Made by a program: the position numbers and the translations under genes
Notes under the pieces: model-generated
The model's input: only the letters and a program-made list of their open reading frames with translations
What the model was told of the DNA's origin: nothing
Database searches by the model: none
Source of the DNA: Thermococcaceae archaeon
Lineage (GTDB): Archaea > Methanobacteriota_B > Thermococci > Thermococcales > Thermococcaceae
Length of the DNA: 42,063 bases
Assembly: GCA_030156945.1 (NCBI GenBank)
Contig: JASGLT010000017.1
Location: 1-42,063, forward strand
Direction of reading: 5' to 3'
In this document: piece after piece, positions 1-42,063 of the stretch
Numbering within the stretch: the stretch's first letter is position 1
How the letters are laid out: every line of letters starts with the position of its first letter

Positions 1-38
1 TAAGTAAATAATGGTTTCAGTCCTCATTTCTCTCCCCT

Positions 39-59
39 TTTCTGAAGAGGTATCAGAAA
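39..59. repeat. 7-bp inverted repeat upstream of the glycosidase promoter
   Basis: TTTCTGA (39-45) and TCAGAAA (53-59) are perfect inverted arms around a 7-nt spacer, about 57 nt upstream of the TATA box. It could be a regulator site for the glycosidase gene or the 3' hairpin of a gene left of the window. It is not the TATCAC-N5-GTGATA motif of Thermococcales sugar regulators, which I did not find here. Confidence 0.35.
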
Positions 60-115
60 CTTAAACCTAACGTCCCACTGCTTATCCTGACAGTGTCGCT
101 AAAGAGTCCGATAAG

Positions 116-123
116 TTTATATA
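116..123 (+). promoter_or_regulatory. TATA box of the multidomain glycosidase gene
   Basis: TTTATATA lies in an AT-rich stretch. With the usual archaeal spacing, transcription would start near 146, leaving a leader of about 39 nt that carries the Shine-Dalgarno site GGAGGGAG (170-177) before the ATG at 185. A second AT-rich motif at 159-168 would place the start inside the gene, so I prefer the upstream one. Nothing else in 1-184 looks like a gene. Confidence 0.55.
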
Positions 124-184
124 TTTTGTCCAACTTCTTATAATTGCTATCCCCAAGCATATAAAATATGGAGGGAGCTATGTA

Positions 185-3100
185 ATGTATAGGCAAAAGG
201 CTCTGGCAGTGTTTGTTTTGTTTGTTGTTTTGGCAGGAGTAGCCGGAAGTATCCCAGCAGGCTACGCAGCGACGAACACCAGCACGTACACGACGCCCAC
301 AGGAATATACTATGAAGTCAGAGGGGATACAATCTACATGATAAACGTTGCAACGGGAGAGGAGACCCCAATACACCTCTTTGGAGTCAACTGGTTCGGC
401 TTTGAGACACCGAACTACGTCGTTCACGGCCTATGGAGTAGGAACTGGGAGGACATGCTCCTCCAGATCAAGAGCCTTGGCTTCAACGCGATAAGGCTTC
501 CCTTCTGTACCCAGTCAGTAAAACCGGGGACGATGCCAACGGGGATTGACTACGCCAAGAACCCCGACCTCCAGGGTCTTGACAGCGTCCAGATAATGGA
601 GAAAATAATCAAGAAGGCTGGAGACCTGGGCATATTCGTGCTCCTCGACTACCACAGAATAGGATGCAACTTCATAGAGCCCCTATGGTACACCGACAGC
701 TTCTCGGAGCAGGACTACATAAACACCTGGGTTGAAGTCGCCCAGAGGTTCGGCAAGTACTGGAACGTTATCGGCGCGGACCTGAAGAACGAACCCCACA
801 GCTCAAGCCCCGCACCTGCTGCCTACACTGACGGAAGTGGGGCCACATGGGGAATGGGCAACAACGCCACCGACTGGAACCTGGCGGCTGAGAGGATAGG
901 AAAGGCAATCCTGGAGGTTGCTCCGCACTGGCTTATATTCGTTGAGGGAACACAGTTTACCACCCCCGAGATAGACGGTAGCTACAAGTGGGGCCACAAC
1001 GCCTGGTGGGGCGGAAACCTCATGGGCGTTAGGAAGTACCCAGTCAACCTGCCCAGGAACAAGCTCGTCTACAGCCCCCACGTTTACGGCCCAGACGTTT
1101 ACGACCAGCCCTACTTTGACCCCGCAGAGGGCTTCCCCGACAACCTCCCCGACATCTGGTACCACCACTTCGGCTACGTAAAGCTTGATCTCGGTTACCC
1201 TGTTGTTATAGGTGAGTTCGGAGGCAAGTACGGCCATGGGGGAGACCCGAGGGACGTCACTTGGCAGAACAAGATAATAGACTGGATGATCCAGAACAAA
1301 TTCTGTGACTTCTTCTACTGGAGCTGGAACCCCAACAGCGGTGACACAGGTGGAATTCTGCAGGATGACTGGACGACAATATGGGAGGACAAATACAACA
1401 ACCTGAAGAGGCTCATGGACAGCTGCTCTGGAAACGCCACTGCTCCGTCCGTCCCCACGACAACTACAACAACCAGTACACCGCCAACAACCACAACGAC
1501 TACAACATCCACTCCAACGACCACTACCCAGACCCCGACCACCACTACTCCAACTACGACAACCACCACGACTACAACTCCTTCAAATAACGTCCCATTT
1601 GAAACTGTGAACGTTCTCCCGACTAGCTCCCAGTACGAGGGAACCAGCGTGGAGGTTGTATGTGATGGAACCCAGTGTGCCTCCAGCGTTTGGGGAGCTC
1701 CGAACCTCTGGGGAGTCGTTAAGATCGGAAACGCTACAATGGACCCCAACGTTTGGGGCTGGGAGGACGTTTACAAGACTGCACCCCAGGACATTGGAAC
1801 CGGCAGCACAAAGATGGAGATAAGGAACGGGGTGCTCAAGGTTACAAACCTCTGGAACATCAACATGCATCCGAAGTACAACACAATGGCATGCCCGGAG
1901 GTCATATACGGCGCCAAGCCTTGGGGCAACCAGCCAATAAACGCTCCGAACTTCGTGCTCCCGATAAAGGTCTCCCAGCTTCCGAGGATACTCGTTGACA
2001 CAAAGTACACGCTCGAAAAGAGCTTCCCAGGAAACAACTTCGCCTTTGAGGCCTGGCTCTTCAAGGATGCCAACAACATGAGGGCACCAGGCCAGGGGGA
2101 CTACGAGATAATGGTACAGCTCTACATCGAGGGCGGCTATCCTGCGGGCTACGACAAGGGGCCAGTTCTCACCGTTGATGTTCCGATAATCGTCGATGGA
2201 AGGCTTGTAAACCAGACTTTTGAGCTCTACGACGTCATAGCGGATGCCGGATGGAGGTTCTTCACCTTCAAGCCAACTAAGAACTACAACGGCTCAGAGG
2301 TTGTGTTCGACTACACCAAATTCATAGAAATAGTTGACAACTACCTCGGCGGTGGCAGCCTCACGAACCACTACCTGATGTCCCTGGAATTCGGTACCGA
2401 GATATACACCAACGGGTGCACCTCATTCCCGTGCACAGTGGACGTAAGGTGGACCCTTGACAAGTACAGGTTCATCCTGGCCCCAGGAACAATGGCCACT
2501 GAGGAGGCCATGAGCGTTCTCGTCGGAGAGGTCCAGCCTCCCGCTTCCACAACAACATCGCAGACGACTACTTCAACCACAACCCCAACGCCCACTACCA
2601 CTACCACGACTCAGACTTCAACCACCACTACAACCACCTCACCGCCGACAACCACCGCACCTGCTCAGGACGTAATTAAGCTCAGGTACCCGGACGATGG
2701 GCAGTGGCCCGAGGCCCCAATTGACAGGGATGGAGACGGAAACCCAGAGTTCTACATAGAAATAAACCCGTGGAACATACTGAGCGCTGAAGGCTACGCC
2801 GAGATGACCTACAACTTGAGCAGCGGGGTTCTCCACTACGTCCAGGCCCTGGATAGTATAACCCTCAAAAACGGCGGTGCCTGGGTGCACGGATATCCCG
2901 AGATATTCTACGGCAACAAGCCCTGGAACAACAACTCAGCCACCGATGGAGAAGTTCCACTGCCTGGAAAAGTCTCGAACCTGAGCAACTTCTACCTGAC
3001 CGTGAGCTACAAGCTGCTGCCGAAGAACGGACTTCCAATAAACCTTGCAATCGAGTCATGGCTCACAAGGGAGCCCTGGAGGAACAGTGGAATAAACAGC

Positions 3101-4153
3101 GACGAGCAGGAGCTCATGATATGGCTGTACTACGACGGACTCCAGCCGGCCGGCTCGAAGGTCAAGGAAATCGTTGTCCCGATAGTGGTGAACGGCACTC
3201 CAGTGAACGCTACCTTCGAGGTCTGGAAGGCGAACATCGGCTGGGAGTACGTAGCCTTCAGAATAAAGACCCCAATAAAGGAGGGAACCGTTACCATACC
3301 GTACGGAGCTTTCATAAGCGCCGCCGCGAACGTAACGAGCCTAGCCAACTACCCCGAGCTGTACCTGGAAGACGTTGAGGTTGGAACCGAATATGGAACG
3401 CCCTCAACCACGAGCGCACACCTAGAGTGGTGGTTCTACAACGTCTCGCTCGAGTACAGGCCTGGAGAACCACTGCTCTCACAGCCACCGGCTGAAGGAT
3501 CTGCTCCATCTGAAGGCGGACAGACTCCCTCGAAAGAAGCTACAGCGGGTACCCTAGACGTAAAGCTCGTGAACTCATGGGGTACCGGTGCACAGTACGA
3601 GGTCTCAGTCAACCTGGACACCTCAAGCACCTGGAAACTCCTAATTAAGATCAAGGACGGCAAGATCTCAGACATATGGAGTGCCAGCATCGTGGGAACG
3701 CAGGGAGACTACGTAGTGGTCCAGCCGAGTTCCCCAACGGCATCGGCTACAGTCGGTTTCGTGACCTCAGGAAATGCCCCATTGGTGGAGGAGGCAGTTC
3801 TGCTCTCTGGTGACAAGGTGCTCGCCACGTGGGCTGCGCCGAAGACCTCGGCCTCGGACCTGAACGTCACTATTAAGATCGACAGCGAGTGGGACTCAGG
3901 ATTCGTGGTCAAGATATACGTCACCAACAACGGCAACGCCCCCGTTTCAAGCTGGCAGATAAAGCTCAGAATGACGAGCCTCATCTCGAGCATCTGGGGT
4001 GGCACGTACACAGCCAGCGGGAACGTTGTAACTATAGTCCCGACTGGAAACAACACCGTCATAAACCCAGGAACCACTGTCGAGATCGGCTTCGTTGCCA
4101 GCAAGCAGGGAGCCTACGTGTACCCCGAGCTCCTTGGGGTCGAAATCCTTTAA
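185..4153 (+). CDS. Secreted multidomain beta-glycosidase GH5-GH12-GH12-CBM2-CBM2
   Basis: A 1322-residue extracellular enzyme expected to cut beta-1,4-glucans (cellulose, possibly xylan or mixed-linkage glucan). Residues 1-29 form a signal peptide ending in an Ala-rich cleavage region. Residues about 30-415 are a GH5 domain with the acid/base Glu in LKNEPH (E203) and the nucleophile in VIGEFGG (E344). A Thr/Pro linker (about 419-468) leads to a first GH12 domain (about 470-780), with YEIMVQLY (E641) and LEFGTE (735-739). A second Thr linker (about 785-828) leads to a divergent second GH12 domain (about 830-1090), with QELMIWLYY (E976) and VEVGTEYG. A Pro/Ser/Glu-rich spacer precedes two C-terminal beta-sandwich modules (about 1120-1220 and 1225-1322). 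Both resemble CBM2, and the second has the clearer VKIYVTNNG...SSWQIKL pattern. The ATG at 185 follows GGAGGGAG. A protein of this architecture has been described from a xylanolytic Thermococcus isolate (strain 2319x1, from memory). The substrate range is inferred. Confidence 0.93.
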   Translation: MYRQKALAVFVLFVVLAGVAGSIPAGYAATNTSTYTTPTGIYYEVRGDTIYMINVATGEETPIHLFGVNWFGFETPNYVVHGLWSRNWEDMLLQIKSLGFNAIRLPFCTQSVKPGTMPTGIDYAKNPDLQGLDSVQIMEKIIKKAGDLGIFVLLDYHRIGCNFIEPLWYTDSFSEQDYINTWVEVAQRFGKYWNVIGADLKNEPHSSSPAPAAYTDGSGATWGMGNNATDWNLAAERIGKAILEVAPHWLIFVEGTQFTTPEIDGSYKWGHNAWWGGNLMGVRKYPVNLPRNKLVYSPHVYGPDVYDQPYFDPAEGFPDNLPDIWYHHFGYVKLDLGYPVVIGEFGGKYGHGGDPRDVTWQNKIIDWMIQNKFCDFFYWSWNPNSGDTGGILQDDWTTIWEDKYNNLKRLMDSCSGNATAPSVPTTTTTTSTPPTTTTTTTSTPTTTTQTPTTTTPTTTTTTTTTPSNNVPFETVNVLPTSSQYEGTSVEVVCDGTQCASSVWGAPNLWGVVKIGNATMDPNVWGWEDVYKTAPQDIGTGSTKMEIRNGVLKVTNLWNINMHPKYNTMACPEVIYGAKPWGNQPINAPNFVLPIKVSQLPRILVDTKYTLEKSFPGNNFAFEAWLFKDANNMRAPGQGDYEIMVQLYIEGGYPAGYDKGPVLTVDVPIIVDGRLVNQTFELYDVIADAGWRFFTFKPTKNYNGSEVVFDYTKFIEIVDNYLGGGSLTNHYLMSLEFGTEIYTNGCTSFPCTVDVRWTLDKYRFILAPGTMATEEAMSVLVGEVQPPASTTTSQTTTSTTTPTPTTTTTTQTSTTTTTTSPPTTTAPAQDVIKLRYPDDGQWPEAPIDRDGDGNPEFYIEINPWNILSAEGYAEMTYNLSSGVLHYVQALDSITLKNGGAWVHGYPEIFYGNKPWNNNSATDGEVPLPGKVSNLSNFYLTVSYKLLPKNGLPINLAIESWLTREPWRNSGINSDEQELMIWLYYDGLQPAGSKVKEIVVPIVVNGTPVNATFEVWKANIGWEYVAFRIKTPIKEGTVTIPYGAFISAAANVTSLANYPELYLEDVEVGTEYGTPSTTSAHLEWWFYNVSLEYRPGEPLLSQPPAEGSAPSEGGQTPSKEATAGTLDVKLVNSWGTGAQYEVSVNLDTSSTWKLLIKIKDGKISDIWSASIVGTQGDYVVVQPSSPTASATVGFVTSGNAPLVEEAVLLSGDKVLATWAAPKTSASDLNVTIKIDSEWDSGFVVKIYVTNNGNAPVSSWQIKLRMTSLISSIWGGTYTASGNVVTIVPTGNNTVINPGTTVEIGFVASKQGAYVYPELLGVEIL
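1450..1583 (+). repeat. Thr/Pro-rich linker repeat 1 in the glycosidase
   Basis: A run of ACN and CCN codons encodes about 45 residues, nearly all Thr with some Pro, Ser and Gln, between the GH5 and first GH12 domains. Such linkers are usually O-glycosylated flexible spacers. On the opposite strand the run reads as meaningless poly-Val ORFs. Confidence 0.85.
2548..2664 (+). repeat. Thr/Pro-rich linker repeat 2 in the glycosidase
   Basis: A second low-complexity ACN/CCN run encodes the spacer between the two GH12 domains. It matches linker 1 in composition but not in exact order, which suggests independent slippage rather than a fresh copy. Confidence 0.85.
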
Positions 4154-4160
4154 TCCCTTC

Positions 4161-4175
4161 TCCTTTTTTCTTGAT
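4161..4175 (+). terminator. T-rich terminator after the glycosidase gene
   Basis: A pyrimidine tract with a run of six T follows the TAA stop by a few bases, with no hairpin. This fits an archaeal oligo-T terminator. It sits just ahead of the next gene's Shine-Dalgarno site, so some readthrough into that gene is possible. Confidence 0.5.
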
Positions 4176-4194
4176 CTCAACAGGAGGCGGGATT

Positions 4195-5583
4195 ATGGAC
4201 AGAAAAGTTGCACTCTTAGCCTACGTTGTTCTTATATCACTGATAAGCACGTATAGTTACACTGAATTTCTTGAGCTCAACGACTACATAGGCGATGAGG
4301 TCTGGTACGTGTCCGCTGCTAGAAATATACTCCACAAACTCGGATTCGCCCCAAAATACGAAGAGGATGGCTACTACGGTGTTAACCTGATCCTCCCAGA
4401 GAACGTCGACAGGAACAACCTGAGCCTGAAGGTCAAGATATGGAGCAGCTTCTCCTCCTGCCAGAATCAAAACCCCGGCCACGTCAGGCCGCCGGCGAGA
4501 ACTCAGGTTGAATATCAGAACATCAACGGATTCTATTATGAGGTGAGAGAGGACTGCCTGGAATCCCTTTTGAATCTCGATGAGGGTATAATCACCATTA
4601 CTGGATACAAATACCCTGACAAGAAAAACATAGTGTCGTACCTAAACACGGAGCACTCATTTTTCGGGAAGGGTCTCATTGGGCTTTCCATGCTAGTTGA
4701 GGATTCCCCATTCTTCTGGAGGCTTCCCGGGTTCTTGGAGAGAATTCTGCTTGTTTTTATCGTCGCGTACGTTGCCTACGCTCTTACTGAGGATCACCTA
4801 ACCCCCGCAATAGCCGCGACCATAGCTGCCTTTGACAAACTCCTGCTATCGATGTCGGTTACGGCTATGCTGGACATACACGTCGCTTTCTTTGCTGTGC
4901 TCGCAATGGTCATGTTTTTGGAGAACCGCTACGGGCTCGCGGGGATCTTTTTGGGGCTCGGAGTGGCAACGAAGATGAACCTGGCATTTCTGCCCCTGGT
5001 TTTCACCCTCATACTGCTTAAGAGGAGGAATTACAGGGAGTTGCTGCCGATGATTGGCCTTGCCCTGGCGGCTTTCATAGTCGCTCACGTTCCCCTGATG
5101 GTGGCTATCGGTCCAGAGGAGACCATAAAACAGCTAGTCTCCAGTTTTGGATGGCACTTGAGCACCAAGGAGAACCACCCGGCAATATCTCCAGTGTGGA
5201 CATGGTTCTATTCTGCCAAGGATTTTCCACTCCACTACGGGCCCGATTTGAGTGCAGAAATAAGCGAGCGCCTATTCCAGGGAGCACTTGTGAGTACTGT
5301 ATTTTTCCCGGTTCTTAGGAGGAGAAGGTCAGGAGGGAATCTTGGGATCGTTTATGCTTCGTTCTGGGCTGGAGTAATGTTCTACGTGGTGCACTATCTC
5401 CTCGGAGGGAAAAACCAGTACTCTTTCTACGCAACACCACTCGTTCCGCTGGCGGCGATAATGACCGCTGTTTTAATCAGAGAGGCTGTAAATTGGGAGC
5501 TTTTGGGAGAGCTGAGGCGCATTTTCGGGGCGGGGCTCAAAAAAGCGAGGTTAGAAGCCTACCTAACGAAGCCAGGAAGGTAA
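4195..5583 (+). CDS. GT-C type membrane glycosyltransferase-like protein
   Basis: A 462-residue polytopic membrane protein. The ATG at 4195 is chosen because AGGAGGCGG lies just before it; upstream in-frame codons run through the glycosidase gene. A first membrane helix (about 7-22) is followed by DYIGDEVWYVSAARNI, which matches the acidic first-loop motif of dolichyl-phosphate-sugar-dependent GT-C transferases (PMT/ArnT/GT39-like). An extracytoplasmic loop of about 120 residues with two Cys follows, then eight or so helices from about residue 175. The likely role is transfer of a sugar from a lipid carrier to protein or lipid on the outer face. Since it lies 41 bp after a secreted protein with long Thr linkers, modification of that protein is an attractive guess but unproven. 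Donor and acceptor cannot be told from sequence. Confidence 0.75.
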   Translation: MDRKVALLAYVVLISLISTYSYTEFLELNDYIGDEVWYVSAARNILHKLGFAPKYEEDGYYGVNLILPENVDRNNLSLKVKIWSSFSSCQNQNPGHVRPPARTQVEYQNINGFYYEVREDCLESLLNLDEGIITITGYKYPDKKNIVSYLNTEHSFFGKGLIGLSMLVEDSPFFWRLPGFLERILLVFIVAYVAYALTEDHLTPAIAATIAAFDKLLLSMSVTAMLDIHVAFFAVLAMVMFLENRYGLAGIFLGLGVATKMNLAFLPLVFTLILLKRRNYRELLPMIGLALAAFIVAHVPLMVAIGPEETIKQLVSSFGWHLSTKENHPAISPVWTWFYSAKDFPLHYGPDLSAEISERLFQGALVSTVFFPVLRRRRSGGNLGIVYASFWAGVMFYVVHYLLGGKNQYSFYATPLVPLAAIMTAVLIREAVNWELLGELRRIFGAGLKKARLEAYLTKPGR

Positions 5584-5602
5584 AAAATGGAGAGCAAAAC
5601 AG

Positions 5603-6295
5603 CTAATCCAGCGCCTCCAGGACCTCGAGCACGTGCTCAACGCCCGGAACTTCAAATCCCCTTTCATGGATTTTCCTTACGCCCTCCGCCTCCGGGTTTA
5701 TCCAGACGCCCCACATTCCAACCCTTATGGCCCCTTCAAAGTCCTCAGCGTAAGTGTCTCCAACATGGAGCGCTTCCTCGGGCTTTACCCCAAAGGTCTG
5801 AAGGGGCTTCATAAACATCTCGGGCAGTGGCTTGAAGGTTCCAACCTCGTCCGCGAAGAAAGTTTTGTCCACGAAGTTCATAAGCCCGAAGCGCTCAAGA
5901 AGAAGTCTCGTGTAGGAGCCCGGCCAGAACATCACGTTGCCCGTGACGGTAACTTTGAGCCCCCTTCTTTTTACCCCCTCAAGGGCCTCTTTGGCGCCCG
6001 GGAGAACTATTTCATCGCCCACGTTAATTACAGCCCTCGCCGCGGCCCTCTTGACGAGCTCAACGTCTATTCCGAGCAGTTCTGCCAGAAGCTCCTGGCT
6101 CTCTTCAAGGGGCCTTGAGGGATCGCCCTCCCCCCTGGCGCGCATCCCCTTTATCCTCTCGCGCGTCAGCATCATGCCCTCCACAACGTCCACTATGCAT
6201 GTCCCCATCAGCTTTGAGAGTTCCCCGGCCATGACGTCGAGCATGACGTTTATGTCGAGAAGGGTGTTCCAGACATCGAATGACACCAGCTTCAT
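5603..6295 (-). CDS. HAD superfamily hydrolase
   Basis: A 230-residue predicted cytoplasmic phosphatase-like enzyme. HAD motif I is FDVWNTLLD, where the nucleophile Asp is present but the usual second Asp of DxD is Trp. Motif II is VTGNVMF, motif III is the Lys in FKPLPEMF, and motif IV is [13 protein letters not shown]. The region between motifs I and II (about 20-95) is helical, as in C1-cap HADs. The ATG at 6295 is chosen because GGTGG precedes it and the protein then begins directly with the motif I strand; the reading frame is open 25 codons further upstream without support. It follows the TOPRIM-like gene by 40 bp on the same strand and may share its transcript. The substrate is unknown. 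The Trp in motif I could mean altered chemistry, as in dehalogenase-like HADs. Confidence 0.85.
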
Positions 6296-6335
6296 CTTTA
6301 CCACCGGAGAATAAGTTGAACCCCAGAATAAAAAC

Positions 6336-7358
6336 TCAACGCTCCCACATTGCCAGCCTGACCAGCCCATCCATCAGCCCAGCTTCCCTGAGGACGGCCT
6401 TCAGGTTCCTGAAGCGGGAGCGCATGACGAAGAGCTCATAAAAGCCCTCCAGATTGCCCCAGTGCCCGTAGGCAGATAGCGCTATGTACATGACCTCCTT
6501 GGGCTTTAAAAGCCTGCCGAGGCTTTCGCTCAGGGCCTTCAGTCCGGGCCTTATCCTCTCCATCAGCCCCTCCCTCGCTATGAGGTGCAGCATCAGGTCT
6601 TCAACGGTGGGCTTCCTCCAGTCTATTAGCTCGTCCTGATAAGGCAGGCCTATTATCAGGGGGATTACCTCAGTGCCACCGACCAGGTAGCCCTCCCCAG
6701 ATTCCCTATATTCAAAGTCCGAGAGCCTGCCCAGTATTGAATCCAAAGCCGCCTCTCTGTTCTCGTCTATATCGACGGCAACCCCTATTCTGTCCACGGC
6801 AAAGGCAAAAACATCCATCGCCCTCAGGAAGTTTCCAAGGTTCCTCACAACGCCGGAGTTGCCCTCACTCGGGATTACGGCCACGTAGGTTCCGTCAGAC
6901 GACCTCTTGAGGATGTCGAAGTTGTCTCTCTCAAAGACGCGCTCGATGAAGGTCAGGTTGTAAGGGACTTCCCTGCTCTCCCTGAACTCAAAGAGCTTCT
7001 TGAAGACGGCTTTGAAGAACTTGGCGTCCGTCTTGCCCTCCACAAAAAGCACAGAGGTTCTAGCGGGCTCCCCCGAGAAACCACCCCTGACGTCAAAGTC
7101 CAGGTATTTCCTGAGCTCGTGGACTTCCTTGAGTGTGAGGGACTTGCCGGTATCCGAATAGATAAGAACGTTCTCCTCCCCCTTTTTGAACCTCCGGGCA
7201 ATGAGGTCAAGGAGCTCAAGGCTCGCCGTTACGATAGTCTCGTCTCCCCTGAGTGAACCCACGAGCTTCTCCAGTTCCTCCCTGTTCTTCCCGTATTCGG
7301 GAAATAGAAGAGCATCTTCCGCATACCTTTCCCACTTCTTCCCAGTAACTACCCTCAT
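6336..7358 (-). CDS. TOPRIM-like protein of unknown function (DUF3226-like)
   Basis: 340 residues. The N-terminal 100 residues are mainly helical. The segment [14 protein letters not shown] (about 105-118) fits a TOPRIM first strand with its conserved Glu, and [13 protein letters not shown] (about 197-209) fits the D-x-D part, so a metal-binding fold of the kind found in topoisomerases, primases and OLD nucleases is likely. The C-terminal 100 residues are helical. The ATG follows GGTGAAGTGA and begins immediately after the TGA of the membrane protein gene upstream, so the two are almost certainly translated together. I recognise the family only loosely. Whether it is a nuclease is not shown. 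Confidence 0.7.
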
Positions 7359-7892
7359 TCACTTCACCATGTCAACAGCTATTGCGCCAACTATCGCGAA
7401 GGTGCTCGTTATTACCGTCGCGCTGAGGTACTGAGGAAGCGTGAACTCAGCCAGCCTGTTTATGCCGTAGAGGTATATCATGCCCGCAGAGACCGTGTAG
7501 GAAATAATGGATACGGTTATCAGCCTTTTTGGCACATGGAACACTTCCTCAGCCCTTATGTTCCCAATTCTGGACTTCGCTATAAGACCATAAGCTATCC
7601 CCATCGTGAGCAGAAAAATTGCAAAAGCTCTCCAGAGCGAAATTTCTTTGGCCACGTCCCAGAGTTCAGACGTGAAGAGGAAGGGGAGGGCGAAGGTTAC
7701 AGCCCCAACAAGCTCCTGAACTATGTCGTCCAGTCCCAGGGAGTCCGGTTCGCTTCTGCGCTCCTCCGCCCTGGCTATAGCCCTAACCTGCTTTTCGATC
7801 TCTTCAAGTCTTCCGTCTATCATCTTAAACCTCTCTGAGTCCCGCTCAGGTTCGGGGGTCATCATCTTTTCAGCATTGGATTCACTCATCAT
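7359..7892 (-). CDS. DUF2391-like integral membrane protein
   Basis: Up to 177 residues. The first 55 are charged and partly coiled-coil (RLEEIEKQVRAIARAEERR). Four membrane helices follow (about 63-78, 87-107, 123-145, 152-175). The family resembles DUF2391/TIGR02587, of unknown function. The start is uncertain: ATG at 7892 or 7889 lacks a Shine-Dalgarno site, and a TATA box at 7919-7926 would start the RNA only a few bases upstream, so a leaderless start is likely. The first 50 bases also form a C/D box RNA pattern (7842-7897). The stop codon abuts the start of the TOPRIM-like gene. Confidence 0.7.
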   Translation of the reverse strand: MMSESNAEKMMTPEPERDSERFKMIDGRLEEIEKQVRAIARAEERRSEPDSLGLDDIVQELVGAVTFALPFLFTSELWDVAKEISLWRAFAIFLLTMGIAYGLIAKSRIGNIRAEEVFHVPKRLITVSIISYTVSAGMIYLYGINRLAEFTLPQYLSATVITSTFAIVGAIAVDMVK

Positions 7893-7897
7893 CGCGG
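7842..7897 (-). ncRNA. Candidate C/D box sRNA (2'-O-methylation guide)
   Basis: Read on the minus strand the order is stem CCGC (7897-7894), G, box C ATGATGA (7892-7886), a 12-nt guide (7885-7874), box D' CTGA (7873-7870), a 4-nt spacer, box C' ATGATGA (7865-7859), a 9-nt guide (7858-7850), box D CTGA (7849-7846) and closing stem GCGG (7845-7842). All four boxes are perfect, the ends pair, and the 56-nt size is right for archaeal C/D RNAs bound by L7Ae, Nop5 and fibrillarin. A TATA box about 26 nt upstream puts the start near the CCGC. The second guide is short (about 12 is usual). It overlaps the 5' end of the membrane protein gene. No target was assigned. Confidence 0.6.
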
Positions 7898-7918
7898 TAC
7901 TTGATTCTGCTCCTCAAG

Positions 7919-7926
7919 TTATAAAG
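7919..7926 (-). promoter_or_regulatory. TATA box for the C/D sRNA candidate and the DUF2391-like gene
   Basis: On the minus strand the element reads CTTTATAA. Standard spacing puts initiation near 7895-7897, the 5' end of the sRNA candidate and 3-5 nt before the first ATG of the membrane protein. Confidence 0.5.
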
Positions 7927-7992
7927 GTAAGGATTATAAGACTCCCCTACTCTACGGTGCCTAGTCGGGAGAAAAATTCTGAGGTGAGCAGT

Positions 7993-10215
7993 ATGGTCGT
8001 CAAAGATTGTCCCGAGTGTCATGGAACGGGCAAGGTAAAAGCTGGCGAGAAGGAGTGCCCCGTTTGCGAGGGCTGGGGATACGTTCCGGCTGACTTTAAG
8101 ATTGGAGACAAGCTCAAGGGTTACAGGAACCTGGATCACCTCGGCGTGGAGGACGAGGTTGACGAGATACCCTGTCCCGAGTGCCACGGGAAGGGTACTG
8201 TCCCAGTTTACGACACCTGTCCGACCTGTGGGGGAACCGGGAAGATTCTCGCCTGTGACATCTGCGGAAAGATAAAAGAACCATGGGAACCGGGTATGGA
8301 GACGACGTGGGTCTGCCCGGACTGCCTTAGAAAGTACAAGGTCGTTTACATCCTCGATAAGACCTGTGACTATGAGGACGTCGAGGTTGGCAGCCTGTAC
8401 AAGGGAACGATTGACAGGGTGGAGCGCTTCGGAGTCTTCGTCAAGCTCAACCCCCACGTCACCGGCCTGATCAAGAGGAAAGACCTCCTCGGCGGGAGGG
8501 AGTACAAGCCCGGCGACGAGATAGTCGTGCAGGTTCTCGACGTGAGGCCGGACAAGAGGGAAGTTGACCTTATCGAATCGGCCCTCAGGAACTACAAGAC
8601 GGTCATTGTCAGGAAGGAGCTTCCGGTCACTCCAATAGCCGAGCTGAGCAAGGAAATGGCCGGAAAGACCGTCAGGATACAGGGAAGGGTTACCCAAGTT
8701 CAGGTGACCGGCGGACCGACTGTCTTCACCATAACGGACGGAACAGGAATTACATGGGCGGCCGCCTTCGAGGCGCCCGGAGTCAGGGCTTATCCAAACA
8801 TCAACGTCGGAGATATCGTCGAAATCATCGGCAAGGTGGCCTTCCACTCGGGCGAGATACAGATCGAAGTCAGCGACATGACAAGGCTCTGGGGGCCGGA
8901 TGCAGCGAGGGTGAAGCAACAGATAGAGGCCGAGCTCGACAGGAGGGCACAGCCGGAAGACGTTGGCTTCTTGGTGGAGAGCGAGGTTCTTGAGAAGCTC
9001 AAGCCGAAGATAATGAAGGCCGCCTTCATGATAAGGAGGGCAATCCTGGAGGGAAGGCCGATACTCCTGAGGCACCACGCCGATGCCGACGGCTATACAT
9101 CCGGTCTTGCGCTGGAATACGCTATAGTCCCGCTCATCGAGAAAGTCTCGCCCGACTCCCAGGCAAGGTGGAAGCTCTTCAAGAGGAGGCCAAGCAGAGC
9201 TCCGTTCTACGAGCTGGAGGATGTGCTCAAGGACATCATATTCATGGTCGAGGACCACGAGAAGTTTGGCGACCCGCTTCCGCTCCTCGTAATAGTTGAC
9301 AACGGCGGAACGAGTGAGGACATTCCGGCCTACAAGCGCATTCGCGCCTACGGCGTCCCGATAGTGGTGATAGACCACCACGACCCACGCGAGTGGGTGA
9401 GCGAGGATAAGGCGAAGGTGGACGACTACATTGACGTCCACGTCAACCCGCACCACGTCAAGCGCGGCTACTACGAGCTTACAGCAGGAATGCTCGCTAC
9501 CGAAGTTGCGCGCTTCATCAACCCCGAGGTCGAGGACAGGATAAAGCACCTTCCGGCCATAGCGGGAACCGGCGACAGGAGCAAGGCTCCGGAGTTCTAC
9601 CAGTATCTCGAGATAGCGAAGAAGGCGAAAGGTCTCGACGAGGAAGACCTGAAGAAGATAGCCGAGGTCATCGACCACGAGGCCTACTTCTGGAAGTTCA
9701 TGGACGGGCACGGAATCATTGATGAGATACTCCTCCTGACCCGCAACCTACAGAGGCACCGCGAGCTCATCAACGCGATTTACCCGGAGGTCAAGGAGAA
9801 GCAGGAGAAAGCGCTGAAAGCTTCCCTGCCGCACGTCAAGAGTGTCGTCCTGCCGAACGGGATAAGGTTCAACACTATAGATGTGGAGCTGTTCGCGCCG
9901 AAGTTCAGCTATCCGTCTCCAGGCAAGCTCTCCGGCTTAATCCACGACCACTTCAAGGAGAAGTACGGCGAGGACTCGCCGATACTGACCTTAGCCTACG
10001 GACCGGACTTCGCGGTGGTTAGAGCGAGCGACGGCATGGCTGCCTACGGCTTCGACCTCAACGCGATAATTCCAAAGCTCCAGGAGAAGCTTCCGTCAGC
10101 CGGAATCGAGGGCGGTGGGCACAGCTACGCTGGCTCGATAAAGTTCTTCGAGGGCATGAGGAAAGAAGTCCTCGAGGAGTTCGCCAAGGAAGTCGTGAAG
10201 CTTAAGAGGGTTTGA
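7993..10215 (+). CDS. DHH family nuclease with DnaJ-type zinc finger, S1 and OB domains (HAN-like)
   Basis: 740 residues. Residues 1-115 hold repeated CxxCxG pairs (CPECHGTG, CPVCEGWG, CPECHGKG, CPTCGGTG) and further CxxC pairs, a DnaJ-type zinc finger. An S1 domain (about 125-195, GSLYKGTIDRVERFGVFVKL) is followed by a second OB fold (about 215-295, GKTVRIQGRVTQV). The DHH phosphoesterase core begins near 345 with HHADADGYTSG, continues with LVIVDNGG and VIDHHDPREW, and ends in a DHHA1-type domain with GGGHSYAGS. This combination resembles the Thermococcus Hef-associated nuclease HAN, a RecJ-like 3'-5' single-strand exonuclease; I am less sure of that name than of the domains. The ATG at 7993 is preceded by GAGGTGAG; an in-frame GTG at 7984 is less likely. 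The gene stands alone. Confidence 0.85.
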   Translation: MVVKDCPECHGTGKVKAGEKECPVCEGWGYVPADFKIGDKLKGYRNLDHLGVEDEVDEIPCPECHGKGTVPVYDTCPTCGGTGKILACDICGKIKEPWEPGMETTWVCPDCLRKYKVVYILDKTCDYEDVEVGSLYKGTIDRVERFGVFVKLNPHVTGLIKRKDLLGGREYKPGDEIVVQVLDVRPDKREVDLIESALRNYKTVIVRKELPVTPIAELSKEMAGKTVRIQGRVTQVQVTGGPTVFTITDGTGITWAAAFEAPGVRAYPNINVGDIVEIIGKVAFHSGEIQIEVSDMTRLWGPDAARVKQQIEAELDRRAQPEDVGFLVESEVLEKLKPKIMKAAFMIRRAILEGRPILLRHHADADGYTSGLALEYAIVPLIEKVSPDSQARWKLFKRRPSRAPFYELEDVLKDIIFMVEDHEKFGDPLPLLVIVDNGGTSEDIPAYKRIRAYGVPIVVIDHHDPREWVSEDKAKVDDYIDVHVNPHHVKRGYYELTAGMLATEVARFINPEVEDRIKHLPAIAGTGDRSKAPEFYQYLEIAKKAKGLDEEDLKKIAEVIDHEAYFWKFMDGHGIIDEILLLTRNLQRHRELINAIYPEVKEKQEKALKASLPHVKSVVLPNGIRFNTIDVELFAPKFSYPSPGKLSGLIHDHFKEKYGEDSPILTLAYGPDFAVVRASDGMAAYGFDLNAIIPKLQEKLPSAGIEGGGHSYAGSIKFFEGMRKEVLEEFAKEVVKLKRV

Positions 10216-10280
10216 GCTTTCACCAACCTTTTTAACCCCCCGAGATGAAATGGTCTGAAGAAAGCAGCGGAGGAATGTTG

Positions 10281-10535
10281 ATGAAGATAGTTCTTGAGGT
10301 AACTTTCAGGATGGGAGGCGTCTCCTACCGCGGCCACCGATGGGAGGACGGAACTTTAGTAGTTGAATTTGAGAGGATTGGTGACGCCTTCATACAGGTT
10401 CTCAGCACGAGAAAAGTCGAGCTTGAGGTGGAAAAGCCCCCAAAGAGGGTGCTCGTTGAGCTGAAGACCAAGGAGGGCGGAAAGGTCTTTGAGGCCTTTG
10501 AAAGGGATGGTGTCTACCTGGCCGCCGAGTTTTGA
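10281..10535 (+). CDS. Small protein of unknown function
   Basis: 84 residues, predicted mostly beta, beginning MKIVLEVTFRMGG. The ATG at 10281 has GGAGG 7 nt upstream. A TATA box (TTTTTAA, 10229-10234) would start transcription near 10257, which rules out the earlier in-frame ATG at 10245 and supports this start. ATG 10275 is a close alternative. There are no membrane segments or cysteine motifs, and I do not recognise the family. Confidence 0.6.
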   Translation: MKIVLEVTFRMGGVSYRGHRWEDGTLVVEFERIGDAFIQVLSTRKVELEVEKPPKRVLVELKTKEGGKVFEAFERDGVYLAAEF

Positions 10536-10553
10536 CCTTCGGGAAAGCTTTTA

Positions 10554-10585
10554 GAGAAGCTGATTCCGCAAAGCAGCCGCTTCTC
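10554..10585. terminator. Hairpin followed by T run between two small genes
   Basis: GAGAAGC (10554-10560) and GCTTCTC (10579-10585) pair around an 18-nt loop that can itself form a GCTG/CAGC stem. AAAATTTTT follows at once. This could end the upstream 84-residue gene. The T run is also the TATA element (10590-10597) of the next gene. Confidence 0.4.
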
Positions 10586-10628
10586 AAAATTTTTAAAGAG
10601 GGGCGAGTAAGAAACCCCGGTGGTGCCC

Positions 10629-10841
10629 ATGTTCATGGCCGAGTTCAAGCTTCGCTATGGCGACATGAAGTGGTACGTGAGGAGGATAATCGAGGCTGAG
10701 AGCCTGGAAGAGGCCGAAGAGAAAGCCAGACGCTATGCAGAGCTCATGAACCGAGGAGAGGTTACCTGGGAGCTCAGCTATGTTATCGAATCAAAGAGAC
10801 CCCTCATTGTGGGGGACGAAGAGCTCAAGAAGCTCTCTTAA
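10629..10841 (+). CDS. Small conserved-looking protein of unknown function
   Basis: 70 residues, MFMAEFKLRYGDMKW..., predicted as beta strands around a charged helix (ESLEEAEEKARRYAELM), a simple alpha/beta fold. GGTGGTG lies just upstream. The start could be GTG 10620, ATG 10629 or ATG 10635; I take 10629. TTTTTAAA at 10590-10597 puts the RNA start near 10620, so the leader is very short. The last 4 bp overlap the convergent asparaginase gene. No function can be assigned. Confidence 0.6.
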   Translation: MFMAEFKLRYGDMKWYVRRIIEAESLEEAEEKARRYAELMNRGEVTWELSYVIESKRPLIVGDEELKKLS

Positions 10842-11824
10842 TCCTCCCTTATCTCCCCTGCCAGATTTTTCTTTATGATGTTTCTTATTTCCTCAACGCT
10901 TTTCGTGTGGCCGAGTGCCCACATCAGTTTAGTGAGGGCTGCTTCCTTTGTCATGTCCCCAGCCGGTATAACCCCCGCCTTCAGCGCCCTCCTGCCGACC
11001 TCGTACCTCCTCAGATCCACGCCCCCGTAAACCGCCTGGGTGGTCATGAGAATTGGTTTCTTCCCTGCCCATTCCGCAACGACCGCTAAAAGGTCCCTAC
11101 CCCTGTATGGGATGCCCCCAGCGCCATAGCCCTCCAAAACTACACCATGAGCCGCCCTAATTAGTGCCCTGAACACGTCCGGGGAAAGTCCGGGGGTCAG
11201 TCTTATGTGAACCACGTTTGGGTCGAGCTCCGGGTCAAAAACCGGCTCTCCCCTACCAACCTCCGGCTTATGTCTGATTATGACTTTATTTCCTTTGACG
11301 TAGGCTATGTCAGGATAATTGATACTCTGGAACGCGTTAAGCCCGAGGGAGTGAACCTTTGAAGCCCTGGTCCCGAGCATTATTTTGTCCATGAATGCAA
11401 CGTAAATCCCGGGAAGTCCTTCTTTGGCAAAGTTTATGGCCGTATGCAGGTTTCTGGGAGCGTCGCTGTTGGGTTCAGTTATCGGGAGCATTGACCCCGT
11501 CAGTACGACCGGCACCGGAGGGTTCCTTATCATGAAGCTAAGGGCGGAAGATGTGTAGGCGAGGGTGTCTGTGCCATGGGTTATCACTATTCCATCGTAA
11601 TCTCCAAACGCATCAAAAACAGCTTCTCCTATTTTTACCCAGTCCTCGGGCTGAATCAGTGTGCTGTCGATGTTTAAAATGTCGCGAGTCTCGATTTTGA
11701 CACCATCTTCCCTCTCTATTCCGGCCAACTCAATTACCTCATCCACGCTGAGGGAGGCCTTGTACCCCATTTCCGTCTTTGCACTCGCTATAGTCCCCCC
11801 AGTACCGAGAACCAGAATCCTCAT
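10838..11824 (-). CDS. ansA: L-asparaginase (type I)
   Basis: A 328-residue cytoplasmic enzyme hydrolysing L-asparagine to aspartate and ammonia. The N-terminal GTGGTIAS carries the nucleophile Thr11. THGTDTLAY supplies the second catalytic Thr85-Asp86 pair, LTGSMLP follows, and the Lys of TRASKVHS completes the site. Length and motifs fit the well-studied dimeric asparaginases of Pyrococcus and Thermococcus. The ATG at 11824 follows GGTGAGTGG. The 3' end overlaps the small convergent gene by 4 bp, with the two stop codons sharing TTAA. It appears to be a single-gene unit. Confidence 0.95.
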   Translation of the reverse strand: MRILVLGTGGTIASAKTEMGYKASLSVDEVIELAGIEREDGVKIETRDILNIDSTLIQPEDWVKIGEAVFDAFGDYDGIVITHGTDTLAYTSSALSFMIRNPPVPVVLTGSMLPITEPNSDAPRNLHTAINFAKEGLPGIYVAFMDKIMLGTRASKVHSLGLNAFQSINYPDIAYVKGNKVIIRHKPEVGRGEPVFDPELDPNVVHIRLTPGLSPDVFRALIRAAHGVVLEGYGAGGIPYRGRDLLAVVAEWAGKKPILMTTQAVYGGVDLRRYEVGRRALKAGVIPAGDMTKEAALTKLMWALGHTKSVEEIRNIIKKNLAGEIRED

Positions 11825-11913
11825 CCACTCACCTGTTCCATATACTCCCCCTTCTTTTTAGTCTTTCTGACAATAAATGAGGAAAAAGAGGAGGAATTTT
11901 TGTCATTATGACA

Positions 11914-13110
11914 TCATCGGTCGCGGATGAAGATCATGAGGAAGAGCGCCACGAGGTTCATTGCAGCGGCAAAGGCAAAACTGTAGGTTAAAGAGTGGCT
12001 CTTCCACAGATAGCCGGCTATAACGGAGGCGGGGAACACAAAGACTCCAAAGACGGTGTGGTAAGCTCCTATTATAGTGCCCTTCTCGTAGTCCTTTGCA
12101 AGGTCAGCCATGTAGGCCCTTGGAACCGTGTCCTCAATCGCTATGTAGAGGCCGTAGAGTACAAAGGCCGCAAGGAGGGAGGCAAAGTTGCTCGCATAGG
12201 CAAAGCTCAAAGAAGCTAAAGCCGCAACACCGAAGCCCACTGTTATCATTTTCTTCTTCCCAAACCTGTCCGAGTAGAGGCCTATGGGATATGCCGAGAG
12301 CGCGTAGATTGTGTTGAAGAGGGCATAGAATGCCATTCCCTGAACGACCGTGTAGCCGAGCTCCTTCGCCTTCCAGAGTGTGAATGCGTAGCTGTACCTT
12401 CCCAGCGCCCCAACTGCAACGACAGCGAGAAAGAGCTGCAGGTTTCTGTCCCTGAGCGTTGATATTCCCGTTATCTTCTTTTTGACCTCGGCACCTCTGT
12501 CCTTAACGAAGAACAGGATAACAAATAGAGAGATTAGCCCCGGAACCGCAGACAGCAGGAAGACGTAGCGGTATGCCTTTTCAACTGGCAGGCCTTCGAG
12601 GAGCTTGAGGAGACCGATGGCGACGAGCGGGCCCGCTACCGCTCCAAGCGTGTCCATCATCCTGTGGAAGCCGAAAGATTTGCCGGATTTTCCCGTTTCA
12701 CTGGATTCTGCTATCAGAGCGTCCCTCGGTGCCGTTCTTATCCCCTTACCTATCCTGTCAAGTGCCCTCAGCGTCAGAAAGTCCCACCAAGAGCGGGTGA
12801 AAGCCAAGGCTCCCTTGGCGAGGGTTGAGAGTGCGTAGCCGATGAATACGAAAGCCTTCCTTTTCCTAAAGCGGTCGCTTACGTAGCCGAACGCCACCTT
12901 GAAGAGGGAACTCATGCTCTCTATCGCGCCCATAATCGAACCGCTGATGAGCTTGCCCTCCCCGAGAACGTCTGTTAGATAGCTCGGCACTATCGGGCTT
13001 ATCATCTCGCTGCTCATGTCGTTCAGAAAGCTGACTATTCCGAGCAGGAAGACGTTCCAGCTTATCCCAAAGACCTTTCCTTCTTTTTCACCGGTGTCTC
13101 TGCTCCTCAT
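11914..13110 (-). CDS. Major facilitator superfamily transporter
   Basis: A 398-residue, 12-helix inner-membrane transporter. The loop between helices 2 and 3 reads GYVSDRFRKRKAF, the MFS signature, and it recurs in the second half as GLYSDRFGKKKMI. It begins 3 nt after the PadR-type regulator gene, with its Shine-Dalgarno site (GGGAGTGAGGT) inside that gene. This pairing is typical of drug or toxic-compound exporters controlled by a PadR repressor, so efflux is the best guess. The substrate is unknown. Confidence 0.9.
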   Translation of the reverse strand: MRSRDTGEKEGKVFGISWNVFLLGIVSFLNDMSSEMISPIVPSYLTDVLGEGKLISGSIMGAIESMSSLFKVAFGYVSDRFRKRKAFVFIGYALSTLAKGALAFTRSWWDFLTLRALDRIGKGIRTAPRDALIAESSETGKSGKSFGFHRMMDTLGAVAGPLVAIGLLKLLEGLPVEKAYRYVFLLSAVPGLISLFVILFFVKDRGAEVKKKITGISTLRDRNLQLFLAVVAVGALGRYSYAFTLWKAKELGYTVVQGMAFYALFNTIYALSAYPIGLYSDRFGKKKMITVGFGVAALASLSFAYASNFASLLAAFVLYGLYIAIEDTVPRAYMADLAKDYEKGTIIGAYHTVFGVFVFPASVIAGYLWKSHSLTYSFAFAAAMNLVALFLMIFIRDR

Positions 13111-13113
13111 ACC

Positions 13114-13413
13114 TCACTCCCCCAGGACCTCGCTGCAAAGCTCCCTAACCTTCTCCTTTGCCCGCTCAAGGAGCTCCTCACCCTTTGATGTTGCCCTGTA
13201 AAGGCGAACGCGCTTCCCCTTTCTGACATCCCATCTGCTCTCCAAAAGGCCCATCTCCTCCATTCTGCGAAGGAGGGGGTAAATTGTGCCAGGGCTTACG
13301 TTGTATCCGTGTCTCTTCAGCTCTTCCATCATGAAAGCTCCGGTTATTTCTCCCTTGCTCGCGTGGTGGAGAACATGGAGCCCCATAAACCCGAGGAGAA
13401 CCCGGCGTATCAT
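13114..13413 (-). CDS. PadR family transcriptional regulator
   Basis: 99 residues. A winged-helix DNA-binding domain covers almost the whole protein: GEITGAFMMEELKRHGY, then SPGTIYPLLRRMEEMG (the recognition helix typical of PadR), then a wing and a C-terminal dimerisation helix. The ATG at 13413 is chosen because GGTG lies 6 nt upstream; a GTG at 13422 is also in frame. It leads the operon with the MFS transporter. A perfect dyad (13412-13428) overlaps its start and could be its own operator. Confidence 0.9.
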   Translation of the reverse strand: MIRRVLLGFMGLHVLHHASKGEITGAFMMEELKRHGYNVSPGTIYPLLRRMEEMGLLESRWDVRKGKRVRLYRATSKGEELLERAKEKVRELCSEVLGE

Positions 13414-13428
13414 ATCGAGCACCGATAT
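13412..13428. promoter_or_regulatory. Candidate PadR operator dyad
   Basis: ATATCG and CGATAT form a perfect 6-bp inverted repeat around AGCAC. It covers the predicted start of transcription and the start codon of the padR gene. That is where an autorepressor would bind to block the padR-exporter operon. The assignment is inferred from position and symmetry only. Confidence 0.45.
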
Positions 13429-13446
13429 CGACTTCCGATAGAAAAG

Positions 13447-13454
13447 TATAAAAG
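13447..13454. promoter_or_regulatory. Shared TATA element of a divergent gene pair
   Basis: TATAAAAG on the plus strand reads CTTTTATA on the minus strand. Its centre is 27 bp from the plus-strand ATG at 13477 and about 37 bp from the padR ATG. One element could therefore serve both genes, the plus-strand gene being leaderless. Confidence 0.45.
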
Positions 13455-13476
13455 TTTTCCCTCCCGATTACTACCC

Positions 13477-13965
13477 ATGGAAGACAAAACATTAAGAGGA
13501 CTCTCTATACTTTCTGCAATCACGGGAGTGTTGATACTCCTAACGGAGCTGATGATAATCCTTTATGCCAGGTACTCACTACCTCCACTTTCCGCCGAGA
13601 ACGAAGGGAGGTACGTAGGCTTTGGCCTGTTGCTCGTTATTTTCCTTCTCTACCTTCCCGTACCGCTCTCGTTTTTCCTGCTCGCTGGCCTGCTATATCC
13701 CGGAGAAATCAAGTACTTGAAAGCCCTTAGACCCCTCTTAACCCCCCTCGGCCTCATAAGCGTTGGCATCTCGCTCCTCATGTTGCTACGGGCGGATATC
13801 GTTGGTTTTCTATCCTTCCTGACCCTCAGCATCCTTGCAATTTCACTGGCGAGAAAAGAAGAGCTTCACAAAAGTGAAAGGTTCAAAACCATGGCCCAGG
13901 CTCTCGCTGCCCTCTGCGTTCTCCAGGCGGCTTTGTTTGGGGCACTGATCTTGTCTTCTGTCTAA
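13477..13965 (+). CDS. Integral membrane protein of unknown function
   Basis: 162 residues with about five hydrophobic segments (about 8-30, 48-75, 88-106, 107-125, 138-160) and a short charged loop ARKEELHKSERFK. The ATG at 13477 has no Shine-Dalgarno site but sits 27 bp after TATAAAAG, so a leaderless message is likely. It is divergent from the PadR-exporter operon with about 60 bp between, so PadR could regulate both. It ends convergently with a 4-bp overlap (CTAA) with the thioesterase gene. I do not recognise the family. Confidence 0.7.
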   Translation: MEDKTLRGLSILSAITGVLILLTELMIILYARYSLPPLSAENEGRYVGFGLLLVIFLLYLPVPLSFFLLAGLLYPGEIKYLKALRPLLTPLGLISVGISLLMLLRADIVGFLSFLTLSILAISLARKEELHKSERFKTMAQALAALCVLQAALFGALILSSV

Positions 13966-14384
13966 TCCTTCTCCAGAACGTGCTTCTCGAGGACGTAGCA
14001 GTGGAATATCCCCTCGAAAACCTTCTCGCCCTTTTCGTTAAAGACCTCCCCTCTCACTACCTTCTTCCTTTGGGGGGACGTTCCGTCCCCCACACCCCCT
14101 CCTAAGTTCTCTAAAATTCTTGCCCTCGCCATAAGCTTCTCTCCCACCTTCACGGGCTTGAGGAACCTAACTTCTGCCTTCCCGAGGACGACGGTGGGCT
14201 CGTTTACAGCGAGCATCGCCGCGTAGTCAGCGAGCCCAAAGGTAAAGCCGCCGTGAACGAGCCCGTATTCATCGACTGCCATATCCTCAGTAGTTTCCAG
14301 AACGACTTCAGCCTCCGGCGGTCCGACTTTAACGGGCTTCCCGAGAAGCCTCTCCGAGGCGAGCTTGTGTGTCCTTACCTCCAT
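13962..14384 (-). CDS. Hotdog-fold thioesterase (PaaI/acyl-CoA thioesterase-like)
   Basis: 140 residues. The hotdog helix and its preceding strand read DEYGLVHGGFTFGLADYAAMLAV, where the HGG motif marks the PaaI-like family. VRFLKPVKVGEKLMARARI is the central strand pair. The protein probably hydrolyses an acyl- or aryl-CoA ester. The ATG at 14384 follows GGTGGTTGGG. An odd Gly-rich stretch, GGGVGDGTSPQ, interrupts the hairpin between ARILENLG and RKKVVRGEVF, and its DNA is a perfect palindrome; it looks like an in-frame insertion. Divergent from the next gene with only 43 bp between. Confidence 0.85.
   Translation of the reverse strand: MEVRTHKLASERLLGKPVKVGPPEAEVVLETTEDMAVDEYGLVHGGFTFGLADYAAMLAVNEPTVVLGKAEVRFLKPVKVGEKLMARARILENLGGGVGDGTSPQRKKVVRGEVFNEKGEKVFEGIFHCYVLEKHVLEKD
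14073..14091. repeat. Perfect hairpin inside the thioesterase gene
   Basis: GGGGGACG (14073-14080) and CGTCCCCC (14084-14091) are exact inverted arms with a 3-nt loop, flanked by more C-rich sequence. The site coincides with the residues that look inserted into the protein. Confidence 0.6.
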
Positions 14385-14427
14385 CCCAACCACCAGATTT
14401 ATTAAGAAACCCGCCGTAAAAAGTTTG

Positions 14428-14829
14428 ATGGTGCCCCATCCCCTAAGGGAGGCTATTGAGGTTAAGGGCTCTACCGAGTTTACAAGGGCCGAGCTAGTTG
14501 GCATTCTAAGCTTCAGGCTCAGGCTCTTCTCTCCGGCCGAGGCAAAGGCCAGGATCGAGGAGTGGATAAAAGAAGGCCTCCTTGTAGAAGAAGAGGGAAA
14601 GCTCTTCGTAACCGGAGATGTGGAGTCTAAAAAGACGCCTGAAGACGTTTTTGAAGAGATCATAGCTCACATAGCCCGCTCTCTCGGCTGGGAGAGGGAG
14701 GAAGTGCTCGCTGAGATATCAAAACTCAAGGAGCGTTACGGCGATCTTGACCCAAGGCTCCTCGCATACCTCCTCGGCATGGAAAAGGGAGTCGACATGT
14801 CGGGTTTCAGGGAAAAGATCGAACTGTGA
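14428..14829 (+). CDS. DUF2240-like archaeal protein
   Basis: 133 residues. The N-terminal 65 residues resemble a winged-helix module (EFTRAELVGILSFRLRLF, then a helix and EGLLVEEEGKLFV). The C-terminal half is helical (FEEIIAHIARSLGWEREEVL). Members are archaeal and of unknown function; a nucleic-acid role is plausible from the winged-helix look. The ATG at 14428 has no Shine-Dalgarno site but lies 26 bp after TTTATTAA (14398-14405), so it is probably leaderless. Confidence 0.65.
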   Translation: MVPHPLREAIEVKGSTEFTRAELVGILSFRLRLFSPAEAKARIEEWIKEGLLVEEEGKLFVTGDVESKKTPEDVFEEIIAHIARSLGWEREEVLAEISKLKERYGDLDPRLLAYLLGMEKGVDMSGFREKIEL

Positions 14830-14878
14830 GAGACAACCATTTTAAGAGGCACTGCCAAAATTCTAAGGGGGTGATATC

Positions 14879-15424
14879 ATGGCCGAGGAGGCGCTGATAG
14901 TAGTCGACATGCAGAGGGATTTCATGCCCGGTGGAGCCCTCCCGGTCCCCGAGGGCGACAAAATAATACACCGCTGCAACGAGTACATCAGGAAGTTCAA
15001 GGAGAAGGGTGCTCTCATAGTGGCCACCCGCGACTGGCATCCTCCAAACCACGTTAGCTTTAAGGATCAGGGAGGGCCTTGGCCTCCCCACTGCGTTCAA
15101 GGGACTGAGGGCGCTGAGTTCGTGGTTGAACTACCTGAGGACGCCCTAATAATCTCGAAAGCAACGGAACCAGATAAGGAAGCCTACTCCGGCTTTGAGG
15201 GTACAGAACTCGCAAAAATCCTCAAGGAGAATGGCGTTAAGAGAGTCTACGTCTGTGGAGTCGCAACCGAGTACTGCGTGAAAGCTACAGCCCTCGATGC
15301 AGTGAAGCACGGTTTTGATGTTTACCTACTCAGGGACGCCGTTAAGGGAATAAAACCAGAGGACGAGGAGAAGGCCATCGAAGACATGAAGAAAGCCGGC
15401 ATCAAGATACTCGAGTCTCTATAA
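14879..15424 (+). CDS. pncA: Nicotinamidase
   Basis: A 181-residue isochorismatase-fold hydrolase that converts nicotinamide to nicotinate in NAD salvage. The triad is complete: Asp10 in IVVDMQRDF, Lys94 in IISKATEP and Cys133 in ATEYCVKAT. The metal ligands Asp52, His54 and His71 are also present. It closely matches the structurally studied Pyrococcus enzyme in length and motif spacing. The ATG at 14879 follows GGGGGTGAT. Its last 23 bp overlap the convergent permease gene. Confidence 0.95.
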   Translation: MAEEALIVVDMQRDFMPGGALPVPEGDKIIHRCNEYIRKFKEKGALIVATRDWHPPNHVSFKDQGGPWPPHCVQGTEGAEFVVELPEDALIISKATEPDKEAYSGFEGTELAKILKENGVKRVYVCGVATEYCVKATALDAVKHGFDVYLLRDAVKGIKPEDEEKAIEDMKKAGIKILESL

Positions 15425-16403
15425 CCCTTTTCCACTCTTTAAGGAGCACAAGGAGAAGGTTCAGCACTATCGGGCCAACTATGAGGCCTTTTAGCCCCAT
15501 AGCCAGTGAACCCCCAATCATTCCTATGAAAACGAGGGTCTCATCGAGGTCGGTGTCCCTGGCGACTAACATAGGCCTTACGGTGTAATCGGGAAGGGGC
15601 GAAACAAGAACGAAGCCGTATACGGCGATTCCAATTGCCCGGAAATAGGAGCCGTTTAGGGCCAGATATAGCGCCCCGGCAGCCCATATCATCCATCCCT
15701 CGAAGAGGGGGACAAAAGAGAAAAGGAAAGTCAAGAAACCCGCCACTATTGCAGTGTAGATGTCAGAGACCCCGAAGGCCACGAACCCCAGGGCCATCAG
15801 GATTCCCTTGGCCACGTTCAGCAACAGCCATGCTCTAACCAAGGCAGAGAGTGTTTTGTTGACCCTTTCCATTATCTCCTCGCCAAGTTCCCTGTGCTTC
15901 CTTGGCATCAGGGCCCTTATCTCCCGTGAAATCCCCTCCCAGTATGCCAGAGTATAGTAGAAGGCGAAGAAGAACACCAGGAGCTGGAGGAGGTAGCGGG
16001 GGAGGGAGAAAGCCTGACTGGATATGTATTGAGAGAGGCTGGGAATAAGCTGGTCCCTGAAGCCCTCAAGAAACCCCAAGACCTCAGAGGGAAGTGGAAG
16101 TCCCAGAAGCCAGTTAAAAGAGCTCACAACACTTGAGTAGATAGAGTTCAGGAGGTTTACAAAAATCATGGCGAGCTCAAACGCAACGAAAACCCCCAGG
16201 CCAAAAAAGCCAATGCTGAGAGCTAGGGCAGAATAATTAGCCCCAATCCTCCTACTGAGCCTCTCGTGGAGGGGATATGCGGCGTAAGCCAGGACGAGGG
16301 CGAAGAATATCGGCTCAAGGAAAGGACTAACCACCCTCCATGACAGATACAACACCACCACGACAAGGGCCGCCAAGACCACCGTCGAAGCCCGCATATC
16401 CAT
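15402..16403 (-). CDS. AI-2E family transporter (UPF0118/PerM-like)
   Basis: 333 residues with about eight hydrophobic helices: two at the N-terminus, a long amphipathic middle region, then a cluster after about 140. The C-terminal GMIGGSLAMGLKGLIVGPIVL is the usual AI-2E/PerM signature. Family members include autoinducer exporters and Na+/H+ antiporters, so the substrate is open. Two ATGs (16403 and 16397) are possible. Neither has a Shine-Dalgarno site, and TTTTTATA on the minus strand about 27 bp upstream suggests a leaderless start. Confidence 0.85.
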   Translation of the reverse strand: MDMRASTVVLAALVVVVLYLSWRVVSPFLEPIFFALVLAYAAYPLHERLSRRIGANYSALALSIGFFGLGVFVAFELAMIFVNLLNSIYSSVVSSFNWLLGLPLPSEVLGFLEGFRDQLIPSLSQYISSQAFSLPRYLLQLLVFFFAFYYTLAYWEGISREIRALMPRKHRELGEEIMERVNKTLSALVRAWLLLNVAKGILMALGFVAFGVSDIYTAIVAGFLTFLFSFVPLFEGWMIWAAGALYLALNGSYFRAIGIAVYGFVLVSPLPDYTVRPMLVARDTDLDETLVFIGMIGGSLAMGLKGLIVGPIVLNLLLVLLKEWKRVIETRVS

Positions 16404-16450
16404 CCGCAGGGTTTATTACGTAGGAGATATAAAAACCTCCCGGTGAGAGG

Positions 16451-16765
16451 ATGGAGGCTCTCATCCTGAAGTTCGAAGAGTTTCTGGAGAGTGGAGACGA
16501 GCTCATGAAGAGAGGACAGTACAGCGATGCCCATTCCAAATACTTTGAGGCGCTGAGAACGCTTGCCGCCTTCCTGGCATACAGGGACACCGGGATGCTC
16601 GTAGAACCCGCGAAGTTGAGGGGGTTCCTCGGGAGCTATCCAGAAATTGCTGAGCTCCTGGAGGTGCACTCCACAGCCCATGGAAGTGAAAGGGAGGCAA
16701 GGTCTTTAAGGGAAAGCCTCGAAAGGCTAAGGGGCATGATGAATTTGCCGAGTTCCGAAGGGTGA
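16451..16765 (+). CDS. Small helical protein, possibly HEPN/PaREP1-like
   Basis: 104 residues, almost entirely helical. The segment GDELMKRGQYSDAHSKYFEALRTLAAFL resembles the N-terminal helix pair of HEPN/PaREP1 or TPR-like proteins. No RxxxxH nuclease motif is evident, so toxin activity is not indicated. GGTGAGAGG precedes the ATG. It is divergent from the AI-2E permease across 47 bp. Family assignment is tentative. Confidence 0.65.
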   Translation: MEALILKFEEFLESGDELMKRGQYSDAHSKYFEALRTLAAFLAYRDTGMLVEPAKLRGFLGSYPEIAELLEVHSTAHGSEREARSLRESLERLRGMMNLPSSEG

Positions 16766-16771
16766 GGAGAT

Positions 16772-17188
16772 TCAGTACCTGACCCCGTGTAAAAGGAGCT
16801 TTTCCTTACCCTTTTTACCAGGTTCAAGCGCATCCACTGCCCATTTGAGGGATCTCGAAAATCCTCCGGCCCCCTGTAGTTCTACAACCACCTCATCCCC
16901 GCTATCAAACATGAACTTCATCTCCACCTTTCCGCTGAACTCATCGATATCAACGCTCTCTGGAGCACTCCTAAGGAAGAAAGAGCAGTTATCTCCGAAC
17001 CCGGCGATCTCTATGCATTCCCCTCCATAAAAAATGTTCAGAGCAGAAAAACGCTCTATTATTGGTTTCGTAGAGCCCTGAGCATACACTAAAACGCTCC
17101 CCCTCGTCGTCCCAACGTAAACCGAAGTTGCCAGACTGTCCACGTAAAGACCCAAAGCTTCATAAACAGCTTTCTCGGAGCTAACCAT
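16772..17188 (-). CDS. Protein of unknown function
   Basis: About 138 residues. The first 55 residues (VYEALGLYVDSLATSVYVG...) vaguely recall a roadblock/profilin-like alpha-beta fold. The rest is beta-rich, with FDSGDEVVVELQG. There is no signal peptide or membrane helix. The start could be ATG 17188 (used here), ATG 17194 or GTG 17197; GGTGAT lies just before 17188. It ends 6 bp from the convergent HEPN-like gene. I do not recognise the family. Confidence 0.6.
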   Translation of the reverse strand: MVSSEKAVYEALGLYVDSLATSVYVGTTRGSVLVYAQGSTKPIIERFSALNIFYGGECIEIAGFGDNCSFFLRSAPESVDIDEFSGKVEMKFMFDSGDEVVVELQGAGGFSRSLKWAVDALEPGKKGKEKLLLHGVRY

Positions 17189-17254
17189 CGGCATCACCCA
17201 CTGTAATCCTCAGGGCGATGAGTATTAGGTAATTGGTTATTAACGGTGGTTCAC

Positions 17255-17938
17255 ATGAGGGTTGTAGCATCGGACACCGGAGGCGCACTTCTAACCGAGG
17301 ACTACGAGCCCCTTGGACTCATAGCTACTGTAGCTGTGCTCGTTGAAAAGCCCTACAGGACGGCTTCGCTGAGCAGGGTCAAGTACGCTGACCCCTTCAA
17401 CTACGACATGAGCGGCAGGCAGGCCATCAGGGACGAGGCTTATCTTGCCGCCAAGCTCGCGAGGGAGGTTAAGCCCGACGTCGTGCACCTTGATTCCACA
17501 ATAGGCGGGATAGAGGTCAGGAAGCTCGACGAAACAACGGTAGAGGCTCTGGGCATAACTGACAGAGGTAAGGAGGTCTGGAAGGATCTCTCCAAAGACC
17601 TCCAGCCCCTGGCAAAGAGGCTTTGGGAAGAGACCGGCATTGAAATGATAGCTATCGGCAAGTGGAGCGTTCCCGTCAGGATAGCTGAGATATACTCCGG
17701 AATATACACTGCCAAATGGGCGATTGAGTATGCAAAGAAGAACGGAAAGGTCATGGTTGGATTGCCGAGGTACATGAGAGTTGAAATAAGACCTGAAAGG
17801 ATATACGGCGAGAGCCTCGATCCGAGAGAGGGCGGCCTATTCGGGGAAATCGAGGCGAATACTGATGGAATAGGCTGGGAGCTCTACCCCAATCCGCTCG
17901 TGAGGCGCTACATGGTGCTCGAGGTGTGGAAGGAGTAA
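17255..17938 (+). CDS. DUF4152-like conserved archaeal protein
   Basis: 227 residues. It starts MRVVASDTGGALLTEDYEP. The segment VKPDVVHLDSTIGGIEVRKLD and acidic residues near the N-terminus recall an RNase H-like or nuclease-like fold, but that is only an impression. The family appears confined to Thermococcales and relatives, and its function is unknown. The ATG at 17255 is chosen because GGTGGT lies just before it; an in-frame GTG at 17246 is part of that site. It appears to be a single-gene unit. Confidence 0.65.
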   Translation: MRVVASDTGGALLTEDYEPLGLIATVAVLVEKPYRTASLSRVKYADPFNYDMSGRQAIRDEAYLAAKLAREVKPDVVHLDSTIGGIEVRKLDETTVEALGITDRGKEVWKDLSKDLQPLAKRLWEETGIEMIAIGKWSVPVRIAEIYSGIYTAKWAIEYAKKNGKVMVGLPRYMRVEIRPERIYGESLDPREGGLFGEIEANTDGIGWELYPNPLVRRYMVLEVWKE

Positions 17939-17984
17939 CGTAACCCTTAAAGGATACCCTCAGGAAAATAAGTGTGGTGGGAAC

Positions 17985-18206
17985 ATGCCCGTTGTAACTA
18001 TTCAAGTGGACGTTCCCGAGAGCATGGATCCTGAGGATGTTAAGAGACTCCTTGAGCTTGAGATAATTAGGCTCAAGTTATTGAGCAAAATGAAAGTAAA
18101 AAAGTCGTCAGGGAATTTCAAGAAATTGAGAGGTTCCCTAGGGAATGCAAAGATTGAAGAACTCAAAGCCTACGAACTGGAGGCTGAGTTCGGTGATTTA
18201 TATTGA
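17985..18206 (+). CDS. VapB-like antitoxin
   Basis: 73 residues. The short N-terminal strand VTIQVDVPESM is followed by helices (DPEDVKRLLELEIIRLKLL) and a basic to acidic C-terminal tail, as in archaeal VapB/DUF antitoxins paired with PIN toxins. GTGGTGGG precedes the ATG. Its last 14 bp overlap the GTG start of the PIN-domain gene, the classic antitoxin-toxin arrangement. It should neutralise the toxin and repress the operon, but the partner here is frameshifted. Confidence 0.75.
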   Translation: MPVVTIQVDVPESMDPEDVKRLLELEIIRLKLLSKMKVKKSSGNFKKLRGSLGNAKIEELKAYELEAEFGDLY

Positions 18207-18638
18207 CACCAATGTCATTTACTCCTACCTTTCGAAACGCCTATGAGCGAAAAAGCTGAAAATATTCTTGAACTGCCGGAGAAGGTAACGTCCAAAACTG
18301 CGATAAATGAAGCCGTTTATGTGGTCTTTAGGAGGCTGGCCCGCGATAAAGGGATAACAAGCGTCTATGAAGCAAAGAAGTTCGCAAAGCTAAAAGAAGG
18401 GCAATATCTGCTTGGAAAGGCATATTCAGCTGTTATGGAGCTTATTCAGCTTTCTGGAACCACGGTTGTGGAAGAGGAGGACGATTTTGATGTTTTGAAA
18501 GACATCTCCATGGAGTACGGACTTCTTCCAAACGATTCAGTAATAGTTGCAACGTGCATTAAGCATGGGATAACAAAAATAGCAACCTTTGACAGCGACT
18601 TTGACAACGTTCCTTTCTTAAAAATTGTGAGGGGCTAA
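18193..18638 (+). pseudogene. VapC-like PIN-domain toxin, split by a frameshift
   Basis: The N-terminus starts at GTG 18193 and reads VIYIDTNVIYSYLSKRL, containing the first catalytic Asp of a PIN nuclease, then stops at TGA 18244-18246. The rest continues in the -1 frame from ATG 18243 for 131 residues. It has the Glu of NEAVYVVF, the Asp of LPNDSVIVATC and the Asp pair of ATFDSDFD. All four PIN acidic positions are present only if both frames are joined. ATG and TGA overlap as ATGA, so translational coupling into two chains is conceivable. A one-base deletion (or sequencing error) is simpler. No slippery heptamer is evident. Confidence 0.75.
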
Positions 18639-20557
18639 GCCCCCTTCTCCAGCTCGCTGGGGAACTTTATAGCATCGAACGGGCACGTCTGGTTGCAGAC
18701 GCTGCAGCCAGTACAGAGGAGCTCGTCTATCTTAACTTTTCTTGTCTCCGGGTCGTAGACGAGCGCCGGACAGCCGGTCAGGAGTATGCAGGCCTTACAT
18801 CCAGTACATTTGTCCTCGATGACCACCGGTAGTTCACCGATTTCAACGCGCCTTATCACTGGAATGACGCACTCGCGCTTCGCTATTATGACTGCAGGCC
18901 CCTCGACCTGCATCGCTTCTTTGATAGCTTCCCTCGTCGCCTTGAGGTCGTATGGGTCTACGGTCTTGACGTACTTGACTCCCAAGGCCTTGACGAGGGC
19001 CTCTATGTCGATCTCGTTGAACTTCCTTCCGGTCTCGCTTCCTCCCGTACCGGGGTGCGGCTGGTGGCCGGTCATGGCAGTGGTTCTGTTGTCGAGTATC
19101 ATCACGAGGACGTTCAGATTCTTGTAGACCGCATCTATAAGCGGCTGGATTCCGTTGTGGAAGAAGGTTGAGTCGCCGATGGTGGCTATGATTTTCTTGT
19201 CCATGACGACGCTCTGACCGTTGGCAAGGCTTATGCTAGCACCCATTACGTATTCAGTCCAGATGGCCTCAAGCGGCGGGAGGAGAGAGAGGGCATAGCA
19301 GCCTATATCTCCGTGAATCGGAACCTTATAGCGGCCTAGCTTGAGGTCTCTGAGGGCATCGAGTACTGCCCTGTATGAGCCCCTGTGGGGACAGCCGGGG
19401 CACATAACGGGCGGTCTCTTGGGAGCGAGGCTTTCTGCATAAGCGACTTCTTCGGGCTTTACGTATTCCTCACTTTCTTCGCCGATGACTTTCAGCAGGG
19501 CGTTTCTAACGAGCGAAGGCGTAAGCTCGCCCTCAAGCGGAAGATGTCCCGTCCTCTTGCCGTAGATTGGAACGTTAAGTCCGGCTTCATATGCCGCTAT
19601 CTTGACCTCCTCCTCAAGGAACGGGGCTCCGTCCTCGACCACTATAACCTCTTCAACGGTCTTCAGGAACTCCACAACGAGCTTCTTCGGGAGGGGGTGG
19701 GGAGTTGAGAGCTTGAGAACCTTGAAGTCGGCGTTTATCTTTGGAAGAACCTCCTTCACGTAGTTGTATGGCGCTCCTTCAACGATTATTCCCAGCTTGG
19801 CGTCTTCTTTCCCTTCGACCCAGTTGAAGGACATCTCGTTGAATTCCTCCTCGATTTTCCTGAGCGTCTCGTTGAGCCATTTGTGCCTCTTTCTGTTGCC
19901 CTCCATGCTCGCCCTAACATAGCGCTCGATGTCCTTCTTGAAGACGGGCTTCCTGTCAAGTTCGACGAACTCTCCAACCTCAACGTCGGCAGTTGTGTGG
20001 TTCACCCTCGTCGTTGTACGGAAAATTATCGGGACCTTGTACCTCTCGCTCAGCTCGTAGGCGTACTTTATGAGGTCGTGGGCCTCTTGAGGATCAGCCG
20101 GCTCCAGAACGGGAAGGAGCGAAATCTTGCCATAATAGCGGTCGTCCTGCTCCGTTTGAGATGTATGCGGTCCGGGATCGTCGGCAACGAGAATAACCAA
20201 ACCGCCCTCAACGCCGGAGTAGGCGAGGCTCATGAGCGGGTCGGCCGCGACGTTTAATCCCACACACTTCATTGTAACGAGGGCCCTAAGGCCAGTATAA
20301 GCGACGCCGGCCGCTTCCTCCAAAGCCACCTTCTCGTTCGGCGCCCACTCGGCAAAGACCTCCGGCTTCAGCCTCGCTATTGTCTCAATAACTTCCGTTG
20401 ATGGAGTCCCAGGATAACCCGTAGCGAAGACAACACCGCTCTCAAGTGCGCCGTAGGCTATCGCCTCGTTTCCCATCAGGAGCTTTTTCTCTCTTTTAGC
20501 AGACGTCTCAAGTGAAGCGTTAGAAGGAGCGTTCTTCACTGTCTCCACGGCAACCAC
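18635..20557 (-). CDS. iorA: Indolepyruvate:ferredoxin oxidoreductase alpha subunit
   Basis: A 640-residue cytoplasmic subunit of the enzyme that oxidatively decarboxylates aryl pyruvates (from Trp, Phe, Tyr) to aryl-acetyl-CoA, reducing ferredoxin. The N-terminal part has GNEAIAYGALESGV and GYPGTPSTEV. The thiamine diphosphate domain has GDIGCYALSLLPP and GDSTFFHNGIQP...ILDNRTTAMTG. The C-terminus carries two ferredoxin clusters, CTGCKACILLTGCP and CTGCSVCNQTCP. The first has an expanded spacing, as known for IorA. The start codon is GTG 20557, near the initiation point predicted from TTTTAA at about 20583; GTG 20548 is an alternative. The beta subunit iorB is not next to it here. Confidence 0.95.
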   Translation of the reverse strand: MVAVETVKNAPSNASLETSAKREKKLLMGNEAIAYGALESGVVFATGYPGTPSTEVIETIARLKPEVFAEWAPNEKVALEEAAGVAYTGLRALVTMKCVGLNVAADPLMSLAYSGVEGGLVILVADDPGPHTSQTEQDDRYYGKISLLPVLEPADPQEAHDLIKYAYELSERYKVPIIFRTTTRVNHTTADVEVGEFVELDRKPVFKKDIERYVRASMEGNRKRHKWLNETLRKIEEEFNEMSFNWVEGKEDAKLGIIVEGAPYNYVKEVLPKINADFKVLKLSTPHPLPKKLVVEFLKTVEEVIVVEDGAPFLEEEVKIAAYEAGLNVPIYGKRTGHLPLEGELTPSLVRNALLKVIGEESEEYVKPEEVAYAESLAPKRPPVMCPGCPHRGSYRAVLDALRDLKLGRYKVPIHGDIGCYALSLLPPLEAIWTEYVMGASISLANGQSVVMDKKIIATIGDSTFFHNGIQPLIDAVYKNLNVLVMILDNRTTAMTGHQPHPGTGGSETGRKFNEIDIEALVKALGVKYVKTVDPYDLKATREAIKEAMQVEGPAVIIAKRECVIPVIRRVEIGELPVVIEDKCTGCKACILLTGCPALVYDPETRKVKIDELLCTGCSVCNQTCPFDAIKFPSELEKGA

Positions 20558-20630
20558 CGTAGGCTCTCCGTTCAGGGGGTTAAAACTCTACCTTCAGAAA
20601 AGTGCCGGCAAGCATTGAAAAATCTTCGGT

Positions 20631-20888
20631 TTAATACCTTTTCTCTTGCTTTGGATCGTAGAAGTACTTACCCATTGCCTCACCGTAAGCCTGCAGGTGC
20701 CTCCTCCTAACGGTGAATGCGTAAATCGCCGTGATGAAGAGTATTATTCCCCCAACGTAAAGGCCGTATAACCTCAGGGTCACGAGCACTGCACCCACGA
20801 ATATCCCGATGATCCCGAGTATTATGAGAGCCATTAGGGCGAGAATAATCTTGTACCCGTACCTTTCCATAAAAAGCGCGAAGTCCAT
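20631..20888 (-). CDS. Small two-helix membrane protein
   Basis: 85 residues with two membrane helices (about 13-37 and 42-60) and a positively charged tail after RRRHLQAYG. The ATG follows GGTGGTCC. It lies upstream of iorA on the same strand, separated by 73 bp that contain iorA's own TATA, so it is probably separate. No family recognised. Confidence 0.65.
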   Translation of the reverse strand: MDFALFMERYGYKIILALMALIILGIIGIFVGAVLVTLRLYGLYVGGIILFITAIYAFTVRRRHLQAYGEAMGKYFYDPKQEKRY

Positions 20889-20979
20889 GGAGGACCACCA
20901 TTAGTATGCTCACCCCAACTTCCCAAAAGTTTTTCGCAGGCCTTAAATACTTGAATTCCAACCTTTTCCCGTGAGTGCC

Positions 20980-21267
20980 ATGAAGATACGGGAGTTGATT
21001 GAAATCCTTGACGAAGCCATAGCCAGCCTGAAGGTTGCCATAGTTGCCAACCAGCAGAGGTCTTTGGAAACTCCTTACACAAGTTTTGAGTTCACCCAAC
21101 GGGCAATGGAGCTTCAGGAAGATTTAGAAGACCTCGTAAAGGCCAGGGAGCATCTCATATCTCTTGACCCCGAGAGCGATGCGGAAGAGCATTTCTCGCA
21201 GGAGGAGCTTGAGAGGTTCCTGAGGCTCCTCGAGCTTCTTAAAAACGTTGAGTCCCACCTGTATTAG
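20980..21267 (+). CDS. Small helical protein of unknown function
   Basis: 95 residues, all helical and strongly acidic, with likely coiled-coil stretches (FTQRAMELQEDLEDLVKAREHL and ELERFLRLLELLKNVESHL). The ATG at 20980 is favoured; GTG 20971 lies in frame just upstream. TTAAATA (20943-20949) is a fitting TATA box. It ends 9 bp before the MazG-like gene and is surely co-transcribed with it, but a functional link is unknown. Confidence 0.65.
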   Translation: MKIRELIEILDEAIASLKVAIVANQQRSLETPYTSFEFTQRAMELQEDLEDLVKAREHLISLDPESDAEEHFSQEELERFLRLLELLKNVESHLY

Positions 21268-21276
21268 GTGGTCACC

Positions 21277-21597
21277 ATGGACCTTCGGGAGCTTGAGGAG
21301 AGGCTCGTTGAATTTAGGGACGCCAGGGACTGGAAAAGCTATCACACGCCAAAGAACCTGGCGATTTCAGCGGTTATTGAGCTGGGCGAGCTATTTGAAC
21401 ACTTCCAGTGGAAGAGCGATGAGGAAATCCTCAATTCCATGAAGAGCCCCGAGAAAAAGGAAGCCGTTGCAGATGAGATAGCCGACGTGATTATATACCT
21501 CGTCCTACTTGCCCACGAGCTCGACATAAACCTTGAAGAGGCCATCAAAAGGAAACTCAAAAAGAACGAGGCTAAGTATCCCCTTCCAAAAGGCTGA
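21277..21597 (+). CDS. MazG-like nucleotide pyrophosphohydrolase
   Basis: 106 residues. The metal-binding EExxE/ExxD pattern is present as VIELGELFEHFQW and AVADEIADVIIYL, typical of the short MazG/RS21-C6 (dCTPase-like) group. It probably hydrolyses non-canonical or excess (d)NTPs to the monophosphate and pyrophosphate, as house-cleaning. The ATG at 21277 follows GGTGGTCACC. Its 3' end overlaps the convergent HIT gene by 26 bp. Confidence 0.88.
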   Translation: MDLRELEERLVEFRDARDWKSYHTPKNLAISAVIELGELFEHFQWKSDEEILNSMKSPEKKEAVADEIADVIIYLVLLAHELDINLEEAIKRKLKKNEAKYPLPKG

Positions 21598-22039
21598 AAA
21601 AAGCTCCTTTTAGGGACTCCACTTCTTCTCTGCCGAGCCTGTTTTTCTCCCAGCGCTCTCTCATGCTCAGGTTTTCGTCCTCAACATCCAGTACGGCCTT
21701 TCTCACGCCTCCCCTCGGCCTGTTGCAGTCCCCCTTCCACCTCGGAATGACGTGAATGTGAACATGACAAACCGTCTGCCCTGCAGCTTCGCCGATGTTG
21801 ATGCCGACGTTGAACCCGTCTGGATGCAGGGTTTTTCTCAGAGTTTTCATTGCAAGATCAACACCCCATACCAGGGCCTCTTTTTCATTATTTTCGAGCT
21901 CTTCCCATGTTTCGACATGTCTCCTTGGAACAACGAGCATGTGCCCCCTGCTTGCCGGATAGCTGTCCAAGAGTATCTTAATCAGCTTGTCCTCGTAGAG
22001 CAGGTTTTCTGGCTCTGGATTGCAGAACGGACACTTCAA
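21572..22039 (-). CDS. HIT family nucleotide hydrolase
   Basis: 155 residues. It begins MKCPFCNPEPEN with a zinc-type CxxC, followed by PRRHVETWEEL and the histidine triad VCHVHIHVIPR near residue 90-100. HIT proteins cleave nucleotide phosphoesters such as Ap4A or AMP conjugates. I take TTG 22039 as start because GGTG lies 6 nt before it and the protein then begins with the CxxC; TTG 22051 or GTG 22048 are alternatives. GTTTTTAG (minus strand, 22072-22079) is a suitable TATA box. Confidence 0.88.
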   Translation of the reverse strand: MKCPFCNPEPENLLYEDKLIKILLDSYPASRGHMLVVPRRHVETWEELENNEKEALVWGVDLAMKTLRKTLHPDGFNVGINIGEAAGQTVCHVHIHVIPRWKGDCNRPRGGVRKAVLDVEDENLSMRERWEKNRLGREEVESLKGAFFSLLEGDT

Positions 22040-22095
22040 CCCCAACACCAAAAGCTTAAAACAGCTTCCCGGCTAAAAACTTCACGGTGAGTGAT

Positions 22096-22317
22096 GTGGA
22101 AGATACACTTGAAGTCCTGCAGAGAACCTACAGGCGGTTCTTCTCCCTCGGTACTGCTCTCCTCCTCCTTGGATTCCTGACGCTGATATGGAGACCCTTT
22201 GGAAGGGAGGCCTCCCTGGCAATCGGGATAATTCTGTTTCTGCTTTCCTTCATCCCCCTGGAGATGGCGAGGAGAATAGCGAGGAAGAGTCTACTGGTGG
22301 CGCTGAGAGGTGAATAG
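22096..22317 (+). CDS. Small two-helix membrane protein
   Basis: 73 residues from GTG 22096, with membrane helices about 18-34 and 42-60 and a basic end (ARRIARKSLL). GGTGAG 4 nt upstream supports this start; GTG 22087 in frame overlaps that site and would add three residues. It is divergent from the HIT gene across 56 bp, with TATA-like elements crossing over. Function unknown. Confidence 0.6.
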   Translation: MEDTLEVLQRTYRRFFSLGTALLLLGFLTLIWRPFGREASLAIGIILFLLSFIPLEMARRIARKSLLVALRGE

Positions 22318-22383
22318 AAAAGCTTAATTATGAACCCTGAATTATTAAAGGTAGGCGTGTAAAAGGATTAGAGGTGATGTAAA

Positions 22384-23166
22384 ATGGCGTTTGTACCACC
22401 ACAGGCAGGTTACGACAGGGCTATCACTGTATTCAGCCCGGATGGACGGCTTTTCCAGGTGAACTATGCCAGAGAGGCCGTCAAGAGGGGAGCCACGGCT
22501 GTTGGAGTGAAGTGGAAGGACGGCGTTGTGCTGGCCGTTGAGAAGAGAATTACAAGCAAGCTTATAGAGCCGAGGAGCTATGAAAAGATTTTTCTCATTG
22601 ACGACCACATAGCGGCTGCCCCCAGCGGCATCATAGCCGACGCTAGAGTTCTGGTTGATAGGGCCAGGTTGGAGGCCCAGGTTTACAGGCTCACCTACGG
22701 AGAGCCCGTTCCGCTCACCGTTTTGGTGAAGAAGATATGCGACCTGAAACAGGCCCACACCCAGTACGGTGGTGTGAGGCCCTTCGGTGCAGCACTCCTC
22801 ATGGCAGGAGTCAACGATGAGCCCGAGCTCTATGAGACCGACCCCAGCGGTGCCTACTTTGAGTGGAAGGCTGTGGCTATAGGCAGCGGAAGAAACGTGG
22901 CCATGGCGATATTCGAGGAGCACTACAACGACGACATCGACAGAGAGGGAGCTATAAAGCTCGCCATTCTTGCCCTCGTAAAAACCCTCGAAGAGCCGAG
23001 CGCCGACTCGATAGAGGTTGCTTACATAACCAGGGAAGAAAAGCGCTGGAAAAAAGTGCCGGTAGAGGAAGTGGAGAAGTACCTCTCCGATGTTCTAAAA
23101 GAAGCCGAGGAAGAGGGTGTCGAGGAACGCGAGGAAGACTACTCAGAGCTCGACAGGAACTACTGA
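22384..23166 (+). CDS. psmA: 20S proteasome alpha subunit
   Basis: 260 residues. The N-terminal [24 protein letters not shown] is the alpha-subunit signature that forms the gated entry ring, and the family's usual inactive alpha fold follows. The C-terminal 30 residues are very acidic. It assembles as seven-membered rings around the catalytic beta rings and docks PAN-type ATPases. The ATG follows GAGGTGATG. It is the first gene of the psmA-SBDS-rrp4-rrp41-rrp42 run, a classic archaeal superoperon linking protein and RNA turnover. Confidence 0.96.
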
Positions 23167-23177
23167 GGTGATTCACC

Positions 23178-23888
23178 ATGCCAATAAGCGTCGATAAGGC
23201 AGTGATTGCGCGGTTGAAGACTCACGGAGAAGTCTTTGAGATACTCGTGGATCCTTATTTGGCCAGGGACTTCAAAGAAGGAAAAGAAGTCCCTATTGAG
23301 GAAATCCTCGCCACCCCCTATGTTTTTAAGGACGCCCATAAGGGTGACAAGGCCAGCGAACATGAAATGGAAAAGATATTCGGAACCAGCGACCCCTACG
23401 AGGTCGCCAAGATAATCCTGCGAAAGGGAGATGTGCAGCTCACAGCGGAGCAGAGGAGGCAGATGCTTGAAGACAAAAAGCGCTACATAGCCACTATAAT
23501 ACACAGACACGCAGTGGATCCCAGAACTGGCTATCCTCATCCCGTTGACAGGATTCTCAGAGCGATGGAGGAAGCCGGCGTCCATGTAGACATCTTCAAA
23601 GACGCTGAGGCCCAGGTTCCACAAGTCATAAAGGCGATAAGACCCCTGCTTCCCCTAAAGCTCGAGATGAAAGTTATTGCAGTTAAAATACCCGGAGACT
23701 ACGTGGGAAAGGCCTACGGAGAGGTCAGAAAGTTTGGCACCATCAAGAGGGAGGAATGGGCCAGCGACGGCTCATGGATGTTCCTTATAGAAATCCCAGG
23801 TGGGGTGGAGGAGGAGTTTTACGAGAAGTTGAACGCCCTCACTAAGGGCAACGCCATAACTAAACTGATAGAGAGGAAGGGAATATGA
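23178..23888 (+). CDS. Ribosome maturation protein SBDS (Sdo1 homologue)
   Basis: 236 residues with the three-domain SBDS layout: the FYSH domain at about 1-90 ([18 protein letters not shown]), a central helical domain ([27 protein letters not shown]) and a C-terminal ferredoxin-like domain. It acts with an EF-2-like GTPase in releasing aIF6 from the large ribosomal subunit. Its TGA overlaps the rrp4 ATG by 4 bp (ATGA), so translation is coupled to the exosome genes. Confidence 0.96.
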
Positions 23889-24655
23889 GAAAGATTTTTG
23901 TAAAACCCCGGGATTTGGTGGTCCCTGGAACTTTGCTTGCCCAGGGGCCCTTTAAGAACGGCAGAGGGACTTTTAGAGAAGGGAACAGGATCTACTCAAC
24001 AGTTACCGGCCTTGTGGAGATCAGGGGCGACCTCATACGCGTTATTCCCCTTGAAGGGCCGTACATCCCAGAGGTCGGAGACAACGTTCTTGGAAAGATC
24101 ACCGACGTGAGGTTCTCAAACTGGAGCGTGGACATCGGAGCGCCCTACGAGGCCAATCTGAGGGTCCAGGATGCAGTGGAAGAGCGCATAGACCTCCTGA
24201 AGACCGATCTAAGAAAGATATTCGACATAGGAGACATTATCTACGCGAGGATAAAGGCCTACAACGAGATAAACCAGATAGACCTGACGACCAAGGGCAT
24301 GCCCTTCAGAGGAGGCCCTCTGAGGGGAGGACAGCTCGTCATGATAACGCCCTCAAAGGTCCCAAGACTCATCGGAAAGGGCGGTTCAATGATAAACATG
24401 ATAAAAGAGCTCACAGGGACCCGTATAATTGTCGGACAGAACGGATGGGTATGGGTCAGCGGGAAGAACGAAGAGCTTGAAAAACTCGCCATAGACGCGA
24501 TTCTAAAAGTCAACAGGGAGAGCCACACGGGAGGACTCACCGACAGGGTCAGGGAAATGCTCCTCAAAAGGCTTGCAGAGCTGAAGGAGCAGGGAATTAT
24601 TGAAGAAATCCCCAACGTTAACAAAGAGGGGAAGGTGGAGAATGATGATGGGTAG
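23885..24655 (+). CDS. rrp4: Exosome RNA-binding subunit Rrp4
   Basis: 256 residues. It has an N-terminal beta domain (to about 60), an S1 domain (about 63-138, [21 protein letters not shown]) and a KH domain with [13 protein letters not shown] (about 160-172). Rrp4 caps the Rrp41-Rrp42 hexamer and feeds RNA into the channel. It overlaps the 3' end of SBDS by 4 bp and runs 11 bp into rrp41. Confidence 0.95.
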
Positions 24656-25394
24656 ACCAGAGGGATTAAAGCTCATAGATGAGAACGGAAGGAGAATAGA
24701 CGGGAGAAAAAAGTACGAGCTCAGGCCCATAAAAATGGAGGTTGGTGTTCTCAAAAACGCTGATGGTTCCGCTTACGTTGAGTGGGGCAAGAACAAGATT
24801 CTGGCCGCAGTTTATGGGCCCAGGGAGATTCACCCCAAACACCTCCAGAGGCCCGAGAGGGCTATACTCAGAGTCCGCTACAGCATGGCTCCCTTCAGCG
24901 TTGAGGAGAGAAAGAAGCCCGGACCGGACAGGAGGAGCGTTGAAATAAGCAAGGTCATCAGGGTGGCCCTCGAGCCGGCACTAATCCTGGAGATGTTTCC
25001 GAGAACGTCAATAGACATATTCATTGAGGTTCTACAGGCCGATGCGGGCACGAGGGTTGCGGGAGTTACTGCAGCATCACTGGCACTTGCTGATGCCGGA
25101 ATACCAATGAAGGACCTCGTTGCTGCTTGTGCGGCGGGAAAAGTTGACGGTGAAATAGTCCTCGACCTGAACAAGGAGGAGGACAACTACGGAGAGGCCG
25201 ACGTGCCGGTTGCAATAATGCCCATAAAGAACGACATCACCCTGCTCCAGATGGACGGGTACCTAACCAAAGATGAGTTCCTTGAGGCAGTGAGGCTTGC
25301 AATAAAGGGTGCAAAGGCCGTCTACCAGAAGCAGAGGGAAGCCCTCAGACTGAAGTACCTCAAAATAGCCGAGGAGGTCGAGGGAGGTGAGTGA
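24645..25394 (+). CDS. rrp41: Exosome 3'-5' exoribonuclease subunit Rrp41
   Basis: 249 residues, RNase PH fold and the phosphorolytic, catalytic subunit of the archaeal exosome. The characteristic N-terminus [19 protein letters not shown], the RNA/phosphate-binding Arg-rich segment [11 protein letters not shown] and the catalytic region [14 protein letters not shown] are intact. Three consecutive ATGs (24642, 24645, 24648) follow GGTGG. The middle one gives the best spacing and the 249-residue length I recall for Pyrococcus Rrp41. Confidence 0.95.
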
Positions 25395-25395
25395 A

Positions 25396-26205
25396 ATGGA
25401 AGTGATGGCAGGAATAATGCGCGACCACATCCTGAACCTCCTGAGGGAGGGCAAGCGCATAGACGGCCGCGGTCTAGAGGACTACCGAGACGTTGAGATC
25501 AAGGTAAACGTCATCGAAAAGGCCAACGGCTCGGCATGGGTAAAGCTCGGAAACACACAGGTGCTCGTTGGAATCAAGGTCGAGACCGGTGAGCCCTTCC
25601 CGGACCTGCCCGACAAGGGGGTTATAACGACCAACGTGGAGCTCGTTCCACTGGCCTCCCCAAGCTTTGAACCAGGACCCCCAGACGAAAACGCGATAGA
25701 GCTCGCCAGGGTCGTGGACAGGGGCATAAGGGAAAGCGGTGCCGTGGAGCTTGAGAAGCTCGTGATAGTTCCAGGAAAGCTCGTGAGGGTGGTGTTCATA
25801 GACGTCTACGTCCTCGACCACGACGGAAACCTGCTCGACGCCACTGGAATAGCCGCCATAGCAGCATTGCTGAGCACAAAGATGCCAAAAATCGTGTACC
25901 ACGAGGACACTGAAGAGATCGAGGTCCTTGAGGAGCTGGAGCCCCTCCCCGTCACGAAAGCTCCTATTCCGGTCACGTTTGCAAAAATAGGAAGTACCCT
26001 GCTCGTAGACCCCGTCCTGGACGAGGAGATGGTAATGGAAGGCAGGCTCACCATAACAACTGACGAAAACGGGATGATATCTTCAGTGCAGAAGGGAGAG
26101 GGAGGAGCCTTCAAACTGGAGGAGGTCATGTACGCCCTTGACGTTGCCCTTAAAAAAGCTTCAGAGCTCAGAGAAAGGATATTCAAGGCCCTAGAGGCCT
26201 CTTGA
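25396..26205 (+). CDS. rrp42: Exosome subunit Rrp42
   Basis: 269 residues, RNase PH fold. Rrp42 is the non-catalytic partner that alternates with Rrp41 in the ring and shapes the active site. REGKRIDGRGLEDYRDVEI and LASPSFEPGPPDENAIELAR are typical. The ATG at 25396 follows GGAGGTGAG, which lies in the end of rrp41, leaving 1 bp between the genes. It is the last gene of the superoperon before a T-rich terminator. Confidence 0.95.
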   Translation: MEVMAGIMRDHILNLLREGKRIDGRGLEDYRDVEIKVNVIEKANGSAWVKLGNTQVLVGIKVETGEPFPDLPDKGVITTNVELVPLASPSFEPGPPDENAIELARVVDRGIRESGAVELEKLVIVPGKLVRVVFIDVYVLDHDGNLLDATGIAAIAALLSTKMPKIVYHEDTEEIEVLEELEPLPVTKAPIPVTFAKIGSTLLVDPVLDEEMVMEGRLTITTDENGMISSVQKGEGGAFKLEEVMYALDVALKKASELRERIFKALEAS

Positions 26206-26208
26206 ACC

Positions 26209-26232
26209 TTTTTGATTTTTGCCCTTTGTTTG
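26209..26232 (+). terminator. T-rich terminator after the exosome operon
   Basis: Three T tracts (TTTTT, TTTTT and TTT) follow the rrp42 stop codon within 30 bp without a hairpin, in keeping with archaeal oligo-T termination. The next gene has its own TATA element at about 26248-26255. Confidence 0.6.
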
Positions 26233-26305
26233 CCCAACAGGGAAAAGAAATATAAATGGGAAGCTCAAAATTAACTTAGCCTTATGGTCAATGGGGGGAC
26301 AAGTC

Positions 26306-26698
26306 ATGGGATTGTTTGACAGCATAACCAAAAGAGAAAAGCCTCAGAAGAAGGCTCCTTCGGCTATTAAAAGGGAGGTAACTTCAAGGCATGACATCGA
26401 TGTTGTTCCTCTTGAAGAGGATGTCATTGCTGCGGAGCTCGTGAAGCCTCAGATAAGGTACGTGCGGAAGATCGTTGTGACGAGCTACTCCGATCTGGAG
26501 AGGATTTCGGATGAACTCCAAGGGGGTAATATAGTCATCGTCGACCTCGGCCCCCTTGAATCAAGGCCGGACCTCATTGAAAAGGTTGCCGAGCAGATAA
26601 AGGGAATGGTCAACGCTCTCGACGGACAGGCTGCCAGAATATGCAGGCACGAGATAAAGCTCCTGCTCGTCCCGTCTGATATAAAAATCGCCAAGTGA
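26306..26698 (+). CDS. sepF: Cell division protein SepF
   Basis: 130 residues. The N-terminal MGLFDSITKREK is the membrane-targeting amphipathic start typical of SepF. The C-terminal 80 residues form the SepF/DUF552 core (KIVVTSYSDLERISDELQGG, IVDLGPLESRPD, MVNALDGQAARI). SepF anchors FtsZ to the membrane in archaea lacking FtsA. The ATG at 26306 lies 6 nt after a G-rich site; an in-frame ATG at 26291 would add five residues. AATATAAAT near 26248 fits its TATA box. A pyrimidine-rich T tract follows the stop. Confidence 0.88.
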   Translation: MGLFDSITKREKPQKKAPSAIKREVTSRHDIDVVPLEEDVIAAELVKPQIRYVRKIVVTSYSDLERISDELQGGNIVIVDLGPLESRPDLIEKVAEQIKGMVNALDGQAARICRHEIKLLLVPSDIKIAK

Positions 26699-26761
26699 GC
26701 TCTCTTCTTTTTAACTTTCAACCTATTGGTTTATAAAGCCCACAAGTTAGGGGGTTCTGTG

Positions 26762-27445
26762 ATGGACATGGGTAGCGGTAAAGAGGGCTCCAAGGACATT
26801 CAGGTAGTGACACTCGGCGACTGTCCCATATGCGGAGGTAAGGGGACCTTAAAAGCCATCCAGCATGTTCACGAGATACCCTACTTCGGAAAGGTCATGG
26901 AGAGCACGATAATCTGCGAGAAGTGCGGTTATAGAAACGCCGACGTCATGATTCTCGAAGACAGGCCGCCAAAGCTCTACACGGTCAAAGTTGAGGAGGA
27001 GAAAGACCTGTTCACTCGCGTCGTAAGGAGCAAAAGCAGTACCATAGAGCTGAAGGAGATAGGAGTGAAAATTGAACCCGGTCCTGCCGCTGAAGGCTTT
27101 GTAAGCAACGTTGAGGGAGTCCTTGAGAGGGTCAGGGAGACCCTCCTGATGGCGAGGGAGTTCAGGAGGCAGGAGGGCGATGAGGAAGCTGTCAAAAAGG
27201 CCGACGAGATACTCGAATACATCCAGGATGTCAAGGAGGGAAAGAAGCCATTAACCGTGCAGATAATGGACCCCCTTGGAAACAGCGCCCTGGTAGGAGA
27301 GAAAGTGAAGAGCAGGCTCCTAACCGAGGAGGAGATCAAAAAGCTCAGCCTTGGCCCCTACGTGCTCATTCCGGAGGTCAATGAAGAGGGCGCTCCAGAA
27401 GAGGAGAGGAAGAGCACTGATGAAGGAAACTCAGGGGATAACTAG
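26762..27445 (+). CDS. ZPR1-related zinc finger protein
   Basis: 227 residues. One zinc finger of the ZPR1 type is visible: LGDCPICGGKGTLKAI followed by TIICEKCGYRNADVMILED, i.e. CxxC-N-CxxC. The ZPR1 beta domain continues with RVVRSKSSTIELKEIGVKIEPGP and SNVEGVLERV. In eukaryotes ZPR1 acts on nascent eEF1A; the archaeal single-copy form is uncharacterised. TTTATAAA (26730-26737) lies about 28 bp before the ATG, so the message is probably leaderless. Its last 4 bp overlap the convergent DUF365-like gene (CTAG). Confidence 0.85.
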   Translation: MDMGSGKEGSKDIQVVTLGDCPICGGKGTLKAIQHVHEIPYFGKVMESTIICEKCGYRNADVMILEDRPPKLYTVKVEEEKDLFTRVVRSKSSTIELKEIGVKIEPGPAAEGFVSNVEGVLERVRETLLMAREFRRQEGDEEAVKKADEILEYIQDVKEGKKPLTVQIMDPLGNSALVGEKVKSRLLTEEEIKKLSLGPYVLIPEVNEEGAPEEERKSTDEGNSGDN

Positions 27446-27966
27446 AGATAAACGACGTCCCTCGCGAGAAGGTCTTCAATTAGGGCCCTTACCCACGGCT
27501 TTCTCGTTTTTCTTGAGAGGTGGATTATGCCCTCCACGTGGATCCCATAGCGCTCCTTCATCTCCTCCCTGCTCATCGGCTCCTTGAAGAGGAACGGCCT
27601 CTCGATAGTGAAGGCGTATCCGTACTCCCTTATGTAATTGCCGAGCCACCTCTTACCGTTCTCCCCGTGGACGAGTGTTAGCCCGCTGGTTTCCTTCGTC
27701 ATCTCCCACAGCGTGTCGAGGTCTGCCTTGATAACTTCACCCACCTCAAAGCCGCCCGCTATCGTCCCCCTCTGCGTTAGGGTCTGCTCCTCGTGGAGAC
27801 CAAGCCTTCTCAGAGTATCCCTGAGCTCGTAGGGGTTTCCCCTCGCCACGTAGAGGAAGACGATGTCTCCTTCACCGAAGGCCCTGCTCTTCCTGAGCTC
27901 TACCGTCTTGAGTCCCCTGAATATCAGCTCAGCGTAGACCTGGTGCAGGGCTATGACGTGCTCCAT
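27442..27966 (-). CDS. DUF365/ASCH-like PUA-fold protein
   Basis: 174 residues. The start HVIALHQVYAELIFRGLKTVELRK is the ASCH/PUA-type pattern in which a short loop carries the GxKxxE motif implicated in nucleic-acid or modified-base binding. KSRAFGEGDIVFLYVARG follows as the next strand. It is probably an RNA-binding or base-modification-related protein, but no reaction is known. GGTGGAATC precedes the ATG. It shares a 50-bp divergent promoter with a small membrane protein. Confidence 0.75.
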   Translation of the reverse strand: MEHVIALHQVYAELIFRGLKTVELRKSRAFGEGDIVFLYVARGNPYELRDTLRRLGLHEEQTLTQRGTIAGGFEVGEVIKADLDTLWEMTKETSGLTLVHGENGKRWLGNYIREYGYAFTIERPFLFKEPMSREEMKERYGIHVEGIIHLSRKTRKPWVRALIEDLLARDVVYL

Positions 27967-27985
27967 GATTCCACCGTTCGAAAGG

Positions 27986-27992
27986 TATAAAA
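27986..27992. promoter_or_regulatory. Central TATA element between divergent genes
   Basis: TATAAAA on the plus strand, TTTTATA on the minus strand. Its centre is 27 bp from the plus-strand ATG at 28016 and 23 bp from the minus-strand ATG at 27966, so one element may direct both genes. Confidence 0.45.
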
Positions 27993-28015
27993 CCCATTAA
28001 AAAGAGTTTGGGTTG

Positions 28016-28423
28016 ATGAGGAAAACTCGGGTGATCGATAAGAAAACGCACAGAATTTTGATGGGATCGGTCCTCATAGAGTTTGTCGCTACATTACTGG
28101 GCTTTGTCGCATCTGAACCAGCCCTCCCCTTGGTATTCCTAAGCCAAGCCATTGTCTTCCTCGTTCTTGACAGGCTTGGCCTCTCAGCCTTGGAGGTTGA
28201 CTTTGATTGTTCTACTTACACGATATACCCGAGTTCCAACTTTTCTAAGGTGATAATTGAGAATGGAGAGAGAAAGACCCTTCCCCTGCTCCCGGGCAGG
28301 AAAATAGTAGAGATAAGTGGAAAAGAGATTGTGTTGGGAGTCCGACCGAAGCGCTTCCTCCCAACAGTTCTCGTGGAGTTTGAGGGAGAGGAAATCAAAC
28401 TATCCCAAGTGCCGCCTTTATGA
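28016..28423 (+). CDS. Small membrane protein with a soluble beta domain
   Basis: 135 residues. Two membrane helices (about 14-33 and 38-56) are followed by a 75-residue beta-rich cytoplasmic part. The ATG at 28016 lacks a clear Shine-Dalgarno site and is 27 bp from TATAAAA, so it is probably leaderless; TTG 28013 is in frame. Its 3' end overlaps homoserine dehydrogenase by 29 bp, convergent. No family recognised. Confidence 0.65.
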   Translation: MRKTRVIDKKTHRILMGSVLIEFVATLLGFVASEPALPLVFLSQAIVFLVLDRLGLSALEVDFDCSTYTIYPSSNFSKVIIENGERKTLPLLPGRKIVEISGKEIVLGVRPKRFLPTVLVEFEGEEIKLSQVPPL

Positions 28424-29399
28424 TGTCGCTCACAACGCCACTTGCCGTCTCTTTTAGCCCCGCTCCAGCCCCCCTTATCACGAGCTCTCCCAGGAGGTCC
28501 GTCTTTATGACGGCCGCATTCTGAGTGGAGGAAACTGCAAGGGGGCTCGACCTCGGAACTTCAAGGGGCTCCACCGAAACTCTGCCCTCTTCAACCTTCG
28601 CCACCAGTCTGAGCGTCTTTCCATTCTCTCTGGCCTTTCTCACATCCTCTGAAGTTATTTCATCTATTCCCCTCCTCGAAATCTCGTCGAAAGTTATCGG
28701 GTAAAACGCCAGGCAGTGGAGAATCGTAGCCTTGTAGCCAGCGTCTATGCCAAGTATGTCGCCGCTGGGGTCCCTTTCTGCTATTCCAAGCTTCTGAGCC
28801 TCCTTCAGGGCCTCTTCAAACCCAAGACCCTCCTCCATCCTGCTGAGGATGTAGGTGGTGGTCCCGTTCAGAACGGCCTCTATGGACTCCACCCTATCAC
28901 CAAGCAGAGTCTCCCTCAGGAGACCTATTATCGGGGTTCCAGCCATGACCGTTGCCTCAAAGAGATAGGGAAGCCCTCTCTTCTCGGCAGCTTCAATGAT
29001 TTCTGCGTAGTGAAAGGCCAGTGGAGGTTTGTTGCTGGTAATGACACCCTTGCCACTTTCAAGGGCCCTTAGATGCCAGGTGTGGGCTTCTCTGTCATTA
29101 GTAACGTCAACGACCAAATCGGCGTTTATCTCGGCCACGGCCTCTCCAGGAGGAAGCTCGTAGACTTCATAGTCGTTTCGCCACTCAGAAAGCCTTCCAA
29201 ATCTCTCCTTTACCTCCAAAACTTCGCGGAGGTCAAGTCCCTCCGGATCCCATATGAGGGCACTCGTATCAGCGACACCGACAACATTAAACTTTAGCCC
29301 GTATCTTTCCTCGAACTCACGCCCCTTTTCGAGTAGAACCCTCGCAACGGCCCTTCCAACGTTTCCAAAGCCGAAGAGACCGAGAGTAACCTCGCCCAT
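28395..29399 (-). CDS. hom: Homoserine dehydrogenase
   Basis: A 334-residue cytoplasmic oxidoreductase reducing aspartate semialdehyde to homoserine in threonine/methionine synthesis. The dinucleotide fold has GLFGFGNVGRAVA, the substrate region VITSNKPPLAFHYAEI with its key Lys, and the family signature LNGTTTYILSRME followed by GIDAGYKATIL. There is no C-terminal ACT domain, so feedback control through one is not expected. The ATG at 29399 follows GGAGGT. It lies 31 bp downstream of the CBS-domain gene on the same strand and may be co-transcribed. Confidence 0.93.
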   Translation of the reverse strand: MGEVTLGLFGFGNVGRAVARVLLEKGREFEERYGLKFNVVGVADTSALIWDPEGLDLREVLEVKERFGRLSEWRNDYEVYELPPGEAVAEINADLVVDVTNDREAHTWHLRALESGKGVITSNKPPLAFHYAEIIEAAEKRGLPYLFEATVMAGTPIIGLLRETLLGDRVESIEAVLNGTTTYILSRMEEGLGFEEALKEAQKLGIAERDPSGDILGIDAGYKATILHCLAFYPITFDEISRRGIDEITSEDVRKARENGKTLRLVAKVEEGRVSVEPLEVPRSSPLAVSSTQNAAVIKTDLLGELVIRGAGAGLKETASGVVSDIIKAALGIV

Positions 29400-29429
29400 T
29401 CCACATACCTCCAAAAAAATAGTGGAGGA

Positions 29430-30272
29430 TCAGTTCTTCAGAATTACCCTTATTATGTCCATGTCCCTGACTATGCCCACGAGGTCGTCGTCACCCCTGA
29501 TTACGGGGAGCTGCTCTATGTGGTGCTCCACCATCTTTGTTGCGACTTCGTAGATGCTCATGTGGGGGGTTGCAACGATGAGTTTGGTGTTCATTATCTC
29601 CTCAACGGGCTTCTTAGGGAGATGCAGCTCGGATTTTTCAAACAGCAGGGTTGGGTGGCTCTCCAGAATCCAGTCCTCTTCACTGGAAGCTGCCAGTTCA
29701 GTGCTCTTCATTATCCTGACGACCTCACTGTCCTTTAGGAGGTCAGTCTCGTCCACCATTCCCACGAGCCTTCCCTCATCGTCTATAACAGGTATTGCCA
29801 TGGAGTTGGACAGAAGCAGGGCCTTAAGGGCGGCCTTTAAGGGAGTCCCCCTCCATACGACGCCAGTATTCTTCTGGTAGAACTCTTCGATAGTCACGTT
29901 CTTGAGCTTCTCGTTTTTGGAGAGGTACCTGCGTACTATGTCTCCCACCGTCAGTATTCCAACGACCTTGCCCTCGTCGTCAACCACCACCACGCGTCTG
30001 TAGTCCATCTCAAGCATCTTTCTTACGGCCTTCTTCAGGTCGTCGTTGGGTTTAACGGTCGGAACTTCCCTCTTAACGAGCATGGCGAGCTGATCTTCGT
30101 CAGGATGAAGAAGGACTCTCTTAATGCTCACTATTCCTACGAGTTTCCCCTCCCTGTTGATAACGGGGAATGACCTAACTTTATGCCTCCTAAAGAGTTC
30201 CATAGCATAATCCCGGGTTGCGGGGAGTTGTATGACAACCGGGTTCGGAGTCATCAAAGTCTTCACGCGCAT
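29430..30272 (-). CDS. Protein of four CBS domains
   Basis: 280 residues, composed of four CBS motifs in two Bateman pairs: from about residue 1 (VKTLMTPNPVVIQLPATRDY), 65 (REVPTVKPNDDL), 128 (TGVVWRGTPLKAALKALL) and 215 (VEEIMNTKLIVATPHMSIYEVA). Such proteins sense adenine nucleotides or S-adenosylmethionine. No effector domain is attached. The ATG at 30272 follows GGTGGTGAAA. Its position ahead of hom would fit a ligand-sensing role in amino-acid metabolism, but this is speculation. Confidence 0.88.
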   Translation of the reverse strand: MRVKTLMTPNPVVIQLPATRDYAMELFRRHKVRSFPVINREGKLVGIVSIKRVLLHPDEDQLAMLVKREVPTVKPNDDLKKAVRKMLEMDYRRVVVVDDEGKVVGILTVGDIVRRYLSKNEKLKNVTIEEFYQKNTGVVWRGTPLKAALKALLLSNSMAIPVIDDEGRLVGMVDETDLLKDSEVVRIMKSTELAASSEEDWILESHPTLLFEKSELHLPKKPVEEIMNTKLIVATPHMSIYEVATKMVEHHIEQLPVIRGDDDLVGIVRDMDIIRVILKN

Positions 30273-30356
30273 TTTCACCACCGGTTTAGCCTAAAGCTCC
30301 TTCATCCTATTTAAGGTTTTCATCGACTCATTTGACAGAAGGTTAAAAAGGAAACT

Positions 30357-31562
30357 TCAGCCGAGAACCGAAAGGAGCACGCCCGCGGCCACAGCCGTTC
30401 CTATAACCCCAGCAACGTTTGGCCCCATTGCGTGCATCAGCAGGAAGTTCCCCGGATCTTCTTCACTGGCCATCCTCTGAACGACCCTTGCACTCATCGG
30501 AACTGCCGAAACTCCAGCTGCACCGATCATCGGGTTTATCCTGCCTCCAGACACCTTCATCATGACCTTCCCAAGGAGCACTCCTCCAGCAGTTGCACTG
30601 GCGAAGGCCACGACACCAAGGGCAAGTATTTCAAGCGTCTGAGCCGTCAGGAAGCTGTCGGCACGCATTGTCGAGCCGACGCCGAGGCCGAGGAATATCG
30701 TCACTATGTTCATAAGCTCCTCCTGAGCCGCCTTGCTGAGCCTCTCAACAACGCCACTCTCCCTGAAGAGGTTGCCTATCATCAGCATGCCCACAAGGGG
30801 TGCGGCCGTTGGAACAAGGAGGCCAATGACTATCATTGCAACTATCGGGAAAATGACCTTCTCGCGTTTTGAAACCGGCCTGAGCTGCTCCATTCTGATC
30901 CTCCTCTCTTCTCTGCTTGTCAGTGCCTTGATGACCGGCGGCTGAATCAGGGGGACGAGACTCATGTAGCTGTAGGCTGCAACGGCAGTCGCACCGAGGA
31001 TATGGGGGGCAAGCTTGGTCGTGAGGTAAATCGTTGTCGGGCCGTCTGCACCTCCTATGATTCCTATTGAGGCTGCCTCCTTGAGGGTGAATCCGAGCGC
31101 AACGGCCGTGAGCATTGCAATAAAAACTCCTATCTGTGCCGCTGCTCCAAGGAGGGCCGTCTTTGGATCCGCTATCATTGGTCCGAAGTCCGTCATTGCC
31201 CCAAGGCCGAAGAATATCAGGAGGGGCACGACTTCTGTCTTGATTAGGAGGTAGTAAATCAGGTCAAAGAGCCCCGGCGGTCCGTATTGCTGGTTGAGGT
31301 AGGAAATCGTGGCGAAGATGTTCTCCTCCATGCCCTCGGGAAGTGTTGGGGCTATGGGCCAGTTTGCTATGTGGGAGAGGGGGAGATTGACGAGCACAGC
31401 GCTTATACCTATCGGAAGCAGCAGCAGGGGCTCCATTTCGTATCTGACCGCCAGGTATATCAGGGTAAGGCCCACGAGTATCATGATCACGTTTCCCACT
31501 GAGAGATTAAGGAGTCCCATGCTCTCGAAGAACTCCACGATAGCTCCTTCCAATCCAGTCAT
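30357..31562 (-). CDS. Na+-pumping decarboxylase membrane beta subunit
   Basis: 401 residues with about ten membrane segments. [21 protein letters not shown] is the conserved sodium-path Asp region of the OadB/MmdB family, and GNLFRESGV plus [14 protein letters not shown] are also typical. It carries out decarboxylation of carboxybiotin with Na+ export. The ATG follows GGTGAT. It is the last gene of the operon, just after the biotin carrier gene. Whether the substrate is methylmalonyl-CoA or oxaloacetate is set by the carboxyltransferase, which here looks like an acyl-CoA type. Confidence 0.93.
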
Positions 31563-31568
31563 GCCTTA

Positions 31569-32039
31569 TCACCCGAGTTCAATCAGTGCTTGTCCGGTTT
31601 CAACTGTGTCGCCTTCCTTAACGAGGATCTTCTTCACAACGCCATCTTTGGGTGCGGGTATTTCGTTCTCCATTTTCATTGCCTCAAGGATTAAGAGTCC
31701 CTGGCCGGTCTTCACTTGCTCACCCTCTTTCACGAGTATCCTGAGGATTTTCCCAGGCATCGGTGCTGTAACGACACCCTCACCTCCGGTTGCTGGGGCG
31801 GGAGTGGGTGCCGCTGGCGCTGGAGCCGGAGCTGGGGCGGGAGCAGGGGCTGGTGATGGAGCTGGAGCGCTTGGGGCAGAAGCTGGGGCACCGGCAAGAG
31901 CACTCACGTCTATCCCCAGTCCCCTGGCCTCAACCTCATAGCTCTTGTCCTCGAAGCTTACCCTGAACTTCCCTCCGGGGAGCTCTTCAACCTCGACCTC
32001 ATACTCTATCCCATCGACGATGACCTTAACCTTCGCCAT
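31569..32039 (-). CDS. Biotin carboxyl carrier protein of the decarboxylase
   Basis: 156 residues. An N-terminal 45-residue beta segment (KVKVIVDGIEYEVEVEEL) is joined by a 35-residue Ala-Pro hinge to a biotinyl domain (about 85-156) with EAMKMEN; Lys120 should be biotinylated. It shuttles CO2 between the carboxyltransferase and the membrane subunit. The ATG at 32039 follows GGTGAG. It is separated from the beta subunit gene by 6 bp and from the OadG-like gene by 2 bp. Confidence 0.94.
   Translation of the reverse strand: MAKVKVIVDGIEYEVEVEELPGGKFRVSFEDKSYEVEARGLGIDVSALAGAPASAPSAPAPSPAPAPAPAPAPAPAAPTPAPATGGEGVVTAPMPGKILRILVKEGEQVKTGQGLLILEAMKMENEIPAPKDGVVKKILVKEGDTVETGQALIELG
31795..31900 (-). 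repeat. Ala-Pro hinge repeat in the biotin carrier
   Basis: Alternating GCN/CCN codons encode an Ala-Pro dipeptide hinge with a few Ser and Thr. It is the flexible tether that lets the biotinyl domain swing between partner subunits. Confidence 0.8.
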
Positions 32040-32041
32040 TC

Positions 32042-32419
32042 TCACCACTTCCCTATCTCGTAGTTAAAGTCCTCAACATCCTCCATCTGAGTCTGAAGGC
32101 CGTAAAGACGCCATGAATCCGAAACCTTCCTCCTGAAGGGCAGAGGCCTCAGCTGGGCCGCCTTCTCCGCGGTGTAAGCGAGTATCGCCGCAGTTATGAC
32201 TGCCAGGTCCCTGGGCGGGATAACCGGCTTTTCTTCCGGCTTGGCCTCAGTGAAGACTGGGGTTGGGGTGGGAGCGGGAGTCTCCTTCTCAACCAGCCTC
32301 CTCTCCAGCCACCCCACAAAGTACAGCACCAGGGCCAGTATCGTAAGCACTGCAAACACCACAGTTACTCCGAGGACTGTGATGTTGAGGCCCTCAACGA
32401 ACTCGGAGACTGAAACCAT
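32042..32419 (-). CDS. OadG-like small membrane subunit of the decarboxylase
   Basis: 125 residues. One N-terminal membrane helix (about 12-38, VLGVTVVFAVLTILALVLY) is followed by a Pro-rich stretch and a cytoplasmic region with VITAAILAYTAEKA. This is the OadG/gamma-delta type subunit that holds carboxyltransferase and membrane pump together. The ATG at 32419 has GGTG 6 nt upstream. The C-terminal region may bind the carboxyltransferase. Confidence 0.85.
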   Translation of the reverse strand: MVSVSEFVEGLNITVLGVTVVFAVLTILALVLYFVGWLERRLVEKETPAPTPTPVFTEAKPEEKPVIPPRDLAVITAAILAYTAEKAAQLRPLPFRRKVSDSWRLYGLQTQMEDVEDFNYEIGKW

Positions 32420-32429
32420 CCCTAACACC

Positions 32430-33998
32430 TCACAGCGGTATGTTCCCGTGCTTCTTCGGCGGGAGCTTTACCCTCTTGCTCTCCATAGCCTCGAGCGCCA
32501 TGACTATCTTCGCCCTGGTCTCGGCCGGATCTATAACGTCGTCAATGTAGCCACGGGCAGCAGCAACGTACGGGTTGGCGAACTTGTCGCGGTACTCCTG
32601 TATCTTCTGCTGCCTTACCTCCTCCGGGTTATCAGCTTGAGCTATCTCCTTCCTGAAGATGATGTTGGCCGCTCCCTCCGGGCCCATAACCGCTATTTCA
32701 GCTGTTGGCCAAGCGAACACGAAGTCAGCTCCGAGGTGCTTGCTTCCCATAGCTAAGTACGCTCCACCGTAGGCCTTCCTCAGGATGACGGTGACCATTG
32801 GAACCGTTGCCTCGGCGTAGGCGTAGAGGACTTTAGCTCCGTGTCTGATGATTCCGCGGTACTCCTGGTCGGTTCCAGGAAGGTAGCCCGGAACGTCAAC
32901 GAGGGTAACTATCGGGATGTTGAAGGCGTCGCAGGTTCTAACGAAGCGAGCTATCTTGTCCGAGCTGTCTATGTCGAGAACACCGGCAAAGTAAATCGGG
33001 TTGTTAGCAACGATACCAACAGTCTGGCCGTTCATCCTTCCAAAGCCGACCACGGCGTTCGGGGCGAAGTACGGGAGTATCTCGAGGAAGTCAGGGTTTC
33101 CGTTCTCGTCTCTGTCCACTATCTCGTATATGACCTGTCTGACGTCGTAGCCCTTGTTCGGGTCATCTGGAACGATGTTGTAGAGGTCCTCGGTCTTCCT
33201 GAAGGGCAGGTCGTTCGTCTTAACGCGAGGCGGCTTCTCCATGTTGTTTGACGGCAGGTAGTTCAGGAGTCTTCTTATGAGTGCTAAAACTTCCTCGTCG
33301 CTCTTCCCTATGAGGTGAGCCTGACCGCTCTTCTGGGCGTGTATCATAGCACCACCGAGCTGGACAGGGGCCACCTCAACGCCCGTAACGGCCTTGACGA
33401 CCTGAGGCCCGGTGATGAACATGAAGCTCGCATCGCTGTCCACCATCAGGATGAAGTCTCCTATTGCCGGGCTGTAAACGGCTCCACCGGCACAGGGACC
33501 CATAATTGCAGTTATCTGCGGGACCACACCGCTGAGAAGGGTGTTCATCTTGAATATCTCGCCGTAGCCCTTGAGCGAGTCAACACCCTCCTGAATCCTC
33601 GCTCCGCCGGAGTCGTTGAGGCCTATAACCGGAGCTCCTGCCTCAAGGGCCAGCTCCATTATGCGCTTTATCTTTGCCGCGTGCATCTCGCCGAGGGAAC
33701 CGCCCATAACCGTGAAGTCCTGGGCGTAGACGAAGACGAGCCTTCCGTCTATTGTTCCGTAGCCAGTTATGACGCCGTCAGCAGGCAGTTCCTTCTTGTC
33801 GAGGCCGAACTCCGTTCCTCTGTGCTTTACGAACATTCCTATCTCGACGAAGCTTCCAGGGTCGAGGAGCTTTTCAATCCTCTCCCTGGCAGTGAGCTTA
33901 CCCTTTGCGTGCTGCTTTTCGATGGCCTTTTCACCACCCATCTCCAGAATCTTCTTCTTCCTCTCATACAGCTCTTGAACCTTCTCCTCCATGCTCAT
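32430..33998 (-). CDS. mmdA: Carboxyltransferase alpha subunit (methylmalonyl-CoA decarboxylase-type)
   Basis: A 522-residue acyl-CoA carboxyltransferase. The two crotonase-like halves show GLNDSGGARIQEGVDSLKGY and MGPCAGGAVYSPAIGDF (N-terminal oxyanion hole), then DVPGYLPGTDQEYRGII and KAYGGAYLAMGSKHLGAD (C-terminal). It moves the carboxyl group from a CoA ester, most likely (S)-methylmalonyl-CoA, to biotin. It leads the operon mmdA-OadG-BCCP-beta. The ATG at 33998 follows GGGGGAG. Confidence 0.92.
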   Translation of the reverse strand: MSMEEKVQELYERKKKILEMGGEKAIEKQHAKGKLTARERIEKLLDPGSFVEIGMFVKHRGTEFGLDKKELPADGVITGYGTIDGRLVFVYAQDFTVMGGSLGEMHAAKIKRIMELALEAGAPVIGLNDSGGARIQEGVDSLKGYGEIFKMNTLLSGVVPQITAIMGPCAGGAVYSPAIGDFILMVDSDASFMFITGPQVVKAVTGVEVAPVQLGGAMIHAQKSGQAHLIGKSDEEVLALIRRLLNYLPSNNMEKPPRVKTNDLPFRKTEDLYNIVPDDPNKGYDVRQVIYEIVDRDENGNPDFLEILPYFAPNAVVGFGRMNGQTVGIVANNPIYFAGVLDIDSSDKIARFVRTCDAFNIPIVTLVDVPGYLPGTDQEYRGIIRHGAKVLYAYAEATVPMVTVILRKAYGGAYLAMGSKHLGADFVFAWPTAEIAVMGPEGAANIIFRKEIAQADNPEEVRQQKIQEYRDKFANPYVAAARGYIDDVIDPAETRAKIVMALEAMESKRVKLPPKKHGNIPL

Positions 33999-34044
33999 GA
34001 GAACTCCCCCTTTCTTAGAGTGCTGACCTTTGTTATTTGTAAAG

Positions 34045-34052
34045 TTTAAAAG
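34045..34052 (-). promoter_or_regulatory. TATA box of the decarboxylase operon
   Basis: TTTTAAAC on the minus strand places initiation near 34021, giving a leader of about 23 nt that carries GGGGGAG before the mmdA ATG. It is the only good TATA-like element between this operon and the aIF2-beta gene. Confidence 0.6.
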
Positions 34053-34105
34053 CGTTTTTCATAACTCTCTTTTCACCGAGAGTGATACAAAATGGTAGAG
34101 AAAAG

Positions 34106-34140
34106 GCACCTCAGAGGTGCTGAATCGGTGTTTCAGCACC
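34106..34140 (-). terminator. Overlapping, mutually exclusive hairpins at the end of aIF2-beta
   Basis: GCACCT (34106-34111) and AGGTGC (34115-34120) form a 6-bp stem over the stop codon, followed on the minus strand by a T-rich tract. GGTGCTGAA (34116-34124) and TTCAGCACC (34132-34140) form a 9-bp stem that uses part of the same bases, so only one stem can form at a time. It may be a terminator or attenuator. Confidence 0.45.
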
Positions 34141-34542
34141 GCAGGCTTCACACTTGAGGAAGTGGAAGCGGCCCTTCTTGATTATCTTCGTATCTGGGCT
34201 TCCGCAGACGGGACAGATAACGAACTCCTTGAGGTACTTCTTCATCTTGTTGGCTATAAGGTAGGGAGTAAAGCGTCCCTGGAGGATAACTCTCCTGCCC
34301 TCGAGAGTTCCAGCGGTAGCGACCTCCCTCAGGATGAACTTGAGGAGGTGGCTCGGATCGCGGTTCATAGCCTCAGCTATGTCCACGAAGTTCTCTATGA
34401 TCGTCCTGTTTCCGGCTATCGTGACCTGTGCCGGCGGAACTTCAAAACGTGATTGGTGGTGCTTGACGTTCTCGGGGAGTTCCTCGTAAGCCTTATCGAG
34501 GAGCTTCTCAAAGTCGTAAAAGTCAACGCTCTTCTCTTCCAT
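34111..34542 (-). CDS. Translation initiation factor aIF2 beta subunit
   Basis: 143 residues. The central alpha-beta domain ([30 protein letters not shown]) is followed by the C4 zinc ribbon CPVCGSPDT...[11 protein letters not shown]. aIF2-beta is part of the heterotrimer delivering initiator tRNA. The ATG at 34542 follows GGAGGTGAG. It sits downstream of mcm with 57 bp between, containing GTTATAAAC as a likely own TATA box. Confidence 0.95.
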
Positions 34543-34599
34543 ATCTCTCACCTCCCCCTTTACTATTCTCCCCCGTTTATAACTTTTTGGAAAATTAAA

Positions 34600-37500
34600 T
34601 CAGAGCACCCGATAGAAGCCGGCCCTCGGCTCGTATATCCTCGACTGAGCTGAGAGCTCCTCCAGAAGCCTCCTGGCCTCCGCCTTGTTTATTCCTTGCT
34701 TTGAGGCCTCCTCAAGCACCTTGTCGACCGGGGCCCCGTATTCGCCTTCCTCCTCAAGCGCCTTTATAATGCTTATGAGCCTGTCAATCTTGTTTATTTT
34801 CCTGGAGCTGGTTCCAACCTCGAGTATTGAGACGTCGAGTGTTCCCTCCTCGTCAACGGCTATCTTGCGTATCATGTCCTCCATCAGCCGTATGGCGGCC
34901 CTGGCATCCTCCCTCGTGACGGTCTCGCTCAGCCTCATCCTCGCGTGGGCCTCACTTAGACGGATTAAGGCCTCAAGCTGCCTCGCGGTTATCGGTATGG
35001 GCTGTACCCCCTCATCGCCGCTACCCTTGAATCCCTTCCTCATTCTGACGTAGTAGCGCTTTATCTCCTCCATGGCCTCCCTGCTGAGCACGGGGTGAAC
35101 GTTCTTTCTCGCGTAGGCTATGTACTTCTTGAGCAGGTCGTAGGGTATCTTCGGAGTTACAGCTTCAGCCTCCCCCCTCCTGACCTTCAGGATGTGCTCG
35201 GCTATGTTGGAATCAAGCTTCTCGTCCGGCTCGTCGAGGAGCAGGAATATAAGGTCAAAACGACTTAAGAGCGTCGGAGGCAGGTCGAGTTGCTCTGGAA
35301 GGCTCTTGTGTCTGTTAAAGCGCCCGAATTTCGGATTGGCAGCAGCTATAACGGTAGTCCTCGCGTTAAGGGTGGCGGTTATTCCTGCCTTGGATATGCT
35401 GATCGTGTTGTGGAGGACGAGCCCGTGGGAGACAAAGAGGTGATGTGGCTCCACGGTAACGTCATAAACCCACTCCCAGCGGTCGTTGGGAACCACGCTA
35501 ACCTTCTTAACCCTCAGGAAGTTTATGTTGCCCTCCCACCACTTAAGGAACTCCTCCAGAGGCTCCCTTGCCCTTCTCAAGAGCACCTCGCACGCCAATT
35601 TAACGCGTCTTACGGCCACCTCATCACCCACAGAAACAAGTCTCTTCAGCAGGTTGGGACTCATCCCGGTTTGCTGGTAGAGCCAGAACTTCGGCAGAAG
35701 CTCTATGCTCCTCACGGGGTCATCGAAGGTAGATTCAAGTTCTTTAATCCTCTCCAGAACCCTGGAAAGGTATCCTTCTATTACGCTTCCCTTCACAAGA
35801 TCCCTCACGAAAGCCTGCCTTTCTTTGGGGCTCTGGGACACCTTAAGAACCCTACCCGCCCTAAGCAGGGGCTTCACGAGCTCCTTAGGGAAGTAACGCT
35901 CGTCCTCGTAGACCTCATAGTAGTTCCCGTACTTCCTTATCTTTGAAGGCTTCCCAAGGGAGTAGAGATGGTCCTGGTAATCCTCAGCCTCCCTCAACTC
36001 CCCGAACTTAGTCTTAAACTCTGCCTCAACGCCAACTGGATACTTCAGCACTCCAAGGGCGATATCTCCCGCTGAAACCCGCTCAGCCGGCTTTTCAACT
36101 ATCTTCCCATCCTCCCATACCATGATTGGGTGCTCCGGCGTTACGGTAATCTCCCTCCCATTAGAGAATTTTATCCTGATGAACTCCCTTGGAGCTTTGT
36201 GCCTGCTCACGCGGTCGGCCTTTACCTTCACTATATCCATCTTTTCGAGGTCGTAAGCCAAGAGCTCGACGTCCTCAACGGGCAGTATCTCTGTGTCCTT
36301 TCCGAGTATAACCTTGTCGCGATTCTTCTCTATGAGCTCATCAACCAGCTCACCTATCTTCACCTTCCTGCCGTCGGCCAAGAGGAGCTCAAAGTCGTGG
36401 TGGTAGCTCTGCTGCTCCAGTGCCTCATGTATCGCGCTCCTGTCCCTGTCGCTCATCTTGTCAAACTCGTCAATGCAGTTGTGAACTATTATTCCCTCGG
36501 CTATGAAGTTGTGCTCTCCCGGAACATAGAGGTCGTAGACATAGCCCTCGTAGGGTATGCGTTCAATTGAGACTATCTCATCCAGGAAGTAATCCCTAGT
36601 CACTAGAACCTTGAGCTTTACTAAGGTTTCTGAAGGAATTAGGTGCCCGATTCTCTCAATGATCTTTCTTACCTGTATTCTGCTGGGGGCGTATTTTCCA
36701 TGAGTGTAGGCGTAGATAGTGCTCCACAGACCAGCTTTCTGGAGCGCAGTAGCTGGAACGGAGTCAAGAATTTCCTTTGCGAGTTTCCTCATAGGTTCAG
36801 TGGGTATCTTGTCGCTGTAGGATGAAACGAGATGTTTCTTCTCGGGAAGTACCTTAATTTTGACACTATAGTCTCTAACCGCGTTGAGGAGGTTTTCTAC
36901 GTCTTCTCTGCTTGTTATCCGTATCCTGTTCACACCTTTTCCAGGAATCACTTTAGCGTAAACGTCGAACCTGCGCAGGAGCATTGCAAAGGCCCTGTCC
37001 CTCTCAACATCATCCGAGAGAAGGAACTCGATGTGCACAACTTTGCCTCTCTTGCTGTTTTTAACAGATACACATCCGTCTGAATCGAGTGCTCCAGCTA
37101 TGAAGGCTTTGAGTGCCTCATCATTCAGCGAGAATGCGTTCTTGAGGTTATCTTCCGTTAGATACTCATAGATGAAGGCCAGCAGTGGAGAACCCACGTG
37201 GAAAGTTATGGACTCGCTCTCCACCTTGTTCCCCGCCACCTCGCTTTTAGTTCTCCTATCATGCTCCATGAGTTCGCCGTTGTAGAATGCTCTGAACGTT
37301 TTTCTGATTCTCTCAATCTGCTCTTTGTGAACTTTCGACTGGACAATCCTCACGTGGACTTTTGAACCGTGCTTTGATATCCACCCATCACCGTAGAGGA
37401 ATCCTATAAAGTACGCCAGCTCCGGTGTTATGTATGAAACTTTAAGCCGTTCTCTGCGGTAGTTTGGCCCATAAGTGAGCGAGCGCTCTCTCCAGGTCTC

Positions 37501-39246
37501 ATAAATGCCGAGGTCTTTTAGAATCTCTCTGAACTTCCCTACGGTTATTGAGCTTTTGCCCGAAAGGAAATCCCTTGAAACGTTGTATTTCCTGTTGAAC
37601 TCAGCGAGACTGCCGTAGTGTTTGAGGACCTCTTCCTTCAGCTCCTTTTTTTCTTCCTTTGTGAGCTTCACTTTCCAGTTCTCGGGCAGGATGTCTAGGA
37701 TATAAACTTTGGACTGAGTGCTCGGTAGCTTTAGAGGTGCTATTACTTTATCCCCAACCTTGAACTTCTCCGCCTCTTTCCACTCCAGCGTGTTTCCATC
37801 TATCAGCAGGTGGTCGGGGGTTAGAGTTATCTCGTTGCCTGAGCGCAGCTTTAAGCGGATTAAGTTGCCCTTCCACGGCTTCCTGCGGATTATCGTGGCT
37901 GTGCTTTTTCTTGTCTTCATTGTGGAGGGGTCAAGGGCGACTACTTCCATATTCTTCTCCTGAATGTCCACGATTTCGTTGCCCGAGCGCGCTTTATATG
38001 ACTTCTGAAGTTCAAACAGATCCTCTATGCGCTGGTATTTCCCATCAACGAGAACGCGGGAGTCTGGATGCAGGCAGGCAAATCCGCCATCGGCTAAAAC
38101 TAGAACACCCGCTTCCAGCACCCAGGAGCCGGTGAACTCGTCGCGCACTGCTGCTGCAGTCAAACCGGCGGCGCTGGAGCTCTTCCCACTCGTATAAATC
38201 GCCCTCGGCGCCAGATTGGCAACGTAGCGGAGGAGTTGGCTCTTGGCTACACCCGGATCTCCAACGAGCAGAACGTGGCTCTCCCCCCTGAGTTTCGTCC
38301 CATCGGGGAGAATCCTCTGGACACCTCCAAAAAGGGCAAGGGCTATGCCCATCTTGACATCCTTCATACCCCATATTGCCGGGGCTATGGAGTCCACTAT
38401 GGCCTCAACGACGTCCTTTCTTCTCGCGAGCTCCCTTATCTTCTGCTCGTCCTCCGGAGAAATGTCAAGCTCCTCTATCTCCTTGCTGAGCTGTTCTATG
38501 TGGTTGACCTCAAGCACCTTCCTGAAGATCGGCTTTTTGTCCTTCTGTTCGAGTATAACCCTGAGTATTCCAGTCGCGAGAACGCGGTCGCCGGGAAGGG
38601 AGGAGTCCACAAGGTCATCGAGAAGAAATGCATCCACAAAGCGCGGCATCTGGCCGCCTTTGAGACTCTCAGGCCTGTCCTGCAATCTAAAGCTCTGAAA
38701 GTTCAGGAACTTGCTCTTCTCAACGTCAAGCTCCAGGTTTCTGCTCCCGCATGCATCACAGCGGGCCGGCTTTGTTATGTTCTCGTAGGGCTTCTGAAGA
38801 CGAATCATCTCATTCCCACAGTCCTTACAAACGAAGACCGCCCTCTGGACAAATGGCTTGACCTCACTAACCCTCGTTACTATACCCTCAACCTGGATGA
38901 AGCGGTTTATATGCTCGCTCCCAAGCTCTTTGACTAGGAGGGCCTTTGGGAGGTTGAAGAAGCGGGCATGAACCTTGAACTCCTCCCTCTTCTCAATGGG
39001 CGGCTCTCTGAGGACTATCTGAATAGCATCCTCCGCCGCCTCCAGCGTCTCCTCTGGATTGTTTATGAGCTCTTCCGCAAGCTCGGGGTCGTAGGAGTTC
39101 AGATGGGTCCAGTCTATCGTGAGAGAGCGCTTGGGGATGACGGTGAGAAGGTCCTTAAGCTTGCTTATATACACCTCGTTGCCTTTGTCGTCAGCATAAC
39201 CCCTCAGGAAGTCAACAAAACGCTTTATCATCTCCTCCCTGTCCAT
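34600..39246 (-). CDS. mcm: Replicative DNA helicase MCM with two inteins
   Basis: A 1548-residue precursor giving a 681-residue helicase after splicing. The N-terminal domain carries a zinc finger (FVCKDCGNEM and RCDACGSRN). Walker A GDPGVAKSQLL is at residues 329-339. Walker B, LADGGFA/CIDEFDKM, is interrupted by intein 1 (residues 391-923). After 23 further residues intein 2 (947-1280) splits EALEQQ/TISISKAGI. The arginine finger LLSRFDLIFLL and a C-terminal winged helix follow. MCM is the replicative helicase of the CMG complex. Its ATG overlaps the GINS stop codon (TGATG). Splicing is essential, since both inteins lie in catalytic motifs. Confidence 0.97.
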   Translation of the reverse strand: MDREEMIKRFVDFLRGYADDKGNEVYISKLKDLLTVIPKRSLTIDWTHLNSYDPELAEELINNPEETLEAAEDAIQIVLREPPIEKREEFKVHARFFNLPKALLVKELGSEHINRFIQVEGIVTRVSEVKPFVQRAVFVCKDCGNEMIRLQKPYENITKPARCDACGSRNLELDVEKSKFLNFQSFRLQDRPESLKGGQMPRFVDAFLLDDLVDSSLPGDRVLATGILRVILEQKDKKPIFRKVLEVNHIEQLSKEIEELDISPEDEQKIRELARRKDVVEAIVDSIAPAIWGMKDVKMGIALALFGGVQRILPDGTKLRGESHVLLVGDPGVAKSQLLRYVANLAPRAIYTSGKSSSAAGLTAAAVRDEFTGSWVLEAGVLVLADGGFACLHPDSRVLVDGKYQRIEDLFELQKSYKARSGNEIVDIQEKNMEVVALDPSTMKTRKSTATIIRRKPWKGNLIRLKLRSGNEITLTPDHLLIDGNTLEWKEAEKFKVGDKVIAPLKLPSTQSKVYILDILPENWKVKLTKEEKKELKEEVLKHYGSLAEFNRKYNVSRDFLSGKSSITVGKFREILKDLGIYETWRERSLTYGPNYRRERLKVSYITPELAYFIGFLYGDGWISKHGSKVHVRIVQSKVHKEQIERIRKTFRAFYNGELMEHDRRTKSEVAGNKVESESITFHVGSPLLAFIYEYLTEDNLKNAFSLNDEALKAFIAGALDSDGCVSVKNSKRGKVVHIEFLLSDDVERDRAFAMLLRRFDVYAKVIPGKGVNRIRITSREDVENLLNAVRDYSVKIKVLPEKKHLVSSYSDKIPTEPMRKLAKEILDSVPATALQKAGLWSTIYAYTHGKYAPSRIQVRKIIERIGHLIPSETLVKLKVLVTRDYFLDEIVSIERIPYEGYVYDLYVPGEHNFIAEGIIVHNCIDEFDKMSDRDRSAIHEALEQQSYHHDFELLLADGRKVKIGELVDELIEKNRDKVILGKDTEILPVEDVELLAYDLEKMDIVKVKADRVSRHKAPREFIRIKFSNGREITVTPEHPIMVWEDGKIVEKPAERVSAGDIALGVLKYPVGVEAEFKTKFGELREAEDYQDHLYSLGKPSKIRKYGNYYEVYEDERYFPKELVKPLLRAGRVLKVSQSPKERQAFVRDLVKGSVIEGYLSRVLERIKELESTFDDPVRSIELLPKFWLYQQTGMSPNLLKRLVSVGDEVAVRRVKLACEVLLRRAREPLEEFLKWWEGNINFLRVKKVSVVPNDRWEWVYDVTVEPHHLFVSHGLVLHNTISISKAGITATLNARTTVIAAANPKFGRFNRHKSLPEQLDLPPTLLSRFDLIFLLLDEPDEKLDSNIAEHILKVRRGEAEAVTPKIPYDLLKKYIAYARKNVHPVLSREAMEEIKRYYVRMRKGFKGSGDEGVQPIPITARQLEALIRLSEAHARMRLSETVTREDARAAIRLMEDMIRKIAVDEEGTLDVSILEVGTSSRKINKIDRLISIIKALEEEGEYGAPVDKVLEEASKQGINKAEARRLLEELSAQSRIYEPRAGFYRVL
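35407..36408 (-). other. Intein 2 in MCM (no LAGLIDADG motif visible)
   Basis: 334 residues, beginning with Ser (SYHHDFELLLADGRKVKIG) and ending LVLHN, with Thr as +1. Block B is GREITVTPEHPIMV and block F is EWVYDVTVEPHHLFVSHG. The roughly 170-residue middle part is helical and shows neither dodecapeptide nor HNH motif. It is at the site known as CDC21-b. Confidence 0.93.
36478..38076 (-). other. Intein 1 in MCM (LAGLIDADG homing endonuclease type)
   Basis: 533 residues, from Cys (CLHPDSRVLVDG) to the terminal VHN, with Cys as the +1 residue. Block B is NEITLTPDHLL and block F is YVYDLYVPGEHNFIAEG. The endonuclease has two dodecapeptide motifs, AYFIGFLYGDGW and AFIAGALDSDGC, with their acidic residues intact, so it may still be active. 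The insertion is inside Walker B, at the site known as CDC21-a in Thermococcales. Confidence 0.95.
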
Positions 39247-39740
39247 CAGACTTCACCCAGCCATTCGTTCCTTATCTTCGAGATCTGAAGGTATATCCTC
39301 CTCTCTTCAGGGGAAAGGCGAGATATTATCTCCAGGCTATTGGGTCTGAGCCTAACCGCCTCCAGGATCTTCCTGAACCTCATCATTTTCAGATGCTCAA
39401 GCTTTTTCTTAAGGTTGGCGAGCTTTGTAAGCTTAACGTTTATGCTCTCTATACTCTCGTCAGTGTTCATTCTCACGCAGTTTTCGAGATAGTAGATGTA
39501 AAACTCGGCCCTCTCATAGAGTCCGGGTGGCAGGGGCATTATGGGCTCGTTCTCCCGCTCCTCGCTTATCGCCCTGTCAATCTCCCCCAGTATTTTATCC
39601 GTCTCATCAACGACCTCAACCATTCCAGCTTCCCAGAGCTCCTTGGCCTTCCAGTCCTCCAGCAGGATTATGTCCCCCGCGTTCCAGTCGCCGAACGCTT
39701 CAAGCACCTTCACTGCTATCTTCGCTCTCCCAACGAACAT
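39246..39740 (-). CDS. GINS complex subunit (Gins23 type)
   Basis: 164 residues. The N-terminal beta domain (RAKIAVKVLEAFGDWNAGDIILLEDWKAKELWEAGMVEVV) followed by a helical A domain is the B-A order of the Gins23 type, and the position directly upstream of mcm agrees. GINS with Cdc45/GAN and MCM makes the archaeal CMG helicase. The ATG follows GAGGTGTAGGG, and its TGA overlaps the mcm ATG, coupling the two. CTTAATATT near 39778 is a plausible TATA box. Confidence 0.88.
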   Translation of the reverse strand: MFVGRAKIAVKVLEAFGDWNAGDIILLEDWKAKELWEAGMVEVVDETDKILGEIDRAISEERENEPIMPLPPGLYERAEFYIYYLENCVRMNTDESIESINVKLTKLANLKKKLEHLKMMRFRKILEAVRLRPNSLEIISRLSPEERRIYLQISKIRNEWLGEV

Positions 39741-39835
39741 ACCCTACACCTCTCGGATACCCCTCCGCGAACGGAATATTAAGGTTTTGGGTGAAGGGTT
39801 ATAAGGTGTTGGGGGTATTCAAGTCGGGTGAGAGC

Positions 39836-40348
39836 ATGCTGGTAGGGATTATGAGCGACACTCACGACAACCTTGAGGCAACGCGAAAGGCGGTTGAATT
39901 TTTAAACGAGCAGAAAGTCGAGCTCGTTATCCACGCAGGAGATTTTGTGGCTCCATTTGTTGCCAACGAGCTTAAAAAGCTCAACGCTCCCCTCAAGGGT
40001 GTATTCGGGAACAATGACGGGGAAAGAAAGGGGCTCTACGAAGCGCTCGGAATATCGGAGGAACTTCTTGAGCTGAGCATAGACGGCCTCAAAATTGCCG
40101 TCACCCACGGCACCGACGAAAGAATAGTGCATGCGCTGGCAAGAAGCAGGCTTTACGATGTTCTCATAGTCGGCCACACCCACCGCTACGAGATAAGGGA
40201 GGAGGGGAGAACCATACTCGTTAACCCTGGAGAAGTCTGCGGGTACCTGACGGGAGTCAAGAGCGTTGCAATTCTCGACACGCGCGGGAGGGAGGTAAAG
40301 ATTCTAAACATCGAGAACGGCGAGCTGTTAGGGGCTATGAGCATTTGA
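39836..40348 (+). CDS. YfcE/MJ0936-type metallophosphoesterase
   Basis: 170 residues. All metal-binding motifs are present: SDTHDN (D-x-H), HAGDF, GNNDGE, THG and GHTHRYE. This small group hydrolyses phosphodiesters and sits in the cytoplasm. The ATG at 39836 follows GGGTGAGAGC; the reading frame is open far upstream into the GINS antisense strand without support. Its stop is 14 bp before the next gene, so the two are co-transcribed. Confidence 0.9.
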   Translation: MLVGIMSDTHDNLEATRKAVEFLNEQKVELVIHAGDFVAPFVANELKKLNAPLKGVFGNNDGERKGLYEALGISEELLELSIDGLKIAVTHGTDERIVHALARSRLYDVLIVGHTHRYEIREEGRTILVNPGEVCGYLTGVKSVAILDTRGREVKILNIENGELLGAMSI

Positions 40349-40362
40349 GTCCGGGGGTTGAA

Positions 40363-41208
40363 ATGGAGGACATACTGATACCCAAGGAGAGGCATGACGC
40401 CGTTGTGCTCATAGGCGTTGACGAGAGGGACAGTGTGGAGTTCGTCAGGGTTTATGCCGTAAGCGAGGAGAGGGCGAAACAAGTTCTTGAGGAGTTTTTC
40501 AACGCAAGAGGGCTCTTTCCAACGGAGTACAGGCTAGTAAGCAAAGGTTCGGAGCCCGTAGGAAACAGAAAAGCCATAACCACTCGCAGTGAACCCTCAT
40601 TAAGCTCAGCGCTCTCAAGACTCGGTCTCAAACTTCTCTCAAACGGAGTTCTCTACTTGGAAGGCGTTGAGACCCTCTACCAGATAACCCTTGTAAGCGA
40701 GGAGCTGTATTCGATGATAACGAGGGATAAAGCCAGAAGCCAGCCCTCCGCAGAGGATAGAAAGGGAATAGAACCTGAGTCTCTCCTGTCCCTCGGGGTG
40801 GACACCTTAGTCGAGAACCTTTCCGGTAGAGACATCTCCGAGCTCCTTCCCCCAAATGCCCTCCTCCTACGGGAGCCTCCCGTTGAGAAGGTCGCGGAGG
40901 TTCTATCGGAGGAGAGGGATTACCCCCTCGTCGTTGAGACCAAGGATGCCGGAAAGTACGCCTCCCTCGACTTTGCGCTTTTTGTGAGACTGCCGCCTCT
41001 GACGGTTGAGGAGTTCGCGGCCGAGCTTTCCTCAAGACTCGGGATGGACGTGGATCCCTCGCTCTTCTCCCGTTATCCTCCCAAAAAGCTTAACATGCAG
41101 AACGCCAGAGCCCTTGCGGGTCTCGTTGAAGCCCTAGTTAAAAAATGGGGACTCGACAGGGAGAAAGCCCTCAAGCTTGCCGTTAAACTCAACCTCGAAG
41201 GGCTTTGA
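40363..41208 (+). CDS. Protein of unknown function
   Basis: 281 residues, alpha/beta without membrane helices. The N-terminal domain (EDILIPKERHDAVVLIGVDERD) and an internal stretch (DYPLVVETKDAGKYASLDFALFVRLPP) look like separate alpha-beta units. A helical C-terminus ends in EALVKKWGLDREKALKLAVKL. GGGGGTTGAA precedes the ATG at 40363. It follows the phosphodiesterase by 14 bp and overlaps the next, convergent gene by 20 bp. I do not recognise the family. Confidence 0.7.
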   Translation: MEDILIPKERHDAVVLIGVDERDSVEFVRVYAVSEERAKQVLEEFFNARGLFPTEYRLVSKGSEPVGNRKAITTRSEPSLSSALSRLGLKLLSNGVLYLEGVETLYQITLVSEELYSMITRDKARSQPSAEDRKGIEPESLLSLGVDTLVENLSGRDISELLPPNALLLREPPVEKVAEVLSEERDYPLVVETKDAGKYASLDFALFVRLPPLTVEEFAAELSSRLGMDVDPSLFSRYPPKKLNMQNARALAGLVEALVKKWGLDREKALKLAVKLNLEGL

Positions 41209-41779
41209 AGTACATCTTCGCCATTTCTCTGTACTCGTGGTTGTGCTTTCCGAGTGCGGAGTTTATCAGCTCCCTCTCCTTCTCTTCCTCCGCAAGGTAG
41301 CCCAGGAGAAGGCCTTCGTCAACGGTTAGTTCCCTCACGAAAGAAGCCCTTTCGAGGTATTCCGCCCTGCGCCCGCTTTCCCGGATCAGTTCCCTCAGTT
41401 TATTGAGGTACGGTTCAACTTTCTCCTTCCTCCTCTGAAACTCGAGCCAGTCTATTGAGAGCCTCCCGAAGGGCGAAATAAAAAGTCCGGGACTGTCAAA
41501 ATAGGGCTTCAATATCTCCCCGAGCTTTGAGGACAGGAGCTTCTTCTTGAAGGCCTCAAGCCTCTCGTAGTCCCCTGACAGTCTCTTCTTGTCAACAATT
41601 TCGAGAGAATCGAAGAGGGCAATCCCGACAAGATAGCAGAGTGCTCCGAAGGGGACTTCCGGAATGGTTATTGAATCCTTAGAAACCCTCACGGCATCTC
41701 CCGCTTTCCGCTCCTTCCCTTCGAGGAGCATGCCGAGGGGGTAGCTTATGCTCTTCACGCAGAACTCAAGCTCGTCCAT
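41189..41779 (-). CDS. Protein of unknown function, helical
   Basis: 196 residues. The first 60 residues are mixed and moderately hydrophobic (PEVPFGALCYLVGIALFDSLEIV); the rest is charged helix (YERLEAFKKKLLSSKLGEIL, FQRRKEKVEPYLNKLRELI). No catalytic motif is visible. The ATG follows GGTGGAAG. An 8-bp inverted repeat (41788-41812) lies in its leader. It is divergent from rtcA. Confidence 0.65.
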   Translation of the reverse strand: MDELEFCVKSISYPLGMLLEGKERKAGDAVRVSKDSITIPEVPFGALCYLVGIALFDSLEIVDKKRLSGDYERLEAFKKKLLSSKLGEILKPYFDSPGLFISPFGRLSIDWLEFQRRKEKVEPYLNKLRELIRESGRRAEYLERASFVRELTVDEGLLLGYLAEEEKERELINSALGKHNHEYREMAKMYFKALRG

Positions 41780-41787
41780 TCTTCCAC

Positions 41788-41812
41788 CAGTGAAAGGTCG
41801 GACTTTTCACTG
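41788..41812. promoter_or_regulatory. 8-bp inverted repeat between divergent genes
   Basis: CAGTGAAA (41788-41795) and TTTCACTG (41805-41812) are perfect arms around a 9-nt spacer. The dyad lies just before the minus-strand start codon at 41779, around its expected initiation point. An AT-rich GGTTTTTAGG near 41828-41837 could serve as TATA for both strands. It is a candidate operator for one or both genes. Confidence 0.4.
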
Positions 41813-41813
41813 A

Positions 41814-42063
<250 letters not shown>

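Follow-up and report, generated by a model that had tools for sequence, protein, structure and literature searches.

A predicted secreted multidomain beta-glucanase orthologous to the MDG of Thermococcus sp. 2319x1, and a suggested direction for its transfer

Introduction

The closest described system is the multidomain glycosidase (MDG; ADU37_CDS22600) of Thermococcus sp. 2319x1, which was reported in 2016, with a biochemical dissection following in 2025 (PMC4853606, PMC12265866). Activities of the full-length protein, the GH5 domain, and each GH12 domain have been reported (PMC4853606, PMC12265866), and residues 1-28 were given as the signal peptide (PMC4853606). A partial counterpart, Cel12E from a Thermococcales enrichment, carries a GH12 domain followed by two CBM2 modules, as in the MDG, but has neither the GH5 nor the second GH12 domain (PMC4486847).

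Here, we describe an MDG gene (mdg) from a Thermococcaceae archaeon (assembly GCA_030156945.1, contig JASGLT010000017.1, positions 1 to 42,063). This whole stretch of 42,063 nucleotides is referred to as the window. Very probably, mdg encodes a secreted hyperthermophilic multidomain beta-glucanase orthologous to the 2319x1 MDG, and 2319x1 acquired the block that carries it from a relative of the window's genus.

Results

The features of the locus are listed in Table 1. mdg is a single unbroken ORF with an ATG start, and the chain runs in the order signal peptide, GH5, Thr-rich linker, GH12, Thr-rich linker, GH12, CBM2, CBM2. Pfam matched Cellulase (GH5) at residues 67-385 (E=4e-52), Glyco_hydro_12 in two stretches (E=3e-40), and CBM_2 in two stretches (E=7e-18), each exceeding the curated cut-off. 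These matches and searches with each GH12 and CBM2 domain alone bear out the initial annotation, which had placed one GH5, two GH12, and two CBM2-like modules in one chain. The linkers, which it had called Thr-rich, contain up to 32 Thr per 40 residues. The five domains of this predicted secreted chain are in the same order as in the 2319x1 MDG.

Table 1. Positions of the features discussed, numbered from the first base of the window
Feature	Position	Strand	Basis
End of repeated (IS-like) element; contig begins here	1..99	.	Match to contig C41
Promoter, mdg, GT, and C-terminal part of HAD gene, common to 2319x1	98..5946	+	blastn 89.6%, 5,855 columns
BRE/TATA-like archaeal promoter (putative) CCGATAAGTTTATATAT	109..125	+	Sequence reading; 2319x1 copy identical
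Ribosome binding site (putative) GGAGGGAG	170..177	+	Sequence reading
mdg gene	185..4153	+	1,322-aa multidomain glycosidase GH5-GH12-GH12-CBM2-CBM2
Signal peptide (predicted), ~28 aa	185..268	+	Hydrophobic N-terminus
GH5 catalytic domain, aa 37-415; predicted catalytic E203 and E344; Cys pairs 108-161, 374-414	293..1429	+	Pfam 4e-52; PH1171 structures E~1e-257; residue mapping
Thr-rich linker 1, aa 416-477	1430..1615	+	Linker comparison
GH12-1 catalytic domain, aa 478-789; predicted catalytic E641 and E739; Q645; Cys pairs 493-498, 745-750	1616..2551	+	Pfam; sequence search; mapping
Thr-rich linker 2, aa 790-825	2552..2659	+	Linker comparison
GH12-2 catalytic domain, aa 826-1092; predicted catalytic E976 and E1069	2660..3460	+	7s8k and EglA matches; residue mapping
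CBM2-1, aa 1114-1218, chitinase ChBD-like CBM2	3524..3838	+	2cwr E=3e-11; AF2 pLDDT 90, CBM2 fold match
CBM2-2, aa 1222-1322, bacterial CBM2a-like	3848..4150	+	Pfam CBM_2; 3ndy E=3.5e-8; AF2 fold match
GT-C glycosyltransferase (PMT/GT87-like), 462 aa, 41 bp past mdg stop	4195..5583	+	Pfam; 88% identical 2319x1 gene
HAD-family hydrolase, core gene of the window's genus	5603..6370	-	Profile and genome comparison

The window MDG and the 2319x1 MDG (genome G080) share 94% amino acid identity across all 1,322 residues. The GH12-2 domain of G080 is identical to PDB entry 7s8k, which is labelled Thermococcus sp. 2319x1 GH12-2. By this comparison, the window protein is an ortholog of the 2319x1 MDG and belongs to a known kind of protein, so that the similar layout mentioned in the initial annotation understated the relationship. 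The rarity in archaea that was also proposed there is seen within the family Thermococcaceae, where a full-length MDG was found in 3 of 94 genomes, at three different sites. A search for related loci among genome contigs returned a single distant GH5, from a Chloroflexi MAG, and nothing else.

Two single-domain enzymes bear on the origin of the MDG. EglA (PF0854), a well-studied GH12 model cellulase of Pyrococcus furiosus, has 83% identity to the window GH12-2 and falls inside the MDG clade. It is a single domain, unlike the MDG, and the short Ser/Thr/Pro-rich stretch ahead of it aligns with MDG linker 2. A grouping of the three MDGs without EglA was rejected with AU p = 0.003, a somewhat flattering value as the clade was chosen after the first tree had been seen. 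The GH5 endoglucanase PH1171 of Pyrococcus horikoshii is 88.5% identical to the window GH5, including two disulfides, but its single catalytic domain is followed by a short Ser/Thr tail, and it has no GH12 or CBM2. PH1171 fell outside the three MDGs in the GH5 tree (95/90), and the alternative was not rejected (AU p = 0.17). An origin of PH1171 by fission of an MDG was considered and not adopted, given this tree and the lack of any GH12 or CBM2 remnant next to it. A more speculative reading, somewhat less likely than not, is that EglA, and perhaps PH1171 too, was cut from an ancestral multidomain MDG and was not a building block of it. Alternatively, an EglA-like GH12 may have recombined into the lineage of the window and 2319x1. 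Replacement of GH12-2 in the third MDG genome (G051) was thought unlikely to cause the placement of EglA because the GH12-1 and GH12-2 domains of G051 are both 66% identical to those of the window.

The GT-C gene follows mdg at exactly the spacing given in the initial annotation. Its product has at least seven hydrophobic segments and an acidic GDE motif at residues 33-35. The Pfam models PMT (5.4e-8) and GT87 (1.8e-7) both matched over cut-off, and the NCBIfam PMT equivalog fell far short (24.5 bits versus a cut-off of 800 bits). This gene was inherited together with mdg in two genomes, and it is missing beside the G051 MDG, which is without Thr-rich linkers. One explanation is that GT-C is a dedicated O-glycosyltransferase for the Thr-rich linkers and, with mdg, makes up a modification pair. 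The 41-bp gap and the PMT matches are in line with this, and the pairing is repeated in 2319x1, where the gene adjoining mdg encodes a protein with 88% amino acid identity. Also, no other GT in the searched Thermococcaceae genomes is as close as this one, which adjoins the other MDG with Thr linkers, and the remaining homologs reach ~44% at most. The G051 MDG, with no neighbouring GT, has Asn/Ser-rich linkers and 31 N-glycosylation sequons, compared to 15 and 13 in the other two MDGs. However, of the 61 genomes of the window's genus, 60 carry a GT paralog of 38-42% identity. In the window genome, this paralog has aglB and glmS nearby, which suggests N-glycan making or extension and not O-mannosylation. 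In a Pyrococcus, the gene for a GH12-CBM2-CBM2-GH18 protein, whose Thr linkers are long, is not accompanied by a GT. Three MDGs are known in all, two with the association and one without it. A dedicated modification pair is doubtful, and a part of the transferase in MDG glycosylation is the one point of the initial annotation that is unsupported.

The window and 2319x1 have a 5.8-kb block in common, with sharp ends at both sides in blastn. Its right end in 2319x1 is the C-terminal half of a HAD gene. This fragment is 91% identical to the window HAD, compared to 57% for the native HAD of 2319x1, and nearly every genome of the window's genus has an intact HAD gene (~62-84%). The GC content of the block is 52.9%, while the 2319x1 flanks are at ~40-43% and the remaining window at 52.6%. 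In 2319x1, the block is flanked by inverted transposase copies. Because this high-GC island in ~40%-GC DNA ends inside a foreign HAD fragment, the comparison suggests that 2319x1 was the recipient and a relative of the window's genus the donor. The promoter-mdg-GT-HAD block would have moved as one piece into the low-GC recipient. GH5, mdg, and GT have the same dS between the window and 2319x1 (0.36-0.39), which is what a single event would give. A dS of ~0.37 indicates that the two copies have long been separated, and the donor may have been a species other than that of the window. The dN/dS values (mdg, ~0.09; GT, 0.16) indicate purifying selection.

At the left end of the window, mdg with its own promoter and the GT-C gene adjoins the end of an IS-like element. 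Bases 1-99 recur at 100% identity as the start of contig C41, next to a cut ABC-transporter gene, and have a 76% DNA match to 2319x1 sequence next to a transposase ORF. The contig begins with the window, so the element upstream of mdg is seen through its last 99 bases alone. Relatives carry a DNA polymerase B gene at this place; in the window genome, polB lies on a separate contig and is followed by different genes. Together with the IS end, this makes mdg-GT an insertion in the window genome too. It would fit the window copy being the recipient, with a low-GC Thermococcus or an outside source as the origin of mdg-GT, but the GC of the block equals that of the window genome and the HAD piece of 2319x1 clearly derives from the window's genus, making this very unlikely. 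Transfer into 2319x1 is preferred, and mdg-GT may be an older arrival into the window's genus.

Catalytic Glu pairs, which the initial annotation had seen in all three domains, were confirmed by residue mapping to characterised enzymes. E203 and E344 of GH5 correspond to PH1171 E201 and E342, and all eight PH1171 active-site residues (R102, H155, N200, E201, H297, Y299, E342, W377) are identical at +2 numbering. As lone queries, GH12-1 matched P. furiosus EglA (E=2.4e-22), and GH12-2 matched 7s8k (1e-186) and EglA (5e-153). The calcium-site residues of GH12-2 are D847, D849, D851, E855, and D921. This site, both Cys pairs of GH12-1, and all catalytic pairs are kept in the window MDG. The AF2 model of GH12-1 was weak (pLDDT 57.5), although GH12 structures still topped its matches (E=1.4e-10). 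This precluded an active-site superposition, and the catalytic residues, therefore, rest on sequence alignment and published numbering.

With CBM2-1 as a lone query, the Pyrococcus and Thermococcus chitin-binding CBM2s 2cwr, 5dhe, and 5dhd were found, and with CBM2-2, C. cellulovorans EngD and C. fimi CBM2a. Both modules were predicted to form the CBM2 beta-sandwich (AF2 pLDDT 90; TM (target) 0.84 to 2cwr and 0.76 to 6qfs). The columns invariant in the three MDG orthologs include three Trp per CBM2 module, which are predicted to stack against the ligand. The initial annotation had named loss of catalytic residues and C-terminal modules unlike CBM2 as findings that would refute its reading; the residues are kept, and in both modules sequence as well as predicted fold agree with CBM2. 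The two GH12 domains share 33% identity over 181 aa and BLAST detected no similarity between the two CBM2 modules, so neither pair is a recent duplication, in agreement with the earlier reading of the GH12 domains. It is extremely improbable that a catalytic domain or a CBM is a dead relic in an only partly working protein, as the divergence of GH12-1 and its Q645 at the site of the active-site Trp in GH12-2 might imply, since every catalytic Glu is present and identical in the three orthologs, the dN/dS of mdg is ~0.09, and the GH12-1 of 2319x1, with the same Gln, shows activity and exceeds GH12-2 in thermostability (PMC12265866). A half-life of 42 h at 100 C has been published for the 2319x1 domain.

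Discussion

By homology, the window MDG would be exported by its signal peptide, and its C-terminal CBM2 pair would keep it on beta-glucan or chitin-like surfaces. GH5, GH12-1, and GH12-2, spaced by the Thr-rich linkers, are predicted to be retaining catalytic domains that would cut beta-1,4 (and mixed 1,3/1,4) glucans internally, with xylan and mannan as probable side substrates. Endoglucanase activity of all three catalytic domains was measured with the 94% identical ortholog (PMC4853606, PMC12265866) and is predicted for the window protein.

The direction of mdg transfer is now given, where the 2016 paper could only say that it was lateral. The placement of EglA calls into question an assembly of the MDG from pre-existing single-domain enzymes. 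If the excision of EglA is true, the MDG would be an old thermococcal enzyme that is rarely retained and repeatedly transferred.

Where one protein was known before, the published MDG gains a 94% identical ortholog in another genus and a 64% identical natural variant. The 2319x1 and window MDGs share five domains, their order, catalytic residues, Cys pairs, the calcium site, Thr-rich linkers, and the downstream GT. The hosts belong to different genera of the family under the genome grouping used, and the window host is at 53% GC. The window MDG differs by linkers that are 8 and 12 residues longer and an extra Cys, C570. Around the gene, the HAD gene is complete in the window, and the inverted transposase pair of 2319x1 was not seen there. 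The 64% identical variant, the G051 MDG, has the same five-domain order and kept catalytic residues. It differs from the window MDG in its linkers and sequons, its genomic site, and the lack of an adjacent GT; the second Cys pair of GH12-1 is missing and the calcium-site acids are partly altered. The G051 protein thus offers two natural tests: its missing Cys pair, of the disulfide contribution to GH12-1 thermostability, and its different linker kind and absent GT, of the importance of the linkers or the GT.

Domain composition and identity of the glycosidase

The initial annotation described three catalytic domains and two binding modules in one chain, and this arrangement was found to be real by Pfam, structure matches and residue alignment. 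The multidomain glycosidase gene (mdg; product, MDG) is a stop-free ORF of 1,322 residues, in which one GH5, two GH12 and two CBM2 stretches all scored above the Pfam cut-off. Every domain was additionally compared one by one with solved structures. GH5 matched the Pyrococcus horikoshii endoglucanase PH1171, GH12-1 matched Pyrococcus furiosus EglA (E=2.4e-22), GH12-2 matched PDB structure 7s8k and EglA, CBM2-1 matched archaeal chitin-binding domains, and CBM2-2 matched bacterial CBM2a. The CBM2-CBM2 tail also gave a confident AF2 model (pLDDT 90), each module of which matches CBM2 structures (TM by target 0.76-0.84). The AF2 model of GH12-1 was poor, yet GH12 enzymes were its top structural matches. 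Residues reported in the PH1171 and 2319x1 MDG papers were located in the window protein by alignment. Catalytic residues were retained in all three enzymatic domains: GH5 has 8/8 active-site residues and four Cys, both GH12 domains have their Glu pairs, GH12-1 retains Q645 and both Cys pairs, and GH12-2 keeps the calcium-site acids.

Coordinates of the features discussed
Feature	Location	Position	Strand
mdg	window	185-4153	+
Block shared with 2319x1	window	98-5946	
MCM helicase gene	window	34600-39246	-
449-aa secreted protein, copy 1	2319x1, L052	9442-10791	
449-aa secreted protein, copy 2	2319x1, L053	2221-3570	
Second secreted GH5	own genome, L055 (C20)	8730-10388	
GH1 beta-glycosidase gene	own genome, L096 (C42)	10557-12104	
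GH18 chitinase	own genome, L056 (C47)	116-2881	
GH12-CBM2-CBM2-GH18-like protein	Pyrococcus, L058 (G065)	6225-9083	

Among 94 Thermococcaceae genomes searched, full-length matches were found only in the window's own genome, G080 (94%) and G051 (64%). The G080 mdg is 3,912 bp including the stop, equal to the published length, and its GH12-2 sequence is identical to 7s8k, labeled in the PDB as Thermococcus sp. 2319x1 GH12-2. Since these ties identify G080 with 2319x1, the window gene is, by sequence, an ortholog of the published mdg, and the likeness proposed initially was correct. In the 2319x1 MDG, three retaining endoglucanase domains differ in how thermostable they are and in their side activities, and CBM2 tethers them to substrate (PMC4853606, PMC12265866). 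Following this work, the window MDG would likewise combine three retaining endoglucanase domains of differing thermostability, with side activities, and its CBM2 modules would tether it to substrate.

Transfer of the mdg block

The window and 2319x1 have a single block in common (89.6% identity, blastn) with sharp boundaries at both ends. It contains the promoter, mdg, a GT-C glycosyltransferase gene (GT; 88% amino acid identity) and the C-terminal part of a HAD-family hydrolase gene. In 2319x1, the block has a GC content of 52.9%, with flanks at about 40-43%, and sits between inverted copies (95% identical) of a transposase-bearing sequence. Its HAD fragment is 91% identical to the complete window gene; 2319x1's own HAD, elsewhere in its genome, is 57% identical to the window HAD. 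HAD is present in nearly all genomes of the window's genus, at about 62-84%. Because the right junction falls inside a gene of that genus, it fixes the direction of transfer as from a relative of the window's genus into 2319x1. The dS values were equal for GH5, mdg and GT (0.36-0.39), which fits movement in one event. At about 0.09-0.16, dN/dS is consistent with continued function.

A 449-aa secreted protein has two copies in 2319x1, one on each side of the block in opposite orientation, each adjoining one copy of that transposase-bearing sequence. The one copy tested had no Pfam match.

In relatives, HAD adjoins DNA polymerase B (polB). In the window's own genome, polB is found on a different contig, followed by different genes, and mdg-GT takes the position beside HAD. 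The first 99 bases of the window contig also open contig C41, where they interrupt an ABC-transporter gene; by this pattern, they are the end of an IS-like repeat. The repeat end and the polB location therefore indicate that in this genome as well, mdg-GT reached its site by insertion or rearrangement. The G051 mdg neighborhood differs from both sites.

The polB of relatives spans 775 to 1,704 aa (L071-L075), a spread indicating that species differ in the intein load of this core locus. The window MCM helicase (1,548 aa) is intein-interrupted: Pfam splits its MCM domain into three stretches and reports two Intein_splicing stretches as well as a LAGLIDADG match.

Linkers and the adjoining glycosyltransferase

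The linkers of the window and 2319x1 MDGs are almost pure Thr/Pro/Ser, whereas those of G051 are Asn/Ser-rich, and the G051 protein has 31 N-X-S/T sequons versus 15 and 13 in the window and 2319x1 proteins. Of the three mdg genes, only the two that encode Thr linkers have GT alongside; beside the G051 mdg no homolog was found, and none above about 44% elsewhere in the Thermococcaceae genomes searched. A diverged paralog occurs in 60/61 genomes of the window's genus and, in the own genome, shares its neighborhood with aglB and glmS, a setting that fits a dolichyl-phosphate-sugar GT-C enzyme. GT is a candidate modifier of the MDG. However, a 952-aa Pyrococcus protein, apparently GH12-CBM2-CBM2-GH18-like (CBM_2 was its sole Pfam call), has very long Thr linkers without such a GT neighbor.

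Other carbohydrate-active genes

Besides the MDG, the own genome encodes another secreted GH5 of about 552 aa (56-59% to the GH5 of the MDG), a GH18 chitinase that carries two CBM2 modules and lies at the start of a contig, and a GH1 beta-glycosidase about 6.5 kb beyond polB, which is a candidate for using oligosaccharides released by the MDG. GH5 genes of two related genomes (L033 and L034; G070 and G071) each have one in-frame TGA within the match, possibly reflecting decay, frame error or recoding.

Relation to known enzymes

In the GH12 tree, EglA groups with GH12-2 of the window and 2319x1 (support 100/99), and G051 GH12-2 falls outside this group. Constraining the three MDGs to exclude EglA was rejected (AU p=0.003). 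G051 shares all five domains, and its two GH12 domains are equally diverged from their window counterparts (66% each), so the five-domain architecture appears to predate the EglA split. EglA would therefore be an excised MDG domain or a domain exchanged between lineages. A Ser/Thr/Pro stretch preceding EglA aligns with MDG linker 2, which is only suggestive of excision due to its low complexity. The GH5 tree did not favor PH1171 as an excised MDG domain.

The architecture itself is already known; of more interest are the direction of transfer, the diverged MDG of G051 and the origin of EglA. The 2016 study deduced lateral transfer of the 2319x1 mdg from transposases without inferring a source (PMC4853606), and the junction within HAD now points to one.

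Follow-up and report, generated by a model that had tools for sequence, protein, structure and literature searches.

The sR46 family of archaeal box C/D sRNAs was first described in Pyrococcus. It is catalogued in Rfam (RF01130), and both the family and the kind of overlap between sRNA and protein-coding gene considered here are already known. According to PMC7994747, maturation of archaeal C/D sRNAs is possible in diverse genomic settings, with a model of protection by bound proteins followed by trimming, and overlap of a C/D sRNA with the 5' end of an ORF is described there as lowering expression of the downstream gene. In the survey of Tripp et al. (2017), as summarised in the same source, about 7% of archaeal C/D sRNA genes overlap the 5' end of an ORF, and the start codon is found most frequently in a guide or after the D box. 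For T. kodakarensis, 12 snoRNAs are placed within 5'-coding regions (PMC4247193). In the L7Ae-autoregulated leaders, L7Ae represses translation of its own mRNA by binding a k-turn in the 5' UTR (PMC5539422).

The locus described here lies in a stretch of 42,063 nucleotides from a Thermococcaceae archaeon (contig JASGLT010000017.1 of assembly GCA_030156945.1), the whole of which is referred to as the window. It has in common with the 5'-overlapping C/D genes of Tripp et al. (2017, via PMC7994747) a candidate start codon within the sRNA and a probably shared promoter, but differs from them in that the C box itself opens the reading frame, as it does in every one of the 49 intact genes of one clade. 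The 12 T. kodakarensis snoRNAs, which are likened here as a group, represent the same kind of arrangement in the same genus (PMC4247193). With the L7Ae-autoregulated leaders the locus shares a k-turn close to the 5' end, where it could obstruct a start codon (PMC5539422), whereas sR46 here has both guides of a full C/D RNA and its rRNA match is conserved.

A complete box C/D sRNA of 56 nt, checked letter by letter, occupies positions 7842-7897 of the minus strand. Read 5' to 3' on that strand, it comprises a stem strand CCGC (7897-7894), a C box ATGATGA (7886-7892), the 12-nt D' guide GTGAATCCAATG (guide 1, 7874-7885), a D' box CTGA (7870-7873), a C' box ATGATGA (7859-7865), the 9-nt D guide CCCCCGAAC (guide 2, 7850-7858), a D box CTGA (7846-7849) and the closing stem strand GCGG (7842-7845). 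These are the features by which archaeal box C/D RNAs are recognised, with C (RUGAUGA), D' (CUGA), C' and D (CUGA) boxes in order, two guides and a terminal stem. The original prediction had proposed perfect boxes in this order, the CCGC/GCGG stem and the 56-nt length without naming a strand, and all of these are present. The covariance-model search that it recommended, performed on both strands of the whole window, identified the element as Rfam sR46 (68.2 bits against a gathering cut-off of 50; E = 7.4e-14) and as the sole Rfam match in the window at the gathering threshold. The match is full length (model positions 1-56 of 56), with matched window positions 7844-7896. That sR46 already stands in Rfam had not been mentioned in the prediction. 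Compared with RF01130, the boxes and guide 1 are the same, while guide 2 of the window is three bases shorter and has no match to the 16S site of the sister genera.

When RF01130 was sought in 94 Thermococcales genomes, sR46 was found in 89 at E<=0.001, and 85 of the 94 lay over the gathering cut-off. It is present in all 74 genomes of at least 90% completeness and at most 5% contamination, and the five genomes with no match (G052-G054, G082 and G083) are 53-82% complete. The surroundings of all 89 best matches were compared, with the loci designated by L numbers and by group (g1, which is Thermococcus, to g6). The C box is ATGATGA in 81 of the 89 loci, the D' box is CTGA in every locus, and the D box is CTGA in 81 and CCGA in 8. 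The remaining C boxes are ATGACGA or ATGAGGA, all of them in g3; these loci (L016-L018 and L021-L025) are the ones with a CCGA D box, and both of their guides are intact. A terminal stem of 4 bp is not general, being found in 18 of the 80 loci outside g3 (the window included), with 3 bp in 42 and 2 bp in 20. Seven genomes (G018, G019, G025, G033, G044, G058 and G063) have a second sR46-like match of 29.8-34 bits, below the cut-off, which is perhaps a related C/D sRNA.

The sR46 of G024 (87729-87781), which was taken as T. kodakarensis, is absent from Table 1 of PMC9014305, a table of circular RNAs only. sRNAs with short stems are described in that source as mostly not circular, a remark that fits the two-base stem of sR46 at L020, the T. 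kodakarensis-like locus. The RNA called 'sR46' in PMC9014305 is another locus (1371729-1371790) under another numbering, and the mention of sR46 for T. tenax in PMC4644070 likewise follows a different numbering.

The ten-base core of guide 1, TGAATCCAAT (7875-7884), is identical in 89 of 89 loci and forms 10 bp with a single 16S site, once per genome, in each of the 10 genomes that have a 16S sequence. The letter before the core is G in 67 loci, A in 16 and C in 6, and the letter after it is G in 76 and A in 13; these two flanking letters are the only variable ones in guide 1 and are exactly those left unpaired with the target. The N+5 rule, by which the modified base is the one facing the fifth guide nucleotide before D', places the predicted target at G962 of 16S rRNA (E. 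coli numbering), at which guide 1 is predicted to direct 2'-O-methylation. The strand of the 16S sequences passed a motif test (10/10) and that of the 23S sequences was set by shared 15-mers. No 16S or 23S match was found in the window's own assembly, so the target site for its guide 1 is taken from relatives.

Guide 2 has the form CCCCAGAGTGG in 9 of 9 g3, 7 of 7 g5 and 7 of 11 g4 loci. In the five such genomes with 16S (G004, G012, G073, G077 and G086) this form matches CACTCTGGGG of 16S over 10 bp, with U1148 as the N+5 target, and it is the older form of guide 2, that of the sister genera. Guide 2 of Thermococcus is 9 nt long, with 18 different sequences among 58 loci. Comparison with 23S from 16 genomes and 16S from three gave no shared target: the longest contiguous matches were 6-8 bp at sites that differ, and one 23S had no match of 6 or more bp. 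The U1148 site is still present in all three Thermococcus genomes tested. As no 16S or 23S match is shared, guide 2 is regarded as an orphan in Thermococcus. A target for guide 2 is not needed to pass the sR46 cut-off and so does not define the model. The search for guide targets covered 16S and 23S, and there are 42 tRNA matches in the window's own genome. The matching of guides to rRNA that had been suggested was thus successful for guide 1 and, for 16S and 23S in Thermococcus, unsuccessful for guide 2.

The C box supplies codons 1-2 (ATG ATG), and the C' box codons 10-11, of an ORF of 177 codons (7359-7892, minus strand) for a DUF2391 membrane protein (PF09622, 40.2 bits against a cut-off of 22), which agrees with the earlier description of a DUF2391-like ORF whose ATG ATG is the C box. 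A TGAATG junction joins it to a DUF3226 gene (6336-7358, minus strand; PF11536, 54 bits), placed second in the operon with the support of synteny, and sR46 appears to head an operon of the form sR46-DUF2391-DUF3226. The divergent neighbour on the other side (7993-10215, plus strand) encodes 740 amino acids with S1, OB and DHH domains and an N-terminal DnaJ-like zinc motif; its nearest NCBIfam model is HAN (Hef-associated nuclease), at 659.5 bits, below the cut-off of 840.

The state of the first gene was assigned by hand at all 89 loci. DUF2391 is intact and in frame with the C-box ATG in 53 (48 in g1, one in g2 and four in g4) and is cut by a contig end in one more; in seven (six in g5, and L029 of g4) it begins after the sRNA in another frame; in eight it is truncated, broken or a remnant; and in 20 there is no DUF2391 near sR46. 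A genome-wide search with the window's DUF2391 protein in 22 genomes, mostly from gene-less or broken loci, gave no match in 20, and the two matches were both partial and both in the sR46 neighbourhood. DUF3226 lies downstream in 75 of the 89 loci whatever the state of DUF2391. Of the loci without DUF2391, it has been kept in all four from g1, both from g2, the one from g6 and two of the three from g4. It was beside sR46 in none of the nine g3 loci, in which neither DUF2391 nor DUF3226 was found there. In 12 loci lacking a full DUF2391 (10 with none, two with a remnant), the DUF3226 start lies 58-330 nt beyond the C box and is preceded by SD-like pairing of -7.4 to -10.9. These patterns indicate that DUF2391 is a dispensable first gene and that sR46 is not dispensed with. 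DUF3226 seems to be the operon's steadier protein gene, staying by sR46 after loss of DUF2391. At the g5 loci L003, L008, L011, L012, L013 and L015, the TGA of the C-box frame overlaps the gene start (ATGAGTGA), an overlap that would allow translational coupling.

It might be proposed that the boxes constitute a cis-regulatory leader that binds L7Ae, as in the Sulfolobus l7ae mRNA, and that there is no trans-acting guide. L7Ae does repress translation of its own message through a 5'-UTR k-turn (PMC5539422), and PMC4247193 raises the idea for some predicted sRNAs in leaders. However, the invariant part of guide 1 coincides exactly with the bases paired to 16S, and a k-turn leader would have no need of such conservation. 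In addition, sR46 has been retained where the first gene is absent or differs, and also in g3, where DUF2391 and DUF3226 were not found next to it. A purely cis-regulatory leader was rejected on these grounds, and we consider it highly improbable.

Constraint on the nucleotide sequence could also be compared with that on the protein. In the 49 intact genes (g1 together with L082), mean entropy at codon positions 1, 2 and 3 is 0.212, 0.123 and 0.165 bits in codons 1-15, against 0.517, 0.230 and 1.188 bits from codon 101 to the end, and third-position entropy is 1.19-1.31 bits from codon 37 to the end. In 21 sister pairs chosen by rule, synonymous divergence (pS) is 0.041 in codons 1-15 and 0.230 from codon 61 to the end. 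The boxes, then, do not vary freely at synonymous sites, and the suppression of synonymous change over sR46 indicates that the stretch is conserved as RNA. Together with the Rfam match, the order-wide conservation and the match to 16S, this upholds the original view of a real C/D guide RNA. It is conceivable that the apparent C/D boxes arose by chance from coding constraint acting on the peptide MMSESNA..MM at the N-terminus, since both ATGATGA boxes are in the frame of the ORF. Against this stand the Rfam E-value, third positions in codons 1-15 that are as conserved as the first and second, and the retention of the D' box and guide 1 where the C-box frame is closed. This explanation, to which we attach a negligible probability, was rejected and is refuted as far as sequence allows; on the same evidence sR46 is far beyond chance occurrence.

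A TATA element, TTTATA (7920-7925, minus strand), lies 33 nt before the A of the C box, in keeping with the prediction of a TATA box placed for a start at the stem, and in most loci the best TTTATA match is 30-36 nt ahead of the C box. TATA boxes of T. kodakarensis are reported at a median of 23 bp before the transcription start (PMC4247193) and those of T. onnurineus at -30 to -20 (PMC5316973). From the TATA spacing, transcription is predicted to start at about 7894-7897. Because the upstream gene is divergent and no TATA-like element was seen by eye between the sRNA start and codon 24, one promoter probably serves sR46 and DUF2391, whichever start codon is used. A shared promoter and a protein start further downstream had originally been offered as alternatives. 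The first probably holds either way and the second is supported in the window and many relatives, but the opposition between them does not stand, as the two are compatible.

In the window, an in-frame ATG at codon 24 (7821-7823, minus strand) is preceded at a distance of 5 nt by an SD-like GAGGT (7829-7833, minus strand), whose duplex with the 16S tail has an energy of -7.4, among the best 3.1% of 2279 background positions. The corresponding energy for the C-box ATG is -0.3, at the 64th percentile of background. The codon-24 ATG is therefore the likelier main start in the window, and the C-box start may act as a second. Use of the C-box AUG is possible, and conservation of its frame, together with the six genomes that offer no other usual start, argues for it. 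An alternative account, which we think possible but unlikely, makes the C-box AUG the true and sole start of a leaderless mRNA, so that the boxes nucleate the sRNP and also encode the first 16 residues, and each transcript serves either as guide or as mRNA. The predicted leader of a few nucleotides would fit the leaderless class, which accounts for about 14% of mRNAs in T. kodakarensis (PMC4247193).

Several observations favour a sole C-box start. Across the 49 intact genes of g1 and L082, the C-to-D distance is always 43 nt and the gene is read in the C-box frame; a distance of 43 nt also persists at five g1 loci whose genes are decaying. Where g1 has lost the gene entirely (four loci), the distance is 42, 42, 42 and 47 nt, and the frame closes after 9-16 codons. 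Three independent length changes all fall on gene-less branches, which make up 14% of rpoB tree length (p = 0.0026, computed after the pattern was seen); with decaying-gene branches added the share is 21% and p = 0.0093. The tree, which represents one domain with 88 tips, places some genomes oddly (G010 beside G085), and this makes any count of independent losses approximate. Aligned codons 12-45 contain no ATG, GTG or TTG in six of the 49 intact genes, from three lineages, which suggests that the C-box or C'-box ATGs can be sole starts. In two of the genes with no alternative start (L037 and L081), SD-like pairing of -8.5 lies before the C-box ATG itself, in an element that the predicted transcription start would leave out of the mRNA.

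Other observations are at odds with a sole start in the C box. In seven relatives (the six g5 genomes and L029) the gene can start only after the sRNA; in L029 the frame to the C box is broken, and a start at +76 has SD pairing of -8.0. An ATG stands at aligned codon 27 in 25 of the 49 intact genes. Among 11 pairs with this ATG, chosen by hand as were nine without it, codons 18-26 hold 26 nonsynonymous and 6 synonymous differences (pN/pS 1.34) and codons 27-36 hold 19 and 24 (pN/pS 0.16), a contrast with Fisher p = 0.0018. Both rates in codons 18-26 are low against adjacent synonymous change, as expected of a constrained leader. Amino-acid constraint thus sets in at codon 27 in the lineages that have this ATG, at which SD pairing is weak (mostly -4.6, 15th percentile). 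Downstream SD-like elements also argue against a sole C-box start: besides that of the window, there is one of -7.7 at an ATG at codon 21 in the four intact g4 genes, and in 12 of the 49 genes an in-frame CTG at codon 22 has a near-perfect GAGGTG (-11.5 to -12.8) six bases ahead of it. Among these 12, one also has an ATG two codons earlier. The CTG, at +63 from the C box, belongs to L020, L026, L028, L030, L036, L038, L040, L043, L058, L072, L075 and L078, and L070 has ATG at +63. It is possibly a near-cognate start or a lost ancestral ATG, and is noted here with no start claimed.

The explanation that best accommodates the family assignment, conservation, pairing, synteny, frames and substitution pattern, all of which were observed directly, is that a functional sR46 guide forms the 5' end of an sR46-DUF2391-DUF3226 transcript, and we regard it as quite probable. 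Judged by the spacing, transcription from the promoter at 7925-7920 would begin just a few bases ahead of the C box, which would leave the sRNA's 5' end with little or no need of processing. L7Ae, Nop5 and fibrillarin would assemble on the C/D and C'/D' motifs, the 3' part would be trimmed off, and guide 1 would direct methylation at 16S G962. Transcripts escaping capture in the sRNP would act as mRNA; in the window, their translation would most likely begin mainly at the codon-24 ATG that follows GAGGT, leaving the sRNA as a leader. Leaderless initiation may also occur at the C-box AUG, which lies in frame some 5 nt from the predicted 5' end, and would yield an N-extended form. The start of transcription, the processing, the methylation, the choice of start codon and the either/or fate of the transcript are its predicted parts. 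The protection and trimming model of PMC7994747 fits this arrangement, in which one promoter would suffice, with the guide made by capture and trimming and mRNA arising from the transcripts that escape.

Much more tentatively, and in our view improbably, the C-box AUG could be a genuine leaderless start and the k-turn held by L7Ae the site that the ribosome must open, so that each transcript makes a one-way choice between guide and mRNA and the internal length of the sRNA is frozen in steps of three in this clade. If so, expression of DUF2391-DUF3226 would be tied to free L7Ae and ribosomes.

Our literature search returned nothing that joins sR46 with DUF2391; supplements lay outside its reach, so prior appearance in print is possible. 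The order-wide, lineage-by-lineage interlock of boxes, frame and gene start may nevertheless be new. The Thermococcales offer an order-wide natural experiment, with the same sRNA found beside a gene opened by its C box, a gene that begins just after it, or a gene that has been deleted, and the cost and rules of overlap between sRNA and ORF are testable in a tractable archaeon. The annotated starts of such Thermococcus genes may be off by about 20-26 codons.
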